NCBI GenBank assembly: GCA_002746975.1 | Contig: NVXE01000001.1 | Coordinates: 155,302-219,301, forward strand | Direction: 5' to 3' | From: Bacteroidota bacterium | Lineage (GTDB): Bacteria; Bacteroidota; Bacteroidia; Flavobacteriales_D; Sanyastnellaceae | DNA length: 64,000 nucleotides | Notes under the pieces: model-generated | Database searches by the model: none | What the model saw: only the letters and a program-made list of their open reading frames with translations | What the model was told of the DNA's origin: nothing | Shown here: positions 1 to 64,000 of the stretch, piece after piece | Numbering within the stretch: position 1 is the first letter of the stretch | How the letters are laid out: each line of letters opens with the position of its first letter | Program-made: the position numbers and the translations under genes

Positions 1-533
1 TGTGAAATATTTTTTGAAAGTTTTTTTTCTTTACCCCTCTCAAACTCGTTTTTTTCGTCTTTTTTCGTCTTTTCTTCACTTCCCCAACCCTCCATTTCCT
101 CTCTTAAAGAGGATGAGATAGCTTCAATCACCGCTTCTCGAGCTAGAGGGATTTCATTCTCCTCATCCGAAATTGGGTCAATCTTTAAAAAATTATCGTT
201 TGAGTGCCAAACCAGATCCACCATGTCCTCCATCTCCTCTTCACTTACATCATCCGCTTCCTCTATTATTTCATGAATCTTCCTCGCTTCATTTCTAAAT
301 GACTCACCAAACATAAGTTCAAAAAGAGCTTTCTTTGAGGTACAGTGAGCTGCGGCAGCTAGTAAATCCTTACGTTGGTCTAAATGACCGGCATCCTTAG
401 ACGCTTTAGCTAACAACATCCTAAAAGGCCCACTATAAGGATGGCTAGACACCAAATCTACAAGTTCTTGACGAACATCGGCAAGATTGTCATTTTTTCG
501 ATCTAGTAGATTGTTTAGCTTTTCTATATTCAT
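1..533 (-). CDS. hypothetical acidic protein, 3' end beyond window
   Basis: An open frame begins with ATG at 533 and stays open to base 1, so at least 177 residues are present and the C-terminus lies outside the window. The predicted protein starts MNIEKLNNLLDRKNDN. It is soluble-looking, with no signal peptide or membrane segment, and its last visible part is very rich in Glu and Lys. I do not recognise a domain. It starts 12 bp downstream of the lptE stop on the same strand, so it is probably the last visible gene of the miaB-activator-lptE operon. In other Bacteroidota a poorly characterised protein often sits here, before secG; that placement is family knowledge and inference, not something seen in the window. 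Confidence 0.7.
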   Translation of the reverse strand, partial: MNIEKLNNLLDRKNDNLADVRQELVDLVSSHPYSGPFRMLLAKASKDAGHLDQRKDLLAAAAHCTSKKALFELMFGESFRNEARKIHEIIEEADDVSEEEMEDMVDLVWHSNDNFLKIDPISDEENEIPLAREAVIEAISSSLREEMEGWGSEEKTKKDEKNEFERGKEKKLSKNIS

Positions 534-544
534 CTCTACTTAAG

Positions 545-1039
545 TTACCAATTTCCAAGACTCGCGTTAAAAACATCTTGAGAAAGTAGCTCTGCGACTT
601 CTGCAACAATCAAATCTTCCATAGAAAACACATCCGTACTACTTGGCAAGTCAACAAACCTTGAGAATTTCCTTTGGAAGCTTAACTTATCATCGAGAGT
701 ATTAGTGTATGAAATATCTACAGTAATCGTAATTCTGTTAGCTCCTGCAACTTCATCACCCTGAACGTTGATAGGTTGAACCGTCCACCCAACGATTTTT
801 CCTGAAAACTGTAATTCACCATCTCCTTTTCCTACCAATTTCAAAACCGATTGTCTTTGAACACGGTCAATTAATGCCTCTGTAAAGTTAAGGGCAGATG
901 TAGCCGAAACCAAAGGGTGAATCGCTTCGAATTTAGATACGCTAAATGTAGTCGCTCCTGAAGTAGCTGCACCGTAAGGCGAGTAAACTCCACAATTTAC
1001 AAGTAGAAAAAGGCTTAATATCTGTATAGTCTTAATCAT
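545..1039 (-). CDS. lptE: LptE-like LPS assembly lipoprotein
   Basis: This 164-residue protein has a lipoprotein signal: a short basic start, a hydrophobic core and a lipobox LLVNC with the acylated Cys at about residue 16. The rest is a small alpha/beta domain of the length and pattern of Bacteroidota LptE. LptE plugs the LptD barrel and helps insert lipopolysaccharide into the outer membrane. The ATG overlaps the stop of the upstream sigma-54 activator by 4 bp (ATGA), so the two are translationally coupled. The order miaB, sigma-54 activator, lptE is common in Flavobacteriales and supports the call. Sequence identity alone is weak because this family diverges fast. Confidence 0.75.
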   Translation of the reverse strand: MIKTIQILSLFLLVNCGVYSPYGAATSGATTFSVSKFEAIHPLVSATSALNFTEALIDRVQRQSVLKLVGKGDGELQFSGKIVGWTVQPINVQGDEVAGANRITITVDISYTNTLDDKLSFQRKFSRFVDLPSSTDVFSMEDLIVAEVAELLSQDVFNASLGNW

Positions 1040-2304
1040 TTCAAATCGTACTCTTTAATCTTTCGATATAATGTACGTTCAGAGATTCCTAACTCTTCCG
1101 CAGCGTCCTTTCGTCTGTTACTATGCTTTTCTAATGCCCTCTTAATTAAATCTCTTTCTGAATCTATTAATGAGAGACTTTGTTCTACCTCTTCTGCTTC
1201 GTGAACTATAGATGTATGATTCTCCGAGATCGAGTTGTTTTTAAGTACAATCGGGAAGTTTGAAGTGCCTTCCTTTAAACTATCAGAACTCGATTTATTT
1301 GAAGAAATCGGATTCTCAAAAACACGTTTTACAAGATCCTCATTTTCTCCACTAATTGTCCCACCATTATTAATCATTTCCAAAACAAGTGACTTAAGAT
1401 CGTTCAAATCGCCCTTCATTTCGAATAAAACCTTGTATAACATTTCCCTTTCATTCCTCCCTGAGTCAGTATCTTCAAATCCATCACTTCCTTTATTTAC
1501 TTTAACCGGAAGTCTTGATCTGTGAGTTTCTGGAAGATATCCTAAAAGGGTATCAGAATTCAAACGTCTGTCAGTTTCAAGGACTGACATTTGTTCTGTT
1601 ATGTGTTTTAATTGCCTAATATTTCCAGGCCAAGGGTAGTGCTCAAGCAACTCTATCGCATCAGGAGTAAGAGATAAAGGCGGCATTCTGTGAAGTTCAC
1701 TGAAATCTGTAGTGAACTTTCTGAATAAGATATGGATATCATGTGCCCTATCTCGAAGAGGAGGCATTTGTATGGGAACTTGATTAAGACGATAGTATAA
1801 GTCTTCTCTAAACTTCCCCTTTGCAAAAGCTTCATCAAAATCAACATTCGTTGCTGCTACTACCCTAACATCCGTTTTCAAAGTTGTTGAAGACCCCACT
1901 TTCATGAATTCTCCTGTCTCTAACACTCTCAGTAATCTAACTTGAGTAGTCACGGGTAGTTCGGCAACTTCGTCTAAAAATATCGTTCCTCCATCAGCTT
2001 CTTCAAAATATCCTTTACGAGAATCTACAGCCCCAGTAAATGCACCTTTAACGTGTCCGAAAAGCTCTGAATCTATCGTTCCTTCAGGTATCGCACCACA
2101 ATTTACAGCTACATATTTACCGTGTTTACGCTTACTAAACTGGTGCACAATTTTAGGCATAACCTCCTTTCCTGTTCCACTTTCACCTAGAATTAGTACA
2201 GAAAGATTCGTAGGAGCAACTTGAGCCGCAATTGTTATTGCTCTATCAAGCGAAGGACTAGTTCCTATTACTCCAAATCTTTGTTTTACTGAGGCTACAT
2301 TCAT
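1036..2304 (-). CDS. sigma-54-dependent AAA+ transcriptional activator (no receiver domain)
   Basis: The 422-residue protein starts directly with a sigma-54 interaction AAA+ domain. Walker A GESGTGKE lies at residues 40-47, the sigma-54-contacting loop GAFTGA at 87-92, and Walker B GGTIFLDE near 104-111. A Fis-type helix-turn-helix occupies the last 35 or so residues (RRKDAAEELGISERTLYRK). The intact GAFTGA loop predicts a working activator that remodels RpoN holoenzyme. There is no N-terminal receiver, PAS or GAF domain, so no sensor input is visible. A 70-residue polar linker (about 290-365) separates the AAA+ and DNA-binding parts. It lies 7 bp after miaB and overlaps lptE by 4 bp, implying one operon. 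The target genes cannot be deduced from the sequence. Confidence 0.92.
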   Translation of the reverse strand: MNVASVKQRFGVIGTSPSLDRAITIAAQVAPTNLSVLILGESGTGKEVMPKIVHQFSKRKHGKYVAVNCGAIPEGTIDSELFGHVKGAFTGAVDSRKGYFEEADGGTIFLDEVAELPVTTQVRLLRVLETGEFMKVGSSTTLKTDVRVVAATNVDFDEAFAKGKFREDLYYRLNQVPIQMPPLRDRAHDIHILFRKFTTDFSELHRMPPLSLTPDAIELLEHYPWPGNIRQLKHITEQMSVLETDRRLNSDTLLGYLPETHRSRLPVKVNKGSDGFEDTDSGRNEREMLYKVLFEMKGDLNDLKSLVLEMINNGGTISGENEDLVKRVFENPISSNKSSSDSLKEGTSNFPIVLKNNSISENHTSIVHEAEEVEQSLSLIDSERDLIKRALEKHSNRRKDAAEELGISERTLYRKIKEYDLK

Positions 2305-2311
2305 ATCTTAT

Positions 2312-3772
2312 TTAAGCATCTGCTTTATCTGTAGTTACCTCTCCGATAAGAGTAACAGTAGTACATTTAAGTGCACGCACATTTACGTAATCACATGGTT
2401 TTAAATCTCCTTTATCGAACACTATTACAGTATTATGAGTAGTTCGTCCAAAAAATTTATCTTCACTCTTTTTACTCACTCCCTCGACTAAAACTCTGTA
2501 AACTTTACCCACCATTTTCTGAGTGAGCTCTGAAGCGTACCGACGTTGGTGCAGTATGACTTCAGATAACCGTGCCCCTTTAACCTCTTCTGGAACATCA
2601 TCTTTATACTTTCTTTCTGCCAAAGTTTTAGGTCTTTCACTGTACTTAAAATTGTAAGCCATAATAAACCCAACTTCCTTCAACAATGTCATCGTTTCCT
2701 GATGTTCTTCTTCTGTCTCACCACAAAACCCTGTAATTATATCTGTCGACAATTCACAACCAGGTAAAATTTGTTTAATCGCAGCAATCCTTCCTAAATA
2801 CCATTCACGTGTATATCCCCTATTCATCCTTTTGAGCATAGAGCTAGAACCAGACTGGACTGGGAGATGAATGTATTTACACAGGTTTTCGTGCCTTGAC
2901 ATAGCATGAAGTACCTCGTCTGTCATGTCCTTAGGATGACTCGTTGAAAATCTCACCCTTAACTCAGGATTAACCTCGGCTACCATTTCAAGTAATTCTG
3001 CAAAACGAACAACTGGCTGAGAAGGATCCTTTACATTTCCTTTTATATCTAAATTCCATTTATAAGAATCCACGTTTTGGCCTAAAAGAGTCACCTCACG
3101 GTAGCCCCTATTGAACAAATCCAAGGATTCAGAAACTATACTTTGAGGATCCCTACTCCTCTCACGCCCCCTAGTAAAAGGAACAACGCAAAACGAGCAC
3201 ATATTATCGCAACCTCGCATAATACTTACAAATGCAGTAACCCCTGCTGAATCAAGTCTTACAGGGCTAATTTCAGCATAAGTCTCCTCTCTGGAAAGGA
3301 GGACATTTACAGCCTTCTGACCACCGTTAACCTTTTTCACCAAAGAAGGCAAATCTCTATATGCGTCAGGACCTACAACAAGATCCACGAGCTGCTCCTG
3401 TTCTAATAAATTCTCCTTTAACCTCTCTGCCATGCATCCAAGCATACCTACGACAAGATCGCGATTTTTTCGCTTGTAGCGTTTAAATCCTTTAAGACGG
3501 TTACGAACTCTCTCCTCAGCTTTTTCTCTGATTGAGCATGTATTAATTAAGATCAAATCTGCCTCTGTTTCGTCCTTTGTCGTTGAATAACCCGCATCGC
3601 TCATTATTGAAGCAATGATTTCAGAGTCGCTAAAATTCATAGCACATCCATAACTTTCAAGAAACAACTTCTTCGACTTTACCCCAACCTCACTATGATT
3701 AAGGACTGTTGACTCAATTTGAATTGCTTCACCTTGTCGTGCCTCATCAATATTTCTATCTCCTTCTCTCAT
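2312..3772 (-). CDS. miaB: tRNA-2-methylthio-N6-dimethylallyladenosine synthase MiaB
   Basis: Radical-SAM methylthiotransferase that converts i6A37 to ms2i6A37 in tRNAs. It has an N-terminal UPF0004 domain (LESYGCAMNFSDSE), the radical-SAM CxxxCxxC cluster (RGCDNMCSFC) and a C-terminal TRAM region. The open frame extends to an ATG at 3817. I choose the ATG at 3772 (486 residues) because a near-perfect Bacteroidota promoter, TTTG-N20-TATATTTG, lies at 3818-3787, between the two ATGs, so the longer version could not be translated from that transcript. It is the first gene of the minus-strand operon leading into the activator and lptE, and is divergent from topA. Identity is certain; the start is inferred from the promoter. 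Confidence 0.95.
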   Translation of the reverse strand: MREGDRNIDEARQGEAIQIESTVLNHSEVGVKSKKLFLESYGCAMNFSDSEIIASIMSDAGYSTTKDETEADLILINTCSIREKAEERVRNRLKGFKRYKRKNRDLVVGMLGCMAERLKENLLEQEQLVDLVVGPDAYRDLPSLVKKVNGGQKAVNVLLSREETYAEISPVRLDSAGVTAFVSIMRGCDNMCSFCVVPFTRGRERSRDPQSIVSESLDLFNRGYREVTLLGQNVDSYKWNLDIKGNVKDPSQPVVRFAELLEMVAEVNPELRVRFSTSHPKDMTDEVLHAMSRHENLCKYIHLPVQSGSSSMLKRMNRGYTREWYLGRIAAIKQILPGCELSTDIITGFCGETEEEHQETMTLLKEVGFIMAYNFKYSERPKTLAERKYKDDVPEEVKGARLSEVILHQRRYASELTQKMVGKVYRVLVEGVSKKSEDKFFGRTTHNTVIVFDKGDLKPCDYVNVRALKCTTVTLIGEVTTDKADA

Positions 3773-3786
3773 AAAATTATTTTGTG

Positions 3787-3818
3787 CAAATATACTAGCA
3801 CAATCAGTAGGTGACAAA
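3787..3818 (-). promoter_or_regulatory. Bacteroidota-type promoter of miaB
   Basis: On the minus strand TTTG (3818-3815) is followed after 20 bp by TATATTTG (3794-3787), an exact match to the Bacteroidota -33/-7 consensus TTTG/TAnnTTTG. Transcription should start a few bases further on, about 10 nt before the miaB ATG at 3772. The -33 box lies inside the palindrome at 3810-3826. Confidence 0.65.
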
Positions 3819-3837
3819 TTGTCACCCCTAAAGGGGT
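3810..3837. promoter_or_regulatory. palindromes in the miaB/topA divergent region (possible operator)
   Basis: GGTGACAA-A-TTGTCACC (3810-3826) is a perfect 8-bp inverted repeat with a 1-bp centre. It is followed immediately by ACCCC-TAAA-GGGGT (3824-3837). The first covers the -33 box of the miaB promoter, the usual place for a repressor site. No regulator is identified. A structural role is possible instead. Confidence 0.4.
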
Positions 3838-3922
3838 ATCATACTTTTATAAAAACTAATTGCAAAATAAATACCTATATGTAGTGTGTTTTTATTTTCT
3901 TTGCCACCGAAAAACAACACTC

Positions 3923-6247
3923 ATGTCGAAGAATCTAGTCATAGTCGAGTCACCTGCTAAGGCAAAAACCATTGAAGGTTACTTAGGAAAAGACTTTGTC
4001 GTGAAGTCCAGTTTTGGTCATATCAGAGACCTCTCTAAAGGCAATAAAGCAATAGACATAGAGAATAATTTCACCCCCAACTACGAAATTAGCGACGATA
4101 AGAAGAAGGTAATCGCTGATTTAAAGAAAGCGATGAAGGGTACAGAAATGGTTTGGCTAGCGACTGATGAGGATCGCGAAGGAGAGGCTATTTCTTGGCA
4201 CTTAGTTGAAGCTCTCGGACTTAAACCTGAGAATACAAAGCGCATTGTTTTTCATGAAATTACAAAACCTGCAATTCTTAAGGCTATTGAAAATCCTAGA
4301 ACTGTGGACACTAACCTGGTTAATGCTCAACAAGCTAGAAGAATACTTGATAGGCTTGTCGGATTTGAACTCAGTCCTGTACTATGGAAAAAGGTTAAGC
4401 CTAGCCTTAGTGCTGGAAGAGTTCAAAGTGTCGGAGTTCGAATTATTGTAGATAGAGAGAGAGAAATAGATGCCCATGTGGCTTCTTCTAAATTTAGAGT
4501 TGTAGGGGAATTCAAAACCTCACAGGGAAAACATCTAAAAGCCGAGTGTAAATCTAGGTTCAAAACAGAAGAAGAAGCTAATGATTTTTTGAGTGCATGC
4601 AAAGGGAGTTCACATTCAATAAAATCACTCGAAACAAAACCCGCAAAGAAAAAACCTACCGCTCCATTTACAACGTCTACTCTTCAACAAGAGGCGTCTA
4701 GAAAGCTTGGCTTTTCTGTATCTAGAACGATGAGTGTTGCGCAAAAGCTTTATGAAGCTGGTCGTATCACTTATATGAGGACTGACTCTGTTACCTTGAG
4801 CGATTTAGCACTTGACGGTGCTGCTACAGCTATTAGTTTGGCTTATGGAGATGAGTTTTGTGAGAGAAGAACGTTTGCAAACAAATCGAAAGGAGCTCAA
4901 GAAGCTCACGAGGCGATTCGTCCAACAGATTTTTCTGTTAGTTCTCACAGCGGAAAGGTTGAAGAAGAGAAGCTATACGCTCTAATCTGGAAACGCGCAA
5001 TAGCTTCACAAATGTCTGATGCAAGACTTGAAAAAACTACTGTAACCATTGATGTTAGTGGTAGCGAAGAAGTCTTTATTGCACGTGGAGAGGTTATCAC
5101 TTTTGAAGGATTTCTCAAAGTTTACCTCGAAGGAACTGATGACGAGCATGATGAAGATGCAAAAGGACTACTTCCAGCTATGTTCAATGGCGAGACTATG
5201 GTAAGCGAGTTGATTACAGCAACTCAAAAATTCACTAATCACCCACCTAGATATACAGAAGCAAGTTTGGTCAAGAGACTTGAGGAACTAGGAATTGGAA
5301 GACCATCAACTTATGCTTCAACAATAAGTGTTATCCAAAGACGAGGATACGTGGAGATGCCTGAAAGAGAAGGCACACTAAGAAACTATAGAGTTCTAAA
5401 ACTTGAGGGTGATAACCTCTCATCAAGTACTAACACTGAAAACACCGGAGCAGAGCGAAACAAACTTGCCCCTACAGATATTGGAATAGTCGTAAACGAC
5501 TTTCTAATAAAGCACTTTGGATCAATTGTAGATTATAATTTTACTGCTGACGTTGAAGAACAATTCGATATTATCGCTGAGGGTAAAAAGAATTGGCAAG
5601 ACATGATCAAGGACTTTTATGCGCCATTTAAAAAGCAAGTAGAAGATACTCTTGAAAATGCTGAGCGTGCTTCTGGAGAGCGTATCTTAGGTACTGACCC
5701 TAATACTGGCAAGCAAGTTTTGGTACGTATCGGAAGATTCGGACCTATGGCTCAATTAGGTAAGGCTGATGATGATGATAAGAAGTTCTCTTCTCTTAGA
5801 AAAGGCCAAACCCTAGAGTCTATCACACTTGACGAAGCACTTCTTCTATTCAAACTCCCTCGTAAGCTAGGCGAATACGAAGGTAAAGTTGTTTCTACAT
5901 CAATAGGACGATTCGGACCCTATGTAGTTCACAACAGTAAATTCGTTTCAATAAAGAAAGATTCCGGAGACGATCCTTATACGCTAGAACTTCCTAGAGC
6001 AATAGAACTTATAAAAGAAAAAATCGCTGCTGACGCTGCTGCTCTTTTAAAAGTTTTCGAAGAAGATGAAACCGTGCGTATCATCAATGGACGCTGGGGA
6101 CCTTTTATTAAAGCCGGAAAGAAAAACGTTAAAATACCTAAGGGGGAAGATTACGAAAAGATTGATTGGGCTAGGGCTCAAGAGCTTATTATCGAACATG
6201 ACAATAAGCCTCAAAAAAAGAAAAGAGCCCCTAGGGCGAAGAAATAA
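3923..6247 (+). CDS. topA: DNA topoisomerase I
   Basis: Type IA topoisomerase that relaxes negative supercoils. The TOPRIM domain starts at the N-terminus (VIVESPAKAKTIEGYLG) and includes the metal-binding DEDREGE. The strand-cleaving tyrosine is Tyr284 in YMRTDS. The C-terminus carries Bacteroidota-type repeated modules (IGRFGPM, IGRFGPYV, NGRWGPFIKAG) and ends in a Lys/Arg-rich tail. The open frame extends back to an ATG at 3860, but residues 1-21 of that version are unlike the family. The ATG at 3923 (MSKNLVIVESPAKAK, 774 residues) fits the usual TopA N-terminus. It is divergent from miaB and followed after 122 bp by the arginase-like gene. Confidence 0.97.
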   Translation: MSKNLVIVESPAKAKTIEGYLGKDFVVKSSFGHIRDLSKGNKAIDIENNFTPNYEISDDKKKVIADLKKAMKGTEMVWLATDEDREGEAISWHLVEALGLKPENTKRIVFHEITKPAILKAIENPRTVDTNLVNAQQARRILDRLVGFELSPVLWKKVKPSLSAGRVQSVGVRIIVDREREIDAHVASSKFRVVGEFKTSQGKHLKAECKSRFKTEEEANDFLSACKGSSHSIKSLETKPAKKKPTAPFTTSTLQQEASRKLGFSVSRTMSVAQKLYEAGRITYMRTDSVTLSDLALDGAATAISLAYGDEFCERRTFANKSKGAQEAHEAIRPTDFSVSSHSGKVEEEKLYALIWKRAIASQMSDARLEKTTVTIDVSGSEEVFIARGEVITFEGFLKVYLEGTDDEHDEDAKGLLPAMFNGETMVSELITATQKFTNHPPRYTEASLVKRLEELGIGRPSTYASTISVIQRRGYVEMPEREGTLRNYRVLKLEGDNLSSSTNTENTGAERNKLAPTDIGIVVNDFLIKHFGSIVDYNFTADVEEQFDIIAEGKKNWQDMIKDFYAPFKKQVEDTLENAERASGERILGTDPNTGKQVLVRIGRFGPMAQLGKADDDDKKFSSLRKGQTLESITLDEALLLFKLPRKLGEYEGKVVSTSIGRFGPYVVHNSKFVSIKKDSGDDPYTLELPRAIELIKEKIAADAAALLKVFEEDETVRIINGRWGPFIKAGKKNVKIPKGEDYEKIDWARAQELIIEHDNKPQKKKRAPRAKK

Positions 6248-6256
6248 AAGTTAGGT

Positions 6257-6340
6257 AATAACAATTCAGTGTGAACTGATAGTATGTCCTTGAGGTAATT
6301 TGAGTTACAAGTGTAACTAAACTTGTGCTGAATTGCTATT
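6257..6340. repeat. nested inverted repeats between topA and the arginase-like gene
   Basis: The outer arms AATAACAATTCAG (6257-6269) and CTGAATTGCTATT (6328-6340) pair at 12 of 13 positions. Inside is a perfect hairpin, AGTTAC-AAGT-GTAACT (6303-6318). No T-run follows, so it is not a standard terminator. It could act in mRNA processing, as a structured leader of the downstream gene, or as a protein-binding site. Confidence 0.45.
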
Positions 6341-6369
6341 ATTGCATAAAGTCGCAACGACCTAGAACC

Positions 6370-7542
6370 ATGAGCCAAGGAATATTTGAACTCTTTCAGC
6401 CGGTTAACCAACCGGTTTTCAGTAATGCAGAAGGGACTTCCCGCATTGCCGACAGAATCGATATACACAGATTTGACTACCAACCTTCAATAGAAGGATG
6501 TAGAGTGGCAATATTTGGTGTAAATGATGGGCGGAATAGTGGTGATAATGAGGGGTGTTCGGCAGCGCCTGATGCTATTCGTTCTTGGCTTTATAAGTTA
6601 ACACCACCTTCGAGATGGGCTCCTGTGATAGATTTGGGTGACATTAGACAGGGCTATGAAGATTCAGATACTGACAATGCCGTTCAGACAGTCGTTTCTG
6701 AACTAGTACAAATGGGGGTCATTCCAATTATGATTGGAGGTGGGCAAGACTTAACATACTCAATGTACGCTGCATTAGAATCTGTAGGTCGCCCTATGAA
6801 TGTGGTCAGTATAGATTCTAGGCTTGATTTCGGAGGAGACCCCGATGTTTTAACGTCACGTAATTTCATGAATAGAATCGTACTTCATGAACCGAACTTT
6901 CTTTTCGACTATACTAATGTAGGACACCAAGGCTATTTGTCAGACCCTGACACTTTAGAGCTTCTTGAACGTTTGCAGTTCGAATCCATAAGACTAGGAA
7001 CAGTACATTCGAACCCGAAACTTTTAGAACCAGTTTTTAGAAATGCTGATCTAATCTCTATTGATGCTTCTTCGATTAGAGCATCAGACCATCCCGCTTC
7101 TACACATGCAGGCCCTAATGGACTATCGTCATCTCAAATATGTCAACTAGCTCGTTACGCCGGGCTTAGTGATAGAATGATGGCTCTCGGTATCTTTGAG
7201 CACAATCCAGACCTTGATGACAGGGGGCGTGGTGGACATTTGGCAGCACAGGTTGTTTGGCACATGCTTGATGGAATCTTTAACCAAACCGGAGATTATC
7301 CTAAGTGCAGTTCCGAAGAATACACCAAGTATGTTGTCGACTTACCTGGAAAAGATCACGAAGTAGCATTCTATAAATCTTCTAGAAGCGATAGATGGTG
7401 GATGGATGTTCCTATTCCATCAACTAAGAAAAATATTAAGGACCATCACCACCTAGTTCCTTGTGCTTATGAAGACTATCAGGAGGCATCTGAAGGTCAA
7501 TTACCTGACAAATGGTGGCGTACTTATCAAAAACTTACATGA
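6370..7542 (+). CDS. arginase/formimidoylglutamase-family protein lacking metal ligands
   Basis: The ureohydrolase fold is recognisable over this 390-residue protein, but the manganese-binding motifs are degraded. The usual GGGHD is GGGQD (123-127), DAHxD is DSRLD (149-153), and SxDxDxxDP appears as SIDASSIRASD (230-240), keeping only some Asp residues. It is therefore probably not an active hydrolase; such proteins are often annotated formimidoylglutamase in Bacteroidota. It lies between topA and porP-gldKLMN, a placement I recall as recurrent in Flavobacteriales, so a structural or regulatory role connected to the secretion locus is possible but unproven. The ATG at 6370 is preferred over one at 6325 because the earlier extension is low-complexity and lies next to the inverted repeat. 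Confidence 0.8.
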   Translation: MSQGIFELFQPVNQPVFSNAEGTSRIADRIDIHRFDYQPSIEGCRVAIFGVNDGRNSGDNEGCSAAPDAIRSWLYKLTPPSRWAPVIDLGDIRQGYEDSDTDNAVQTVVSELVQMGVIPIMIGGGQDLTYSMYAALESVGRPMNVVSIDSRLDFGGDPDVLTSRNFMNRIVLHEPNFLFDYTNVGHQGYLSDPDTLELLERLQFESIRLGTVHSNPKLLEPVFRNADLISIDASSIRASDHPASTHAGPNGLSSSQICQLARYAGLSDRMMALGIFEHNPDLDDRGRGGHLAAQVVWHMLDGIFNQTGDYPKCSSEEYTKYVVDLPGKDHEVAFYKSSRSDRWWMDVPIPSTKKNIKDHHHLVPCAYEDYQEASEGQLPDKWWRTYQKLT

Positions 7543-7643
7543 TGTTCTTCAATAATAAAGCCGGTGTTTTCACAAAATTTCTTATCTTGCCACTCTTGAC
7601 GCAAGTCAAAACCTGTGAAAACCCTGAAAATCAACGAGTTAAC

Positions 7644-8603
7644 ATGATTCGTAGTTATTTATCTATGTTCGTTTTGGTTCTAACGACAGCTTCTTTAAGC
7701 GCTCAACAAGATCCACAGTTCACGCAGTGGTATATGGATCATGCAATGTCTAACATTGCAGCGGCCGGCCATTCTGACCTAACTCAGATTAACGGTTATT
7801 ACCGTAATCAATGGGTGGGACTTGATCGTGCACCTGTAACTTCCTTACTTAATGCTAACGGACAACTAGGATTTATTCCTGGTGCTTTTGGCGTTCAATT
7901 TTATCAAGATGAGCTGGGCCTTGAAAGCAATACTATGATGAAACTTGGCTATGCTTATACCCTATCCCCATTTTCTGGAGGTACGACAATGAGCTTGGGT
8001 ATGTCTGTCAGTTACTTCAGTAAGAAATTTGGGACTGATTGGATAGCAATTGATGATTGGACTCAGGATATCGCTATTCCTCAGGATAATTCTACATCAT
8101 CTGCAGTAGATGTTGATTTAGGAATTTACATTGAAAAACCAAATTTATTTTATGCTGGATTGTCCATGACGCATTTGGCAGAAACCCAGCTCGCTCAAAT
8201 GAGCATTACTCCTGCTAGACATTTCTATGCAATGGGTGGTTATAACTATGCAATAGATGGTGACTACTTAGTGCTTAGGACTAACCTACTAGCTAAGACT
8301 GATTTTAATGCTACTGCGATAGACTTTAATGTTAATGTCATCTATGACCAAATGGTTTGGGCGGGAGTTTCCTGGCGACCTGGTGATGCTATCTCTCCAA
8401 TTGTAGGATTTCAATATCGTATGATTGAAAAAGATGCGACAAGTTATAAAGAGCAATTGTTCAGAGTAGGCTATTCATTCGATGCTACTACTTCTGAGTT
8501 GCAAACATATTCTTCTGGATCACATGAGTTTTTCCTTTCTTACTGTTTCAAGTTTGAATCGACTCCAATCCAAAACAGGTACGCTAATCCAAGATTCCTA
8601 TAA
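7644..8603 (+). CDS. porP: PorP/SprF family type IX secretion outer-membrane protein
   Basis: A 319-residue beta-barrel protein with a clear signal peptide (MIRSYLSMFVLVLTTASLSA, cleavage before QQDPQ). The start of the mature protein, QQDPQFTQWYMD followed by NGYYRNQW, is the hallmark of the PorP/SprF family, whose members sit in the outer membrane and link to PorK/PorN-type rings or serve as anchors for secreted cargo. The frame is open back to 7512, but the signal peptide fixes the ATG at 7644. It lies 63 bp before gldK in the same direction, so it belongs to the T9SS locus. Other PorP/SprF paralogues are common in such genomes, so the exact orthology is uncertain. Confidence 0.88.
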   Translation: MIRSYLSMFVLVLTTASLSAQQDPQFTQWYMDHAMSNIAAAGHSDLTQINGYYRNQWVGLDRAPVTSLLNANGQLGFIPGAFGVQFYQDELGLESNTMMKLGYAYTLSPFSGGTTMSLGMSVSYFSKKFGTDWIAIDDWTQDIAIPQDNSTSSAVDVDLGIYIEKPNLFYAGLSMTHLAETQLAQMSITPARHFYAMGGYNYAIDGDYLVLRTNLLAKTDFNATAIDFNVNVIYDQMVWAGVSWRPGDAISPIVGFQYRMIEKDATSYKEQLFRVGYSFDATTSELQTYSSGSHEFFLSYCFKFESTPIQNRYANPRFL

Positions 8604-8666
8604 TAAAAGGAACCTTTAACACGTTTCTAGCGTACCCTACTAATAAACCTACAAGAAATACTCTAT

Positions 8667-10034
8667 ATGAATAAGTTCCTTCTGACCCTACTGACACCGG
8701 TACTGCTTGCTGGATGTTACATGGGACCCCAGGGTGAGCTCGTAGGGGTTCACCCCCGTGAGTACTGGGATCAAGCTAATCCTTATGGCATGAATTACAT
8801 CCACTTCGGATCATTCACCATGGGACCAAGTGATCAAGATGTGCCATATGCTTTAAACACGAGAGCAAAGACTGTTACCGTGCCTGCATTCTATATGGAT
8901 ATACATGAAATATCTAATAATGAGTATCGTCAGTTCGTAACTTATGTCCGTGACTCATTATTTTTAAACACCCTAGCTGAAAACGATGATGACCGTTACT
9001 TCTATGCTGAAAATGACAAAGGACAAGAATTAGATCGTTTCATAGATAAAGGATATGTCCTCAATTGGGAAGAGCCTATCGCTTGGGACGACGAAGATGT
9101 TTTTGATTTGCTTTATGATCAATACTTCCTACAAGGGTCTGACCGTTTTTACAATCGTAAGGAAATAGATACTCGTAGATTGAATTACAGATATTATTGG
9201 TTCAACTTAGCGAAAGCAGCTAGTAAAGATGGAAGAGATGAGGAGTACGGAGAGGTTAATGAACTTAACCAATTACACTCTGTTCGTCGTTATTCTGACA
9301 GATCTCAATTTGTAGTAGAAGAGACAATAAATGTATATCCAGACACACTTGTTTGGATTCACGATTATGCTTATTCATACAACGAACCACTTGCTGAAAA
9401 TTACTTTTGGCACCCAGCATACGATGACTATCCTGTAGTAGGTGTTACTTGGGGACAAGCTGTAGCATTTAATGCATGGCGTACTCAAATAATGAACGAG
9501 TGGAAACAAAAGGAAGGTCAGACATATATTCAAAAGTTTAGACTTCCTTCGGAGGCTGAATGGGAATATGCTGCACGTGGAGGTCGTAATCTTGCCCCTT
9601 ACCCATGGGGTGGGCCTTACATTCGTAACGAACAAGGTTGTGTACTCGCTAACTTTAAACCTATGCGCGGTGACTACGTAGAGGACGCTAATGCATATAC
9701 AGCACCTGTAGAATCTTATAGTCCAAACGATTACGGTCTTTTCAACATGGCTGGAAACGTTGCCGAATGGACGAACACTGCTTTTGACGAGACTGTTTAT
9801 GACTTTTCATTCGATTTGGCTCCTGATTATGTTTATCATGCTAAAGTAGATGATCCTCCAGCATTACACAGGAAAGTCACTAGGGGTGGCTCTTGGAAAG
9901 ATATAGGCTACTACTGCCAAACCGGAACTAGATCATTTGAATATAGCGATACTGCAAAGGCCTTTATCGGGTTCCGATCTGTAATGTCTTATTTAGGACG
10001 AGGAAAGTCGGGACCTAAAGAAGAGTGGAACTAA
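8667..10034 (+). CDS. gldK: gliding motility/T9SS lipoprotein GldK (PorK)
   Basis: The 455-residue protein has a lipoprotein signal with lipobox LLAGC (Cys at 17) and a formylglycine-generating-enzyme-like (sulfatase-modifying factor) domain: RLPSEAEWEYAARGG, NMAGNVAEWT, RGGSW and GFRSVM. GldK forms, with GldN, the large periplasmic ring attached to the outer membrane in type IX secretion. The N-terminal stretch MGPQGELVGVHPREYW and the long Asp/Tyr-rich insertion around residues 85-230 are typical of GldK rather than of catalytic FGE. First gene of the gldKLMN cluster, 95 bp before gldL. Confidence 0.95.
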   Translation: MNKFLLTLLTPVLLAGCYMGPQGELVGVHPREYWDQANPYGMNYIHFGSFTMGPSDQDVPYALNTRAKTVTVPAFYMDIHEISNNEYRQFVTYVRDSLFLNTLAENDDDRYFYAENDKGQELDRFIDKGYVLNWEEPIAWDDEDVFDLLYDQYFLQGSDRFYNRKEIDTRRLNYRYYWFNLAKAASKDGRDEEYGEVNELNQLHSVRRYSDRSQFVVEETINVYPDTLVWIHDYAYSYNEPLAENYFWHPAYDDYPVVGVTWGQAVAFNAWRTQIMNEWKQKEGQTYIQKFRLPSEAEWEYAARGGRNLAPYPWGGPYIRNEQGCVLANFKPMRGDYVEDANAYTAPVESYSPNDYGLFNMAGNVAEWTNTAFDETVYDFSFDLAPDYVYHAKVDDPPALHRKVTRGGSWKDIGYYCQTGTRSFEYSDTAKAFIGFRSVMSYLGRGKSGPKEEWN

Positions 10035-10080
10035 TAAAGTACCGCTAACTAAAAAATAACAAGAAAATACCTAAACGAGT

Positions 10081-10099
10081 TTATGAGAAAATCTCATAA
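10081..10099. promoter_or_regulatory. stem-loop between gldK and gldL
   Basis: TTATGAGA-AAA-TCTCATAA is a perfect 8-bp stem with a 3-base loop in the 95-bp gap, 31 bp before the gldL ATG. No T-run follows. It could stabilise the gldK mRNA end or set the ratio of GldK to the inner-membrane motor GldLM, or be an operator. Confidence 0.45.
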
Positions 10100-10129
10100 C
10101 AATAAATTGAAACTAACATAATTTAGAAT

Positions 10130-10885
10130 ATGAAACCAGGAAGTAAAAGTTGGAAAAATCTAATGGCTAAGCTCTACGGAATTGGAGCGTCAGTAGTAAT
10201 TATCGGGGCGTTATTTAAAATCCAACACTGGGAGTATGCTTCAGAAATGTTGATAGCTGGGCTAGGAACTGAAGCTTTAATTTTCTTTTTCTCAGCTTTT
10301 GAACCATTACCTCATTCGGATCCAGATTGGTCGTTGGTATACCCAGAATTAGCTACAGGTGAAAAATCTAAAACTGCAGTTGCAGAGCTTGATTCATTGC
10401 TTGCAGATGCTAATATTGATGAAGAACTTCTGAAGAATCTAGGTGATGGAATGCGTAATCTAGGTGATCAAGCTTCTAAAATGAGTAGTATGGCTGATGC
10501 AGCTGGTGCAACTCAAGAATTTAGCGATTCACTAGTTAAGGCTTCAAACCGTGTTAATGAAATGGCTGACACTTATGAAGGTGTGTCTTCCTCGTTAACT
10601 GGTCTTGTAGGTTCTAAAGAAGCGGGGAATTCTGCTGGAGAAAACCTCGAGCGCATGAACTCAAACTTAACCTCATTGAATACTATGTATGAAATGCAAT
10701 TAAGTCAATTACAAGAGAATAAAGAGCTATATGCTGGAATGGGTGAGTTAGTTAAAACTCTAAATGACAGTGTTGAAGATACAAAAGCTTACAAGGAGCA
10801 CATTGCTGCTTTAGCACAAAATCTTGCGTCTCTTAATACGGTTTATGGTAACATGCTTAACGCCATGGGCGGAAACAAAGGTTGA
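10130..10885 (+). CDS. gldL: T9SS motor protein GldL (PorL)
   Basis: The 251-residue protein has two adjacent transmembrane helices (about residues 16-37 and 41-58; the GASVVIIGALFKIQHWEYA region is typical), including the conserved Lys and Glu within or near the membrane. A cytoplasmic tail rich in heptad-like coiled-coil segments follows. GldL pentamers surround a GldM dimer to form the proton-driven rotary motor of type IX secretion and gliding. Gene order and length agree. It is followed after 26 bp by gldM. Confidence 0.95.
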   Translation: MKPGSKSWKNLMAKLYGIGASVVIIGALFKIQHWEYASEMLIAGLGTEALIFFFSAFEPLPHSDPDWSLVYPELATGEKSKTAVAELDSLLADANIDEELLKNLGDGMRNLGDQASKMSSMADAAGATQEFSDSLVKASNRVNEMADTYEGVSSSLTGLVGSKEAGNSAGENLERMNSNLTSLNTMYEMQLSQLQENKELYAGMGELVKTLNDSVEDTKAYKEHIAALAQNLASLNTVYGNMLNAMGGNKG

Positions 10886-10911
10886 TTTTACAACCGAATA
10901 AACGCTAAACC

Positions 10912-12645
10912 ATGTCAGGAGGAAAAGAAACACCACGGCAGAAGATGATAGGGATGATGTATCTCGTCCTTACAGCACTTCTAGCCCTAAATATTTCTAA
11001 GGAGGTTCTAAATGGTTTCGTGAAAGTTGAAAATAGTCTTCGCACTACGCAAGAGACATTAGCAGCTAAAATTCACGATACATACACAGCCCTAGAATTA
11101 AAATATAACAGTAATCAGGAAAAGGTTGGACCTTTTTATGACGAAGCTCAAGTTATTGTACGAAAAGCCGATAATCTTGTTAAGTATATTACAGAACTTA
11201 AAGCTAGATGCTTATCTGTTTCTGAAGGCGACTTCCTTGAACAGGAAGCTGTAAATTTTTCTAAGTATTTTGGAGTTAATGAAAACGGAAAAGACACCAC
11301 ATTAAACTTAAAATACATTGTAAAGAAGGATGAGTTTCAGTCACTAACATCTTATATGATGGGATCTGAGCCTCAGAGACCTAAGGAAGGGGAATGGACT
11401 GCTCATGGATTAAAGCTTGCAATTGTTGCTTATAGAGATTACCTAACTAGCATGAGTGTTACTGATAACTTAGGTAATAAAAGAACACTACCCGCAAGTA
11501 CTATTAAGTCATTAATGGAGCGTTTCTCTTTTGAAGACGAGCTAGAAGATGGAAGGCATGTACTATGGGAAGCTGCTAATTTCTACGATGTTCCGTTGGC
11601 TGCTGTTATGCCACTTATGTCAAAGATGATTATTGATATACAAGATGCTGAGGAGGATGCTATTGGTTGGTTACTTGGAGGAATTGAGGCGAAAAGTCTT
11701 AAGTTCTCAGAGGTAATGCCATTATCAATTCCTCAGTCTAACTATATTCTCAGAGGCGACACATTAAGAGCTGATATTTTCTTAGCTGCTTTCGATAGAA
11801 CTAGAATACCTGAAGTATATGTTGACCCAAATAAATGGGACGGAAAAGACTCTACTGTCTTAGATTACGAAGGTCTAGGACTAGAGCCGTTAGCTGTTAA
11901 TGATATGGGGCAAGGCTTAATGGCAAAATCTACTAAAGGGATGAATCTAGGGCAGTATCAATACAAGGGAGTTATTAGGTATCAAGGCCCTGAAGGTGAT
12001 ATGCAAATGCAACCTTTCTTTACACCTATATACACTATTGCTGAAGCGGCCCTTGTAGTTTCACCTACAAAAATGAATGTCTTTTATCGAGGTGTACCTA
12101 ACCCTGTAGAGGTAAGTGTACCTGGTGTTTCTAATGATAAACTACAAGTTTCTATTTCTGGAGGTCATAAAATTAAAAAGCAATCTGATGGGACCTATAT
12201 CGTTGAGCCAGCTAAGTCTACTTCAGTTAAAGAAGCCGTAATTAGTGTTAAAGGTGAGATGCCAGATGGTTCTATTACAAACCTTGGAACATCTAACTTC
12301 AGGGTAAAAAGAATTCCAGATCCAGTTCCTTTTTGGGCTGGTAAGAGACCTTCTGACAGAACTATTACTAAGAACGAAGTTATTTCTTTCGCTCCTTTAG
12401 CAGCCAAAATGGACAACTTTGATTTTGACGTACAGGTTAGAGTTAAAGGGTTTACAATCAGGGTTAGTAAAGACGGAACCTTTAAGGAACTTAAGGCAAC
12501 TAACAATAGACTTACTGCAGATATGAAGGCACTACTTGAAAGAGTTCGTAGAGGTAACACAATTTACTTTGAGGATATTTCAGTTCAAATGCCTGACGGA
12601 ACACAGAGGATTCTTGCTCCTATGAAATTGAAAATCACTAGCTAA
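10912..12645 (+). CDS. gldM: T9SS motor protein GldM (PorM)
   Basis: The 577-residue protein has one N-terminal transmembrane helix (MIGMMYLVLTALLALNIS) followed by a long periplasmic arm of four domains. GldM crosses the periplasm and transmits torque from GldL to the GldK/GldN ring. The N-terminal cytoplasmic start SGGKETPRQKMIGMMYLV is characteristic. It lies between gldL (26 bp upstream) and gldN (11 bp downstream). No missing parts were seen; length is slightly above that of Flavobacterium johnsoniae GldM. Confidence 0.95.
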   Translation: MSGGKETPRQKMIGMMYLVLTALLALNISKEVLNGFVKVENSLRTTQETLAAKIHDTYTALELKYNSNQEKVGPFYDEAQVIVRKADNLVKYITELKARCLSVSEGDFLEQEAVNFSKYFGVNENGKDTTLNLKYIVKKDEFQSLTSYMMGSEPQRPKEGEWTAHGLKLAIVAYRDYLTSMSVTDNLGNKRTLPASTIKSLMERFSFEDELEDGRHVLWEAANFYDVPLAAVMPLMSKMIIDIQDAEEDAIGWLLGGIEAKSLKFSEVMPLSIPQSNYILRGDTLRADIFLAAFDRTRIPEVYVDPNKWDGKDSTVLDYEGLGLEPLAVNDMGQGLMAKSTKGMNLGQYQYKGVIRYQGPEGDMQMQPFFTPIYTIAEAALVVSPTKMNVFYRGVPNPVEVSVPGVSNDKLQVSISGGHKIKKQSDGTYIVEPAKSTSVKEAVISVKGEMPDGSITNLGTSNFRVKRIPDPVPFWAGKRPSDRTITKNEVISFAPLAAKMDNFDFDVQVRVKGFTIRVSKDGTFKELKATNNRLTADMKALLERVRRGNTIYFEDISVQMPDGTQRILAPMKLKITS

Positions 12646-12656
12646 AAGAAATAATC

Positions 12657-13514
12657 ATGATTAATTTTTTCAAATTTACACTAGTTGCTGTATCAATCTT
12701 TGCATTTACTTTAGATGGCAATTCTCAAGTACAGAATGTTCTAGATGGAGCATATGTAAAGGAGACAAACCTTACGAAGAGAGTCATACCATATCCTTAC
12801 CTACGTGAGGCTGATGTTATGTATTTCCGTCGCATTTGGCAGGAAATGGATTTGAAGCAAAAAATTAATCATCCTTATTATTACCCTGTTGAACCTATTC
12901 AGGATAGAAAAAATCTATTTGATGTGATTCGTGATGGACTTCTTGTAGAGGGTTCTTTAGTAGCTTACAGCCCTGGTCCAACCGGTGAAGAAGATGAGTT
13001 TACACTTCCTCTCACAGCAGATAGTATAAGAAGCATATTAAATCCTGTGACCTATGTTGATGAATGGGACGATTTCGGTGATAAAATCGGAAGTAATGCA
13101 GTTAGAAACCCAATTGAATCTGAAAATATCACTCGTTATAGATTGAAGGAAGATTGGATTTGGGACAGGCAGCGTAGTGAAAGATATGTTAGAATTATAG
13201 GAATAGCTCCTATGATTGAGGGGTTTGATCGTGATGGAGAAAGTATTGGATACTCGCCTCTGTTTTGGTTATACTACCCAGAATGTCGTTATGTATTTGC
13301 AAATGCGGACGTATTTAACCTATTTAACGATGCGCAACGTAGAACTTATGAGGATTTATTCCAAAAACGTTACTTTTCTAGCTACATAGTTAAAGCGTCA
13401 AATGTTTACGACAGACAAGTAATCGAATACAAAAGAGGTATGGATGCCCTTATTGAGTCTGAGAGAATTAAAGAAGAACTCTTTCTTTTAGAACACGATT
13501 TATGGCATTACTGA
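12657..13514 (+). CDS. gldN: T9SS ring protein GldN (PorN)
   Basis: The 285-residue periplasmic protein has a signal peptide (MINFFKFTLVAVSIFAFTLDGNSQ). The core has the typical GldN features: an N-terminal MYFRRIWQEMDLKQKINHP stretch, the FDVIRDG segment and a YFSSYIVKASN segment near the C-terminus. GldN pairs with GldK in the periplasmic ring of the type IX secretion system. It is the last gene of the cluster and is followed by the hairpin terminator at 13540. Confidence 0.93.
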   Translation: MINFFKFTLVAVSIFAFTLDGNSQVQNVLDGAYVKETNLTKRVIPYPYLREADVMYFRRIWQEMDLKQKINHPYYYPVEPIQDRKNLFDVIRDGLLVEGSLVAYSPGPTGEEDEFTLPLTADSIRSILNPVTYVDEWDDFGDKIGSNAVRNPIESENITRYRLKEDWIWDRQRSERYVRIIGIAPMIEGFDRDGESIGYSPLFWLYYPECRYVFANADVFNLFNDAQRRTYEDLFQKRYFSSYIVKASNVYDRQVIEYKRGMDALIESERIKEELFLLEHDLWHY

Positions 13515-13539
13515 TTTATTCTTTTTTATAACAAACTTA

Positions 13540-13573
13540 AACGGGAGGCTCTATGGCTTCCCGTTTTTTATTT
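13540..13573 (+). terminator. intrinsic terminator after gldN
   Basis: AACGGGAGGC (13540-13549) pairs with GCTTCCCGTT (13556-13565), with one G:U, and is followed by TTTTTT and another T-run. It ends the porP-gldKLMN transcript just before the ABC-F gene. Confidence 0.85.
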
Positions 13574-13590
13574 ACGACCTTTGCGGCCGC

Positions 13591-15579
13591 ATGCTAACAG
13601 TTACACAACTTGGGGTACATTTCGGTGATAGAACCCTATTCGAAGGATTAAATTTATTTATCGGTAAACGAGATAGAATAGGTCTTGTAGGTAGAAATGG
13701 TGCCGGTAAGTCTACTTTAATGTACATTCTTGCAGGGATTAACAAACCATCTGAGGGAACTGTAAGTTATCCTAATGATTATCGGATAGGATATTTACCT
13801 CAAGAAATGGAGCACAACGAAAGTGCTAGCGTTTTTGATGAAGCTGCTAGTGCTTTTGCCGAGGTTAAAGATTTAGAAGATCGCATAGTTGAAATTACCG
13901 ATGAAATTTCTACAAGGCTCGATTACGAGAGTGATGAGTATTCTTCACTCATTGATGAATTGACTGAGGCAAACCAAAGACTGGATATTATCGGAGCGGG
14001 AAGCGTTGAGGAGAAGATTCAACGAATATTGCAAGGTTTGGGATTCAAAGCTGAAGATCTTCATAGAAAGATGAGTGAATTTAGTGGGGGCTGGAAAATG
14101 AGAGTTGAGCTTGCTAAGCTTCTGCTCGTAAACCCTAACCTTCTACTTCTCGATGAGCCGACAAACCACCTCGATATCGAAAGTATCGAATGGCTAGAGG
14201 GATTTCTTAAAAGCTATCCTGGAGCTATTTTACTTATCTCGCACGATAGGATGTTCTTAGATACGTTAACCGAAAGGACTATTGAGATTAGCCCTTATCG
14301 ATTGTATGACTTCAAAGCACCGTATTCGAAATACCAGGTTTGGCGAGAAGAGGAAAGAGAGAGGCAATTACAAGCTCAGAAAAACCAAAAAAAGTATATC
14401 GAGGAAACTCAAGTTCTGATTAATAAGTTCCGAGCGAAAAAGAATAAGGCTGCCTTCGCGCAATCTCTTATTAAGAAGCTAGATAAACTTGAGCGAGTTG
14501 AGGTTGATTCTGCCGATAATGCAAAGATTAAGTTTAGGTTCCCTCCTGCCCCTCGTACTGGAAAGGTGATTTTTGAATCGAAGGGATTAGAGAAGTCGTT
14601 TGGCACTCTCGATGTATTCTCGGCCTTAGATTTTATTATGGCGCGCCATGATAAGGTGGCGTTCGTGGGAAAAAACGGGGCTGGAAAGACTACTTTGACC
14701 CGTATTTTACTCGATTTGGAATCTTATAAAGGGGAATTATCGAAGGGGCATAATGTAGATATTGGGTATTATGCCCAAAACCAGGCTGAAGAACTAGATG
14801 GGAAGATTACCGTTCTAGAAACGTTAGAAGCGGAAGTAACTGTAGAAAGCAATGTGAATTTGAGGTCGATGTTGGGATCGTTCTTGTTTTCTGGGGAAGA
14901 TGTCGATAAAAAAGTAAGCGTTCTAAGTGGAGGAGAGAAAGCGAGATTAGCACTTTGTAAGCTCTTATTACATCCGTACAATGTACTGATACTCGATGAG
15001 CCTACGAATCACCTTGATCTTAAGTCCAAATCAGTTTTAAAGGGAGCTTTACAAGCTTTTGATGGATCTTTAATCGTAGTGTCACACGATAGAGATTTCT
15101 TGAGCGGGCTTACGAATTTCGTTTACGAGGTAACTCCGTTTGGTCTAAAGCAATACATAGGAGATATTAAAACTTTCTTGCATGCAAAACACGCAGAAAG
15201 TATAGGTGCGTATGAAGCTTCTAAGACGGGCGAGAGGATGTTAAGTAAGGGGAAGAAAAGTGGTGGTGGTGGTAGTACAGGTGGAGACGCGAAGTCGAAA
15301 GACTCTTCAAATAAAGAGGATTACGAAAGTCGCAAAGCTAGAGAGAAGTTAATCCGAAAGTTGACTAAGAAAATATCTCGGTTAGAGAACTCTATTTCTG
15401 AAGCAGAAGTTAAGATGAAGTCGAAGAATGAAGAGATTGCAAATGCTGATCCTTCAGATAGAAAGGTGATGACTGATCTTTCATTCGAATATGAGGAAAT
15501 TCAACAACAGCATGATGCGGCAGTTGCAGAATGGGAGAGTGCCATAATTGAGAAAGAAGAGCAAGAAAAAGAAAGCTGA
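13591..15579 (+). CDS. ABC-F family ATPase (Uup/EttA-like)
   Basis: The 662-residue soluble protein has two ABC ATPase domains. The first has Walker A GRNGAGKST, signature SGGWK and Walker B LLLLDEPTNHLD. The second has GKNGAGKTT, LSGGEKAR and LILDEPTNHLD. No membrane segments are present, as expected for ABC-F proteins that act on ribosomes rather than transport. A charged linker between domains (about 245-300) fits the P-site tRNA-interaction motif. After a Gly/Ser-rich stretch near residue 555 the C-terminus forms a coiled coil like Uup. The upstream sequence GACCTTTG (13576-13583) matches the -7 box at 7 of 8 positions and ends 7 bp before the ATG, so the mRNA may be nearly leaderless. 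Confidence 0.93.
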   Translation: MLTVTQLGVHFGDRTLFEGLNLFIGKRDRIGLVGRNGAGKSTLMYILAGINKPSEGTVSYPNDYRIGYLPQEMEHNESASVFDEAASAFAEVKDLEDRIVEITDEISTRLDYESDEYSSLIDELTEANQRLDIIGAGSVEEKIQRILQGLGFKAEDLHRKMSEFSGGWKMRVELAKLLLVNPNLLLLDEPTNHLDIESIEWLEGFLKSYPGAILLISHDRMFLDTLTERTIEISPYRLYDFKAPYSKYQVWREEERERQLQAQKNQKKYIEETQVLINKFRAKKNKAAFAQSLIKKLDKLERVEVDSADNAKIKFRFPPAPRTGKVIFESKGLEKSFGTLDVFSALDFIMARHDKVAFVGKNGAGKTTLTRILLDLESYKGELSKGHNVDIGYYAQNQAEELDGKITVLETLEAEVTVESNVNLRSMLGSFLFSGEDVDKKVSVLSGGEKARLALCKLLLHPYNVLILDEPTNHLDLKSKSVLKGALQAFDGSLIVVSHDRDFLSGLTNFVYEVTPFGLKQYIGDIKTFLHAKHAESIGAYEASKTGERMLSKGKKSGGGGSTGGDAKSKDSSNKEDYESRKAREKLIRKLTKKISRLENSISEAEVKMKSKNEEIANADPSDRKVMTDLSFEYEEIQQQHDAAVAEWESAIIEKEEQEKES

Positions 15580-15601
15580 AAACGCTTAGCTTACTTATAG
15601 C

Positions 15602-16648
15602 TTATTTAGCTATTCCTTCAAGGTAAACCTTCCACTTTTCAATTATCTCACTCATATCATTAGGAAGTTCTGATTCAAAAGAAACAGACTTGCCAGTGCC
15701 TGGATGTACAAATCCGAGTGTCTTTGCATGAAGAGCTTGTCTAGGTAAGATAGAAAAACAATTTCGTAAGAAAGAGTTATACTTCCCTCCTGGCGATCCT
15801 TTTACAGCCGAATTACCACCATATCTAGGATCACCAAATAACGGATGACCTATATATTGCATGTGAACGCGAATTTGGTGTGTTCGACCTGTTTCAAGCT
15901 TACATTCGATGAGGGTTACCGGACCCAATCTTTCAAGAACTCTGTAGTGTGTGACCGCATGCTTACCTTCTTCTCCACCTGGATAAACAGCTTGGACTGT
16001 TCGATTGCTCCTTGATCGCCCTACGTGACCTTCTACAGTTCCGTCTTTACTCACATCCCCCCAAACTAAGGCATGGTACCTTCTTTCAACTGTGCGTTCA
16101 AAGAATTGTTCACTTAACTCTGTAAGAGACCTCTCTGTCTTGCCTAGAACCATCAGGCCAGTTGTATCCTTATCTAACCTATGAACAAGACCAGGTCGAG
16201 GAGTAGGTGATCCTGGAACAGAAGGCAAGGATTGTAAGTGATGTAGAATCCCATTCACTAAAGTTCCTGTAAAATTCCCATGACCTGGATGTACTACAAG
16301 GTCAGTAGGTTTATTTAATACAAGAACCGTGTCGTCCTCGTAAATGATATTTAAATCCATCTCTTCAGGGAGGAGTTCAAATTCAAATACTGGTTGAGGT
16401 AGTTCAACAGTTATGGTTTGGCCTGGACGAACTTTAAAATTCGACTTTACCGGCTCGCCATCTGCTCTGATGTAACCGGACTTTGCTGCCATTTGGAGCT
16501 TATTGCGACTGACGTTCGCAACTCTGCTCATTAAAAACTTATCGACTCTTAGAGCTTCCTGACCTGGATCTACAAAAATCTTATGATGTTCGAATAACTC
16601 CTCCGATTCGTCAACAATGTCAATATTTTCTTCTTTATCAGTCATCAT
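15602..16648 (-). CDS. rluD: RluA/RluD-family 23S rRNA pseudouridine synthase
   Basis: The 348-residue protein carries an N-terminal S4 RNA-binding domain (about 33-80, RVDKFLMSRVANVSRNKLQ) and an RluA-type catalytic domain. The active-site motif HRLDKDTTG is at 156-164, with the nucleophilic Asp at 159, followed by the RTHQIRVHMQYIGHPLFGDPRYGG signature. RluD modifies helix 69 of 23S rRNA; which uridines are used cannot be read from sequence. It overlaps by 4 bp the upstream T9SS cargo gene and converges on the ABC-F gene with only 22 bp between stops. RluD next to a PASTA protein gene is common in this phylum. Confidence 0.9.
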   Translation of the reverse strand: MMTDKEENIDIVDESEELFEHHKIFVDPGQEALRVDKFLMSRVANVSRNKLQMAAKSGYIRADGEPVKSNFKVRPGQTITVELPQPVFEFELLPEEMDLNIIYEDDTVLVLNKPTDLVVHPGHGNFTGTLVNGILHHLQSLPSVPGSPTPRPGLVHRLDKDTTGLMVLGKTERSLTELSEQFFERTVERRYHALVWGDVSKDGTVEGHVGRSRSNRTVQAVYPGGEEGKHAVTHYRVLERLGPVTLIECKLETGRTHQIRVHMQYIGHPLFGDPRYGGNSAVKGSPGGKYNSFLRNCFSILPRQALHAKTLGFVHPGTGKSVSFESELPNDMSEIIEKWKVYLEGIAK

Positions 16649-18612
16649 TGAGGCATTATTACTAATCGTTTTCCTGAAATAAATTTATCTGTTGAATGAC
16701 TAGAGCTTGATATCATACTAACCCAATAAACCCCACTTGGAAGTTCGTTTGTATCTATAGTCACTGTCCCTGGCTGGGAGATATTCCCCTGTTTGAGTTC
16801 ACTTCCACTCATAGAAAAGAGCTTCCAACTTAGGGCTTCATACGCTTTAAATGACACTACACTTGCTGCTGGGTTAGGGTAAAGTTCCGAAGAAATAACT
16901 TGTGAGGTAGAAACCGATATCTCATTTAGATTTGTAAATGGATTTTCTTTTCCGGCTCTTAATACAGGATGAATCATTACAGAACCTGCTATTTCGGAGG
17001 CAGCCCAATTGCTTCCTGGACCTAGTTTATAATGTAGGTTTCCCGCATTTGCATTTGTGTTTTTGTCAAGCCCTATGTTCAACCTATCGACTTCTTGTTG
17101 AATAAACCCTACATGAATTACACCACTTACACTAACTGGATGGTCGTATGGATAATAAGCAAATTTATCGTACCCATCAGTGAAATATTGAGGTGAATGA
17201 AATAGATACATAGTGTCGATTTGTTCTCCTGGAACTCCTGCATCATCAGACCAAACTTTTAATACAAATGTTTCTTGCTCTGCATTATCATAAAATGGCG
17301 TGAAGTGAATCAATAAACCATCTAGTGTATCAGGAATTGCCAGTGGATAACGAACGGCTAACTGTCCCCCAGCTGCCTCTAGAGCATAAGCTTTCTCCGC
17401 AGAGCCGTCATCATAAGCGTAATAGTTATCGAAAACTTGTGTAAATCCTATACTATCGTTATCAAATACATATGTTTGGTTTGTGTAATATCCAACTTCC
17501 GCCTCCCATAACGATACTTTAAATTCCGCAGTAGAATCAGATAAAGCAGGATCAAATATTATTGATGCTTCGTTTCCTGAAGAGTTATATAAATCCGCCA
17601 AAAATTCTGTAGAAAAGGGGCCTTGTGTAACACTAACATTTTGAATAAACTGGTTTTCAAAAGCAATGGGCAAGGATTCACCTAGTTGTATGGAAATTCC
17701 AGTGTTTTCTTGATTATTAGGACCTGAACCGAAGTTATTACAAACAATAACAAGTGTGTCGTGCATATAAAACTCGGGATTATCTGAGTAATGAGTCCAT
17801 GGCATAGATGAAAATGATCTCAAAAGCGAATAAGCTGGTTCTTGAAAGGCTAATTCCTCTAAAGGATTTCCTGTAATACCATTTTCAGATACAAAAACAT
17901 AGTCTATATGCCATAGGTCAGCATTCCCCATTAGAGTGCCATAGTTTCTGAATCTAAATTGAAATGCATTATGAAGGTAAATTCCGTCAGAGATAGGTAT
18001 CACAACTTGAGTGAATGTATCAACAGGAACACCTCCTACCTGATCCCATACTCTTGTCCAAATATCTCCTTCAGCTCCTATAGATTTAAACTCAACTATC
18101 AATGTGTCACTACCTTCATCTGGTGCATTTCCTAATCCTCCTCCCTCATGCCAAAAAGAAAGTGTCACCCCATCATCTACTGTCAATCCTCCCAATAAAA
18201 TCTTTCTAGAAGTTAAAGTATCAGCCCATCCATGAGCATCAATACTGTTAAAGACATAAGGATATCCTCCCGAATCTAACCCATCAAGAGTAGCCACTCC
18301 TATGGTCGGTGGATTGATGGCAAAGGTATTCGTTCGTCTTACAGGACTGGAATCCCATCGAACTAGTTCAGGTCTGTCTAATCCCGATTCCTCATAAAAA
18401 CTCGGCCATGCAAAATCATCCAAAAAAGGGAGTCCCATTGCTGGACTACCTCCTCTAACTTGAATATTTAAAGAAGGTAATGTCGAAGTATCGTCAATAG
18501 AAATATTTGGCATAAAAATCAAATCCCTTTCTACTTCTTGCGAAAGAACAGACGTAGAAAGTACTACAGCAAAAAGTAAAGTGACGAAATTTATTTTATG
18601 TATTTTAATCAT
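16645..18612 (-). CDS. secreted protein with T9SS C-terminal sorting domain
   Basis: The 655-residue protein has a signal peptide (core FVTLLFAVVLSTSVLS, cleavage before QEVER) and a type-A T9SS sorting domain at the C-terminus (about 570-655): the start motif LYPNPAASVVSF, a middle WKLFSMSGSEL and the closing LPSGVYWVSM segment. The body has jelly-roll-like beta segments and resembles metalloprotease-associated or adhesin-type extracellular modules, but I recognise no catalytic motif. It should be exported through the T9SS core encoded nearby. It overlaps rluD by 4 bp, an unusual coupling of a secreted protein with an RNA-modifying enzyme that more likely reflects compact packing than shared function. 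Confidence 0.85.
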   Translation of the reverse strand: MIKIHKINFVTLLFAVVLSTSVLSQEVERDLIFMPNISIDDTSTLPSLNIQVRGGSPAMGLPFLDDFAWPSFYEESGLDRPELVRWDSSPVRRTNTFAINPPTIGVATLDGLDSGGYPYVFNSIDAHGWADTLTSRKILLGGLTVDDGVTLSFWHEGGGLGNAPDEGSDTLIVEFKSIGAEGDIWTRVWDQVGGVPVDTFTQVVIPISDGIYLHNAFQFRFRNYGTLMGNADLWHIDYVFVSENGITGNPLEELAFQEPAYSLLRSFSSMPWTHYSDNPEFYMHDTLVIVCNNFGSGPNNQENTGISIQLGESLPIAFENQFIQNVSVTQGPFSTEFLADLYNSSGNEASIIFDPALSDSTAEFKVSLWEAEVGYYTNQTYVFDNDSIGFTQVFDNYYAYDDGSAEKAYALEAAGGQLAVRYPLAIPDTLDGLLIHFTPFYDNAEQETFVLKVWSDDAGVPGEQIDTMYLFHSPQYFTDGYDKFAYYPYDHPVSVSGVIHVGFIQQEVDRLNIGLDKNTNANAGNLHYKLGPGSNWAASEIAGSVMIHPVLRAGKENPFTNLNEISVSTSQVISSELYPNPAASVVSFKAYEALSWKLFSMSGSELKQGNISQPGTVTIDTNELPSGVYWVSMISSSSHSTDKFISGKRLVIMPQ

Positions 18613-18621
18613 CTATTTCTA

Positions 18622-19389
18622 TTATTTACTATTCTTCAAGACCAAATCTACTGATGTTCCCGCTTTTACAAAACCCGAGGAAGAGGATGGATATTGGCGA
18701 ACAATTCTTGCCATTAGTGTATCTTGAGCTGAAAAAACAGAATCACCATATTCAACGTAGCCAAGAGAAAGTGACGACTTGGCTAAAGCCACTGTAGCTT
18801 CTTTAAGTGTGAGTCCTGATAACCAAGGAATCATCACCTTAACGTTTGAAGACTTCCCCACAACAAGAGTTATCTTAGAATCACGTTGCCGCCTATCGTC
18901 GGGTGCAAGAGAAATCCCTCTTGACTCAACTCTCACAACTTTTCCTTCTAGGATTAAATTAGGCTCGAACTTTTCTTTAACTTTAAATCCCTTTGATTCA
19001 AGAATATTTAATGCCAAACGGGCATCTTGCCCCTCAAAAACTGCAATACGTTCGTCAGGAGGTGTTACGCGAAATGTAGTTAAATAGACTGGTCGCCCGC
19101 TTTTTACAGAACTCCCCGCAGGAGGAGATTGCTCTAAAATAGAACCTGGAACTGCTGAGGAGCTATAAACTGAGTCCAGGTGTATAGGGACTAGTTCTAA
19201 CTCTTCAAGTACATTGAACGCTTCGTCCTTAGATAAAGAAGTCACGTCAGGAACTGAACATTCCGACCAAGGGCGGCTATTTATTTGAAGAAATAACATG
19301 CTTCCTCCGATTAGTACAATCCAAGTTATCCCTACAACCAAAACGGTTTTCAGGAAAGTTCTACTAAATACAAATCGGCGCAAACTCAT
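18622..19389 (-). CDS. PASTA-domain membrane protein
   Basis: The 255-residue protein has one N-terminal transmembrane helix (about 14-31, VLVVGITWIVLIGGSMLFL) and three extracytoplasmic PASTA repeats: about 40-108 (VPDVTSLSKDEAFNVLEEL), 110-180 and 182-252 (IPWLSGLTLKEATVALAKS). PASTA domains bind muropeptides or the D-Ala-D-Ala end of peptidoglycan in kinases and PBPs. Here no kinase or PBP domain is attached, so it is probably a cell-wall sensor or scaffold. It lies 9 bp upstream of the T9SS cargo gene and 28 bp after purL, on the same strand. Confidence 0.88.
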   Translation of the reverse strand: MSLRRFVFSRTFLKTVLVVGITWIVLIGGSMLFLQINSRPWSECSVPDVTSLSKDEAFNVLEELELVPIHLDSVYSSSAVPGSILEQSPPAGSSVKSGRPVYLTTFRVTPPDERIAVFEGQDARLALNILESKGFKVKEKFEPNLILEGKVVRVESRGISLAPDDRRQRDSKITLVVGKSSNVKVMIPWLSGLTLKEATVALAKSSLSLGYVEYGDSVFSAQDTLMARIVRQYPSSSSGFVKAGTSVDLVLKNSK

Positions 19390-19417
19390 TAATTTATCTT
19401 TTCAGTTTTTTTTGAGT

Positions 19418-21670
19418 TTAAAGATCTAAAGCCTCTTCAAATCCGTTATCGTAATATGCTCTAAGCTCAGAAGTAAATCCGAAATGCTGCTCGTCTATTT
19501 CTATTTTCCCTTTTGTAACGTGACCTAGGAGCACGGCACTGACTTTATTCTCGTCGCAGATGTCGAAAAAGTCGTCCTGATCTTGTTCAGACAAGGTGAC
19601 AATTATTCTTCCCTGAGCTTCCCCGAAGAGGAATCCGTCAATACGTAGTTCGTCATCGGAAACGATATCGAAGCCTAGCATTTCCGGCATAGCCATTTCT
19701 AGGAGAGTCGTGAATAGACCTCCGTCGCTTACGTCGTGAGCGGCATTTACGAGTCGTTTATCGATTAAATCTCTGATACAAGCATGAAGTGCCACCTCGC
19801 TTTCCAGGTTGAACTTCGGAGCGGGCGAATTTTTCACCCCCACCATATTCGCTAAGTACTCAGACGAGTTTATACAGTCCGACATATCTCCGAGATGGAA
19901 TATCAAGTCGCCTTTCTTCTTAAAATTCAAAGACATATGCTTATCACGGTCCTGAATAATCCCTACCATTCCGATAGTCGGAGTGGGAAATACTGCTTGG
20001 GCTGTGCCGTCGGCATTTGCTGTTTGGTTATAAAAACTAACATTACCTCCTGTAACGGGAGTATTAAACTTCTCACAAGCTCGGCTCATACCTTTAATCG
20101 CACCCACGAATTGCCAGTACACCTCCTTATTGTAAGGGTTTCCGAAATTCAGGCAGTTAGTGATTGCTGAAGGTGTCGCACCAGTACAACTAATGTTTCT
20201 CGCAGCTTCAGAAACAGCAATTGCTGTTCCTACTTCTGGATCTGCTTGAACGTAACGTGCATTACAATCTACAGTAAGAGCAAGACCTTTTTTCGTTCCT
20301 CGAACAGAAACTACTCCAGCATCAGATGGACGATTCGTAGTTCTATTGAGTGTTCCTACCATGCTATCATACTGTTCCCAAACCCATTTCTTGGAAGCTA
20401 TGTTCGGAAGGCAGATTAGGTCGTGAGACAACTCGACACATTCTTCTAGTGTAGGAACAGGAACAGACGAGGGGTCGAAAGCCTGAGTTTCTGCAAACCA
20501 AGCCGGTTCTTCATACTCTCTTTCGTAAACAGGAGCTCCGCCCCCTAGAACGAGAGTAGAAGCTGGGACTTGGGCTACAAGTTCGTCAGCAACGTAGTAG
20601 TTTATTGTATCTCCCTCTGTCACCTCTCCGATAGGAACGGCGTGAAGATCCCATTTCGCGAAAATATCCTCTACAATCTTCTCTTTCCCCTGAGCTACTA
20701 CTACGAGCATTCTCTCTTGAGATTCTGAAAGTAGAATTTCGAACGGCTCCATATCTGCTTGGCGTAGTGGAACACGGTCGAGGTGTATATCCATTCCTAC
20801 ATCTCCTGCTGCGCTCATCTCTGAAGTAGAACAAGTGATACCGGCGGCGCCCATATCCTGCATACCTACGACAGCGTCCGTTTTTGCGAGTTCTAGCGAT
20901 GCTTCCATGAGGAGCTTCTCTTGAAACGGGTCGCCCACCTGAACGGAAGGAAGATCATTAGCACTGTCTTCAGTAATATCTTTCGAAGCGAAAGAAGCTC
21001 CTTGGATACCGTCCTTACCAGTGTCCGAGCCTACGATATAAACTTGGTTCCCCGGACCTTTTGCGGTAGCCGAAATAATCGAATCCGCATCCAATAGACC
21101 TACCGACATAGCATTCACAAGTGGGTTCACTTGATAGCAAGGGTCGAAAAAGACCTCCCCTCCTACTACTGGTATCCCAAAACTATTTCCGTAATCTCCG
21201 ATACCTTTTACAACGCCTTCAACTAACCATTTCGTACGTGGATGCTCTGGATCTCCAAACCGCAAGCTATTTAGCTGTGCGATAGGACGAGCTCCCATCG
21301 TAAAAATATCCCGATTAATACCACCTACTCCGGTAGCGGCACCTTGATATGGCTCTATCGCAGAGGGATGGTTATGGCTTTCTATCTTAAATGCGCACCC
21401 TATTCCATCACCTAAATCGATGATCCCGGCGTTCTCTTCGCCGGCTTTAACTAGCATTTGGTCTCCATCCTTCGGAAGAGTTTTAAGCCACTTAATCGAG
21501 TTTTTATAAGAGCAGTGCTCACTCCACATCACGGAGTAGATGCACATCTCCGTGAAATTCGGAATTCTACCGAGGATCTTCTCGATAGCTGCAAATTCAT
21601 CGGGGGTAAGCCCCATATCTTTCGCTTGCGCAAGAGTGGCGGGGGCTTGAGAGGCAGTCATAGTAGGCAT
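19418..21670 (-). CDS. purL: phosphoribosylformylglycinamidine synthase II (small PurL)
   Basis: The 750-residue protein is the small, PurQ/PurS-dependent form of FGAM synthase, the fourth step of purine synthesis. Typical motifs include [11 protein letters not shown] near residue 45, [21 protein letters not shown] near 97 (glycine-rich ATP/substrate site) and [16 protein letters not shown]. The length matches the family (about 720-760). The start MPTMTASQ has another Met at residue 4, and either is possible. Its codon use is somewhat more GC-rich than neighbouring secreted-protein genes, as for other housekeeping genes here. It runs divergently from dtd across an 88-bp gap. Confidence 0.96.
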
Positions 21671-21758
21671 ATAATCGGTTTAAAATGCTTCAATTTGAAT
21701 GTGTAAAGGTAACAACCTGAAGCTCCTTTTTATGAGTTTAACGCACTAACTTTCGCAA

Positions 21759-22208
21759 ATGAGAGCAGTTATTCAGAGGGTTAAAAATGCGTCAGTCACA
21801 GTTAATGATAAAATCATAGGCCAAACCTCGCTCGGCCTCCTTATTTTACTAGGCATTGAACACAACGACACTGAAGAAGACGTGGTAAAGCTCGCTAAAA
21901 AAATCGTGAGTTTACGGATATTTTCCGACGACGAAGGCAAGATGAATCTAAATGTCGATTCCGTAGATGGGGGTTTGTTAATAATATCTCAATTTACACT
22001 CCACGCTTCTACGAAAAAAGGGACGCGCCCTTCGTTCGTACGAGCTGCCCATCCCTCCCTTGCTATCCCACTTTACGAACGATTTATTTCGGAATGCCGC
22101 TCCATCTCTAACTCCCATGTAGAAACCGGAGAATTCGGCGCGGATATGTCAGTCTCACTAGTAAATTCCGGCCCCGTAACCATCATCATCGACACGAAAG
22201 AAACGTGA
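21759..22208 (+). CDS. dtd: D-aminoacyl-tRNA deacylase
   Basis: The 149-residue enzyme recycles mischarged D-aminoacyl-tRNAs and also removes Gly from tRNA-Ala. Both DTD motifs are present: SQFT at 77-80 (SQFTLHA here, with His where Tyr is usual) and NSGPVT at 136-141, which supplies the cross-subunit Gly-cisPro. Length and the MRAVIQRVKNASVTV start match the family. Just upstream, TAACTTTC followed by GC resembles a Bacteroidota -7 box, giving a very short leader. Beyond its stop the sequence is a patchwork of gene remnants. Confidence 0.95.
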   Translation: MRAVIQRVKNASVTVNDKIIGQTSLGLLILLGIEHNDTEEDVVKLAKKIVSLRIFSDDEGKMNLNVDSVDGGLLIISQFTLHASTKKGTRPSFVRAAHPSLAIPLYERFISECRSISNSHVETGEFGADMSVSLVNSGPVTIIIDTKET

Positions 22209-22214
22209 TTTAGA

Positions 22215-22358
22215 TTAGTAATCATGCACCCATAACTCGGTCTGTTCTCTCACCTGATCGAGAGACTGAAATATGTGAGCATCGAGCACGCCTCTTCTGA
22301 ATGAACCATTAAACCTTTCAATTAATGCATTCTGCGTATGATTACCTTTTCCTGACTA
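22215..22358 (-). pseudogene. IS3-family transposase (OrfB) C-terminal remnant
   Basis: Reading the minus strand gives [20 protein letters not shown], then [20 protein letters not shown] and a stop. This matches the end of the rve integrase core of IS3-family (IS407/IS150-like) OrfB transposases, including the catalytic Glu in [12 protein letters not shown] just upstream and the premature TAA where DYN should continue show that only about 45 codons survive. No terminal inverted repeats or partner orfA were seen nearby. It marks past IS activity beside the remnant toxin gene. Confidence 0.8.
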
Positions 22359-22399
22359 ACGGTATTATTACTAGCCCGTTTAATGATTTTTATGGGAAT

Positions 22400-22589
22400 T
22401 TAATCACCATAATGAGAATGAGCACTTAACAGATAAACAGTAATTATTTCTTCTTTATTATAGTAAATTAACCTGTGCTTTTTATTGATCCTACGTGAGT
22501 ACAAACTTTGCAAATCATGTTTTAACATTTCTGGCTGCTCTGTCCCGGTAGTCGGGTGCTCCATTAATTCATTAAGTAACTTCTCGATT
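22400..22589 (-). pseudogene. YoeB/Txe-family toxin remnant (N-terminus missing)
   Basis: The minus strand encodes IEKLLNELMEHPTTGTEQP, then EMLKHDLQSLYSRRINKKHR and an end LLSAHSHYGD before TAA at 22402-22400. This is the C-terminal two-thirds of a YoeB/Txe mRNA interferase. The positions corresponding to E. coli YoeB catalytic residues are kept: Glu in QPEML, Arg in YSRRI and His in SHYGD. About 25 N-terminal residues and the whole upstream antitoxin are missing. The frame instead continues into a copied piece of nadE with a stop at 22642-22640. An internal ATG at 22564 could give a 54-residue product, unlikely to be toxic. Confidence 0.8.
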
Positions 22590-22627
22590 TTATTGCCAGT
22601 CCCTACTACAAGGGCGTTTCGCTCGGC
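22584..22627 (-). repeat. 44-bp copy of internal nadE sequence
   Basis: Bases 22584-22627 match 32697-32740 inside nadE at 43 of 44 positions, in the same orientation. They encode the same peptide, AERNALVVGTGNKIE (NadE residues 128-142), in frame with the toxin remnant. The copies are about 10.1 kb apart. Confidence 0.9.
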
Positions 22628-22687
22628 TCGGCGTTCCGTTTAGAGCACTTACAGGGAGCTGATCTTATTTTATGACCCCTTCAACAG

Positions 22688-24313
22688 CTACTTCACAATA
22701 GTAACCTGAACGGAATCGAGAAGTTTCGAGCCTGATATCCAGGCAAGGACATAATTTCCAGAGGATAGATTTTCCAAAGATATTGATATTTTAGAATCTC
22801 TTACACGGGGACCCGAAAGTTCAGATACTTTAAGACCAGCCATATTGTAAAGTTGAAGGGTTGAGCCCTCAGGGACACTGAAGTTCTCAGGAAAATTAAA
22901 ATCAATCGAACAAACCTTAGATGCAGGATTAGGAAACACTGTCATCACAGATTCTAGACCTATAATGTATTCCTCTACACCGTCAAATAATTGACAATCG
23001 GGCTCTAAGCAACCGAAGCCATCTACTTTCACAATCCACGGGTCGTAACCTTCGTTTATAATGAGTGCTCTTCCTCCTAAAAGATATCCTTCATAATTAG
23101 ATTTAACACCACTAAAAAATTCATGTTTTGTTTCAGAATTGTTTGGATGTCCGACAATATTTTCATCGTAATATGAATATTTACGAGACCACAAAACGTC
23201 CCTATTTAAATCAAGTTTCATAAGGAAACCACACAATTTCGACTCCTCTCCAGAAATTTCAGGCGCACTACCGAAAATCAATAATCTTTCATCATCGACA
23301 ATAAATCCGTGATGGTCAACTTCATCGCCTTGAAAATATTCCTTTCTAGGCCCAATTTCAATTAATTCACCATTACCTAGTTCTTGGATAGTCGTAGTTA
23401 GTAATGTACGTTGACCATCTATTTCCGAGGAGTTAAGCGAAGCAATAACTACTATTTCCCCTCCAAATTCAGTAGCAAGAGCTTCGTCGAAATCTCCCAA
23501 CCCTCCGAATAATATCCTCCCCACTTCATTTCCATTTGCATCCGCTTTGATTATGGCAACATCCCCACCATTTGAAACGATGTGCGTGTACATACTTAAC
23601 CAAAACCCATCATCTACTGAGGGCTCTATTGCTCTTCCTTCATATGTGTCTAAATAAGTCTGAGTCCAAAGAATATGACCCGTATCATCAATTTTCCACA
23701 TTGCACCTTCACATTCAACTCCAGAAGTTATAGGCGCATCACAGTATATCCCTGATATGTGATACGTAGGGTCATCGTTAATATTCTTCATAATATCTAA
23801 ACCCATATGGTCCGTAAATACGGAGTCATATACTAACTTTTCTAATACAACACCATTATAACCTAAAACCAGAACACTTTCCTTAGGAAAATAGGGGTCG
23901 GTTAGAGTTAAATCTTCTTCATGAAAAAGAACAATAGATTTATTAAGGTGGTCTCTTTGACTAGTATTCCCACCTCCTTTCATGAATTTAGTTTGATGAT
24001 TCAGAGTAGAATCATTATATAATAATCTATAATTTGGCTGACCGAAGTAATAATGCCCCATGCCATACGTTTCAAATGAATGAGTGTTAGGGTTATAGTT
24101 CTGACCTACTGTTAGAAAGTAAAGCCCGGGAAATGGAATAGGTAAGGCATGCACTGAATGTATACTTCCAAGTTCTAAATATTCTATTATTTCTGGATCC
24201 TCATTATTTACTGAAAATAATGGCGTTATTTCATTAAACGTAATAACCTGAGAATACAGCTTGGAGAGGCTAGGTGTGACAACAAGTAATAAGATTAAAT
24301 AAAGTTTATTCAT
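22688..24313 (-). CDS. secreted T9SS cargo, WD/propeller-like, paralogue of the gene at 24325
   Basis: The 541-residue protein has a signal peptide (LYLILLLVVTPSLSKLYS, cleavage before QVITF) and a C-terminal type-A T9SS sorting domain (VFPNPASKVCSIDF, LYNMAGLKVSEL, SSGNYVLAWISG). The body contains repeated segments of the kind IIKADANGNEVGRILFGGLG and IDDTGHILWTQTYLDT, a pattern of secreted beta-propeller proteins in this phylum. It is a close tandem paralogue of the next gene: mature domains share an ordered set of segments, and the last 80 residues are almost identical. It is the last of three same-strand cargo genes, with an 11-bp gap to its neighbour. Its ligand is unknown. Confidence 0.85.
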   Translation of the reverse strand: MNKLYLILLLVVTPSLSKLYSQVITFNEITPLFSVNNEDPEIIEYLELGSIHSVHALPIPFPGLYFLTVGQNYNPNTHSFETYGMGHYYFGQPNYRLLYNDSTLNHQTKFMKGGGNTSQRDHLNKSIVLFHEEDLTLTDPYFPKESVLVLGYNGVVLEKLVYDSVFTDHMGLDIMKNINDDPTYHISGIYCDAPITSGVECEGAMWKIDDTGHILWTQTYLDTYEGRAIEPSVDDGFWLSMYTHIVSNGGDVAIIKADANGNEVGRILFGGLGDFDEALATEFGGEIVVIASLNSSEIDGQRTLLTTTIQELGNGELIEIGPRKEYFQGDEVDHHGFIVDDERLLIFGSAPEISGEESKLCGFLMKLDLNRDVLWSRKYSYYDENIVGHPNNSETKHEFFSGVKSNYEGYLLGGRALIINEGYDPWIVKVDGFGCLEPDCQLFDGVEEYIIGLESVMTVFPNPASKVCSIDFNFPENFSVPEGSTLQLYNMAGLKVSELSGPRVRDSKISISLENLSSGNYVLAWISGSKLLDSVQVTIVK

Positions 24314-24324
24314 TGTAATACAAA

Positions 24325-25986
24325 TTATTTAGCCACTGTTATCTGAACCGAATCGAGAAGCTTTGAGCCTGAAATCCAGGCAAGAACATAATTTCCAGAA
24401 GATAGATTCTCCACAGACATGGATATTTTAGAATCTCTTGCACTGGGACCAGACAGTTCAGAAACCTGAATACCACTCATATCGTAAAGCCGAAGATATG
24501 AGCCATCGGGAACACTAAAGTTCTCAGGATAATTAAAGTCAATTGAACAAATGTTAGACACTGGGTTAGGGTAAACGGTCATTACGGATTCTAAGCCTAC
24601 GATGTATTCATTTACTCCAGTAATATTTTGACATCCGGGCTCTAAGCACCCGAAGCTATCTACTTTAACTAGCCATGGAAAGTATTGAAAAGGACTAACT
24701 CTCAAAACATTACCACCAAGAATATATCCTCCATCAAGAGTTTTTGCTCCTGTAAAAAATCTGTGCTCCGTGTCAGAATTATTGGGATGCCCCACGATAT
24801 TATCATCAAAATACCTATATACTCTAAGCCACAATAATTCTCTTTCAGCATCTAATTTTAATAATATACCTCCATTAGTAATTTCATTTGTGGCATAATT
24901 AGGAGGATCTGCATAATTAATTTTTCCACCAAAAATTAAAAGCCCGCTATCTTCAATAATATATCCAGAATAGAATATTCGCTCAGCTGTGCCATATTCC
25001 TTTCGGGGTCCGATTTCAATAAGTTGCCCACTTGGTTCTATCTGTATTGTTGTGGTAAATAATGTCCTTTGACCTTCAATTTCATCTGAAGAAACAGACC
25101 CGATGACAATTACTTCTTCACTTAATTGAAATGCAATAACATCATCACCATTTCCTAGGCCTCCAAATAATATTCGACTTTCCTCATTGCCAAACTGATC
25201 TGTCTTAATAATTGCAATATCCTCACCATTAGTGGTGGTATTAACTTTCATGCTTAACCAAAAACCTAGATCATGATCTGGTTCAATCGCCATCCCTTTT
25301 TGAGTATCTAAATATGTTTGAGTCCAAATAATTTGTCCAGTAGAATCTGTTTTCCACATTGATCCTATTGAACTACCATTAGGCGAATCACTATATTCTC
25401 CTGTTAAGTAATAAACTGGATCATTATTGACATTCTGCATAATATCGACACCCTTATGTTCAGTGTAAACAGAGTCGTAAATGAGCTTGTTAATTACCTG
25501 CCCTGCATCATTGACTATTAATATACTTCGTTTTGAATAGTTAGTTTCTGATGAAGGGCTCTCGTATTCGTATAATGGCACAGTTATATTGTCGTTATGA
25601 TTTCTTTGACGTCTATTAGCCCCTGTTTCTTCAGGCTGCATACTCTCTAAACTAATACTATCAATATATGAGATACCATACAATGGAAATCCAAGTTCGG
25701 AATATCTAAAGCTATTAACTCCATAAATAGGCTCCCCTGCAGTATAAGCCTTACTATGTAAAATAACTGTAAAGCCTGGCAAATTATTTACCATGGTTTC
25801 GTAAACAGAAGTTATTGTACCCGATTCTGGATAAGACATAGACCAAGGCTCATCAACATCGATTAGAAACACCGGTGTTATCCTGTTAAACGTGATAATT
25901 GAATCTTGTTCTTGAGAATAAGTCTTTGAAAAATTCGATAAAAATATTATTATAAAGAGTAGACTTGAACAATTTAAAAATCTCAT
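24325..25986 (-). CDS. secreted T9SS cargo, WD/propeller-like, paralogue of the gene at 22688
   Basis: The 553-residue protein has a signal peptide (core FLNCSSLLFIIIFLSN, cleavage near SQEQD) and a type-A T9SS CTD (VYPNPVSNICSIDFNYP, LYDMSGIQVSEL, SSGNYVLAWISG). It shares with the protein at 22688 an N-terminal ITFNRITPVFLI-type start, the WKTDSTGQIIWTQTYLDTQ segment, the IIKTDQFGNEESRILFGGLG segment and the VDSFGCLEPGCQ stretch before the linker to the CTD. It is likely a secreted beta-propeller attached to the cell surface. It is separated by 2 bp from the large cargo gene upstream and 11 bp from its paralogue, so the three form one transcription unit. Confidence 0.85.
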   Translation of the reverse strand: MRFLNCSSLLFIIIFLSNFSKTYSQEQDSIITFNRITPVFLIDVDEPWSMSYPESGTITSVYETMVNNLPGFTVILHSKAYTAGEPIYGVNSFRYSELGFPLYGISYIDSISLESMQPEETGANRRQRNHNDNITVPLYEYESPSSETNYSKRSILIVNDAGQVINKLIYDSVYTEHKGVDIMQNVNNDPVYYLTGEYSDSPNGSSIGSMWKTDSTGQIIWTQTYLDTQKGMAIEPDHDLGFWLSMKVNTTTNGEDIAIIKTDQFGNEESRILFGGLGNGDDVIAFQLSEEVIVIGSVSSDEIEGQRTLFTTTIQIEPSGQLIEIGPRKEYGTAERIFYSGYIIEDSGLLIFGGKINYADPPNYATNEITNGGILLKLDAERELLWLRVYRYFDDNIVGHPNNSDTEHRFFTGAKTLDGGYILGGNVLRVSPFQYFPWLVKVDSFGCLEPGCQNITGVNEYIVGLESVMTVYPNPVSNICSIDFNYPENFSVPDGSYLRLYDMSGIQVSELSGPSARDSKISMSVENLSSGNYVLAWISGSKLLDSVQITVAK

Positions 25987-25988
25987 GG

Positions 25989-28900
25989 TTAATGTAATAT
26001 GGTTAATGGGGTAGTAGAGAAGGTAGAGTTATTAAACTCTAATGCTACCAGGTATAATCCAGGCGAATATTTGCTTAAATCAAGCTCAAGTAGTCCATTA
26101 TTTTTTAATTCGATTTTAGCTATCGATCTACCACTAGAATCTATGAGCCTCATTAAACCTACACCGTCCAATTCTCTTGGATAGGTAATCCAGGTTACTC
26201 CCGAAGAAGGATTAGGATAACATGACAATAGAACATCTTTATCTGAATCCCCAGATTCTGTTTTTATTCTTTTCACTCCCCACGGAAACTCTGGCTCAGG
26301 TTCAGCATCAATTTCAATTAAATATTGCAACAAACTATAAGCAAAAGATCTATAGAAACTAGATTCATTGTTTTGGATAGCCCACAAATCAGTGATTTGA
26401 TTTTGTGAAACAGTTGAATCCGGATCGTTAATAATATTAAGTATGTCAATGCAAAGAGCATAATCAATTAAAACAGGGTAAGAGAAAAGTAGGCTTTGAG
26501 CCGACTGTAAATCATCAGTTTGTATGTAAAACGCATATAGTTCTTCTATGTAAGAAGTGCCAAGCTCCGTATTAATAACATCTAAATATTGAATTAATTC
26601 AACTATATGAACTTCAGATGAATCAAAATCAGAAATCATATCTCCATGTAGAAATTGATGTCCATATAAAACAACATTTCTAACTAATTCGGTTTTAAGT
26701 GATGTAATCTCAGACTCCATAAGTTGACGCAAACCTATACCACTTTGGTAATTGTCCAAAAAAGACAAGTAGAATTCACTTAAAATTCCAGAAGTGCTTA
26801 ATAATGAACTTACGTCTTTATCTAAGGGGCTATTTGCTAGAAACACTTGAGTTAGATGCCATGGATTAAGATTTATCCCATTTTCAACTACTGACAATAA
26901 AACCGTTTTACTTAAAGGATAACGCTGCATCAATAAGTCTCTTACATATGAGCTCTCCTCAGGAAATACGGACGCTAGTGTTGATATTGTATTTACCGTA
27001 TTATTTCCGTCAACTACTTCATTGTATGTTTGAGTTGCTAATTCCAAATTGCTTTTAATCGAAATATTCTTTGAAGTGATTAAGTTAATGTCTACAGGAA
27101 TCCTATGCCCTGTAGCTTCATCGTAACCACTTGCACAGAATACTTCCTTCTCTCCTATTGTGTCAGTATCTGGAATGTTATAGATGAGCATGAAGCCAGG
27201 GGTATCTTCCAATGTACTTTGGGAAATACAATCTACATATGTATACGGTAATAGCTCGTCTGACCAATATTCAGTATATGATGAATTTAAGGGCGACACA
27301 ACAAAGTCATGTCTATCAATACAATTTGGAAAAGCATCACTAAAAATATTCCATGCTGGGTGTATACTATAAGCATCAACTTCACCATTTATAATAGTCG
27401 GCACCTGCCCTCCTTGATGCATTCTCATTGTTGAGTGACTTGCCCGATAGATGTCTGTTTCGTTGTTGGAAAAATTATTACAGAGAACTTGTAGACCGAT
27501 ATCATAAATACATGAATCACAAGCTGCAGCATTTATCCCAGAAATAATAACCCCTACTTTGAGGTCCTCAAAATAATCATTGCGTATTTCGTTTGGTGCC
27601 CCTCCACTATTGTCAACCCAAATACCTACAGCACTTGGAAATACTCCAGGAATAACCGGATCATCAGTTTGTTTAAAAGTATTATGTTGAATGTCATACC
27701 CTGTAGAACCACCAAGATAAATTCCTCGTTCAGTAGTCTCAGTTCCATTGTAATATTCAACATCTGGCATTTCAAAATTATTAAAAACTATAACAACATT
27801 ATCAGTTTCATTATTAACTATCCCATAAAGACAATCTTGAAACTCCATATCAGTACAAGAATAGAAGGAATATGGAAGGCCACCACCTAAGCTATAAATT
27901 CCATACTTTAGATTATAAAATGTTGTATGATTAATATCTTCAATATTTCCTGAAAATTGTTGATTATCTCCATCGACCATGAAGCTTGCCATTATAGATT
28001 CAATGCCCGTGCCAATATAAGTTTTATATTCAAAATTATTTAGATTACGAAACGAGCAGTTTTTAAAGCGAATCCAATCTACTTCTCTAAGGATTACATG
28101 TGAAATAGGATATAGGCCATCTATTTTCAATGCACTTGATGTAATAAAATCACATTTATAAAAGATAGAGAGGTTACTCACATACGAGGTGTCATTTAAA
28201 GCTACGTGGAAAGGAGAAAATTCGACGTCAATAACATTATTTTCAAATATTGAATGGTAAGCTCTTAGAATACCCCCAGCATTAGTGTCTAAAGTACCAA
28301 CCAACACCCCCTTGTGAGAGTTTTCGATTTTTGAATATTGCATAAACAGCTGACCTTGATCGCCTCCAGTAGTTGGGGCTTGGTCTATTGAATTAAGATT
28401 GTTCGTAGTACCAAGTAGCTCTACTCCAGGCCACATAATGGAATCACAAGTAGATGAAGTCCAAGTAGAATTAATTAAATTTACTCTTGCACCTGCTTCT
28501 ATTACAACTTTTGCTTCAGATCCAAAATGAAAGACCATATCTTCAATGTTTGTAACTGTCCCAGACTGAAACACCAGAGTTTCAGCTACTTCTATTGGCC
28601 CTGTCGAATTTGAAAAAGGATTATTACTGTATGTCCAATCACCATCAAGTAGTGAATTAATTGTACTTGATTGTACTCCTTGTATTTGGTGAAAACTGGA
28701 GCAGCAACTACCTGAGGATAGTTGAGTAACCACATTCTCAACATGCAGATTCTGCGAAGGGAGATAGAAGTATGAGGGGCCGACTCCTTCATTCAAAATT
28801 ATAGAAAAATTTGTGAGAGGAGATGTATACAAAATGTTCTCTACAAAATAAGATGACGCAGGATCGCTGGGGTTAACAATTGCAGCTAAATTATTCTCTG

Positions 28901-30152
28901 AACCCAGGTAAATAGCGTTTGAAATACCGTCAGAAAACACATTTTTTTCAAGCTTTGAAAAGGAATAATTAGACTCATCAACATTAGGATAATCAAGTAA
29001 GTTAACTGACATATCCGACAGGTTAACATATCTAATTGTACTAGGGTCATCCATAACGAAATACAAATACTCACCCCCTTGAGTGAATTCTAATCCACAA
29101 ATAGATTTAACATTAGTAAAGTCGTTACTAAAAGGCAATTGTACACCTTGACTTTGAATTAACTCAAAATTCTCATTAAACTTATAGAAAATTATGTCAT
29201 CTGAACCAGATAAAGAAATTTCATGCGTTCTATTAAAAGCAATAAGGTATTCATTAGTTAATGGAAGATAAATAGCTTCGATTTCGCCTTCCTGATATCT
29301 AGAGAAAGTAATATCATTTAGATTATAAAAAGACTGGTAATCCGTAATACCCTCTGGACTAAAAGTTATCAGTCGCAAAATAGCATCCGAAATCATAAAG
29401 AGGCGCAAGGAATTATTTAATTCATCATGGATAAATTCATAGTGAACACTCCCTTGTTTTACTGTCGATGGTAGAAATATTAATTCATTAAAAAGAGAAG
29501 AGGAGTTGCCTTGAAAAGGGAAATCTATGATTAAACTATCAGGCATAGGCCAATCACTTGTAAAATCACCCCAATTGTCAGAGTTATAACCTGAAAGGCC
29601 ATTCTGATCATATAATAAAGCCTCGTCACCATCAAATTCAGGCTGTGAGGGGATTAATATGTTGCCATATACACCGCTGTTTGCATCCCAAAAACGATTC
29701 TTTTTTGACATATCAAGAATAAAAAATTCATCGTGGATGTTAAATGAATATGGAATTGCCTGGTATCGATATATAAAGATAAATTTCGTACATGAACCGG
29801 GTAAAGCAGCAATTGCAATATCGAAGCTTTTATCCATATTAGGCCAATCACCCGCAAGACCCATTGAAATACTTATTGTACTATTAGCAACAATTAATCT
29901 GCCGTTTCCATCATATACTTTACCATCAACAACGAAAAATAATAAGTTCCCTTCATTATCAAATTGAACGGCTTGATGTTTTTGAGGAATTGAACCATTA
30001 TAATAAAATTCGGAGGGATACCCTCCAGCCTGTATCGCAACAGGTAAATCGGTTACTCCAATAGCATTACTTGATTCTGAGAAATTTAATAAGTGATTGC
30101 CAACTGAGGAAAGAGGTGATTGAGAGTGGGCATATGAAAGAAGTGATGACAA
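25989..30152 (-). CDS. large secreted T9SS protein with beta-helix region; start codon uncertain
   Basis: The frame encodes about 1387 residues. The first 470 or so look like a propeller (GNLLFFVVDGKVYDGNGR). About 540-900 resembles a right-handed beta-helix (DIQHNTFKQTDDPVIPG, RNDYFEDLKVGVIISG). The C-terminus is a type-A T9SS CTD (LSCYPNPSSGVTWITYP, LIDSSGRSIAKIEL, SPGLYLVAL). The only canonical start is TTG at 30152, which gives MSSLLSYAHSQ and cuts the signal peptide in half. The frame is open upstream and encodes ILRFLFLIILSSLLSYAHSQ, a full signal core, but no ATG, GTG or TTG precedes it before the stop at 30401. Either ATC at 30179 or a similar rare codon is used, or the start was lost when the tandem repeat at 30199 changed length. 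Confidence 0.8.
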   Translation of the reverse strand: MSSLLSYAHSQSPLSSVGNHLLNFSESSNAIGVTDLPVAIQAGGYPSEFYYNGSIPQKHQAVQFDNEGNLLFFVVDGKVYDGNGRLIVANSTISISMGLAGDWPNMDKSFDIAIAALPGSCTKFIFIYRYQAIPYSFNIHDEFFILDMSKKNRFWDANSGVYGNILIPSQPEFDGDEALLYDQNGLSGYNSDNWGDFTSDWPMPDSLIIDFPFQGNSSSLFNELIFLPSTVKQGSVHYEFIHDELNNSLRLFMISDAILRLITFSPEGITDYQSFYNLNDITFSRYQEGEIEAIYLPLTNEYLIAFNRTHEISLSGSDDIIFYKFNENFELIQSQGVQLPFSNDFTNVKSICGLEFTQGGEYLYFVMDDPSTIRYVNLSDMSVNLLDYPNVDESNYSFSKLEKNVFSDGISNAIYLGSENNLAAIVNPSDPASSYFVENILYTSPLTNFSIILNEGVGPSYFYLPSQNLHVENVVTQLSSGSCCSSFHQIQGVQSSTINSLLDGDWTYSNNPFSNSTGPIEVAETLVFQSGTVTNIEDMVFHFGSEAKVVIEAGARVNLINSTWTSSTCDSIMWPGVELLGTTNNLNSIDQAPTTGGDQGQLFMQYSKIENSHKGVLVGTLDTNAGGILRAYHSIFENNVIDVEFSPFHVALNDTSYVSNLSIFYKCDFITSSALKIDGLYPISHVILREVDWIRFKNCSFRNLNNFEYKTYIGTGIESIMASFMVDGDNQQFSGNIEDINHTTFYNLKYGIYSLGGGLPYSFYSCTDMEFQDCLYGIVNNETDNVVIVFNNFEMPDVEYYNGTETTERGIYLGGSTGYDIQHNTFKQTDDPVIPGVFPSAVGIWVDNSGGAPNEIRNDYFEDLKVGVIISGINAAACDSCIYDIGLQVLCNNFSNNETDIYRASHSTMRMHQGGQVPTIINGEVDAYSIHPAWNIFSDAFPNCIDRHDFVVSPLNSSYTEYWSDELLPYTYVDCISQSTLEDTPGFMLIYNIPDTDTIGEKEVFCASGYDEATGHRIPVDINLITSKNISIKSNLELATQTYNEVVDGNNTVNTISTLASVFPEESSYVRDLLMQRYPLSKTVLLSVVENGINLNPWHLTQVFLANSPLDKDVSSLLSTSGILSEFYLSFLDNYQSGIGLRQLMESEITSLKTELVRNVVLYGHQFLHGDMISDFDSSEVHIVELIQYLDVINTELGTSYIEELYAFYIQTDDLQSAQSLLFSYPVLIDYALCIDILNIINDPDSTVSQNQITDLWAIQNNESSFYRSFAYSLLQYLIEIDAEPEPEFPWGVKRIKTESGDSDKDVLLSCYPNPSSGVTWITYPRELDGVGLMRLIDSSGRSIAKIELKNNGLLELDLSKYSPGLYLVALEFNNSTFSTTPLTILH

Positions 30153-30713
30153 AATAATGAGGAAAAGAAATCTTAAGATAGAATTATCCTGCAGCGGAGT
30201 TGGGATGAAGTTGGGACGAAGTTGGGACGAAGTTGGGACGAAGTTGGGACGAAGTTGGGACGAAGTTGGGACGAAGTTGGGACGAAGTTGGGACGAAGTT
30301 GGGACGAAATTGGGACGAAATTGGGACGAAGTTGGGACGAAGTTGGGATAGTACTCATGATAAAGTGAATTTAAGTGATTAACTTTGGGAAAAGTAGTTA
30401 AAGTAAACTATAAAAACAAATCCGTCTTTAATCAATCTCACATCGGAAAGTGATATGGCGGTTTTTGAAAGGCTGGCCCAGAATCAATTTCCCAATGTAT
30501 TTCAACATAAAATAACCAATTGGGAGCATTACAAATTACAACATTATATTAACTTGTCCAACTCTCAAAGTAGCAAATCCAGTGTTTATAAAGGCAGAAA
30601 CAGACTGGTTTAAAGTAATCATCAAGATAGAGGCTTGATCCTGATTTTGTATCATATACAGGTCATTATTGCTGTAAAATTGCTTTATTGACTTGTTTAT
30701 TGTACATTAGTGT
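30153..30713. other. 561-bp intergenic region upstream of hipB
   Basis: It contains the unassigned 5' end of the large cargo gene, the 11-bp repeat, and about 360 bp without a recognised gene. Three TTATTG hexamers (30666, 30685, 30697) lie just upstream of hipB and could be part of its autoregulatory site; this is weak. No transposase, tRNA or terminator was seen. Confidence 0.6.
30199..30352. repeat. 11-bp tandem repeat, 14 units (VNTR)
   Basis: The unit GTTGGGACGAA is repeated head-to-tail about 14 times (30199-30352). The first unit has GATGAA, units 11-12 begin with A, and the last degenerates to GTTGGGATAGT. Eleven is not a multiple of 3, and the array is free of stops in every frame on the minus strand. 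It begins 20 bp upstream of the putative signal-peptide coding start of the cargo gene at 25989. An ATG (30358) lies just outside its far end. Confidence 0.95.
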
Positions 30714-31028
30714 ATGGAGAGTAAGCATTATGGATATTCTGATAAGCAGTTAATACGCAAATGGGGTGATAAACTCAAATCATTACGTATCGAGGCTGGT
30801 ATATCACAAACTGAATTAGCAAATAAAACGGGCATGAGTAGGAGTTCAATCACCGAAATTGAAAAAGGCAGGAATTTTTCTATCGCTTCGTTAATATCCA
30901 TTTCTCGTTCACTTAAATTTTTGAATGAATTTGAATTCTTTCTTAAAGAAGAAGAGCATGAATTAACTCCTATGGAGATTTATGAAAAGGAGAAAAAGAA
31001 AAGAAAAAGAGGAGGCTATAAAAAATGA
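30714..31028 (+). CDS. hipB: HipB-like XRE-family antitoxin
   Basis: The 104-residue protein has a Cro/C1 helix-turn-helix (about 14-66: LRIEAGISQTELANKTGMSR, SSITEIEKGRNFSIASL) and a Lys-rich tail (EKEKKKRKRGGYKK). It lies directly before hipA with a 4-bp ATGA overlap, the usual arrangement in which HipB represses the operon and neutralises the HipA kinase. Three TTATTG motifs upstream may be part of the operator, which is not certain. The block is strongly AT-rich and lies next to a variable repeat and relic DNA, consistent with acquisition. Confidence 0.9.
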   Translation: MESKHYGYSDKQLIRKWGDKLKSLRIEAGISQTELANKTGMSRSSITEIEKGRNFSIASLISISRSLKFLNEFEFFLKEEEHELTPMEIYEKEKKKRKRGGYKK

Positions 31029-32317
31029 AATTACTAGAAATTGTAATCTGGGGAAAGCTTGTAGGAGTTCTTATATGGAATGAGAAAAAAAGAACGACTG
31101 TTTTTGAATATGCTGACAGCTTTATTCGACGTGATATTCAATTATCTCCTATTATACATCCTACATCTAAAACACTCATTTATTCAACTTTAAAATTATC
31201 GTATAGTAGCGAAAACAGAATGTTCTTTGATACTAACAAAGGCTTTCCTCTTTTTATTTCAGATTCTTTACCTGATAAGTTTGGAACTGATTTGTTTTCA
31301 AAATTTCTTGAAAAGGCAGGTGAAAATTACAGAGACCTTACACCTGTAAAAAAACTTGCATCTATAGGTAGTAGAGGAATGGGAGCGTTAGAGTTCAGGC
31401 CTGCAAGACATGAACAAAAAAATTCTAAAGCACTAAACTTAAAAAAGTTAAATGAATTATCTGTGTCCCTGCTAAGCAATGAGCCCGTGTCAAATATTGA
31501 TGACATGGCTAATCTATTTCATGTTGGGACATCTCCAGGCGGGGCGCAACCGAAAGTGCTAATTAATATTGATAATAAGACCGGTGATATTTATCGAGGT
31601 GATAATTTACCGTCTGAGGATCAAGACAGTTGGATCTTAAAATTCAATAGAGATATCGGTCTGGACTCCGATAAAGAAAGAGGCAAAGTTGAATATGCAT
31701 ACTACCTTATAGCAAGAGAGTCTAAAATTAATATTATGGATTCCGAATTGAAAGGAATTGGATCTGATTATTATTTTATGACTAAACGGTTTGATCGCCT
31801 TGATGGTCGGAAAATCCATACTCAAACCCTACACGCTATGGCTGGGATGAATTTCAAATTGCCAAACACCTATTCTTATGAGCAAATATTTACCCTGTTA
31901 AATAAACTGCATCTTGATTACACAGCAAAAGAACAATTATTTAGAATAATGATATTCAATGTAGTCGGCCGTAATGTGGATGATCATACTAAAAACCTGG
32001 GGTTTAACATGAACGAAAATGGAGAATGGAGCTTATCTCCAGCTTATGATTTGACATTTAGCTATAATGAAAATTTCAATAGAATAGCTACACATTTTCT
32101 TTCTATAAATGGGAAAAATCAAGATGTCAATTTAAAAGACATTTGTCACGTTGCTGAAGAATATTCAATTAAAAATCCTCAAAAAATAATTCGAGAGATC
32201 AATCAAAGTTTTCAAAATTGGAATAAAATTGCTTCCGATATTAATATCTCAAAGAAGACCATTAATTATATCGCTGAGAAAATAAATCGGATTAACGGTA
32301 TAGGTGCCACTACATAA
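31025..32317 (+). CDS. hipA: HipA-family serine/threonine kinase toxin
   Basis: The 430-residue protein has the N-terminal HipA domain, the ATP-loop-like GTSPGGAQPK (about residue 168) and the catalytic segment NVDDHTKN (about 317-324). The Asp-Asp-His and the metal-binding region that continues LSPAYDLTFS are all preserved, so it looks active. HipA toxins phosphorylate an aminoacyl-tRNA synthetase (GltX in E. coli) and induce dormancy; the target here is unknown. It overlaps hipB by 4 bp and its stop is 19 bp from the convergent nadE stop, so the module fits snugly against the core genome. Confidence 0.93.
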   Translation: MKLLEIVIWGKLVGVLIWNEKKRTTVFEYADSFIRRDIQLSPIIHPTSKTLIYSTLKLSYSSENRMFFDTNKGFPLFISDSLPDKFGTDLFSKFLEKAGENYRDLTPVKKLASIGSRGMGALEFRPARHEQKNSKALNLKKLNELSVSLLSNEPVSNIDDMANLFHVGTSPGGAQPKVLINIDNKTGDIYRGDNLPSEDQDSWILKFNRDIGLDSDKERGKVEYAYYLIARESKINIMDSELKGIGSDYYFMTKRFDRLDGRKIHTQTLHAMAGMNFKLPNTYSYEQIFTLLNKLHLDYTAKEQLFRIMIFNVVGRNVDDHTKNLGFNMNENGEWSLSPAYDLTFSYNENFNRIATHFLSINGKNQDVNLKDICHVAEEYSIKNPQKIIREINQSFQNWNKIASDINISKKTINYIAEKINRINGIGATT

Positions 32318-32335
32318 ATAGTGAGATCGGCGGGG

Positions 32336-33121
32336 CTATTTTAAATCGTCGGGGATCGTGCAGACGGGGATGGGGAGCATTTTATGCCGGTTCTGAGCGT
32401 GGAGCTTAGTGTAGATATTGTAAACCTCGAGGGGGCGGCCTTCGAGAGTCGAAGGGTTGCCAGAATTCGAGATAAACGCCATGGCTCGTTCGAGTTCGGG
32501 ATAGCTAGCACCGATTTGGTCTTCATCATTGCGCTCATCACCCCAAAGCCCATCGGTGGGAGCAGCTTCGAGGATAGACACAGGAACGCCTAGCGCGTGG
32601 CCGAGAGCGAAAACTTCCGACTTGACCAAATCCGCGATGGGGCTCAAGTCCACACCTCCATCTCCGTATTTAGTAAAAAAGCCGACTCCGAAATCTTCGA
32701 TTTTATTGCCAGTCCCCACTACAAGGGCGTTTCGCTCGGCGGCGAGGGCGTAAAGAGCGGTCATGCGAAGGCGGGCTCGAGTGTTTGCGAGGGCGAGATC
32801 TGAATTTCGCTCGAGCGAAAGGACGGACTTAATGGCTTCGTACGTTTGGGTTAACGAGATGGATTTAATGTTTGTATTGTCGAATCGTTTCGATAGTGAC
32901 TCGCGCAATTCGAGCGAGCGTGAAAGTTCGGTCGAAGCTTGATGAATCGGCATATCCACGATATAAACTGGCCTGCCCGTCATAAGACAAAGCGTTGCGG
33001 TAACGGCCGAATCGATACCACCCGAAACCCCAATAACAAACCCCTCAGAATTTGCATTTCCAGCATACGAATCCAACCAGGAAACGATATGAGGGATGAC
33101 TTTGTTTGGTCTAAAAGACAT
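32336..33121 (-). CDS. nadE: NH3-dependent NAD+ synthetase
   Basis: The 261-residue enzyme makes NAD+ from deamido-NAD+, ATP and ammonia. The PP-loop SGGIDS is at 33-38, with the KIEDFGVGFFTKYGDGGVDL segment typical for the family. It is the short, glutaminase-lacking form. Its codon use is notably GC-rich (many GCG, CGA and TCG codons). Residues 128-142 (AERNALVVGTGNKIE) are duplicated at 22584-22627. It lies 5 bp after the barrel gene at 33127 on the same strand. Nearness of nadE to gldB/gldC is known in Flavobacteria. Confidence 0.95.
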   Translation of the reverse strand: MSFRPNKVIPHIVSWLDSYAGNANSEGFVIGVSGGIDSAVTATLCLMTGRPVYIVDMPIHQASTELSRSLELRESLSKRFDNTNIKSISLTQTYEAIKSVLSLERNSDLALANTRARLRMTALYALAAERNALVVGTGNKIEDFGVGFFTKYGDGGVDLSPIADLVKSEVFALGHALGVPVSILEAAPTDGLWGDERNDEDQIGASYPELERAMAFISNSGNPSTLEGRPLEVYNIYTKLHAQNRHKMLPIPVCTIPDDLK

Positions 33122-33126
33122 TCCTT

Positions 33127-33936
33127 CTAGAACAAAATCCCGACTGAAAGCTCAAGGAAACTATCGTGCCCCCTCATATCACCGATAGATGGCAGGTTAT
33201 TTACAACAACTGGCGACTGAGCCGCATCTACTTTAACGAGACTCACATCTTTATGAGTATTACTGAAGGCAGCATTGTAGTTAAGTCCTACAGTAAGTGC
33301 AGTAGTTCCACTCAAGGTCCTCTCCATTCCAGCTCCGATAATCATAGCTGCCCTGAATAATCTTATATCAGAATCAATCTCTATGCGGTCGCGTATAGGA
33401 GACCCTCCCACCTCATAAGTGCTCCACTCCCCATTAATTACTTCTTGGTAACTCCTGTACCTAGCCTCATCAGCCTCCGCTTTTATATTCATTCCTAATC
33501 CTAGACCAAACTTTCCATACAAAGTTGTGTACCCCATTTCCTTCGTACGCATCTTAAAAGTAAAAGGCAACTCTACATACTGAAGTTTATACCTCCTATC
33601 CACATTCATCAAAAAATCATCGTTAACAGGATCAACAACGAGATATCGAACCTCTCCGCCCGTATTAAAAATGTGAACTCCTAGCCCTAAAGCGTAATTT
33701 TCAGAGAAAAGAATATCCGCAATAAATTCATATCCGAAATTCAATCTAGCTCCATGAGGCTCATGATCGTAGTCTGTAGATACCATCCAGGCGGCGTTAG
33801 GGCTTACAGCAAGTCCCATTCTTAAGTCCTGAGCTTTAGATTCCGTAGAGAAAAGCAAACTGAAGCTTGCTGAAAAAACAACCAAAATCAAGGTTGTTAG
33901 TATAGATGTTTGATTAGTACGCATAAGTATTCTCAT
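33127..33936 (-). CDS. outer-membrane beta-barrel protein, PorT-like family
   Basis: After a signal peptide (core TTLILVVFSASFSLLF, cleavage near KAQDLRMG) the protein consists of alternating beta strands ending in a final strand LELSVGILF, the typical C-terminal aromatic ending of outer-membrane barrels. It resembles the OMP_b-brl_2/PorT group. The open frame reaches an ATG at 33999, but that version would run into the divergent gldB. I choose the ATG at 33936 (269 residues); 33924 is also possible. On the minus strand TACTTTCA precedes 33936, similar to a -7 box. No specific role can be assigned. Its neighbours gldB and nadE suggest, but do not prove, a T9SS connection. Confidence 0.75.
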   Translation of the reverse strand: MRILMRTNQTSILTTLILVVFSASFSLLFSTESKAQDLRMGLAVSPNAAWMVSTDYDHEPHGARLNFGYEFIADILFSENYALGLGVHIFNTGGEVRYLVVDPVNDDFLMNVDRRYKLQYVELPFTFKMRTKEMGYTTLYGKFGLGLGMNIKAEADEARYRSYQEVINGEWSTYEVGGSPIRDRIEIDSDIRLFRAAMIIGAGMERTLSGTTALTVGLNYNAAFSNTHKDVSLVKVDAAQSPVVVNNLPSIGDMRGHDSFLELSVGILF

Positions 33937-33973
33937 CTTTGCAGTTGTGAAAGTAAAATTAAACGCTGAAAGC

Positions 33974-35068
33974 ATGCTTACAAGCGAAATTCGTACCACT
34001 TTATCACGAAGTGGATTGTGTACAAGAGTAATTAACTCTATAACCCTTGCGTTTATTACGTTTTTCGTTATTACTTTTTCTTCTTGTGGAAATCACAAAT
34101 GGGAAATAGACCCTTCTAAGGTCGTTCTTGACAAGGAGTTTTCGTGTAGAAACTTCATTTACGATATCGAAAATCTAGACGAAAATGATTCTATCGCACT
34201 TGTAACGATTCGAAATAAGTACGGATCATTTTGGGAAGATTACTCCGAGGATATAATACGTATCGGAAATGCGAGAGACCCGAAAACTATATCGGAACTA
34301 CGTAAATTTATGTCTCACCCAGATAGCCGTGCTACGTTTGAGGCAATAGACACTACTTCAGGAAAAGAGTCTTACTTAGAATCTGTCGGGTTAATTCTAG
34401 AAAACGGATTTAAACGTTTTCACGCTTTTATGCCTCACGAACCTGTACCTGATATAATTTGGATGAACAGTGCTTTTAACTACGCTATTTATCCCCGCGA
34501 AGAGTATATCGCTGTAGGACTTGAGTGGTTCATGGGGCCTGACCACCCTATTGTAGGACTTCTACCCCCCGACCTTTTCCCTAGGTACCAACAACTTAGA
34601 ATGCACCCCGACTTAATGGCGAGCGATGCGATAAAAGGATGGATGCTTGTTCATTTTTCTTCCCGAGGATATACAGGCGAGAGGTGCATAGACGACATCT
34701 TATACTGGGGCAAAATAATGTGGCTTTTAGACAAATGCCTACCTGAGTCTTACGAGCATGTCCTAATGGACTGGAGTCCAGAAGATCTAGTTTGGGCTAA
34801 ATCCAACGAAAGTGCTATTTGGATAGAATTACAACCTTCTAACGTGATTTTTGAAACGAACCGCACCATCTACAACAGGTGGCTATCTGATGGACCTTTC
34901 ACTAAAGCAGGAGCTATTCCTCAAGAAAGTCCTGACAGGTTAGGCGTATGGATGGGATGGCAAATAGTAGAAGACTATATGGCCGAAAATCCAGAGGTGA
35001 CCATAGATGAACTCTTTTCAGAAAGTAACTACCTACCCTTCCTTAAATCTTACAGACCTCAACGATAA
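33974..35068 (+). CDS. gldB: gliding motility lipoprotein GldB
   Basis: The protein has a lipobox FSSC (Cys about residue 38 from this start), after a long basic N-region and a hydrophobic core (ITLAFITFFVITFSSC). The body has the GldB pattern: CRNFIYDIENL, NSAFNYAIYPREE, GLEWFMGPDHPIVG and IKGWMLVHF. GldB is needed for gliding and stable T9SS function in Flavobacterium johnsoniae; its molecular action is not known. A GTG at 33947 gives 9 more residues, but a likely -7 box (ATCTTTGC) ends just before it, so the ATG at 33974 is favoured. gldC follows after 3 bp. Confidence 0.88.
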   Translation: MLTSEIRTTLSRSGLCTRVINSITLAFITFFVITFSSCGNHKWEIDPSKVVLDKEFSCRNFIYDIENLDENDSIALVTIRNKYGSFWEDYSEDIIRIGNARDPKTISELRKFMSHPDSRATFEAIDTTSGKESYLESVGLILENGFKRFHAFMPHEPVPDIIWMNSAFNYAIYPREEYIAVGLEWFMGPDHPIVGLLPPDLFPRYQQLRMHPDLMASDAIKGWMLVHFSSRGYTGERCIDDILYWGKIMWLLDKCLPESYEHVLMDWSPEDLVWAKSNESAIWIELQPSNVIFETNRTIYNRWLSDGPFTKAGAIPQESPDRLGVWMGWQIVEDYMAENPEVTIDELFSESNYLPFLKSYRPQR

Positions 35069-35071
35069 ATT

Positions 35072-35419
35072 ATGGCCGATAACATTATAAAAATCACTGT
35101 TTCTACAGATGAAAACCACGTACCTACAGATATAAAATGGAGTGCGGACAGTGGAAACATTGAGGACAGAGCAGCTAAGGCTATGGCACTTGCAATGTGG
35201 GACGAGAAAGACGGCAGTGCTATGAATATGGATCTTTGGACTAAGAGCATGAGCGTTGAGGAGATGCGTCATTTTACATGCCAAACCATGATGACTCTCG
35301 CAGACTCATTTGAAAGATCGACTTCTGATAAAGCTCACGCCGAAGCTATTCGAGGGTTTACTCGTGAACTAGCAAAAAGAATTGGCGTACTCAAAGACGA
35401 TGGCACTCCAGAAAAATAG
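35072..35419 (+). CDS. gldC: gliding motility protein GldC
   Basis: This 115-residue cytoplasmic protein has no signal peptide. The start IIKITVSTDENHVPTDIKW, the DRAAKAMALAMWDEKD stretch and the end ELAKRIGVLKDD match the GldC family. In Flavobacterium gldC partly rescues gldB defects and is found next to it, as here (3-bp gap). Its stop is 2 bp from the convergent engB stop. Function at the molecular level is unknown. Confidence 0.9.
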   Translation: MADNIIKITVSTDENHVPTDIKWSADSGNIEDRAAKAMALAMWDEKDGSAMNMDLWTKSMSVEEMRHFTCQTMMTLADSFERSTSDKAHAEAIRGFTRELAKRIGVLKDDGTPEK

Positions 35420-35421
35420 CC

Positions 35422-36057
35422 TTAGAACAGTAAATTAGTTTGTTCTATAAAGCTCAATAATTCGTCTCTTCCGTCTCCTTTAGTAGCGCTGGTAATGAAA
35501 ACAGGAGGCATTTTATGCCATTGTTTAAGCATAACATCCTCGTATTTCGACTGGAAAGCTGCCCTTTCTGTTTTATTCAATTTATCTACTTTAGTGAATA
35601 CCAGTACGAATGGGAGTCCAGCCTCCCCTAGGTACGCCATAAATTCTAAGTCAACGTTTTGTGGCTTCAATCTCGAATCCACGAGCATCATTATGCAAAG
35701 TAAATTTTTTCTTCCTTCGAGAAATTGTCTCGAAGTCCTCTCCCACTTTATTCTCTCCGACTTACTGATTTTCGCATAGCCAAACCCTGGCAAGTCCGTC
35801 AAATACCAAGGCGTAATCTCCTTTTTGTCAGAAAGCTCAAGACCATTTATAGCGAAGTGGTTTATTAGCTGAGTCTTGCCAGGCGTACTAGAAATTTTCG
35901 CCATGGAATTCCTTCCGACTAACATATTTATCAGTGAGGACTTTCCCACATTAGACCTCCCTATAAAAGCATACTCAGGCCTATCCATGCTAGGACATTC
36001 CCTAGGATGCGCACTACTTTTTACAAACTCGACCTCTTTAATCTCCATTTTTCTCAA
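35422..36057 (-). CDS. engB: ribosome biogenesis GTPase EngB/YsxC/YihA
   Basis: The 211-residue small GTPase has all G motifs: G1 GRSNVGKS, G2 STPGKT, G3 DLPGFG, G4 TKVDK and G5 TSATKG. EngB assists 50S subunit maturation. The length is slightly above the usual 195-200 because of a charged loop after the G2 region (GLELSDKKEITP). It starts next to the alpha/beta hydrolase stop on the same strand and converges with gldC. Confidence 0.95.
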   Translation of the reverse strand: MRKMEIKEVEFVKSSAHPRECPSMDRPEYAFIGRSNVGKSSLINMLVGRNSMAKISSTPGKTQLINHFAINGLELSDKKEITPWYLTDLPGFGYAKISKSERIKWERTSRQFLEGRKNLLCIMMLVDSRLKPQNVDLEFMAYLGEAGLPFVLVFTKVDKLNKTERAAFQSKYEDVMLKQWHKMPPVFITSATKGDGRDELLSFIEQTNLLF

Positions 36058-36834
36058 TTACTTCGACTCAACTGCTATTCCTCGAGCATCGAACCATTCT
36101 GACAGAATCTTATTAAATTCCACAGGATGCTCCATCATCGGTGCGTGCCCACATTTATCAATCCAAAACAAGTCCGCATCGGGAAAACCCTTTAAAAAAG
36201 ACTCAGCTACTTCTGGAGGAGTCACAATATCGTTTTTACCCCAAATCAAACATACTGGGATATTCATTGCTGGTAAATCACTTTCCATATTGTGACGAAT
36301 TGCCGATTTCGCAATAGATAATATCCTCAACACTTTATTCCTGTCATTCACTGCTTCGAAGCACTCTTCAACTAACTCATCTGTAGCCCACGCTGGATCG
36401 AAAAACGTAATTGCCACTTTATTTCTAATATACTCTTTATCCTCACGTCTTGGAAAACTATTCCCGAAAGCATTTTCGTAAAGACCACTACTTGCAGTAA
36501 GTGACAAAGAAGCAACTCTGTCAAGATGATTCTTCGTGAAAATCAACCCTACGTGACCTCCTAGACTATTCCCCAATAGATGCACCTTATCTAACCCCAT
36601 AGCATCCACGAACCCCTTAATGTGTTCAGCAATAGATTTAGCACTGGTTTTCCGTAGAGGTAAGGTATATATCGGTAACATCGGAATAATAACCCTAAAT
36701 CTCTTGCTGAAATGATTTTTTACCTCCCCGAAATTACTCAGCGCACCGAACAGCCCGTGCAACACAATAAGCGGCTCACCCGTACCTTCTTCAACATAGC
36801 GGTATTCACCTAGTTCTTTGATTACAGTATCCAT
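36058..36834 (-). CDS. alpha/beta hydrolase
   Basis: The protein of about 258 residues has the hydrolase fold with oxyanion motif HGLFGALSNF, nucleophile elbow GNSLGG, acid WGKNDIV and His CGHAPMMEHP, so it has a complete Ser-Asp-His triad. The frame is open to 36897, but the first 21 codons (VCVRIGYSVCSLAF) do not fit the family and the upstream region is a promoter area, so the ATG at 36834 is preferred. The substrate is unknown. It is directly followed by engB, a placement I recall in other Flavobacteriales, and is divergent from mraZ. Confidence 0.88.
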   Translation of the reverse strand: MDTVIKELGEYRYVEEGTGEPLIVLHGLFGALSNFGEVKNHFSKRFRVIIPMLPIYTLPLRKTSAKSIAEHIKGFVDAMGLDKVHLLGNSLGGHVGLIFTKNHLDRVASLSLTASSGLYENAFGNSFPRREDKEYIRNKVAITFFDPAWATDELVEECFEAVNDRNKVLRILSIAKSAIRHNMESDLPAMNIPVCLIWGKNDIVTPPEVAESFLKGFPDADLFWIDKCGHAPMMEHPVEFNKILSEWFDARGIAVESK

Positions 36835-36897
36835 TTCTTCTTTATTTGAAAAGGCCAAACTACACACACTATACCCAATCCTAACACAAACTTGCAT

Positions 36898-37111
36898 CTA
36901 AACATCCACGCGAGGTTGTTCACATTCATTGTTAATATCGTGTTAGTACGGATTTTAGCGTTTTACCTTACTATGCCGTAAACCCTTGAAAAACTTACGT
37001 TTTTAACGAATCAATGTTTATCACTTTTCCACAATGTGGTAGAAAGTGTCATTTAATGGGAATATGTGGTAAATCTTGATTAATTTTGAGGATTCCATAC
37101 AGAACGGAATT
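36898..37111. promoter_or_regulatory. mraZ upstream region
   Basis: This gap separates the hydrolase gene from the dcw cluster. It holds the phased MraZ-box-like repeats (37032-37071) and an exact -7 box TAATTTTG at 37081-37088, which would start transcription near 37094, 18 bp before the mraZ ATG at 37112. No good -33 TTTG is found at the right distance; the repeats cover that position. Confidence 0.55.
37032..37071 (+). promoter_or_regulatory. four 10-bp-phased MraZ-box-like repeats
   Basis: TGGTA (37037), TGTCA (37047), TGGGA (37057) and TGGTA (37067) recur every 10 bp; the aligned decamers are CAATGTGGTA, GAAAGTGTCA, TTTAATGGGA and ATATGTGGTA. E. coli MraZ binds TGGGN repeats separated by 5 bp upstream of its own operon, and a Mycoplasma MraZ binds AAAGTG-type decamers. 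The same spacing here, just before mraZ, indicates autoregulation. One copy fits both published motif types. Confidence 0.65.
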
Positions 37112-37603
37112 ATGCTAAATCTATTAGGAGAACATACATGCAGGATAGACGCCAAAGGGCGACTGATGTTTCCTGCTCGATTGCGCCGTCAATTAGATAA
37201 GGTTATTCATCATGGACTTGTGATTAACCGCGACATTTTCGAAAAGTGTCTAGTTGTATACCCGAAACCTGAATGGGATATCGTGAACAGTGAGATGACG
37301 CAGTTAAGTCGCTACAATAAAAAGCATCAATTGTTCCAACGAAAGTTTATGAAAGGTGCGACTTTAGTAGAGTTGGATTCATCTGGAAGGCTTAACATAC
37401 CTACCGCATTACTTGAGTACGCAAATATTGACCTCTCGAAAGGCAATGAGATAATAGTATCTGGATTAGGTGAGAAGGCTGAGATTTGGGCTGTAGACGC
37501 TTATGAAAAGCAAGTTCTTGGAGAAAATGACGATTCTGATTTCGACTTCGGCACACTAGCTGAAGAAGTGCGACGGGACATTGAATCTGGCGGCGCCAAT
37601 TAA
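37112..37603 (+). CDS. mraZ: transcriptional regulator MraZ
   Basis: The 163-residue protein has two SpoVT/AbrB-like DNA-binding halves: the first with IDAKGRLMFPARLRRQL, the second with VELDSSGRLNIPTALLEYA. MraZ forms ring oligomers and represses its own dcw operon. The open frame goes back to 37076, but homologues begin a few residues before the GEHTxxIDAKGR motif, which fixes the ATG at 37112 (MLNLLGEHTCRIDAKGR); this also puts the likely -7 box at 37081 outside the gene. The C-terminus has an acidic tail of about 20 residues. Next gene, rsmH, follows after 3 bp. Confidence 0.93.
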   Translation: MLNLLGEHTCRIDAKGRLMFPARLRRQLDKVIHHGLVINRDIFEKCLVVYPKPEWDIVNSEMTQLSRYNKKHQLFQRKFMKGATLVELDSSGRLNIPTALLEYANIDLSKGNEIIVSGLGEKAEIWAVDAYEKQVLGENDDSDFDFGTLAEEVRRDIESGGAN

Positions 37604-37606
37604 TCT

Positions 37607-38533
37607 ATGGAACTACCCTACCACGTTCCCGTGCTACTCGAAGCTTCGATAGAAGCCCTTAAACTCGGCGACGGCAGCGGGGATTGGATGGATGCCACTT
37701 TTGGAGGTGGAGGACATAGTAAGGTGATTCTGGAGAATCTAAATGAAAAAGGAAGGCTGTTCGGATTTGACCAAGATCCCGATGCTGCAGCTAACGCTCT
37801 TAATGACGAGAGGTTTACTCTAGTAGCAGCAAACTTTAGATATGCAAAGCAGTTTTTAAGTCTACATGGAGCGAAATCAACTAATGGAATACTCGCAGAT
37901 TTAGGAGTTTCATCGCATCAATTTGATACAGCTGATAGAGGGTTTTCTCTCAGAATGGAAGGGCCTTTAGATATGAGAATGAATCCTGAGGCTGGAGTTT
38001 CTGCTGCAGAACTGCTTGAAGATTGCACATGGGAGGAACTTATGGTGATTCTTAGGATGTACGGAGAGGTAAATCGCCCTGATCGTGTGGCTAGAGCAAT
38101 CGTAGCTGCAAGAGATGAATCGCCGATAATCACAACTGAGGATTTCGTAAAAGTATTGAGTAAAATTGCTCCTGGAGGAAGGGAAAACAAATTCTATGCA
38201 CAAGTATTTCAAGCTTTAAGAATTGACGTTAATGATGAGCTTTCTGCTCTAAGAGAACTACTGCATCAGGCTATACACTTACTTAAGCCAGGAGGAAGAC
38301 TTGTGGTAATATCATATCATAGTCTTGAGGACAGGCTCGTGAAACACTTCATGAGGTCGGGGAATTTTGAAGATAAGACGGAACAAGATTTAAGAGGTAA
38401 TATTCTCGCGCCTTTTAAGCCAGTCGTGAGGAAAGCTATTGTAGCAACGCCTGAAGAGATCTTGCGTAACCCACGTGCGAGAAGTGCGCGCCTTCGTGTT
38501 GCTGAAAGGACTGAATTCCAAGTCAAAGTATAA
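37607..38533 (+). CDS. rsmH: 16S rRNA (cytosine-N4)-methyltransferase RsmH
   Basis: The 308-residue SAM-dependent enzyme methylates C1402 of 16S rRNA. Motifs include YHVPVLLEASIEAL at the N-terminus, the SAM-binding DATFGGGGHSKVIL and GFDQDPDA, and the characteristic ISYHSLEDRLVKHF and NPRARSARLRVAE near the C-terminus. It is the second gene of the dcw cluster. Its stop shares one base with the ftsL start (TAATG), so translation is coupled. Confidence 0.96.
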   Translation: MELPYHVPVLLEASIEALKLGDGSGDWMDATFGGGGHSKVILENLNEKGRLFGFDQDPDAAANALNDERFTLVAANFRYAKQFLSLHGAKSTNGILADLGVSSHQFDTADRGFSLRMEGPLDMRMNPEAGVSAAELLEDCTWEELMVILRMYGEVNRPDRVARAIVAARDESPIITTEDFVKVLSKIAPGGRENKFYAQVFQALRIDVNDELSALRELLHQAIHLLKPGGRLVVISYHSLEDRLVKHFMRSGNFEDKTEQDLRGNILAPFKPVVRKAIVATPEEILRNPRARSARLRVAERTEFQVKV

Positions 38534-39087
38534 TGGGATTATTCAGCCGAAATAAAAAAGACAGTGGGATTAGCGGTAACCGTAGGCTCACACCTAGTCA
38601 AAAATCGGCAAGACTTGAAGCTGATGAGCTAGCCTTAAAAACTGCCGAAGCCGCAACGTTAGCTGCAGCTAAAAAAGCTCAGAAAATACGAGAATTAGCA
38701 TCTAACGCACTATCTGAAGACAGGCGGGAAAGAGCTAAAAAAAGAAGGACTGAAAGAGCTAAACGAAACAATACCGGCAAGTTTATAAGAGATCTTTTAA
38801 GCGGTCGTTTCTTAACAGGAGATGGGATTACTAGTCATATTCCATATCTCCTATTCGTTACAGGAATATTTTTGGTTTACATCAGTTTGGGATACCATTT
38901 CGAAAACATAGAGAGGGAGAAAATGAAGACTGAGCAGAGACTTGAAGAAGTAACCTCTGAATATAAAACTCTACGCTCAGAGCTTGAATCTATTCTGCAA
39001 CAGAGTCGTGTCGAAAGGGCTACAGCTGATCTAGGGCTAGAACAGCCTATTACCCCCCCTATCCTTCTTAAAGTCGATGCAGAATGA
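38533..39087 (+). CDS. ftsL: FtsL-like cell division protein with long basic N-terminus
   Basis: The 184-residue protein has one transmembrane helix (about 98-116, IPYLLFVTGIFLVYISLGY) and a periplasmic leucine-zipper-like coiled coil (about 120-160). It lies between rsmH and ftsI, so it takes the FtsL place in the FtsQLB/FtsWI complex. The unusual part is a long cytoplasmic region of about 95 residues rich in Ala, Lys and Arg (TAEAATLAAAKKAQKIREL), which could bind nucleic acids or partners. It overlaps ftsI by 4 bp. The call rests on position and topology, since FtsL sequences diverge strongly. Confidence 0.82.
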   Translation: MGLFSRNKKDSGISGNRRLTPSQKSARLEADELALKTAEAATLAAAKKAQKIRELASNALSEDRRERAKKRRTERAKRNNTGKFIRDLLSGRFLTGDGITSHIPYLLFVTGIFLVYISLGYHFENIEREKMKTEQRLEEVTSEYKTLRSELESILQQSRVERATADLGLEQPITPPILLKVDAE

Positions 39088-41237
39088 GCTCGAATAAGAA
39101 AAATAATAGCAATAGCTATGAGCTACCTACGGGAAGGTTCTGGTTTACGTTCATTGCGCTCAGTTTAATGGGGTTAGGCGTAATGTGGAGGATAGTGGCA
39201 ATTCAAACTATTGAGCATGATCACTGGGCTGATAGGGGGGCTGAATTTGAGCATAGCATCCGTACTATTGTTCCAGCCAGAGGCCAAATCCAAGCTCGTG
39301 ACGGAAGTCTGTTAGCCACAAGCGTACCAGTTTATGATTTGAGGTGGGATAGTAAGAGTGAGGCAATAAATTGGGATTATTTTAAAGAAAAGAGGGACTC
39401 AATTTGTGACGGTTTTGCTGCAATTTTAGGAGGTACTCCAGATAAATACTCGAGTATTATAGACAAAGCAATAGCGAGAGGCAGTAGGTCAGCAAAGTTT
39501 GCTAGTAAAGTACCATTTACGGACTATAAAGAACTGAAAAACTTACCCTTCGTTATAGAAGGTAGAAATAAAAGTGGCTTTGTCTTTGAAAGGAAAGAGG
39601 TAAGACGTAAACCTTTTGGTCAACTAGCAGGAAGAACTATAGGGATTGATCGTGAATCTCAACGTGTGGGAATAGAGCTTTCATGGAATCAGGAATTAGG
39701 TGGAACTGAAGGCAAACAGATGCAAAAGCGAATTAATGGCGGTGCCTGGCTTCCTGTTACTGACGATTACATTGTTCAACCTGAAGAGGGGTTAGATGTT
39801 ATTACAACAATAGATATGCATCTTCAAGATGTAGCATCATCAGCGCTCAAAACTCAATTAATTAGGCACGATGCTGAATGGGGGGTTGTGGTATTAATGG
39901 AAGTGAAAACTGGATACGTGAGAGCTATTACAAATCTTAAACGATTTGAGAATTCAGAAGGTGTCGCAAACTATTACGAAAGTTATAATCACGCACTGGG
40001 CAAATCTATAGAGCCTGGCTCTACTTTTAAACTCGCATCATTAATGACGTGTTTGGAATCTGGTAAAATTTCAATCACAGATAGTATCGATACAGGCAAT
40101 GGTGAAGCCTTCTTTCACGACCGCAGAATGCGTGACTCGAACTGGAAAAAAGGTGGGCACGGAAAAATCACGCTTCGTGAATGTTTCGAAATGTCCTCAA
40201 ATATTGGTTCAGCACTCGCTGTAAAACAGTGCTTCGACCTTGAGCCTCAAAAATTCCTAGACGGTCTTAAAAGAATTGGAGTAACACAGCCGCTCGGTAT
40301 TAACCTTGTAGGAGAAGGTATTCCTCAAGTCTATTCTACAGTAGGAGAAGGTGACTGGTCTGGTATTTCTCTTACTCAAATGGCTATAGGTTATGAGGTA
40401 ACCCAAACTCCTCTCCAGACCCTCGCTTTATACGGAGCTATAGCAAATGGAGGTCGTATGATGCGCCCCACATTCGTTACAGAGACTTTGAGCAAGGGAG
40501 AGGTTGTAGAGAGGTTTGGACCTGTCGTAGTTAACGATAAGATTTGTTCTGAAAAAACTCTAAGAAGTTGCAGATTGATGCTAGAAGGTGTCTGCTTGCC
40601 CGATGGAGAAGGTACTGCTGCTGGGATTTTCAAAAACCGACCATATACAGTGGCTGGAAAGACAGGCACTTCAAGAATTGCGGAAAATGGTGGATATGCT
40701 ACTGGGAGATATAGATCCTCTTTTACAGGATACTTCCCTGCTGATGATCCTGAATTTGTTTGTATAGTAGTAATTGCAGATACTAGAAGTGGAAATTATT
40801 ACGGAAGCACTATAGCAGCTCCCGTTTTCAGAGACCTAGCTGATCTGATATACGCCACTGACCCTTCATTTCATGAAGTTCTAAACGAGCCTCTTTTGGC
40901 AGAAGAGAAACGTCATCTACCTACTTCTAAAAACGGTGCAAAAGAAGTTCTTTTAGAGCTATATGACTTGCTAGAAATTCCATTCAATGATTTTAGTGGT
41001 GACGAAGATTGGGTAAGAGTTGTAACTGGTTCTGATACAGTAAAACTAACTGCAAGAACTATAGGTAGGCACACTATTCCTGACGTTAGAGGAATGGGAT
41101 TAAGGGATGCTCTTTACTTACTAGAGAATGCCGGATTAGAGGTAATGTACAATGGTACTGGAACTGTAAGAAAGCAATCAGTACCACCAGGTACGCCATT
41201 TAAAAGGTATAATAAAATTAGAATCGAATTGTCGTGA
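39084..41237 (+). CDS. ftsI: division-specific peptidoglycan transpeptidase FtsI (PBP3) with PASTA domain
   Basis: The 717-residue class B PBP has an N-terminal membrane helix (about 20-40), a PBP dimerisation domain and the transpeptidase domain. The active-site motifs are STFK (Ser about 313), SSN (about 371) and KTGT (about 525). A single PASTA domain follows at the C-terminus (about 660-717: TIPDVRGMGLRDALYLLENA). FtsI cross-links septal peptidoglycan together with FtsW, also in this cluster. It overlaps ftsL by 4 bp and murE by 4 bp (GTGA). Confidence 0.96.
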   Translation: MSSNKKNNSNSYELPTGRFWFTFIALSLMGLGVMWRIVAIQTIEHDHWADRGAEFEHSIRTIVPARGQIQARDGSLLATSVPVYDLRWDSKSEAINWDYFKEKRDSICDGFAAILGGTPDKYSSIIDKAIARGSRSAKFASKVPFTDYKELKNLPFVIEGRNKSGFVFERKEVRRKPFGQLAGRTIGIDRESQRVGIELSWNQELGGTEGKQMQKRINGGAWLPVTDDYIVQPEEGLDVITTIDMHLQDVASSALKTQLIRHDAEWGVVVLMEVKTGYVRAITNLKRFENSEGVANYYESYNHALGKSIEPGSTFKLASLMTCLESGKISITDSIDTGNGEAFFHDRRMRDSNWKKGGHGKITLRECFEMSSNIGSALAVKQCFDLEPQKFLDGLKRIGVTQPLGINLVGEGIPQVYSTVGEGDWSGISLTQMAIGYEVTQTPLQTLALYGAIANGGRMMRPTFVTETLSKGEVVERFGPVVVNDKICSEKTLRSCRLMLEGVCLPDGEGTAAGIFKNRPYTVAGKTGTSRIAENGGYATGRYRSSFTGYFPADDPEFVCIVVIADTRSGNYYGSTIAAPVFRDLADLIYATDPSFHEVLNEPLLAEEKRHLPTSKNGAKEVLLELYDLLEIPFNDFSGDEDWVRVVTGSDTVKLTARTIGRHTIPDVRGMGLRDALYLLENAGLEVMYNGTGTVRKQSVPPGTPFKRYNKIRIELS

Positions 41238-42697
41238 AGCTACTTAAAGATTTACTATACGACGTTAGAATTGACGAGATTCAAGGCACAACACATCTAG
41301 CTGTTGAGGGCTTGAGTAATGATTCTCGCACGACAAAGCCTATGGGGCTTTTCGTTGCTATTACTGGCACCCTTGTGGATGGTCATAACTACATTAGTCA
41401 AGCAATTTTAAAAGGAGCAACTTCAATAGTTTGCGAACATATTCCTTCTGAAATAACCAGACCAGAATCTGTAACGTTTGTAATAGTAAAGGACAGCTCT
41501 TCAGCAATAGGTCATATTGCTTCCGCTTACTACGATTTCCCTACTCATGAAATGAAGGTAGTTGCCGTAACCGGTACTAACGGAAAGACAACTATTGTAA
41601 CTCTTCTACATAGATTGTTTCGAATGCTCGACAAGAAAACAGGTCTAATCGGAACTGTTGAGCACAGGATTAATGATAAAGTTGAGGTTTCGGCCCACAC
41701 TACCCCTGACGCTCTAACGTTGCAGGCGCTATTCCATAAAATGGTTTTGGCAGGGTGCAAAATTTGTTTTATCGAAGCTAGCTCTCATGCTATAGACCAA
41801 AACAGGCTTTCTGGCACGAGGCTCTCAGGAGCGGTTTTTACTAACATTACTCACGACCACTTAGACTATCACAAAACATTCGACAACTATATCACTGCAA
41901 AGAAAAAGTTATTCGATGGGTTACCCTCAAATGCTTTTGCAATTGTGAATTCTGATGAGTCACATTTCGAAGATATCATCTCTGATTGTAAGGCCGATGT
42001 CTCAACCTTCGGTTTAACTAGTATGGCTGACAATAAAGGAAGAATTATCGAAAATCAACTTCAGGGATTACATCTTCACATTGATGGTCAAGATTTGTAT
42101 TCTAGACTTGTTGGTGAGTTTAATGCCTCGAATCTATTAGCTATTTATAGCGTTGCAAAATTGTTAAACGTAGATCCATTAAATGCTCTTACTCAGATGT
42201 CCCTTCTTACCCCCCCACCAGGGAGGTTCGAAATAGTGGAATCGCCAGACGGTATTACTGCTATTGTAGATTACGCCCATACGCCTGATGCCCTTGAAAA
42301 CGTTCTTAGTACGATTTCGACATTTAGGTCTGGAGGAGAGAGATTAATAACGGTCGTAGGATGTGGTGGTGATAGAGATGTCACGAAAAGACCCATTATG
42401 GCACAGGTCGCAGCTTTCGGTTCTGATCAGGTATTCTTAACATCTGATAATCCTAGAACGGAAGACCCTAATGACATTCTTGCCGAAATGCAATCTGGCC
42501 TAGATCCGAAAAATAAGCGAAAATGTATATCGATTACAGATAGGAAGGAAGCTATTAGAGCAGCTGCAGCATTTGCTGAGTCAGGAGATATAATAGTCGT
42601 AGCTGGTAAAGGGCACGAAACATATCAAGAGATTAACGGTATTCGCCATGATTTTGATGACAGAGTAATACTACGAGAAGCATTCACAACAGCTTAA
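41234..42697 (+). CDS. murE: UDP-MurNAc-L-Ala-D-Glu:meso-DAP ligase MurE
   Basis: This 487-residue Mur ligase has the ATP loop TGTNGKTT and the substrate-specificity motif DNPRTEDP (about 405-412). In this family DNPR marks use of meso-diaminopimelate rather than lysine, so the peptidoglycan is predicted to be the DAP type, as usual in Bacteroidota. Translation begins with GTG at 41234, overlapping the ftsI stop (GTGA). mraY follows after 1 bp. Confidence 0.95.
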
Positions 42698-42698
42698 C

Positions 42699-43889
42699 AT
42701 GTTATATCACCTATTTACATATCTAGATACAGCATACGATCTCCCCGGGGCCGGGCTTTTTAAATTCGTTACGTTTCGTGCGGCGATGAGTTTGATGACT
42801 TCATTGTTTATCGGTATTTCCTTCGGCAAAACAATTATAGAATGGCTCCAACTTAAGCAAGTGGGGGAAATCGTTAGAGACCTAGGGCTTCAAGGCCAAA
42901 TCGAGAAGAAGGGTACTCCTACTATGGGTGGAATCATCATTCTGACAGCGATTTTAGTCCCTACCCTACTATTCGCCGACCTAACAAATGTGTACACTCA
43001 CATGATGATTCTAGCCACTGTTTGGCTCGGAACTATCGGATTTATAGACGATTACATCAAGGTCCACAAGAAAAATAAGGATGGGCTTGCTGGTAAGTTT
43101 AAAATTGTAGGCCAAATCGGTGTGGGTATAATAATAGGTGCTATTATGATGTGGCATCCCGATGTTACCATTAAGGAACTTGGAGTAGATGGGGTTTGGA
43201 ATGAAGTGAGATCAACCATCACGACAATACCATTTATAAAGGGAAATAGTTTCGATTACGCATGGCTCGTAAATTGGGCCGTCGAAGATGTTTCGACATG
43301 GGTTTGGGTTGCATTTATACCTATTGTAATCATAATTGTAACAGCTGTTTCGAATGGCGCAAACCTCACAGATGGGTTAGACGGACTCGCTACAGGAACT
43401 AGCGCTATAATCGGAATGACTCTAGCTGTTTTGGCCTATGTAAGTTCGAATACAGTAATAGCGGAGTACCTCAACATTATGTACATCCCTGGGTCTGAAG
43501 AACTAGTGGTGTTTAGCGCTGCTTTTGTGGGGGCTTGTGTAGCATTTCTTTGGTATAATTCATTCCCCGCACAAGTGTTCATGGGAGATACTGGATCTCT
43601 AGCATTAGGAGGAATTATAGCCGCTTTTGCAATTGCAATAAGAAAGGAATTACTTATTCCTGTGTTATGTGGAATATTTCTTATCGAGAATTTGAGTGTC
43701 GTACTTCAAGTCGGTTGGTTTAAGTACACGAAGAAGAGGTTCGGAGAGGGGCGTAGAATATTCTTGATGGCTCCTCTGCATCATCATTACCAAAAGAAAA
43801 ACATGCACGAATCGAAAATCACAGCTCGATTTTGGATTGTGGGAATTCTACTCGCAGTGGTCACAATAGTAACTCTAAAAGTTCGATAG
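42699..43889 (+). CDS. mraY: phospho-N-acetylmuramoyl-pentapeptide transferase MraY
   Basis: The 396-residue integral membrane enzyme makes lipid I from UDP-MurNAc-pentapeptide and undecaprenyl phosphate. Family motifs visible are [21 protein letters not shown], the catalytic [23 protein letters not shown] and PLHHHYQKK. It has about ten membrane helices. It is longer than proteobacterial MraY (about 360) because of an insertion near residues 155-200, usual in Bacteroidota. Four bases separate it from murD. Confidence 0.97.
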
Positions 43890-43893
43890 TCAA

Positions 43894-45267
43894 GTGTCTA
43901 AATCTATAATCATACTTGGAGCCGGCGAAAGCGGTGTGGGAGCAGCTAAGCTTGCCCTCTCTCGTGGCTACGTTCCATTTGTGAGTGATGCGGGCAATGG
44001 AAAGGAGAGTTTTCTTGGCGAATTAAGGGAGTCTGGAATTAAGTTCGAAGTGGGAGGTCACGTTACAGAGAACTGGCCTTCGACCTCGACTGCGATCAAA
44101 AGCCCGGGGATTCCCGATAACGCTCCTGTACTGGAATATTTTAGAGAAAGACAGATTGAGATTATCAGCGAAATAGAATTCGCGAGTCGTTATGCTTCAG
44201 GTCGTGTTGTCGCAATTACAGGGGCCAACGGAAAAACTACGACGACAGCACTCATATATCGCCTCCTAACCGACGCAGGAATTAACGCTGCGTGCGTAGG
44301 AAATATCGGCACAAGCTGGGCTCGAGATATCGCAGAAAGGACTACTCCCGCAGAAGTTACCGTAGTTGAGGCTAGTAGTTTTCAATTAGACGGAACGACG
44401 TCATTCCGTCCAGACATAGCAGTTCTATTGAACATCACCCCCGACCATTTAGATAGATACGACTACAAACTTTCTAACTATGCCGCATCTAAATGGCGCA
44501 TTACAGAATATCAAACCACGGAAGATTATTTGGTTTACAACTCTGATGATGAAGAGATAAAAACACTAATAAATAATCCCGGTACAAATGCTCAACTCGT
44601 TTCTGTAAGTAATACATACAGATTTGATAGCGAGCAAAACTCTGCTGAAAATTTCTGTGCAGAGATGAAAAATAAAAACGAATTTATAATCAATACACCC
44701 CATAAAAAACCATTTTCTATGACCATTCAAGAACTTGCCATACAAGGCAAACACAACCTATTTAACTCTATGGCTGCAGGAGTTACTGGCCGAATTTTAG
44801 AGCTTCGCAACGAAACTATTCGCGAAAGTTTAACTCATTTCGAGGGTATCGAACATCGTTTAGAATACGTTGCAACCGTAAATGACATCCGCTTCATAAA
44901 CGACAGTAAAGCTACCAATGTAAATAGTGTGTGGTATGCACTAGAATGCATGAGCAGTCCTGTTATTTGGATTGCTGGAGGCATCGACAAAGGAAATGAT
45001 TACCGCGATTTACTTCCACTTGTCGAAAACAAAGTGAAGCATCTTATATGTCTAGGAAAAGACAATTCAAAGCTGATTGCTACTTTCTCTGAAAAAGTAG
45101 AAACTATACACGTTGTAGAAACTGCGGCAGAAGCTGTACAAGTAGCTTATGATTTGGGTATTCCTAATGACACAGTACTTCTGTCTCCTGCATGTGCTAG
45201 TTTCGATCTTTTCGGCAGCTATGAGGAAAGAGGAAATGCTTTTAAGACAGCGGTAAAAGGACTTTAA
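43894..45267 (+). CDS. murD: UDP-MurNAc-L-alanine--D-glutamate ligase MurD
   Basis: The 457-residue Mur ligase starts with GTG at 43894 (MSKSIIILGAGESGVGAA). The central ATP loop is GANGKTTTTA, and the domain-3 motifs NDSKATNVNS and LLSPACASFDLFGSYEERG are the MurD hallmark. It adds D-Glu to UDP-MurNAc-L-Ala. The middle (about 200-270) has more AT-rich codons than the ends. ftsW begins 14 bp after its stop. Confidence 0.95.
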   Translation: MSKSIIILGAGESGVGAAKLALSRGYVPFVSDAGNGKESFLGELRESGIKFEVGGHVTENWPSTSTAIKSPGIPDNAPVLEYFRERQIEIISEIEFASRYASGRVVAITGANGKTTTTALIYRLLTDAGINAACVGNIGTSWARDIAERTTPAEVTVVEASSFQLDGTTSFRPDIAVLLNITPDHLDRYDYKLSNYAASKWRITEYQTTEDYLVYNSDDEEIKTLINNPGTNAQLVSVSNTYRFDSEQNSAENFCAEMKNKNEFIINTPHKKPFSMTIQELAIQGKHNLFNSMAAGVTGRILELRNETIRESLTHFEGIEHRLEYVATVNDIRFINDSKATNVNSVWYALECMSSPVIWIAGGIDKGNDYRDLLPLVENKVKHLICLGKDNSKLIATFSEKVETIHVVETAAEAVQVAYDLGIPNDTVLLSPACASFDLFGSYEERGNAFKTAVKGL

Positions 45268-45281
45268 GTCTAGGTAGCGCA

Positions 45282-46457
45282 ATGTCTAACTGGGCGAACA
45301 TAATTCGAGACAAAATCGAAGGAGATAAGGTCATCTGGATGGTGGCTCTAATTCTTAGTGTCTGCTCCATTATTTCCGTGTACGGTTCTGTTTCCTCACT
45401 TGTGTATAAAGCTCACGGCAAATCGTTGGGAATTTTATTTAAACAAAGTGCATTATTGGTTGTAGGGTTTGGTATTATGTATGCAATTCACAAAGTGCAT
45501 TATAAATATTTTGCTCGACTTGCAAATGTGTTATTAGTTTTTGCAATTATTGCTTTAGTTCTGACATTGATTTTCGGAGCTGACATAAATGAAGCTCGTC
45601 GATGGCTTAAAGTTCCATTTATAGGTTTAACCTTACAAACATCTGATTTAGCCAAAGTCGCGATAGTTGTATGGTTAGCAAAAGAACTTCATGTGAGGCG
45701 AGAAAAACTAGACGACTTCAAAGGGGAAGTAGTCCCCATGCTTATCAGAATATTAATCGTGTGCGGTTTAATTCTACCAGCCGATTTCTCTACTGCCGCA
45801 CTTCTAATTATGGTGTGTATAAGTATGCTATATATAGGCGGTGTACCATTCAAGGGTTTATTCTCAATTTTAGGTTTAATAATAGCATTTGGATTCACTA
45901 TTTATGGGGTGAGTAAAGCTGCGCCAAACCTGATACCGAGAAGCGAAACTTGGGTAAATCGCATAGAGCAATTTGTAGGTGGAAATGAAAACAATGAAAT
46001 TTCGAGTTCTGCCGATTACCAAATAGATCTCTCTCAGGTAGCTATCAACAGAGGAGGACTTCTACCATCAGGTCCAGGAACAGGCACGTGTAGGAATTTT
46101 CTTCCTCATCCGTATTCTGATATGATTTATGCGTTCATAATCGAAGAGTGGGGTTCTATTATAGGTGGGTTTGGATTACTACTTATGTACTTAATTCTGT
46201 TTTATAGGACTATTCACGCAGCTCGTAATTGCGATCGCCCTTTCGGGAGTTTTTTGGCAATGGGTTTGGGGCTATTGATAACTATTCAAGCGCTAATTAA
46301 TATGGGAGTTGCCGTTAGACTTCTTCCGACTACAGGTCAACCTCTACCATTAGTAAGCTTTGGTGGAACGTCCCTGATTTTTACTTTCATATCTATAGGA
46401 ATGATTTTGGCTGTGAGTAGATCGCCTTTTTTACCTAAAAACAAACAAGCGACTTAA
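45282..46457 (+). CDS. ftsW: septal peptidoglycan glycosyltransferase FtsW
   Basis: The 391-residue SEDS-family protein has about ten membrane helices. It has the SEDS signature near the C-terminus (RLLPTTGQPLPLVSFGGTSL), EARRWL in the second half of the membrane region, and a putative catalytic Asp in the large loop between helices 7 and 8. It polymerises septal glycan with FtsI. Its position between murD and murG is the classic dcw order. Confidence 0.95.
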   Translation: MSNWANIIRDKIEGDKVIWMVALILSVCSIISVYGSVSSLVYKAHGKSLGILFKQSALLVVGFGIMYAIHKVHYKYFARLANVLLVFAIIALVLTLIFGADINEARRWLKVPFIGLTLQTSDLAKVAIVVWLAKELHVRREKLDDFKGEVVPMLIRILIVCGLILPADFSTAALLIMVCISMLYIGGVPFKGLFSILGLIIAFGFTIYGVSKAAPNLIPRSETWVNRIEQFVGGNENNEISSSADYQIDLSQVAINRGGLLPSGPGTGTCRNFLPHPYSDMIYAFIIEEWGSIIGGFGLLLMYLILFYRTIHAARNCDRPFGSFLAMGLGLLITIQALINMGVAVRLLPTTGQPLPLVSFGGTSLIFTFISIGMILAVSRSPFLPKNKQAT

Positions 46458-46468
46458 AACACCCTATA

Positions 46469-47632
46469 GTGAAAATACAAAATGTACTTATTTCAGGTGG
46501 AGGAACAGGTGGTCACATCCACCCAGCTTTGGCAATAGCTGATGAAATAGCAAGACGAAATCCAAGTGTAAATATCAGGTTTGTAGGCGCGATAGGGCGT
46601 ATGGAAATGGAAAAAGTTCCAGCTGCAGGGTATGAAATCGAAGGGTTATGGATAACTGGAATTGAAAGGAAATTATTAAGCCTGAAAAATCTAAGTTTCA
46701 TCTTTAAGTTGATCTACAGTTTGATGAAATCAGGAAGACTTCTACGGAAATACAAACCTGAGATAGTTATCGGAGTGGGTGGTTTTGCTAGTGGGCCACT
46801 CCTTTATAGAGCTTCGAAAAAAGGAATTCCTACTCTTATTCAAGAACAAAACTCATTTCCCGGAATTACAAATAGAATTCTATCAAGTAAAGTAGATAAG
46901 ATTTGCGCAGGGTTTCCTGGTCTAGAAAGGTGGTTTCCTAAAGAACGAATTATCGAAACCGGAAACCCCTTACGCGATAGTGTGTTAAAGCTTTCGAGCA
47001 CAGAGCACACCCCCACGAACAATGAGGCTTCTTCACATTTCAAGCTAAGCAGCGAAAAACCTATCGTCTTTATAATGGGCGGGTCGCTTGGAGCTCTATC
47101 ATTAAATGAAGCAGTAAAAAATCTACTTAAATATTACTCAACTTTAGCGAATAGTGAAGACAGGGTACTCCCCTACTCAATAATTTGGCAATGTGGTTCA
47201 AGGTTTTTCGATGAGAACTCAAATTGGCTGAACGAGTTTAAAAATGACTACAAGGATATTGCGAAAGATGTAAAATGTTTGGGGTTTATAGATAGAATGG
47301 ATTTGGCATATGCCGCCTCAGACCTAATAGCAAGTAGAGCAGGCGCAATGTCCATATCTGAACTGGCCTTAGTCGCTAAACCTACCATTCTCATTCCATC
47401 ACCTCATGTATCTGAAGACCACCAAACAAAAAATGCTATCTCATTAGTCGATAGAGGTGGAGCTATTTTAATCAAAGATGATGAGGTGGGGCTTCAGTTA
47501 AGAGAAAAGTTAGAGGAATTATTATTTGATGAGGATTCTCGAGAGAAAATGAGCGTTGCATTAAAGTCAGCAGCTAGACCAAATGCTTCAATTGAAATTG
47601 TAGATGAAATAGAAAAACTTCTAGGAAAGTGA
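46469..47632 (+). CDS. murG: UDP-N-acetylglucosamine transferase MurG
   Basis: The 387-residue GT28 glycosyltransferase forms lipid II from lipid I. The N-terminal SGGGTGGHIHPALAIADE loop and the UDP-GlcNAc-binding region near SRAGAMSISELALVAKPTILIP are clear. The start is GTG at 46469 (MKIQNVLISGGGTGG), 11 bp after ftsW. The length exceeds the usual 355-365, mostly from an insertion around residues 178-195. murC follows after 1 bp. Confidence 0.95.
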   Translation: MKIQNVLISGGGTGGHIHPALAIADEIARRNPSVNIRFVGAIGRMEMEKVPAAGYEIEGLWITGIERKLLSLKNLSFIFKLIYSLMKSGRLLRKYKPEIVIGVGGFASGPLLYRASKKGIPTLIQEQNSFPGITNRILSSKVDKICAGFPGLERWFPKERIIETGNPLRDSVLKLSSTEHTPTNNEASSHFKLSSEKPIVFIMGGSLGALSLNEAVKNLLKYYSTLANSEDRVLPYSIIWQCGSRFFDENSNWLNEFKNDYKDIAKDVKCLGFIDRMDLAYAASDLIASRAGAMSISELALVAKPTILIPSPHVSEDHQTKNAISLVDRGGAILIKDDEVGLQLREKLEELLFDEDSREKMSVALKSAARPNASIEIVDEIEKLLGK

Positions 47633-47633
47633 A

Positions 47634-49013
47634 ATGAAGAATCCCCGAATAGCATACTTCTTAGGAGTCGGTGGGGCGGGAATGAGCGCTTTAGCACGTT
47701 ATTATTTAAAGGAGGGAGTTAAAGTCTATGGCTACGATAAAACCGAGACTGCATTAACTGAAACGTTAATCGAAGAGGGTGTTTCGATAACATACGATGA
47801 CTCTATACATAGCATCCCTAAAGAAATAGGTGTAGAAATAGGAGAACTCCTACTTGTAATTACACCTGCTATTCCTTCTAATCATCCTCACCTACTCGAA
47901 CTGATAAAAATAGGTCATACTCCTATAAAACGTGCCGAAATATTAGGGCGCATCACACAATCAAGACCTACTCTCGCAATTGCAGGAACCCACGGAAAAA
48001 CTACAACCACAGCGATTTTGGCACATATAATGGCTGGAACTTCTAAAGGTTGCAATGCATTTATCGGAGGAATAGCAGCATCGATAAAAAGCAATCTATA
48101 CTGGTCAGAGCATGCTGAATGGACTATTGTTGAAGCGGACGAGTTTGATAGAAGTTTTCACGCATTACACCCCACACATGCCGTTATTACCTCCTTAGAT
48201 CCAGATCATTTAGATATCTATGGAGATGAAAATAGCTTTATTAAAGCTTTCAAAATATTTAGTTCACAGGTAAAAGACATTGCAATAGTTCATCACGAAA
48301 TTTTTAATCACTTTAAGGACTTAAAAAACATAGAAACCTATGGAATAAAGGTAGGAGATAAAGAAATCACACACTTTCCTTCAGAAATTAAAAGAATAGA
48401 TGTTGGTTATGAATTCACATTAAACTTATCTAATGGAGAGGAAGTAGTAGAAAAGATCACTACTAACATGATGGGATTACACAACTTAGAAAACACTATT
48501 GCAGCTGCTGCTCTCGCACATAAAGCCGGTGTTTCATCAAATATCATCAAGGAAAGGATTGCAACATTTGAGGGTATTTATAGACGGTTTCAAATCCATA
48601 TTAAAACGGAAAAGCGTGTATATATTGACGACTACGCTCACCATCCTACTGAATTAAAAAAAACTATACAGGCAGTAAGAGAGCATTTTCCAGGCAGACA
48701 TCTTACTGTAATCTTTCAACCACATTTGTTTTCTAGGACTAAGGATCAAGAAGAGGGATTTTGCAAAGAGCTACGAAAAGTAGATAGATTGATTTTACTT
48801 CCGATTTATGCCGCAAGAGAAAATCCCATGCCTGGTTTCAATACACAATCTCTTTTTGAAAAGATATCGCACCCCCATGCAAATACATCGACGATAAATT
48901 CCATCTTCGATACCTTAAAGGCACATCCCGTGGACGTTCTTTTATCTGTAGGTGCAGGAGATATAGATTTACTCGTTTCCGACCTAAAGAAATGGACATC
49001 CATGGACGCTTAA
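47634..49013 (+). CDS. murC: UDP-MurNAc--L-alanine ligase MurC
   Basis: The 459-residue Mur ligase begins RIAYFLGVGGAGMSALA, the MurC N-terminal loop. Its ATP loop is AGTHGKTTTTA, with DEFDRSFHAL and DDYAHHPTELKKTI typical of MurC. It adds L-Ala to UDP-MurNAc, the first peptide step. Although its name comes first in the pathway, it sits late in the cluster, as in other bacteria. No ddl gene is fused or adjacent. ftsQ follows after 7 bp. Confidence 0.95.
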   Translation: MKNPRIAYFLGVGGAGMSALARYYLKEGVKVYGYDKTETALTETLIEEGVSITYDDSIHSIPKEIGVEIGELLLVITPAIPSNHPHLLELIKIGHTPIKRAEILGRITQSRPTLAIAGTHGKTTTTAILAHIMAGTSKGCNAFIGGIAASIKSNLYWSEHAEWTIVEADEFDRSFHALHPTHAVITSLDPDHLDIYGDENSFIKAFKIFSSQVKDIAIVHHEIFNHFKDLKNIETYGIKVGDKEITHFPSEIKRIDVGYEFTLNLSNGEEVVEKITTNMMGLHNLENTIAAAALAHKAGVSSNIIKERIATFEGIYRRFQIHIKTEKRVYIDDYAHHPTELKKTIQAVREHFPGRHLTVIFQPHLFSRTKDQEEGFCKELRKVDRLILLPIYAARENPMPGFNTQSLFEKISHPHANTSTINSIFDTLKAHPVDVLLSVGAGDIDLLVSDLKKWTSMDA

Positions 49014-49020
49014 AGCGATC

Positions 49021-49749
49021 ATGAAATCAACCACAGCAACAATCCTCAGCGTTTTCATCCTATTAGGATGCATACTCGTATTAGTAGGTTTTGCATCAGT
49101 TGATAACGAAGGAAAAAGGATTAACTCTATAGAAATAATTATTTCTGACGATGCAAATAGTCCTTTTTTAACCGAGTTAAGAGTTAGAGAACACCTCGAT
49201 ACTTTCGGAGCTATCATAGGAAAACTTGAAAAAAACGTTTCTTTACCTGAATTACATCACCACCTGATGTTAATTCCTTCCGTTAGAAAAGCCCATGTTT
49301 ATCCTACTTTAAATGGCCAAATTCATATTGAATTAACTCAACGCGAACCTCACGCAAGAATTCATACAGGAAAGGGTAGTGATTTTTACATAGATGAGCG
49401 CGGTAAAGTCATGGAGCTTGATCACCTGTACACAGCAAGAGTTCCTGTCATACATGCCGAGAGCTTAGAAGCAGCCCAGCCGGCAATTAGTTTTATTGAA
49501 AAGACGCGCAATGACAGGTTTTGGGATGCTCTCATAGACCAAGTCATAGTTAACTCTAAGGGGGAGCTTGAACTCATACCTCGCATAGGCTCAAGAATCT
49601 TCATAGGCAATGACCAAAATCCTGAAGATCAACGTCGAAATCTTATAACTTTCTATAGAGCACAAGTTAAAACCGGTAACTTAAAAAATTACTCGCGTAT
49701 CGATTTGAGCTATAAAGACCAAGTAATTGCAAAACGTTATACTTACTAA
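49021..49749 (+). CDS. ftsQ: cell division protein FtsQ
   Basis: The 242-residue bitopic protein has a short cytoplasmic tail, one membrane helix (about 7-25, ILSVFILLGCILVLVGFAS), and a periplasmic part with a weak POTRA-like region (about 40-110) and beta domain (IRIDLSYKDQVIAKRY at the end). The sequence diverges from proteobacterial FtsQ, but position between murC and ftsA and topology are decisive. FtsQ recruits FtsL/B and FtsWI to the septum. Confidence 0.88.
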   Translation: MKSTTATILSVFILLGCILVLVGFASVDNEGKRINSIEIIISDDANSPFLTELRVREHLDTFGAIIGKLEKNVSLPELHHHLMLIPSVRKAHVYPTLNGQIHIELTQREPHARIHTGKGSDFYIDERGKVMELDHLYTARVPVIHAESLEAAQPAISFIEKTRNDRFWDALIDQVIVNSKGELELIPRIGSRIFIGNDQNPEDQRRNLITFYRAQVKTGNLKNYSRIDLSYKDQVIAKRYTY

Positions 49750-49771
49750 TCCAATATCTAAAACCTAAGTA

Positions 49772-51064
49772 ATGGAAAACGAAACACAGAACCACGAACC
49801 TGAAATATTAGTAGGATTAGATATCGGTACTACGAAAATAGCTTGCTTTGTGGGACAGCGCAACGAGCATGGGAAAATCGAAATTCTAGGATACGGAAAA
49901 AGTGATTCCGTAGGAGTAACGAGAGGTGTAGTATCTAATATCGAGAGAACTGTATCTTCAATCAAGTTAGCCGTTAAGGCCGCAGAAGAAAATTCTGGGA
50001 TTGAGATTAAGGTTGTTAACGTAGGTATTGCTGGACAGCATATAAAGAGCTTACAACACAGAGGTATGATTACGCGAGAGAATTTAGATGATGAAATTCG
50101 CCAATCGGATATTAATGCCCTTATTGAAGATATGCGTCGTTTGGTTATGCCTCCTGGAGCACAGATTTTACATGTACTTCCTCAAGAGTTTACTGTAGAT
50201 AGCGAACCTGGAATAAAAGATCCTGTGGGAATGTCGGGGGTAAGATTAGAAGCGAACTTTCACATTATTACCGGGGATATCGCAGCTGCTAGAAATATCT
50301 ACAAATGTATTTCAAAAGCCGGGCTAGAAATAGACCAACTCGTTTTAGAACCTCTTGCCTCATCTTCATCCGTATTAACAGAAGAGGAAAAAGAGGCTGG
50401 TATTGCTCTAGTTGACATAGGTGGAGGAACTACTGATATTGCTATTTTCCAAGATGGAATAATTCGTCATACAGCCGTTATACCATTCGGGGGCAAGGTC
50501 ATTAGCTCGGATATTAGTAAAGGATGTAACATTATGAGCAAGCAAGCTGAAATTCTTAAGTGTAAATTTGGATCTGCTTTAGCACAAGAGATGAGTACAA
50601 ATGAACTTGTCTGTATCCCAGGTCTTACTGGTCGTAAACCTAAAGAAATCTCGCTTCGAAATCTCGCTAACATTATCGAAGCTCGTATGGTAGAGATTAT
50701 TGAACACGTACATTATGAAATCAAAGCTTCTGGTTTAGGTGATCAATTAATCGGTGGAATTGTAGTCACTGGAGGAGGAAGTCAACTAAGACACATCACT
50801 CAACTATTTCAATACCATACTGGTTTGGACTGTCGAGTAGGTTACCCAAATGAACATTTACAAGAATCGCCAACAGAAACAAATATCCCTTCATTCTCAA
50901 CTGGAGTAGGACTTGTTATTAGAGGCTCCGAAGAAAGTGTTAGAAATAATAATGATACTCAGAGTGCGCCTACTAGAAGAAAAGAAAAAAGAAACTTGAT
51001 GGACGACTTTAAAAAGAACATTCGAGAATGGTTCGAGAAAGAAGAAGAAGAAAATCAGCATTAG
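49772..51064 (+). CDS. ftsA: cell division protein FtsA
   Basis: The 430-residue actin-like ATPase has the phosphate loops VGLDIGTTKIACFVG and VDIGGGTTDIAIF and the adenosine motif VVTGGGSQL. Its C-terminal end (MDDFKKNIREWFEKEEEE) is a predicted amphipathic helix that attaches FtsA, and through it FtsZ, to the membrane. The charged linker before it (about 390-410) is typical. ftsZ starts 24 bp downstream. Confidence 0.96.
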   Translation: MENETQNHEPEILVGLDIGTTKIACFVGQRNEHGKIEILGYGKSDSVGVTRGVVSNIERTVSSIKLAVKAAEENSGIEIKVVNVGIAGQHIKSLQHRGMITRENLDDEIRQSDINALIEDMRRLVMPPGAQILHVLPQEFTVDSEPGIKDPVGMSGVRLEANFHIITGDIAAARNIYKCISKAGLEIDQLVLEPLASSSSVLTEEEKEAGIALVDIGGGTTDIAIFQDGIIRHTAVIPFGGKVISSDISKGCNIMSKQAEILKCKFGSALAQEMSTNELVCIPGLTGRKPKEISLRNLANIIEARMVEIIEHVHYEIKASGLGDQLIGGIVVTGGGSQLRHITQLFQYHTGLDCRVGYPNEHLQESPTETNIPSFSTGVGLVIRGSEESVRNNNDTQSAPTRRKEKRNLMDDFKKNIREWFEKEEEENQH

Positions 51065-51088
51065 TCACCACCTTAAAAAAAAATCACT

Positions 51089-52675
51089 ATGGAATTTGCA
51101 CTACCTAAATCATCTAACAATCCGATAAAAGTAATCGGAGTTGGAGGCGGCGGATCTAATGCTGTCAACACAATGTTCGAACAAGGAATTAAAGGTGTGG
51201 ACTTTATCGTCTGCAATACAGACGCTCAAGCTCTTGATGTCAGTCCTGTTCCTTTAAAAGTTCAGCTGGGCTCAACATTAACTGCAGGGCAGGGTGCTGG
51301 ATCTATTCCTGAAGTGGGAATGAACGCAGCAATAGAAAACCTTGAGGATCTAACAAACCTACTAGGAGCTGATACAAAAATGGTGTTCGTAACTGCCGGT
51401 ATGGGAGGAGGAACGGGCACTGGAGCAGGACCTGTAATTGCAAAAGCTTGCCGCGATTTGGGCATCTTAACAGTGGGTATCGTAACAATTCCATTTAAGT
51501 TTGAAGGAAAAAAGCGATCTACTCAAGCAGACAGCGGTCTTAAAAACATGCGTGATGCAGTAGATACTTTACTAGTAATCCGTAATGACAAACTTCGTGA
51601 ATTATACGGAAATCAAACATTGCGGAAAGCATTCAAAAATGCTGACCAAGTACTTTGTATTGCAGCAAAAGGTATAGCGGAAGTAATCACACGGATAGGA
51701 GAAATAAACGTTGATATGAACGACGTCAACACTGTGATGAGACAAAGCGGGAATGCCATAATGGGGTCTGGGATGGCGTCAGGTGAAGGTCGATCTAAAA
51801 AGGCTGTTATTACAGCACTTGAAAGCCCACTATTGAACGATAATGACATTACTGGAGCTAAGCATGTTCTATTAAACATTACAGTTGGAAGTGAAGACAT
51901 CCTAATGGATGAAATAATGGAAATTACTGATTACATACAAGATGCTGCAGGACAAAACGCTGAGGTAATTTGGGGGTACGCTTTAGATGAAGAATTAGAA
52001 GAGGAAATTTGCATTACTGTAATAGCTACTGGATTTGAAGCTCATGAGGTTCAGACAGGATCTGAGCCAGTAGAGAAGAAGGTTATAACTTATGATTTGG
52101 GAGATGAATCACAAGAAATAACAACTCCTGTAAATAGAGCAATAAACCCAACAAATACAAGCGAGGAACAAATAGAAAATAAGGAAGTAGGAAATGACGA
52201 ACCCTACATAGTAAGTTCTAGTGAACAGGATTACTCCGACTTATTTAATACTTCTCCAGAAACAGCTGAGCCAGAGGCGTTAAAAGATAATGCGGAAGGT
52301 GAAATCGTCATCCACAATCTTGATGATGCACCCTTAGATACCACCCCTACTAACTCGTTTAGTTCACCTTCGAACAATGACGCTTTCTTGAATTTAGATA
52401 TCGAAAATAAAAACAAGAATGCCTTCGCAGAACGTCAAAGGCAAACTAAGAGGGCTTTGAATGACGTAAATATGAAACTTATGCTTCCTGGAAGGATTTC
52501 TGATTACGAAAACGAACCAGCTTACAAGCGTAGAGATATAATTTTAGACGAGGTCACACATTCGTCTAAGTCAAGTGTAAGTAGGTTTTCTATAAACGAA
52601 GAAATTGATGAAAATGGAGAGCGTAGAATCGAACTACGAGACAATAATCCATTTCTTCACGATAACGTAGATTAA
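51089..52675 (+). CDS. ftsZ: cell division GTPase FtsZ
   Basis: The 528-residue tubulin homologue has GVGGGGSNAVNTM, the GTP-binding signature GGGTGTGAGPV (about 107-117) and the T7-loop region NVDMNDVNTVM, which completes the neighbouring subunit's GTPase site. After about residue 330 there is a long, disordered, acidic linker, and the protein ends in a conserved tail LRDNNPFLHDNVD of the Bacteroidota type, which binds FtsA and other partners. Its stop shares one base with the yqeY start. Confidence 0.97.
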   Translation: MEFALPKSSNNPIKVIGVGGGGSNAVNTMFEQGIKGVDFIVCNTDAQALDVSPVPLKVQLGSTLTAGQGAGSIPEVGMNAAIENLEDLTNLLGADTKMVFVTAGMGGGTGTGAGPVIAKACRDLGILTVGIVTIPFKFEGKKRSTQADSGLKNMRDAVDTLLVIRNDKLRELYGNQTLRKAFKNADQVLCIAAKGIAEVITRIGEINVDMNDVNTVMRQSGNAIMGSGMASGEGRSKKAVITALESPLLNDNDITGAKHVLLNITVGSEDILMDEIMEITDYIQDAAGQNAEVIWGYALDEELEEEICITVIATGFEAHEVQTGSEPVEKKVITYDLGDESQEITTPVNRAINPTNTSEEQIENKEVGNDEPYIVSSSEQDYSDLFNTSPETAEPEALKDNAEGEIVIHNLDDAPLDTTPTNSFSSPSNNDAFLNLDIENKNKNAFAERQRQTKRALNDVNMKLMLPGRISDYENEPAYKRRDIILDEVTHSSKSSVSRFSINEEIDENGERRIELRDNNPFLHDNVD

Positions 52676-53130
52676 TGAGCTCAGTACAATCACAAATAAC
52701 GGACGGCATCAAAGATGCAATGCGTTCTAAAGATAAAATAAGGCTTGCTACATTGCGAGATGTAAAGTCTAAGTTTATGCTCGAATTATCTAAACCGGGA
52801 GCTTCTGAAGAAGTAAAGGATGAAGATGCAATAAAGATTATCAGCAAGCTACATCGCCAAAGAGTAGATACCTCTGAAGTTTATAAAGAACAAAACAGAG
52901 AAGATTTAGCCGTTGATGAATTAGCTCAAGCCGAGATTCTAGCAGAATTTCTACCTAAAGCACTTTCCGAATCTGAAATAGAATCGAAAGTTGCCGAAAT
53001 AATAGAGCAAACTGGCGCATCTGGAATGGGAGATATGGGACGAGTAATGGGCATGGCTTCAGCTGCTATGGCTGGCCGTGCTGATGGAAAAGTCATCTCA
53101 GGATTTGTTAGAAACCAGTTACTTAAGTAG
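52675..53130 (+). CDS. yqeY: GatB/YqeY domain protein
   Basis: The 151-residue protein is a stand-alone YqeY domain, related to the tRNA-binding tail of GatB. The pattern RLATLRDVKSKF, VDELAQAEILAEFLPKALSE and MGRVMGMASAAMAGRADG is characteristic. Its function is not established, though tRNA interaction is suspected from the family. It is coupled to ftsZ through TAATG, a common placement in this phylum, and overlaps convergently by 12 bp with the gene at 53119. Confidence 0.92.
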   Translation: MSSVQSQITDGIKDAMRSKDKIRLATLRDVKSKFMLELSKPGASEEVKDEDAIKIISKLHRQRVDTSEVYKEQNREDLAVDELAQAEILAEFLPKALSESEIESKVAEIIEQTGASGMGDMGRVMGMASAAMAGRADGKVISGFVRNQLLK

Positions 53131-54138
53131 TATCCGTAATTCTATTCCTGAGGCTGTAGAGTTGAGGAACCCCTTCCCCACCACTCTATAGTTATTCGCG
53201 TTTACTACTTGTTCTATCCATATAGAGTTTCCTAAGGCTCTAGACCAAAACAGACCTATATACCATCCCGGAACATCTTTTTTAGGTTCCTTTTCAATTC
53301 CTAATTCTGCCATTAATGGTATGGACACCCACCGAAATCGACCCAAGTATACTTCATAATCACGCTCACCATAATCACCTGAGGTAGATCCATTTACGAA
53401 TGCATCTGAGGGCATTAATTCAAGGCCTAAGCCAACAGCAGAAGTAACGAAATAGCCTAATCCTAAAGGGACTCTTGTTTCTGCCATAAATGGAATTTTA
53501 TACCCCACAGATCTCAATAAGTGAATCGTATCTGAGGTAGTAATCGCCAAGGTGTCATTAAAATAATTTATTTCTACGGAGTAATTTTTTCTATACCAAA
53601 GAACTCCAGTCCCCAAAGTCCAGTTCTTATTAAGTCTATACTGCATTCTAACCCCGAATTCCTGACCAATTTTAGGTATCCAAATAGCCGATAATCCATC
53701 TGTAGAGAACTCTTGTGGTTCAGCCCCCACTATCTGCAAGGGAGTGATTAGTCTTGTTTGGACTGCAAGTTCCCAATTATCATTATCCCCAACATACTGG
53801 CCATAAGCTTTATGAGACATCGCCCCTAAAATAGCAAGTGCGAGAAAAGTACCCGTAATAATTAAAATCGTCCATCTAAGAATCCGAGAGGGAATAAAAG
53901 GAGATCTAATCTTAGCGTGCAATAAATTATTCTCACGCAAAGCCTCAGAAAAATGAGTTCTAGGAACTCCAAATAGATATTTCGCCCCGTACTCTAATTC
54001 ATCATCAACACTGTGTTCAAACGGAATACTTTTATGCGACAGGGCATCTAAATACATATCGCTATGACTCTTCTCTTTGAATGAAAAGACATAGTACCTA
54101 TTATCACCTGGATGAATGAAATAATTAGTCCAACGCAT
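53119..54138 (-). CDS. conserved small-protein domain fused to outer-membrane barrel
   Basis: The 339-residue protein has two parts that normally do not occur together. Residues 1-85 form a soluble domain (YFIHPGDNRYYVFSFKEKSH, KYLFGVPRTHFSEAL, HAKIRSPFIPSRILRW) resembling a small membrane protein family of Flavobacteria with one C-terminal helix. A hydrophobic helix follows (about 90-107, TILIITGTFLALAILGA), then SHKAYG-QYVGDN, a good signal-peptidase site. The rest (about 115-339) looks like an outer-membrane barrel, ending in ELRILLK. Either the helix works as a late signal peptide or the barrel part is mis-assigned. No internal start with its own signal peptide was found. Its stop overlaps yqeY by 12 bp. 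Confidence 0.7.
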   Translation of the reverse strand: MRWTNYFIHPGDNRYYVFSFKEKSHSDMYLDALSHKSIPFEHSVDDELEYGAKYLFGVPRTHFSEALRENNLLHAKIRSPFIPSRILRWTILIITGTFLALAILGAMSHKAYGQYVGDNDNWELAVQTRLITPLQIVGAEPQEFSTDGLSAIWIPKIGQEFGVRMQYRLNKNWTLGTGVLWYRKNYSVEINYFNDTLAITTSDTIHLLRSVGYKIPFMAETRVPLGLGYFVTSAVGLGLELMPSDAFVNGSTSGDYGERDYEVYLGRFRWVSIPLMAELGIEKEPKKDVPGWYIGLFWSRALGNSIWIEQVVNANNYRVVGKGFLNSTASGIELRILLK

Positions 54139-54212
54139 TTATCTAATAACTTCGTTCGTATAAAATTTACTGTCAAACACTATAGAGCAAAGTTAAACCT
54201 CACATTTGTAAT

Positions 54213-55004
54213 ATGCAGACAATTCTTATCACAGGTGCTGGTTCAGGTATAGGAGCAGCCACAGCTAGGCTTTTATCAGACCAAACCGATACTCGAATAC
54301 TTCTAATAGGTCGTAATACAGACTCCTTAAACAAAGTTTTAGCTAGTTTAAAAAATCCAGAGATACATCTTGCGCAGAGTATAGATATTTCGAAACCAGG
54401 TATTTTGGACGATTTTCTATCAGATACCAGTACGAATTTAAAAGAACACCCATTAGTGTCAGTGTTTGCAAATGCGGGAATTGGAGCTCCTAACTTATAT
54501 GATCACAACAGCGGAGAAGATAGAGTTTGGGATGAAATCATCGGAATAAATCTCACAGGTACATATAGAACATGTATGGCTACAATTCCTTGGCTCCAGA
54601 AAGCAAAAGAAAGCGGATTTAAAACTCGTCATATAGTCATTACCTCAAGTGTCCTTTCGCGGTTCGGTGTCCCCACTCAACCAGCTTATGTCGCCTCTAA
54701 GACAGGTTTATTAGGACTTGTTAGAAGTCTTGCTACACAATATTCTAGAGAGGGGATTTTGATAAATGCGATAAATCCAGGATGGGTGAATACAGATATG
54801 GCAACTATTAGAATCAAAGAGATGGCAAACGAAGCTAATGTATCATATGAGGATATGCTTACGGTGCAAGAGTCTTATGTGACTACAGGAAAATTTAGTG
54901 AGCCAGAGGAAATAGGTGCATTAGTTAAATTTCTATTTTCTAATTCACAGGTATCAATAACTGGCCAAGCGATTGACATTAACGGGGGGGCCTGGATGGG
55001 ATAA
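54213..55004 (+). CDS. short-chain dehydrogenase/reductase (SDR)
   Basis: The 263-residue classical SDR has the NAD(P) loop TGAGSGIGAATA (residues 7-18), the NAGIG motif, the catalytic Ser in ITSSVLSRF, YVASK with the catalytic Tyr and Lys, and the NPGWVNTDM loop. The substrate cannot be inferred. A CACATTTG box 21 bp before the ATG resembles the -7 element at 7 of 8 positions. The gene stands alone and ends at a strong bidirectional hairpin terminator. Confidence 0.92.
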   Translation: MQTILITGAGSGIGAATARLLSDQTDTRILLIGRNTDSLNKVLASLKNPEIHLAQSIDISKPGILDDFLSDTSTNLKEHPLVSVFANAGIGAPNLYDHNSGEDRVWDEIIGINLTGTYRTCMATIPWLQKAKESGFKTRHIVITSSVLSRFGVPTQPAYVASKTGLLGLVRSLATQYSREGILINAINPGWVNTDMATIRIKEMANEANVSYEDMLTVQESYVTTGKFSEPEEIGALVKFLFSNSQVSITGQAIDINGGAWMG

Positions 55005-55040
55005 TTTATACAGAGCTTTATTTAAAAAAAACGCAATAAA

Positions 55041-55070
55041 AAAGCCCCGACAAATGTCGGGGCTTTCTTT
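55041..55070. terminator. bidirectional hairpin terminator
   Basis: AAAGCCCCGACA (55041-55052) pairs perfectly with TGTCGGGGCTTT (55055-55066), flanked by A-rich and T-rich tracts. It lies between the SDR gene and the convergent giant repeat gene and can stop transcription from both sides. Confidence 0.92.
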
Positions 55071-55089
55071 ATATAGAGTTTATCTATTC

Positions 55090-58000
55090 TTAGCAAATAG
55101 TACCGAATGCACCTAGGAAGATAAGAAGGTCACCAGTAGTAATCGATCCATCACCGTTCAAGTCCGCAGGACAAGGGTTAGCGATGTTGAAAGTACAAGT
55201 TCCGTTATCTGTAATCGCAGCAGCGTCATAGTTAGCCGCATCTGGGTAAGTACATCCCTCACATCCAGTGAAGATACAAGTAGTGAAATCAGGTAGGTTA
55301 ACAGCTGCGTTGTAGTTACAAGCACAAGAGATGTCACAACCAACAACACACTGATCACCAGTACCTACGTTGAAAGTTACAGACTCATCAGCTAGACCAC
55401 CAACTAGACCACCGAATGCTCCTAATATGTTCCAGCTCATCTCAGATGCCCAAGAAACACCGACAACATCGATAGTGTAACATCCATCAGCTAGACAGTA
55501 AGAGTCAGTAGCATTTGAACCTACATCGATAGTACCTGTTCCGATTACAGTTCCATCAACAGAAGATAGAGTGTAGTAACCTCCATTCCATCCGTCTCCG
55601 AAAGAATCGAACATCTGAACATCTAGACAGTTACTGTAACAGCAAGTACCATCATCGATAGTAGAAAGTGCATCATAGTTACAAGCTAACATATCTGTAC
55701 AACCAGCACATGTTACGTACTCACAAGAGCTATCTTCTACAGTAGCAAGAGGATCGTAGTTACAAGCAATCATGTCCATACAACCACATACAGCACCACC
55801 TACAGAGATAGTCTGAGAATCAGGAGCTCCACCAGCTACAATAATAGTAGAATCTTGTAGAGTAATGTTCCAAGAAACCTCAGAAGCCCAATCACCAGGA
55901 GTGATGTCGATGTTGTAACATCCAGGCTCTAGACATATCATATCGAAACCGAACTCAGGTCCAGCGAAGTTATCGTTGTCAACAGAGTACTGAGCGTTAT
56001 CAAGGTCACCAGCAGTAATAAGGTTACCAGCAAGGTCAGAGATAGTGTAACCAGCTCCGTTCCATCCGTCTCCGAATGCGTCAATCATGTTCATTTGAAC
56101 AGCGACCCCAGTACCAGTAGTACAAACACAAGACCAGAAGTCACATGTAGGAGTACTAACGTTAGCTAATGGATCGTAGTTACAAGCTGCAGGATTCATA
56201 CATCCTTCAACAACAGTAGCACAGTTAAATGTAAGATCGAATGTTCCAGCAGTTCCACCTACTAAGATGTAGTAAAGTGTACCAGGTGTAGAAACGAATT
56301 CAAAGTTTACATCATCAGAATCGAATAATGAACAAGCACCTGTTCCATCACTACCAGCAGCAGAGTCGAAACATGTAAAGTCACCAGCTGTGTAAATAGG
56401 ATCCATTGGGTATGGAGCAACTGTAAGAAGACCAGTACCAAGAGCTCCAGAAGGTAATTCAAAGAATCCTATAACATCACCAAGACCGTTAGTGAATGTA
56501 GCGGCACCACCGTTCCATCCGTCTCCAAATGCGTCAATCATGTTTAATGTGTAAACTGCAGGAGGTAAACAAAGAGACCCCGTAACAGGAGCGGCTCCAG
56601 AAGCAACACTTACACCTAAAGAGTCAACAAGATCCCAAGTAATCTCAGAATCCCAAGAACCACCACCAACACTGAAGTTAACTGTGACAAGAGGGTTACC
56701 AAGAGAGTCAACGCCACAAGCGTCAACAGGAGGAACAGCAATACCACCACCACCACAAGGGACAGCCGCTGTATAGATGTTAATCTTAGAATCAATAGCA
56801 GACCCACAAGTACTTATGTTATGTAATTGTCCGTCACCCACGAATGAGTACCAAACACCAGCTCCAGGAGCAGTCTCACATCCTAGGACTCCAATTGGAG
56901 AACCTGTGATAGTAGCACCACCTGTAGAACCAGTAGTTACAGTGTTACAAGTTAGAGCAACAGCAGTATCACAAATATCGTTCGCTGGAACAATACCTGT
57001 AAAGTCACAAGTACCATCGTCTTGGTTAGCTTGTGGGTTGAAGTTATTCGCTGTAGCATCTGTACATCCTAAGATGATACCTGTTGTAGTGAACTCAAAG
57101 TCTCCACAAGTAGCCGGGTCAGAAGTATAGATTAAGAAGTAGTAATCTACGTTAGGAATAAGTTGTGGTAAGAATGCCTCAACAGAACCAGCACAAGTAC
57201 CAGTAAACTGACAACCTACGAATCCAGTAATACCTGCACATTGGTTACCTTCCATCATAACGAATCCAAGAACATCGTTAGAAATGTTAGTGATGTTAAA
57301 TAAGAATGTGTTGTAGTTAGCAGAGTTAAATGTGAACCAAACTCCGTAAGCAGTACCGTTTCCAGCCCATCCTAATGGCATTGACTCAGCAGTAGCACAA
57401 CAAGTAGAACCAGTAAATGTCACACCTGTAACCTGTGCGATAGCACCAGAACAGTCATCGTTAGATGGAGTAACACCACAATCAACACAAGTAACAGAAA
57501 GAACGAAGTCGTTTCCGTTAGTTGTTGCAGAGAACTCACTAACAAGAATGAAGTAATCAGTTCCAGTTACAGCATTGAATACTGCAGTTGATAAGAAACC
57601 AGTAGCACAACCGTCATCGTTTCCAGAAACAGCAACTAATGAACCATCTAGAGCTTGTGTGTAAATATGAAGCTGAGTGTCAGCTGTGTAATCAGTTAAA
57701 GCGTCATTTGAAGGAGTATCACATGTACTAACAATTATCTGCTGGTCAGCAGCAGCGTTAAATGTGTACCAAACTCCAGTAGATGCAACAGCAGCGTTAC
57801 TGAACTCAGTACCGATTAAGTTTTGGTCATCAGTAGAGTAAAGTAATGTACCAGAAACGAAAGCTCCACAGAATACTGCCTCAGCGTTAGCTAACTGATC
57901 GTTAACCGGTGGCTCTTGACAAGTACCGTCATCAACAGATGCCGAGATGTTGTAGTTAAGAGCAGAAGGACTTGTACAACCAGAGAACGCACATGTACCA

Positions 58001-59736
58001 GTTAGAGTAAAGTCTAATGGGTAAATAGTACCTGCACCAGTAGTTCCGTAGTTAGTTCCGAACTGGTCTGTCATAGAAATACTAACCTCTGAAGGGGAAG
58101 AACCTAAACTTACTTCTACTGTGTAACATCCAGGAGCTAAACATACTAAGTCAGAACCTAAAGAAAGGCCATCACCAGAAAAAGCTGTGTCAAGGTCACC
58201 AGAAAGCTCAAGAGCTCCAGTTGCCTGATTGTAAACGTAGTAAACAGCTCCATTCCAACCGTCTCCGAAAGAGTCAGCCATAGTTAGAGTAAGAACGAAT
58301 GTACCAGGAGCACAGTAAACACAAAGGCCACTATCAATAGTAGCGTTAGGGTCATAGTTAGCAGCAGTTGCGTCAATACAACCTACGCAAGAGTAATCAC
58401 AAAGACCATCATCAAATGCAGCAAGAGCGTCGTAGTTACAAGCACCCATGTCTGTACAACCCATTGTACAAGCACCACCGTTGAAATCTAAGTAATCAGT
58501 ACCTATAGAACCACCATCACCTACAGCAGCAGTGTCAATATCACCTGAGAAAAGATTAGTTCCATCATAAGCGTCGAATGAGTATGTACCACCATTCCAA
58601 CCATCTCCGAAAGAGTCAGTCATATCAATAGTATAACATCCAGCAGCTAAACAAAGAGTGTAAGAACCTGCTCCACCAGTAGCAACTACTGAATCAGCTA
58701 ACATTAGAGAGAATCCTATTTCACCATCCCAAGTACCACCACCTACAGTAAGTGTTCCAGCGAATACCCCAGTACAGTATGCACAGCATCCAGTACAAGC
58801 GATAGTAGCTAGAGCGTCGTAGTTAATTGCCGTAATATCCATACAACCTATGCAAGAGTAATCACAAGATGCGTTATCTAAAGTAGCAAGAGCATCGTAG
58901 TTACAAGCAGTCGGGTCGATACAACCAGCACATGATAAGTAATCACATGAACCGTCATTAACGTTAGCAGCAGGGTTGAAGTTACAAGACAAAGCGTCGT
59001 TACAACCAGCAACTATACAAGCAGGGTCTGTAGAGAAGAATACCTCTCCTTCACCGCTACCTAAAGCGATAACAGCTCCACCTACAACAACTTCCCAAGT
59101 TCCCTCAGAAGCGAATGAAGGTATAACAATGTTACCTGTGTAACATCCTGGCGCAAGACAGAAGTCCATAGTCATAAAGCCGCCATCAAGGAACTCATAG
59201 AATGTTCCGAAGATGGTTAATCCACCAGCTACACCACCGAAAGTCCATCCATCACCGAATGAATCGTATAGGTTTATCGTTACGAAATCATCTAGGCAAC
59301 AAGTACCATCGTCGATAGTCGCAGATGGATTGAAGTTAGACGCCAGAGGGTCTGTACATCCAGGGACATCAGCAGAAACAGTAATAACTAAAGAACCCGA
59401 AGCTCCAGCAGTTAATTCAAATAGCCCGATGCTCACACCTCCTATACTAAAGGAAGCAGTAGCACCATTCCATCCATCTCCAAACGAGTCAGAACCGATG
59501 AATGTGTAGTCTCCCGCGGCTAAACACCACTGACCAGCAATACCGGCTCCACCAGTTAGTACTGAATTACCGAGTGCGTCGTTAAGAGTCCATGAAATCT
59601 CTGCTGGGTAAGCCCCCGCAGTAATAGCGTAATCTACCGCTATTTCGCCAGGTGCGCATTGCGACCAGGCTCCAGTTGAAAAAAGAAGTGCAAACGCCGC
59701 AAAAGCAGTCGTTAACTTCGTGTACGAATTGAACAT
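55090..59736 (-). CDS. giant Cys-rich secreted repeat protein with EF-hand-like C-terminus
   Basis: The protein is about 1548 residues from the ATG at 59736, chosen because it starts the signal peptide MFNSYTKLTTAFAAFALLF (cleavage before QCAPG); the frame is open to 59763. About 13 modules of the type GCTDxxACNYDxxATxDDGTC alternate with seven beta modules containing DSFGDGWNG or a variant. A middle region of about 250 residues (GVWYTFNAA, DYFILVSEF) has two domains of a C-terminal-protease-associated type. It ends CPADLNGDGSITTGDLLIFL plus seven residues and a final Cys, an EF-hand/dockerin-like motif, with no T9SS CTD seen. It is probably a surface or matrix protein; the export signal at its end is undefined. 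Promoter-like TTG-N18-TTAACTTTTG precedes it. Confidence 0.85.
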   Translation of the reverse strand: MFNSYTKLTTAFAAFALLFSTGAWSQCAPGEIAVDYAITAGAYPAEISWTLNDALGNSVLTGGAGIAGQWCLAAGDYTFIGSDSFGDGWNGATASFSIGGVSIGLFELTAGASGSLVITVSADVPGCTDPLASNFNPSATIDDGTCCLDDFVTINLYDSFGDGWTFGGVAGGLTIFGTFYEFLDGGFMTMDFCLAPGCYTGNIVIPSFASEGTWEVVVGGAVIALGSGEGEVFFSTDPACIVAGCNDALSCNFNPAANVNDGSCDYLSCAGCIDPTACNYDALATLDNASCDYSCIGCMDITAINYDALATIACTGCCAYCTGVFAGTLTVGGGTWDGEIGFSLMLADSVVATGGAGSYTLCLAAGCYTIDMTDSFGDGWNGGTYSFDAYDGTNLFSGDIDTAAVGDGGSIGTDYLDFNGGACTMGCTDMGACNYDALAAFDDGLCDYSCVGCIDATAANYDPNATIDSGLCVYCAPGTFVLTLTMADSFGDGWNGAVYYVYNQATGALELSGDLDTAFSGDGLSLGSDLVCLAPGCYTVEVSLGSSPSEVSISMTDQFGTNYGTTGAGTIYPLDFTLTGTCAFSGCTSPSALNYNISASVDDGTCQEPPVNDQLANAEAVFCGAFVSGTLLYSTDDQNLIGTEFSNAAVASTGVWYTFNAAADQQIIVSTCDTPSNDALTDYTADTQLHIYTQALDGSLVAVSGNDDGCATGFLSTAVFNAVTGTDYFILVSEFSATTNGNDFVLSVTCVDCGVTPSNDDCSGAIAQVTGVTFTGSTCCATAESMPLGWAGNGTAYGVWFTFNSANYNTFLFNITNISNDVLGFVMMEGNQCAGITGFVGCQFTGTCAGSVEAFLPQLIPNVDYYFLIYTSDPATCGDFEFTTTGIILGCTDATANNFNPQANQDDGTCDFTGIVPANDICDTAVALTCNTVTTGSTGGATITGSPIGVLGCETAPGAGVWYSFVGDGQLHNISTCGSAIDSKINIYTAAVPCGGGGIAVPPVDACGVDSLGNPLVTVNFSVGGGSWDSEITWDLVDSLGVSVASGAAPVTGSLCLPPAVYTLNMIDAFGDGWNGGAATFTNGLGDVIGFFELPSGALGTGLLTVAPYPMDPIYTAGDFTCFDSAAGSDGTGACSLFDSDDVNFEFVSTPGTLYYILVGGTAGTFDLTFNCATVVEGCMNPAACNYDPLANVSTPTCDFWSCVCTTGTGVAVQMNMIDAFGDGWNGAGYTISDLAGNLITAGDLDNAQYSVDNDNFAGPEFGFDMICLEPGCYNIDITPGDWASEVSWNITLQDSTIIVAGGAPDSQTISVGGAVCGCMDMIACNYDPLATVEDSSCEYVTCAGCTDMLACNYDALSTIDDGTCCYSNCLDVQMFDSFGDGWNGGYYTLSSVDGTVIGTGTIDVGSNATDSYCLADGCYTIDVVGVSWASEMSWNILGAFGGLVGGLADESVTFNVGTGDQCVVGCDISCACNYNAAVNLPDFTTCIFTGCEGCTYPDAANYDAAAITDNGTCTFNIANPCPADLNGDGSITTGDLLIFLGAFGTIC

Positions 59737-59773
59737 ATGAACAGGTTTTGGTTTGAAATCCATTAATTATTTA

Positions 59774-59804
59774 CAAAAGTTAATCCCTTTACTAAGGAAC
59801 ACAA
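59774..59804 (-). promoter_or_regulatory. probable promoter of the giant repeat gene
   Basis: On the minus strand TTG (59804-59802) is followed about 18 bp later by TTAACTTTTG, which matches the -7 consensus with one extra base. The transcript would start about 30 bp before the ATG at 59736. The remaining sequence up to 60040 is AT-rich and shows no gene. Confidence 0.4.
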
Positions 59805-60040
59805 CCCCCATATAGGATAGTCGTGTTCAGGCGAAAAAGGTTGCCTCCAAGCTAAAATTATCTCAAATTACGGCTTTTCAACGCGTTAAAATTAGGTGAT
59901 TAAACCTAAGAAACCAAAAAAAAGTAAATAAATTCGTTGGGTTTTTTTAGGGCTACGTAGGTGAAATATGTCGATTCAGCGAAAAAAATGTGTTAAAACG
60001 CTATAAATCAAGATAGGTCTGAGATATGAGAAAAAGTCAT

Positions 60041-60526
60041 TTACCACATAGAAACGTGCCAACTTTCAGAGAATGGAGTTACTAGTCGTGTTCTAGCGTC
60101 CTGAAGCGTAGATACAGTGGTGTCAAGGACTTGCGTGTCGTTGGTGATTAAATTCGCCTTCCTTTTCGCCCAAAAATCGTGGAGCTTTTCTGTTACCCAC
60201 TCACCATCGAAGTTAGAAAGGTCGGAATTAGAAGGACGATGTAAAACCCAGCTCCTATTAAACCAATCCACACCGATAGATTCTCCGTCTTTTTTAATAA
60301 AATTGTTGAGTGAATCTAATGAGCATCCTGAAGCAGAGGATGATGACTCGTCAACCGATATAAGTAAAACACGGTTAGAAATAAGAAGGGCGTCAGCTGT
60401 GAGCGCACTTCCATGAGCCGACCATGAATCTAAAAAGGTGGTAAGTCTAGATAGTAGTTGAGTTGATGACGAATCGCTGAGTGAAGAGTCTGCAGTAAAG
60501 AAGAAAACTCGAGATGACTCAGACAT
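60041..60526 (-). CDS. conserved Bacteroidota protein (often mislabelled ABC transporter ATPase)
   Basis: The protein of 161 residues (ATG at 60526; a longer start at 60550 adds 8 poorly conserved residues) has the pattern MSESSRVFFFTADSSLSD, FLDSWSAHGSALTA, NRVLLISVDESS and ASGCSLDSLNNFI. This matches a small soluble family found through Bacteroidota that databases often call ABC transporter ATPase, although no Walker A or B motif exists. The invariant W.AHG, DE and SGCS hint at an enzymatic or binding site. It is the last gene of the exosortase operon, 32 bp after its neighbour. Function unknown. Confidence 0.8.
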   Translation of the reverse strand: MSESSRVFFFTADSSLSDSSSTQLLSRLTTFLDSWSAHGSALTADALLISNRVLLISVDESSSSASGCSLDSLNNFIKKDGESIGVDWFNRSWVLHRPSNSDLSNFDGEWVTEKLHDFWAKRKANLITNDTQVLDTTVSTLQDARTRLVTPFSESWHVSMW

Positions 60527-60558
60527 ATTTGGGAATATTATAAATGACATTGAGTACC

Positions 60559-61086
60559 TTATATAGAAGTGTATCGTTTTAATGAAAATTTAAAACGAGG
60601 AAGAGGAGATTTAAGAAATCTCGGAATGTAAACGAGGATGAGGGAAGGTAGTGGGGATTGTAGAAATCCTAATAATTCACGAGAAACAGCATAAGATGGA
60701 GAAGCTGAGGTTTGGCTTAAAAGGAAGAAAATAGACATAGGAATAGAAACTCCTATATACAAGAGTAAAAGCCAAGGCAAAGCTGAGGGAGCTCCAGAAG
60801 GAGAGGTTACTTTAACGAAAACTGCGTCCAACATAAAGAATACAAGCAATATTATCGCTGATAAAGCGCTCTTTGCTAGGACTAAATCGCTTTTAGAAAA
60901 TAAATGTATGGTGAAGGGAATAGAGGTTGAGTTAAAAATCGCTGACCTCTCCTGAGGTGTTGAGTCATAGAAACCAGAATAAGAATCGGCAAATGATCTG
61001 TATTCGTTGAGAGCAACTTTAGCCGACTCTTGATAATACCCGAAGACAAGCATCACAATTAGGATGATAAGGGGTATAGCTCTCAT
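60559..61086 (-). CDS. exosortase F system-associated membrane protein
   Basis: The 175-residue protein has about four membrane helices: an N-terminal one (ILIVMLVFGYYQES), one near residues 69-90 (SALSAIILLVFFML), and two later (PWLLLLYIGVSIPMSIFFLL; a last one less clear). It ends in a basic tail (RFLKSPLPRFKFSLKRY). Its length, topology and 4-bp overlap with the exosortase gene fit the partner protein that accompanies XrtF in Flavobacteria. The role of this partner is not known; it may shape the substrate path or stabilise the protease. Confidence 0.8.
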   Translation of the reverse strand: MRAIPLIILIVMLVFGYYQESAKVALNEYRSFADSYSGFYDSTPQERSAIFNSTSIPFTIHLFSKSDLVLAKSALSAIILLVFFMLDAVFVKVTSPSGAPSALPWLLLLYIGVSIPMSIFFLLSQTSASPSYAVSRELLGFLQSPLPSLILVYIPRFLKSPLPRFKFSLKRYTSI

Positions 61087-61598
61087 TTGGATTTAGAAAT
61101 AGGTGACAAATATGTGGCCCAAACATACCACAACCCGAAAACTACTCCATATACAAGAATGGTAAATGTATAGTCGTGATTAAACTCAAGCCAATTTGGA
61201 TATTTCGATTGAATTGCTGCAAGGGAAATTACTCTCAACACGTTAACAGTGTGAATTACAATTAAACCTAGCAAAATGAATAAGACCTTTTTCTTTTTTC
61301 CTCCGGGATAAAAAGCTATAAAAATTGAAAATAAAGCAAATAAAGCAAGGCCGTCACAAGGAGCTCCGATTTCGACTCCAGGCGATCCTGACACCCCTAA
61401 CCTATTTATAAAATTTGAAGGCTGAGGGAATGTTCCCGTTTTAAATCCCAACATCTCCAGTCCAGACTCCGAAACATTTACCATGCTAGAAATGAGAACT
61501 TCGTCAACGTTCGTTAAAGGCTTAATTGCAAACTCATAAATCACATACCATGATAGATATGCTACAAAACAGCTGACGAAGAATTTAAATACCCTCAC
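61083..61598 (-). CDS. xrtF: exosortase family protein XrtF
   Basis: The 171-residue integral membrane protein has about five helices. It carries the exosortase catalytic triad pattern: Cys81 in APCDGLALF, Arg122 in NVLRVISLA and His141 in FNHDYTF. Exosortases are cysteine transpeptidase/proteases that recognise short C-terminal sorting signals and process the protein, often in exopolysaccharide loci. Its size and partner gene match the F subtype of Flavobacteria. The gene lies 4 bp after the small Cys-rich protein gene, its probable substrate, and overlaps the partner gene by 4 bp. Confidence 0.9.
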   Translation of the reverse strand: MRVFKFFVSCFVAYLSWYVIYEFAIKPLTNVDEVLISSMVNVSESGLEMLGFKTGTFPQPSNFINRLGVSGSPGVEIGAPCDGLALFALFSIFIAFYPGGKKKKVLFILLGLIVIHTVNVLRVISLAAIQSKYPNWLEFNHDYTFTILVYGVVFGLWYVWATYLSPISKSK

Positions 61599-61602
61599 TT
61601 TT

Positions 61603-61950
61603 TCAAGCTTCTTTAGCTAGAAGTTTATTCTCGTCCCTAAGCTTGTAAAACGCAAAAAATGCACCAGCTATCATTAAAAAGGGAATACCGTCAGAAATAG
61701 GGATTGCTAAACATGGGGCTGAACCATTATAATTCGTACAGTCAGGATCTTCTACACAGGCGTTATTTGCATAAATCCCACAACAACCCGATTGGAGGCA
61801 GTTAATAAAAATATAGTTTGTACCGTCTGGGTCACAACAAAGACCGTCGGGTTCAACTTGTGCTGATATTACAAATGGAGAGAGGGCGAACAATCCTAAA
61901 AAGATGATGGAAACGAATAAGTTTCTTGATATGTAATTGTAGTTTGTCAT
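61603..61950 (-). CDS. small Cys-rich secreted protein with sorting-signal-like C-terminus
   Basis: The 115-residue protein has a signal peptide (residues 1-30, core FVSIIFLGLFALSPFVISA). A 50-residue extracellular part follows with eight Cys (38, 39, 51, 56, 57, 65, 71, 80), and then a tripartite C-terminus: PISDG at 84-88, a hydrophobic helix of about 12 residues (IPFLMIAGAFFAF) and a basic patch with K103 and R105. That arrangement is the plan of PEP-CTERM-type exosortase signals; similar P-I-D/G motifs are known in Bacteroidota. It is the first gene of the exosortase operon, so I propose it as the dedicated XrtF substrate. The link is by inference. Confidence 0.75.
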   Translation of the reverse strand: MTNYNYISRNLFVSIIFLGLFALSPFVISAQVEPDGLCCDPDGTNYIFINCLQSGCCGIYANNACVEDPDCTNYNGSAPCLAIPISDGIPFLMIAGAFFAFYKLRDENKLLAKEA

Positions 61951-61965
61951 GACGGATTACCTTTG
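61937..61965 (+). promoter_or_regulatory. promoter of the Wzc-like kinase gene
   Basis: TACCTTTG at 61958-61965 is an exact -7 box, with TTG at 61937-61939, 18 bp upstream. Transcription should begin just before the ATG at 61976. The -33 part lies in the first codons of the divergent exosortase operon. Confidence 0.6.
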
Positions 61966-61975
61966 GACTTCAAAG

Positions 61976-64000
61976 ATGAACAATTCTAGACAAGATATAA
62001 TATCTGCCAAGGATATTCGACCATATGTAAAACTTTTAGGTAAAAGTGGATGGTTAATGATCTTGCTGGCTATCATAGGGTACGGAATAGGTCGCATAGT
62101 AACTCACAGACAAGTTGATAAATATAACGCTACTGCTGAGATATTATTGACACACGGTGGTGGCATTAACGACTTACAAGGCATGGGGAATGTCAGGGCT
62201 ACTTCAATGTGGGGTAATTATCTAGATGAAACTAGAAACCAAATTCGGATTTTAAACTCCTACGATTTAATAGGGAGGAGTATTGATAAAATTAATGACC
62301 CACTCGATTTATTTCTTGTTGGAAGACTTAAAGAATTACCTGTCGAGGGGTTTTCTGTATTAAATATTACAGTTCAAGAAGAAGCGTTTTCTTCAAATAT
62401 GCTTGGAAGATCTTTAAATATCTTTATTCAAAGTCCTACAACCTATAAGATTTCGTTTGAAACTAATGAAGGAGGGGTAGTAGAGGTAGATGCGCAATTC
62501 GGCGACCTAGTTACTGCACATGGTTTAAACATGCTTGTGAATCTTTCTCCTGAAATAAAACGTAATCCAGCTAGAATTGAGGCTGCAAAAGCGCAACATT
62601 TCAGAATTCGTGTTTATAACAGAAATAATCGCATTTATCAATACCGATCTCAATTAACTGCTGGAAATATCGAAATGACCAGCATAGTTACTCTGACTTG
62701 TAGCGACGTACTACCTACAAGAGCTAAAAGATTTCTAGATACTCTAGCTGCTACATATATAGACTATACAGCCGAAGCAAGACACGCCAGCAATCTTCAG
62801 GCAGAGAAATACATTGACAACCAGCTTGTTGAAATTGAGTCAATGACTGATAGTTTGGCACAGCTAGTTGACTTTTATAAGGATCAGAAACACATTATAG
62901 ACCTTTCAAAAGAACAAGCCCAATATTTCTCAATGTTGGTGGATCTTGAACAGCAGAGACGTGAGCTGGACTTACAGATTGAATCACTCAATAGTCTTAA
63001 TTCGTATTTACTCTCATCGTCTTCAAACACTGCCTTGCCCCCGACGTCGTTTCTGTTTGTGGAAGACAAGTTGATGTTAGACCAAATGGGTGAATTGTTC
63101 GCTCTACAGGCTCGCAGATCTTCGCTTCTTTTAGATGTTAAGGAGGGTTCGTCGGTAATTCGTAGGGTTGACTCTACGATGTCGCAGATACGGACAGGAA
63201 TAAAGCAGTATCTCAGTGATTTCAGGTCTGCGTTAAATGGAAGAAGGAATGATTTGACCGTTGAGATTCGACTGTTAGAAGTAAGACTCGCTAGCTTACC
63301 TCAAACTCAACGTGATATTCTCGCCATGGAAAGGAAACTTGCCGTAAACGAGAAGTTATCGTTGTTTTTGCTCGAACAAAAAGCTACGACTATTATAGCA
63401 AGAGCAAATATTACTCCCGAAGCCTCGCTTATAGAAAGGGCGAGGTATGGAGGCCTCGTAGGGCCTAATAAAGAAAAGACAATTCTAACGTACATACTTG
63501 CTGGTTTCGTGCTAGGTCTAATTCTTGCTTTAATTCGTTTGTTCTTCTTCGCGCGAATTGAATCCACTGGGGAATTACGAGAAATTGCAAATTTCCCAGT
63601 AATAGGAGGTATTCCTTTTCACAAAGGAATTAAGGAAGATCCTCTCGCCGTAAGAGCTGATAACAGGTCCGCTGTAACAGAGGCTTTTAGAGCTCTAAGA
63701 ACGAACCTGCAATACCTTCTAGCAAAAGAGGGGGCTAATGTTATTCTAGTTTCTTCACTACACCCTTCTGAGGGAAAATCTTTTGTAAGCTCTAACTTGG
63801 CGTCAATTTTAGCTAAAGCTGGAAAAAAGGTCGCTATGATAGATTTAGACCTTCATAAACCTAGAGTTCACTTATATTTTGGTATTAAAAACAAAGCCGG
63901 AACTTCTAATTTACTTGTAGGAAAAGCCACGATTTCTGACGTAAAAAATACAGGTCCATACCCTTCGTTAGACATAATTTCTGCAGGCCCTATTCCGCCG
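61976..64000 (+). CDS. Wzc-type polysaccharide co-polymerase/tyrosine autokinase, 3' end beyond window
   Basis: The frame starts at ATG 61976 (MNNSRQDIISAKD) and remains open to 64000, giving 675 codons with no stop. A first membrane helix lies at about 28-44 (MILLAIIGYGIGR), followed by a Wzz-like domain, a long coiled-coil region, a GNVR segment (LPQTQRDILAMERKL, about 441) and a second membrane helix (about 502-525). The cytoplasmic BY-kinase begins with Walker A HPSEGKSF (about 593-600) and A' MIDLDLHKP (about 620). Wzc proteins control polymerisation and export of capsule or exopolysaccharide through Tyr phosphorylation. The C-terminal Tyr cluster lies outside. It runs divergently from the exosortase operon across 25 bp. 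Confidence 0.88.
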   Translation, partial: MNNSRQDIISAKDIRPYVKLLGKSGWLMILLAIIGYGIGRIVTHRQVDKYNATAEILLTHGGGINDLQGMGNVRATSMWGNYLDETRNQIRILNSYDLIGRSIDKINDPLDLFLVGRLKELPVEGFSVLNITVQEEAFSSNMLGRSLNIFIQSPTTYKISFETNEGGVVEVDAQFGDLVTAHGLNMLVNLSPEIKRNPARIEAAKAQHFRIRVYNRNNRIYQYRSQLTAGNIEMTSIVTLTCSDVLPTRAKRFLDTLAATYIDYTAEARHASNLQAEKYIDNQLVEIESMTDSLAQLVDFYKDQKHIIDLSKEQAQYFSMLVDLEQQRRELDLQIESLNSLNSYLLSSSSNTALPPTSFLFVEDKLMLDQMGELFALQARRSSLLLDVKEGSSVIRRVDSTMSQIRTGIKQYLSDFRSALNGRRNDLTVEIRLLEVRLASLPQTQRDILAMERKLAVNEKLSLFLLEQKATTIIARANITPEASLIERARYGGLVGPNKEKTILTYILAGFVLGLILALIRLFFFARIESTGELREIANFPVIGGIPFHKGIKEDPLAVRADNRSAVTEAFRALRTNLQYLLAKEGANVILVSSLHPSEGKSFVSSNLASILAKAGKKVAMIDLDLHKPRVHLYFGIKNKAGTSNLLVGKATISDVKNTGPYPSLDIISAGPIPP

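Follow-up and report, generated by a model that had tools for sequence, protein, structure and literature searches.

Known sorting systems

Among the systems closest to the one described here, the PEP-CTERM/EpsH pair has, in the portions of PMC3237569 and PMC11980579 on which we draw, a membrane cysteine protease, targets with a tripartite tail and a link to exopolysaccharide. The cassette discussed below is alike in all three respects, but the PEP-CTERM signal is built on a Pro-Glu-Pro motif, and a species with one such tail often has twenty or more. One-enzyme/one-target systems have been called 'dedicated', a term applied to sortase, exosortase and rhombosortase systems alike (PMC3237569, in the sections used here). 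The best-studied exosortase of the Bacteroidota is XrtF. In Flavobacterium johnsoniae, deletion of xrtF or of its partner gene cut colonisation of sand and surfaces as well as biofilm formation, and the substrates of XrtF were left by the authors to future work (PMC10936215, in the part available to us).

Three NCBIfam families bear directly on the present locus: exosortase X (XrtX, NF046081), the XrtX-associated protein (NF046082) and PID-CTERM (NF046080). For exosortase X (XrtX), exosortase Y and PID-CTERM, no relevant paper was found in the open-access literature. The wording 'exosortase X...' does occur there, where it means XrtA and XrtF, which are other enzymes. An earlier note on this DNA had proposed a new small sorting system; with models for the enzyme, its partner and the tail already in existence, that novelty is not supported.

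Layout of the cassette and its surroundings

The window (the whole stretch of DNA that was analysed, 64,000 nucleotides) comes from a genome assembly that is about 95% complete. Its listing of open reading frames (ORFs) places four tightly packed genes on the minus strand at 60041-61950 (Table 1). Genes 1 and 2 are 4 nt apart, genes 2 and 3 overlap by 4 nt and genes 3 and 4 are separated by 8 nt, so the nearly gapless arrangement described in the earlier note is borne out, coordinates included.

Table 1. Features of the cassette and of the adjoining gene, in window coordinates
Feature	Position	Strand	Remarks
Gene 1, candidate dedicated substrate	61603..61950	-	115 aa; signal peptide, eight-Cys mature region, PISDG-helix-charged tail; divergent, PID-CTERM-like
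Gene 1, N-terminal signal peptide, residues 1-30	61861..61950	-	read by eye; hydrophobic residues 6-29; probable cleavage after ISA
Gene 1, eight-Cys region, residues 38-80	61711..61839	-	Cys 38, 39, 51, 56, 57, 65, 71, 80
Gene 1, PISDG motif, residues 84-88	61687..61701	-	likely recognition or cleavage region
Gene 1, hydrophobic C-terminal segment, residues 89-102	61645..61686	-	from sequence
Gene 2, exosortase X (XrtX)	61083..61598	-	171 aa, GTG start; NF046081 over cut-off
Gene 2, XrtX residues (codons)	Cys81 61356-61358; Arg122 61233-61235; His141 61176-61178	-	invariant in alignments
Gene 3, XrtX-associated membrane protein (divergent)	60559..61086	-	175 aa; NF046082 below cut-off; assigned by position and co-occurrence
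Gene 4, widespread Flavobacteriales protein	60041..60550	-	169 aa; in the operon without being tied to the exosortase system
Divergent polysaccharide co-polymerase / tyrosine autokinase	61949..64000, extends past the window	+	807 aa in all

Transcribed away from the cassette is a gene for a polysaccharide co-polymerase/tyrosine autokinase. At full length, in locus L137, this protein scores 164 bits against TIGR01007, the model for polysaccharide biosynthesis tyrosine autokinase (cut-off 108), and its matches to Wzz and GNVR are weak and below cut-off. The predicted start of the ORF overlaps the start of gene 1; the autokinase of genome G108 begins with MNNSRQD, at the equivalent of window position 61976, and this is the probable true start here as well, leaving 25 nt to gene 1. 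Relatives of the autokinase lie upstream of xrtX on the opposite strand at 40 of 60 loci sampled from the family, 38 of them no more than 500 bases from the frame of xrtX, and the 20 loci that lack one include the 11 from genus g18 and several truncated by a contig edge. So frequent a neighbour points to polysaccharide export, and the gene suggests that the product of the cassette works with exopolysaccharide export. Glycosyltransferase-like and acetyltransferase-like genes, recognised by eye, follow on the same contig at a distance of about 11-18 kb. Exosortases have been tied to exopolysaccharide, in the portion of PMC11980579 drawn on here, and this neighbourhood agrees.

Two other regions of the window deserve mention. 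At 55090-59763 is a gene for a 1557-aa, Cys-rich, repetitive protein of secreted appearance, in which the units DSFGDGWNGG and GC.D..A.NY...A..DDGTC recur and whose C-terminal end is dockerin-like (CPADLNGDGSITTGDLLIFLGAFGTIC); no Pfam family matches it above cut-off. A cluster for cell division and cell-wall synthesis (a penicillin-binding protein, mur genes, ftsA and ftsZ, all by eye) occupies 39084-52675.

Pairing of enzyme and tail across relatives

An XrtX match (E <= 0.001) is present in 89 of the 114 genomes of the family, 47 of them over the cut-off of the model. From 93 matched XrtX places, 60 loci with surroundings were taken, representing 59 genomes with our own excluded; the places left out are mostly lower-scoring or fragments. 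At 46 of the 60 loci, xrtX has a PID-CTERM-type ORF immediately upstream, 45 of these being found by rule and one, at L078, by eye, since the open frame of xrtX begins early there and the distance rule missed the adjacent ORF. The tail profile applied to these loci was built without our own genus, and 10 of the 60 loci had given it a row. The earlier note would have taken absence of the small gene from other loci of the exosortase as a refutation, and these counts speak against such an absence. A second set of 80 loci, largely from the same genomes, gives 54 (53 by rule and L203 by eye), some of the misses being loci with no upstream sequence at all; the 80 named relatives are all metagenome assemblies, in which absences may be gaps.

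The 14 loci without an adjacent PID-CTERM ORF fall mostly in one genus. Eleven are from g18, and at L099 the contig starts at xrtX. The remaining two, L080 and L091 (genomes G043 and G079), have ample upstream sequence, yet the adjacent PID-CTERM gene is absent; across these two genomes, tail profile A1 gives nothing convincing (best E 0.40 and 3.78, respectively). Profile A1 likewise finds none in G053, which is 99% complete (best E 0.33). The curated PID model matches in 12 of the 22 g18 genomes, in every case on a different contig from XrtX, and finds nothing in the other 10; with the tail proteins, where found, on separate contigs, the cassette appears to be split in this genus. At ten g18 loci (L082, L092, L103, L104, L107, L110, L111, L113, L116 and L117), the gene in front of xrtX encodes a protein with KSDLYRY at its C-terminal end, which we take to be adenosylhomocysteinase.

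Co-occurrence was also counted at the level of the order. Among 299 genomes, 111 have a match to the curated PID-CTERM model (E <= 0.01) and 138 have one to XrtX (E <= 0.001); 109 have both, 2 PID-CTERM only, 29 XrtX only and 159 neither (Fisher p about 3e-51, uncorrected for relatedness). In one of the two genomes with PID-CTERM only, G140, the match lies in a 1434-aa frame and is probably due to chance. The tail in our own genome falls below the threshold of the PID model, which places that genome in the XrtX-only class here. The order of substrate, XrtX and partner is seen both in our genome and in relatives.

One enzyme to one target is the usual state and not a law, as two PID matches are found in 7 of the 111 genomes. 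In G074, the second match lies within an unrelated 399-residue protein, and in G190 neither match is near XrtX. Two different Cys-rich proteins with PIDSG tails, L138 (G050:C66:1119-1172) and L139 (G050:C19:5436-5495), occur in genome G050 together with a single XrtX, so that an enzyme may sometimes have several targets. In genome G202, which belongs to a different family within the order, XrtX has a PID-CTERM gene for a neighbour, and a further one, Pro/Gly-rich, lies elsewhere beside response-regulator-like genes (L154, 4177-4419, and L155, 4015-4260). Genome G003 has two XrtX places, L118 (G003:C10) and L119 (G003:C19); at the second of these, matches to the divergent kinase gene are spread over three separate frames, so that this gene looks broken.

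One enzyme and one putative target in the genome and genus

A broad exosortase/archaeosortase model (E <= 0.1) detects a single exosortase in our own genome. Profile A1, which includes our own sequence, finds one tail only, that of the gene 1 protein, even at E <= 10, and the curated PID model likewise picks out the gene 1 protein and nothing else (15.6 bits). The one-protease, one-substrate cassette proposed in the earlier note thus appears to hold, a single enzyme and a single putative target standing side by side as in the dedicated systems described in the consulted sections of PMC3237569. Our genome also encodes 77 type IX secretion tails (E <= 0.01). Type IX secretion is a separate, non-exosortase pathway, and it is only through these tails that many unrelated proteins share a different common signal, a possibility that had been raised against the pairing.

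Within the genus, a matching tail is found in 4 of 14 genomes, our own included (G000, G105, G110 and G108), the first three being rows of A1 and G108 not. XrtX is detected in G000, G105 and G110. In G108, 68 bases follow the tail match (10985-11086 of 11154) before the substrate contig stops, and a different contig starts within the associated gene, so XrtX probably lies in a gap of the assembly. All four proteins have eight cysteines, and the cassette pattern in the genus is more than chance.

That XrtX is kept in G043, G053 and G079, and in the 10 g18 genomes without a PID match, could mean that the small protein is a side or pilot substrate and that the enzyme mainly serves the polysaccharide machinery, or proteins without a recognisable PID tail; the adjoining polysaccharide tyrosine autokinase would suit this reading. 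Set against it are the strong co-occurrence and adjacency of PID-CTERM and the lack of any other tail in our own genome at E <= 10, and assembly gaps may explain some of the absences, as in G108. We therefore regard it as distinctly unlikely, and prefer the dedicated pairing of XrtX with the gene 1 protein.

The candidate substrate

The gene 1 protein was described earlier as a small, secreted, eight-Cys protein, and the description agrees with the sequence: eight cysteines were counted, and by eye the hydrophobic N-terminus resembles a signal peptide that ends ...ISA|Q. It had also been said to end in PISDG, a hydrophobic helix and a basic patch. The motif and the helix are as described; the basic patch is weak, the segment after the hydrophobic stretch (KLRDENKLLAKEA) having four Lys/Arg amid acidic residues, where several relatives have RRRK or RRRR. 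The protein thus has the PID-CTERM layout of motif, hydrophobic helix, basic tail and signal peptide, with a weak tail and a signal peptide read by eye.

Scores for the tail are low. Against NF046080, the protein reaches 13.9 bits when searched in the window and 15.6 bits when searched in the genome (cut-off 26), which leaves it outside formal membership. The tail scores 56 bits with profile A1, its own sequence being among the rows, and 17.6 bits with the profile built without our own genus. The sequence of gene 1 makes by itself a modest argument for a sorting tail, and the case is carried by position and co-occurrence.

By eye, the orthologues in G105, G110 and G108 have eight cysteines each, as in our own genome, and the mature protein of the genus would comprise about 55 residues. 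The motif drifts among relatives: it is PISDG in our genome and in G108, PIEDG in G105 and G110 and PIDGG in many relatives, with PLDGG as a further variant, and the tail proteins of g18 have PIDSG in 12 of the 13 sequences read and PIDSE in one.

If the small protein were an ordinary membrane-anchored protein lying beside the exosortase by chance, and no substrate at all, its score under the cut-off of the curated PID-CTERM model and the weakness of its basic tail would be no surprise. The same position and tail type recur in 46 of 60 loci, though, and within the genus the tails were found in no genomes other than the three with XrtX and G108, where the remaining cassette is on broken contigs. 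A chance neighbour is very improbable on these grounds.

The enzyme and its partner

Gene 2 scores 178.1 bits against NF046081 (NCBIfam cut-off 170), which makes it a formal member of the exosortase X family. The earlier note had named it exosortase F, and gene 2 does match the XrtF model TIGR04128 at E 3.5e-23, but an XrtF system of the F. johnsoniae type is scarcely credible, since this match (82.7 bits) is below its cut-off of 90 while that to XrtX exceeds 170, and gene 3 matched the XrtX-associated model and no XrtF-associated model at E <= 1. The name XrtF was rejected on score. With an enzyme over the XrtX cut-off and weak matches for partner and tail, the system is of the XrtX type, and its partner and tail have diverged.

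Conservation of Cys, Arg and His defines the exosortase-archaeosortase family. The three residues named earlier, Cys81, Arg122 and His141, are indeed invariant, both in 57 aligned sequences and in a set of 26, each set including our own. An AlphaFold2 model of XrtX is mostly helical and confident (pLDDT 92.5). Searches with XrtX gave no match among PDB sequences at E <= 1 and, with the model, none in Foldseek at E <= 0.001; the best comparison with a solved structure has Z 5.0 over 86 residues, with an rmsd of 4.9, and is uninformative.

Gene 3 reaches 22.5 bits against NF046082, well under the cut-off of 75. Though no formal member of that family, it is a diverged XrtX partner by position and co-occurrence. 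The associated gene is downstream of xrtX at 58 of the 60 loci, and the associated protein is found in 137 of the 299 genomes of the order, 134 with XrtX and 3 without, while 4 genomes have XrtX and lack it.

A widespread protein in the same operon

Gene 4 had been counted among the members of the cassette. It lies downstream of xrtX at 46 of the 60 loci, but its family is found in 267 of the 299 genomes of the order, compared with 138 for XrtX, and in 194 of the 203 better genomes. It is also present in 7 of the 11 members of the genus in which XrtX was not detected, one of the seven (G108) being a contig gap. Gene 4 is therefore not specific to the exosortase system, and was rejected as a component of it.

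The protein has no predicted membrane segments. It has no match in Pfam or NCBIfam at E <= 1, its 49 homologues give matches there to single members only, and nothing among PDB sequences is better than E 0.9. The structure model is confident (pLDDT 94.2), with no Foldseek match at E <= 0.001 and no clear fold match; the best has Z 6.2 over 91 residues, with an rmsd of 2.7, and the matches listed include many ferredoxin-like designs and MscS-type channels. Given the empty Foldseek result, the low best Z and the mixed list, no function is claimed from structure. Nine residues of the family (F39, W43, H46, G47, G75, C76, D79, R99 and W164) are invariant in 49 sequences.

A proposed course of action

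A dedicated XrtX cassette, in which XrtX cuts the gene 1 protein with the help of its partner and with a link to polysaccharide, is in our judgement a probable reading of these sequence comparisons. We infer the following course. The 115-aa protein would be exported by the Sec route, its C-terminal helix keeping it anchored in the inner membrane. XrtX would cut at or near PISDG, with Cys81 as the nucleophile and Arg122 and His141 helping, and the XrtX-associated membrane protein would assist XrtX. The small eight-Cys protein would be released, or passed on to an acceptor, for which a lipid or polysaccharide intermediate is the likeliest choice, and the product may act in or with exported polysaccharide.

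A bolder version, which we think unlikely if worth keeping in view, is that XrtX joins the small protein covalently to the polysaccharide or lipid carrier of the neighbouring co-polymerase/tyrosine-kinase machinery, giving one peptide tag per exopolysaccharide and no sorting of surface proteins.

Comparison with known systems

The XrtX cassette, made up of a single enzyme, its likely target and a partner, offers the simplest setting in which to learn how such an exosortase acts on its substrate, and the drift of its motif through PIDGG, PIDSG, PLDGG, PIEDG and PISDG supplies natural variants for the study of specificity. Several described systems resemble it. Rhombosortase with GlyGly-CTERM likewise pairs its sorting enzyme with a lone target whose gene lies alongside, but the enzyme is a rhomboid serine protease, of a family unrelated to exosortase (PMC3237569, in the sections drawn on). 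The MrtJ/JDVT-CTERM system also joins a sorting enzyme and one target in a two-gene neighbourhood; it differs in that the enzyme is a glutamic protease of the CPBP family and the signal is another one (PMC11980579, in the part used here). XrtF of F. johnsoniae, from the same phylum, is also an exosortase accompanied by an associated protein (PMC10936215, in the portion available). Judged by score, it belongs to another exosortase family.

The nearest likeness is to the system defined by NF046081, NF046082 and NF046080, with which the cassette shares the order of substrate, XrtX and partner and an enzyme over the cut-off. It differs from that system in that partner and substrate are under their cut-offs here, PISDG takes the place of PIDGG, and eight cysteines stand in a mature region that in many relatives is a short Pro/Gly-rich stretch with about two. 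The cassette is thus a divergent addition to a known type of sorting system, real and mostly ordinary.
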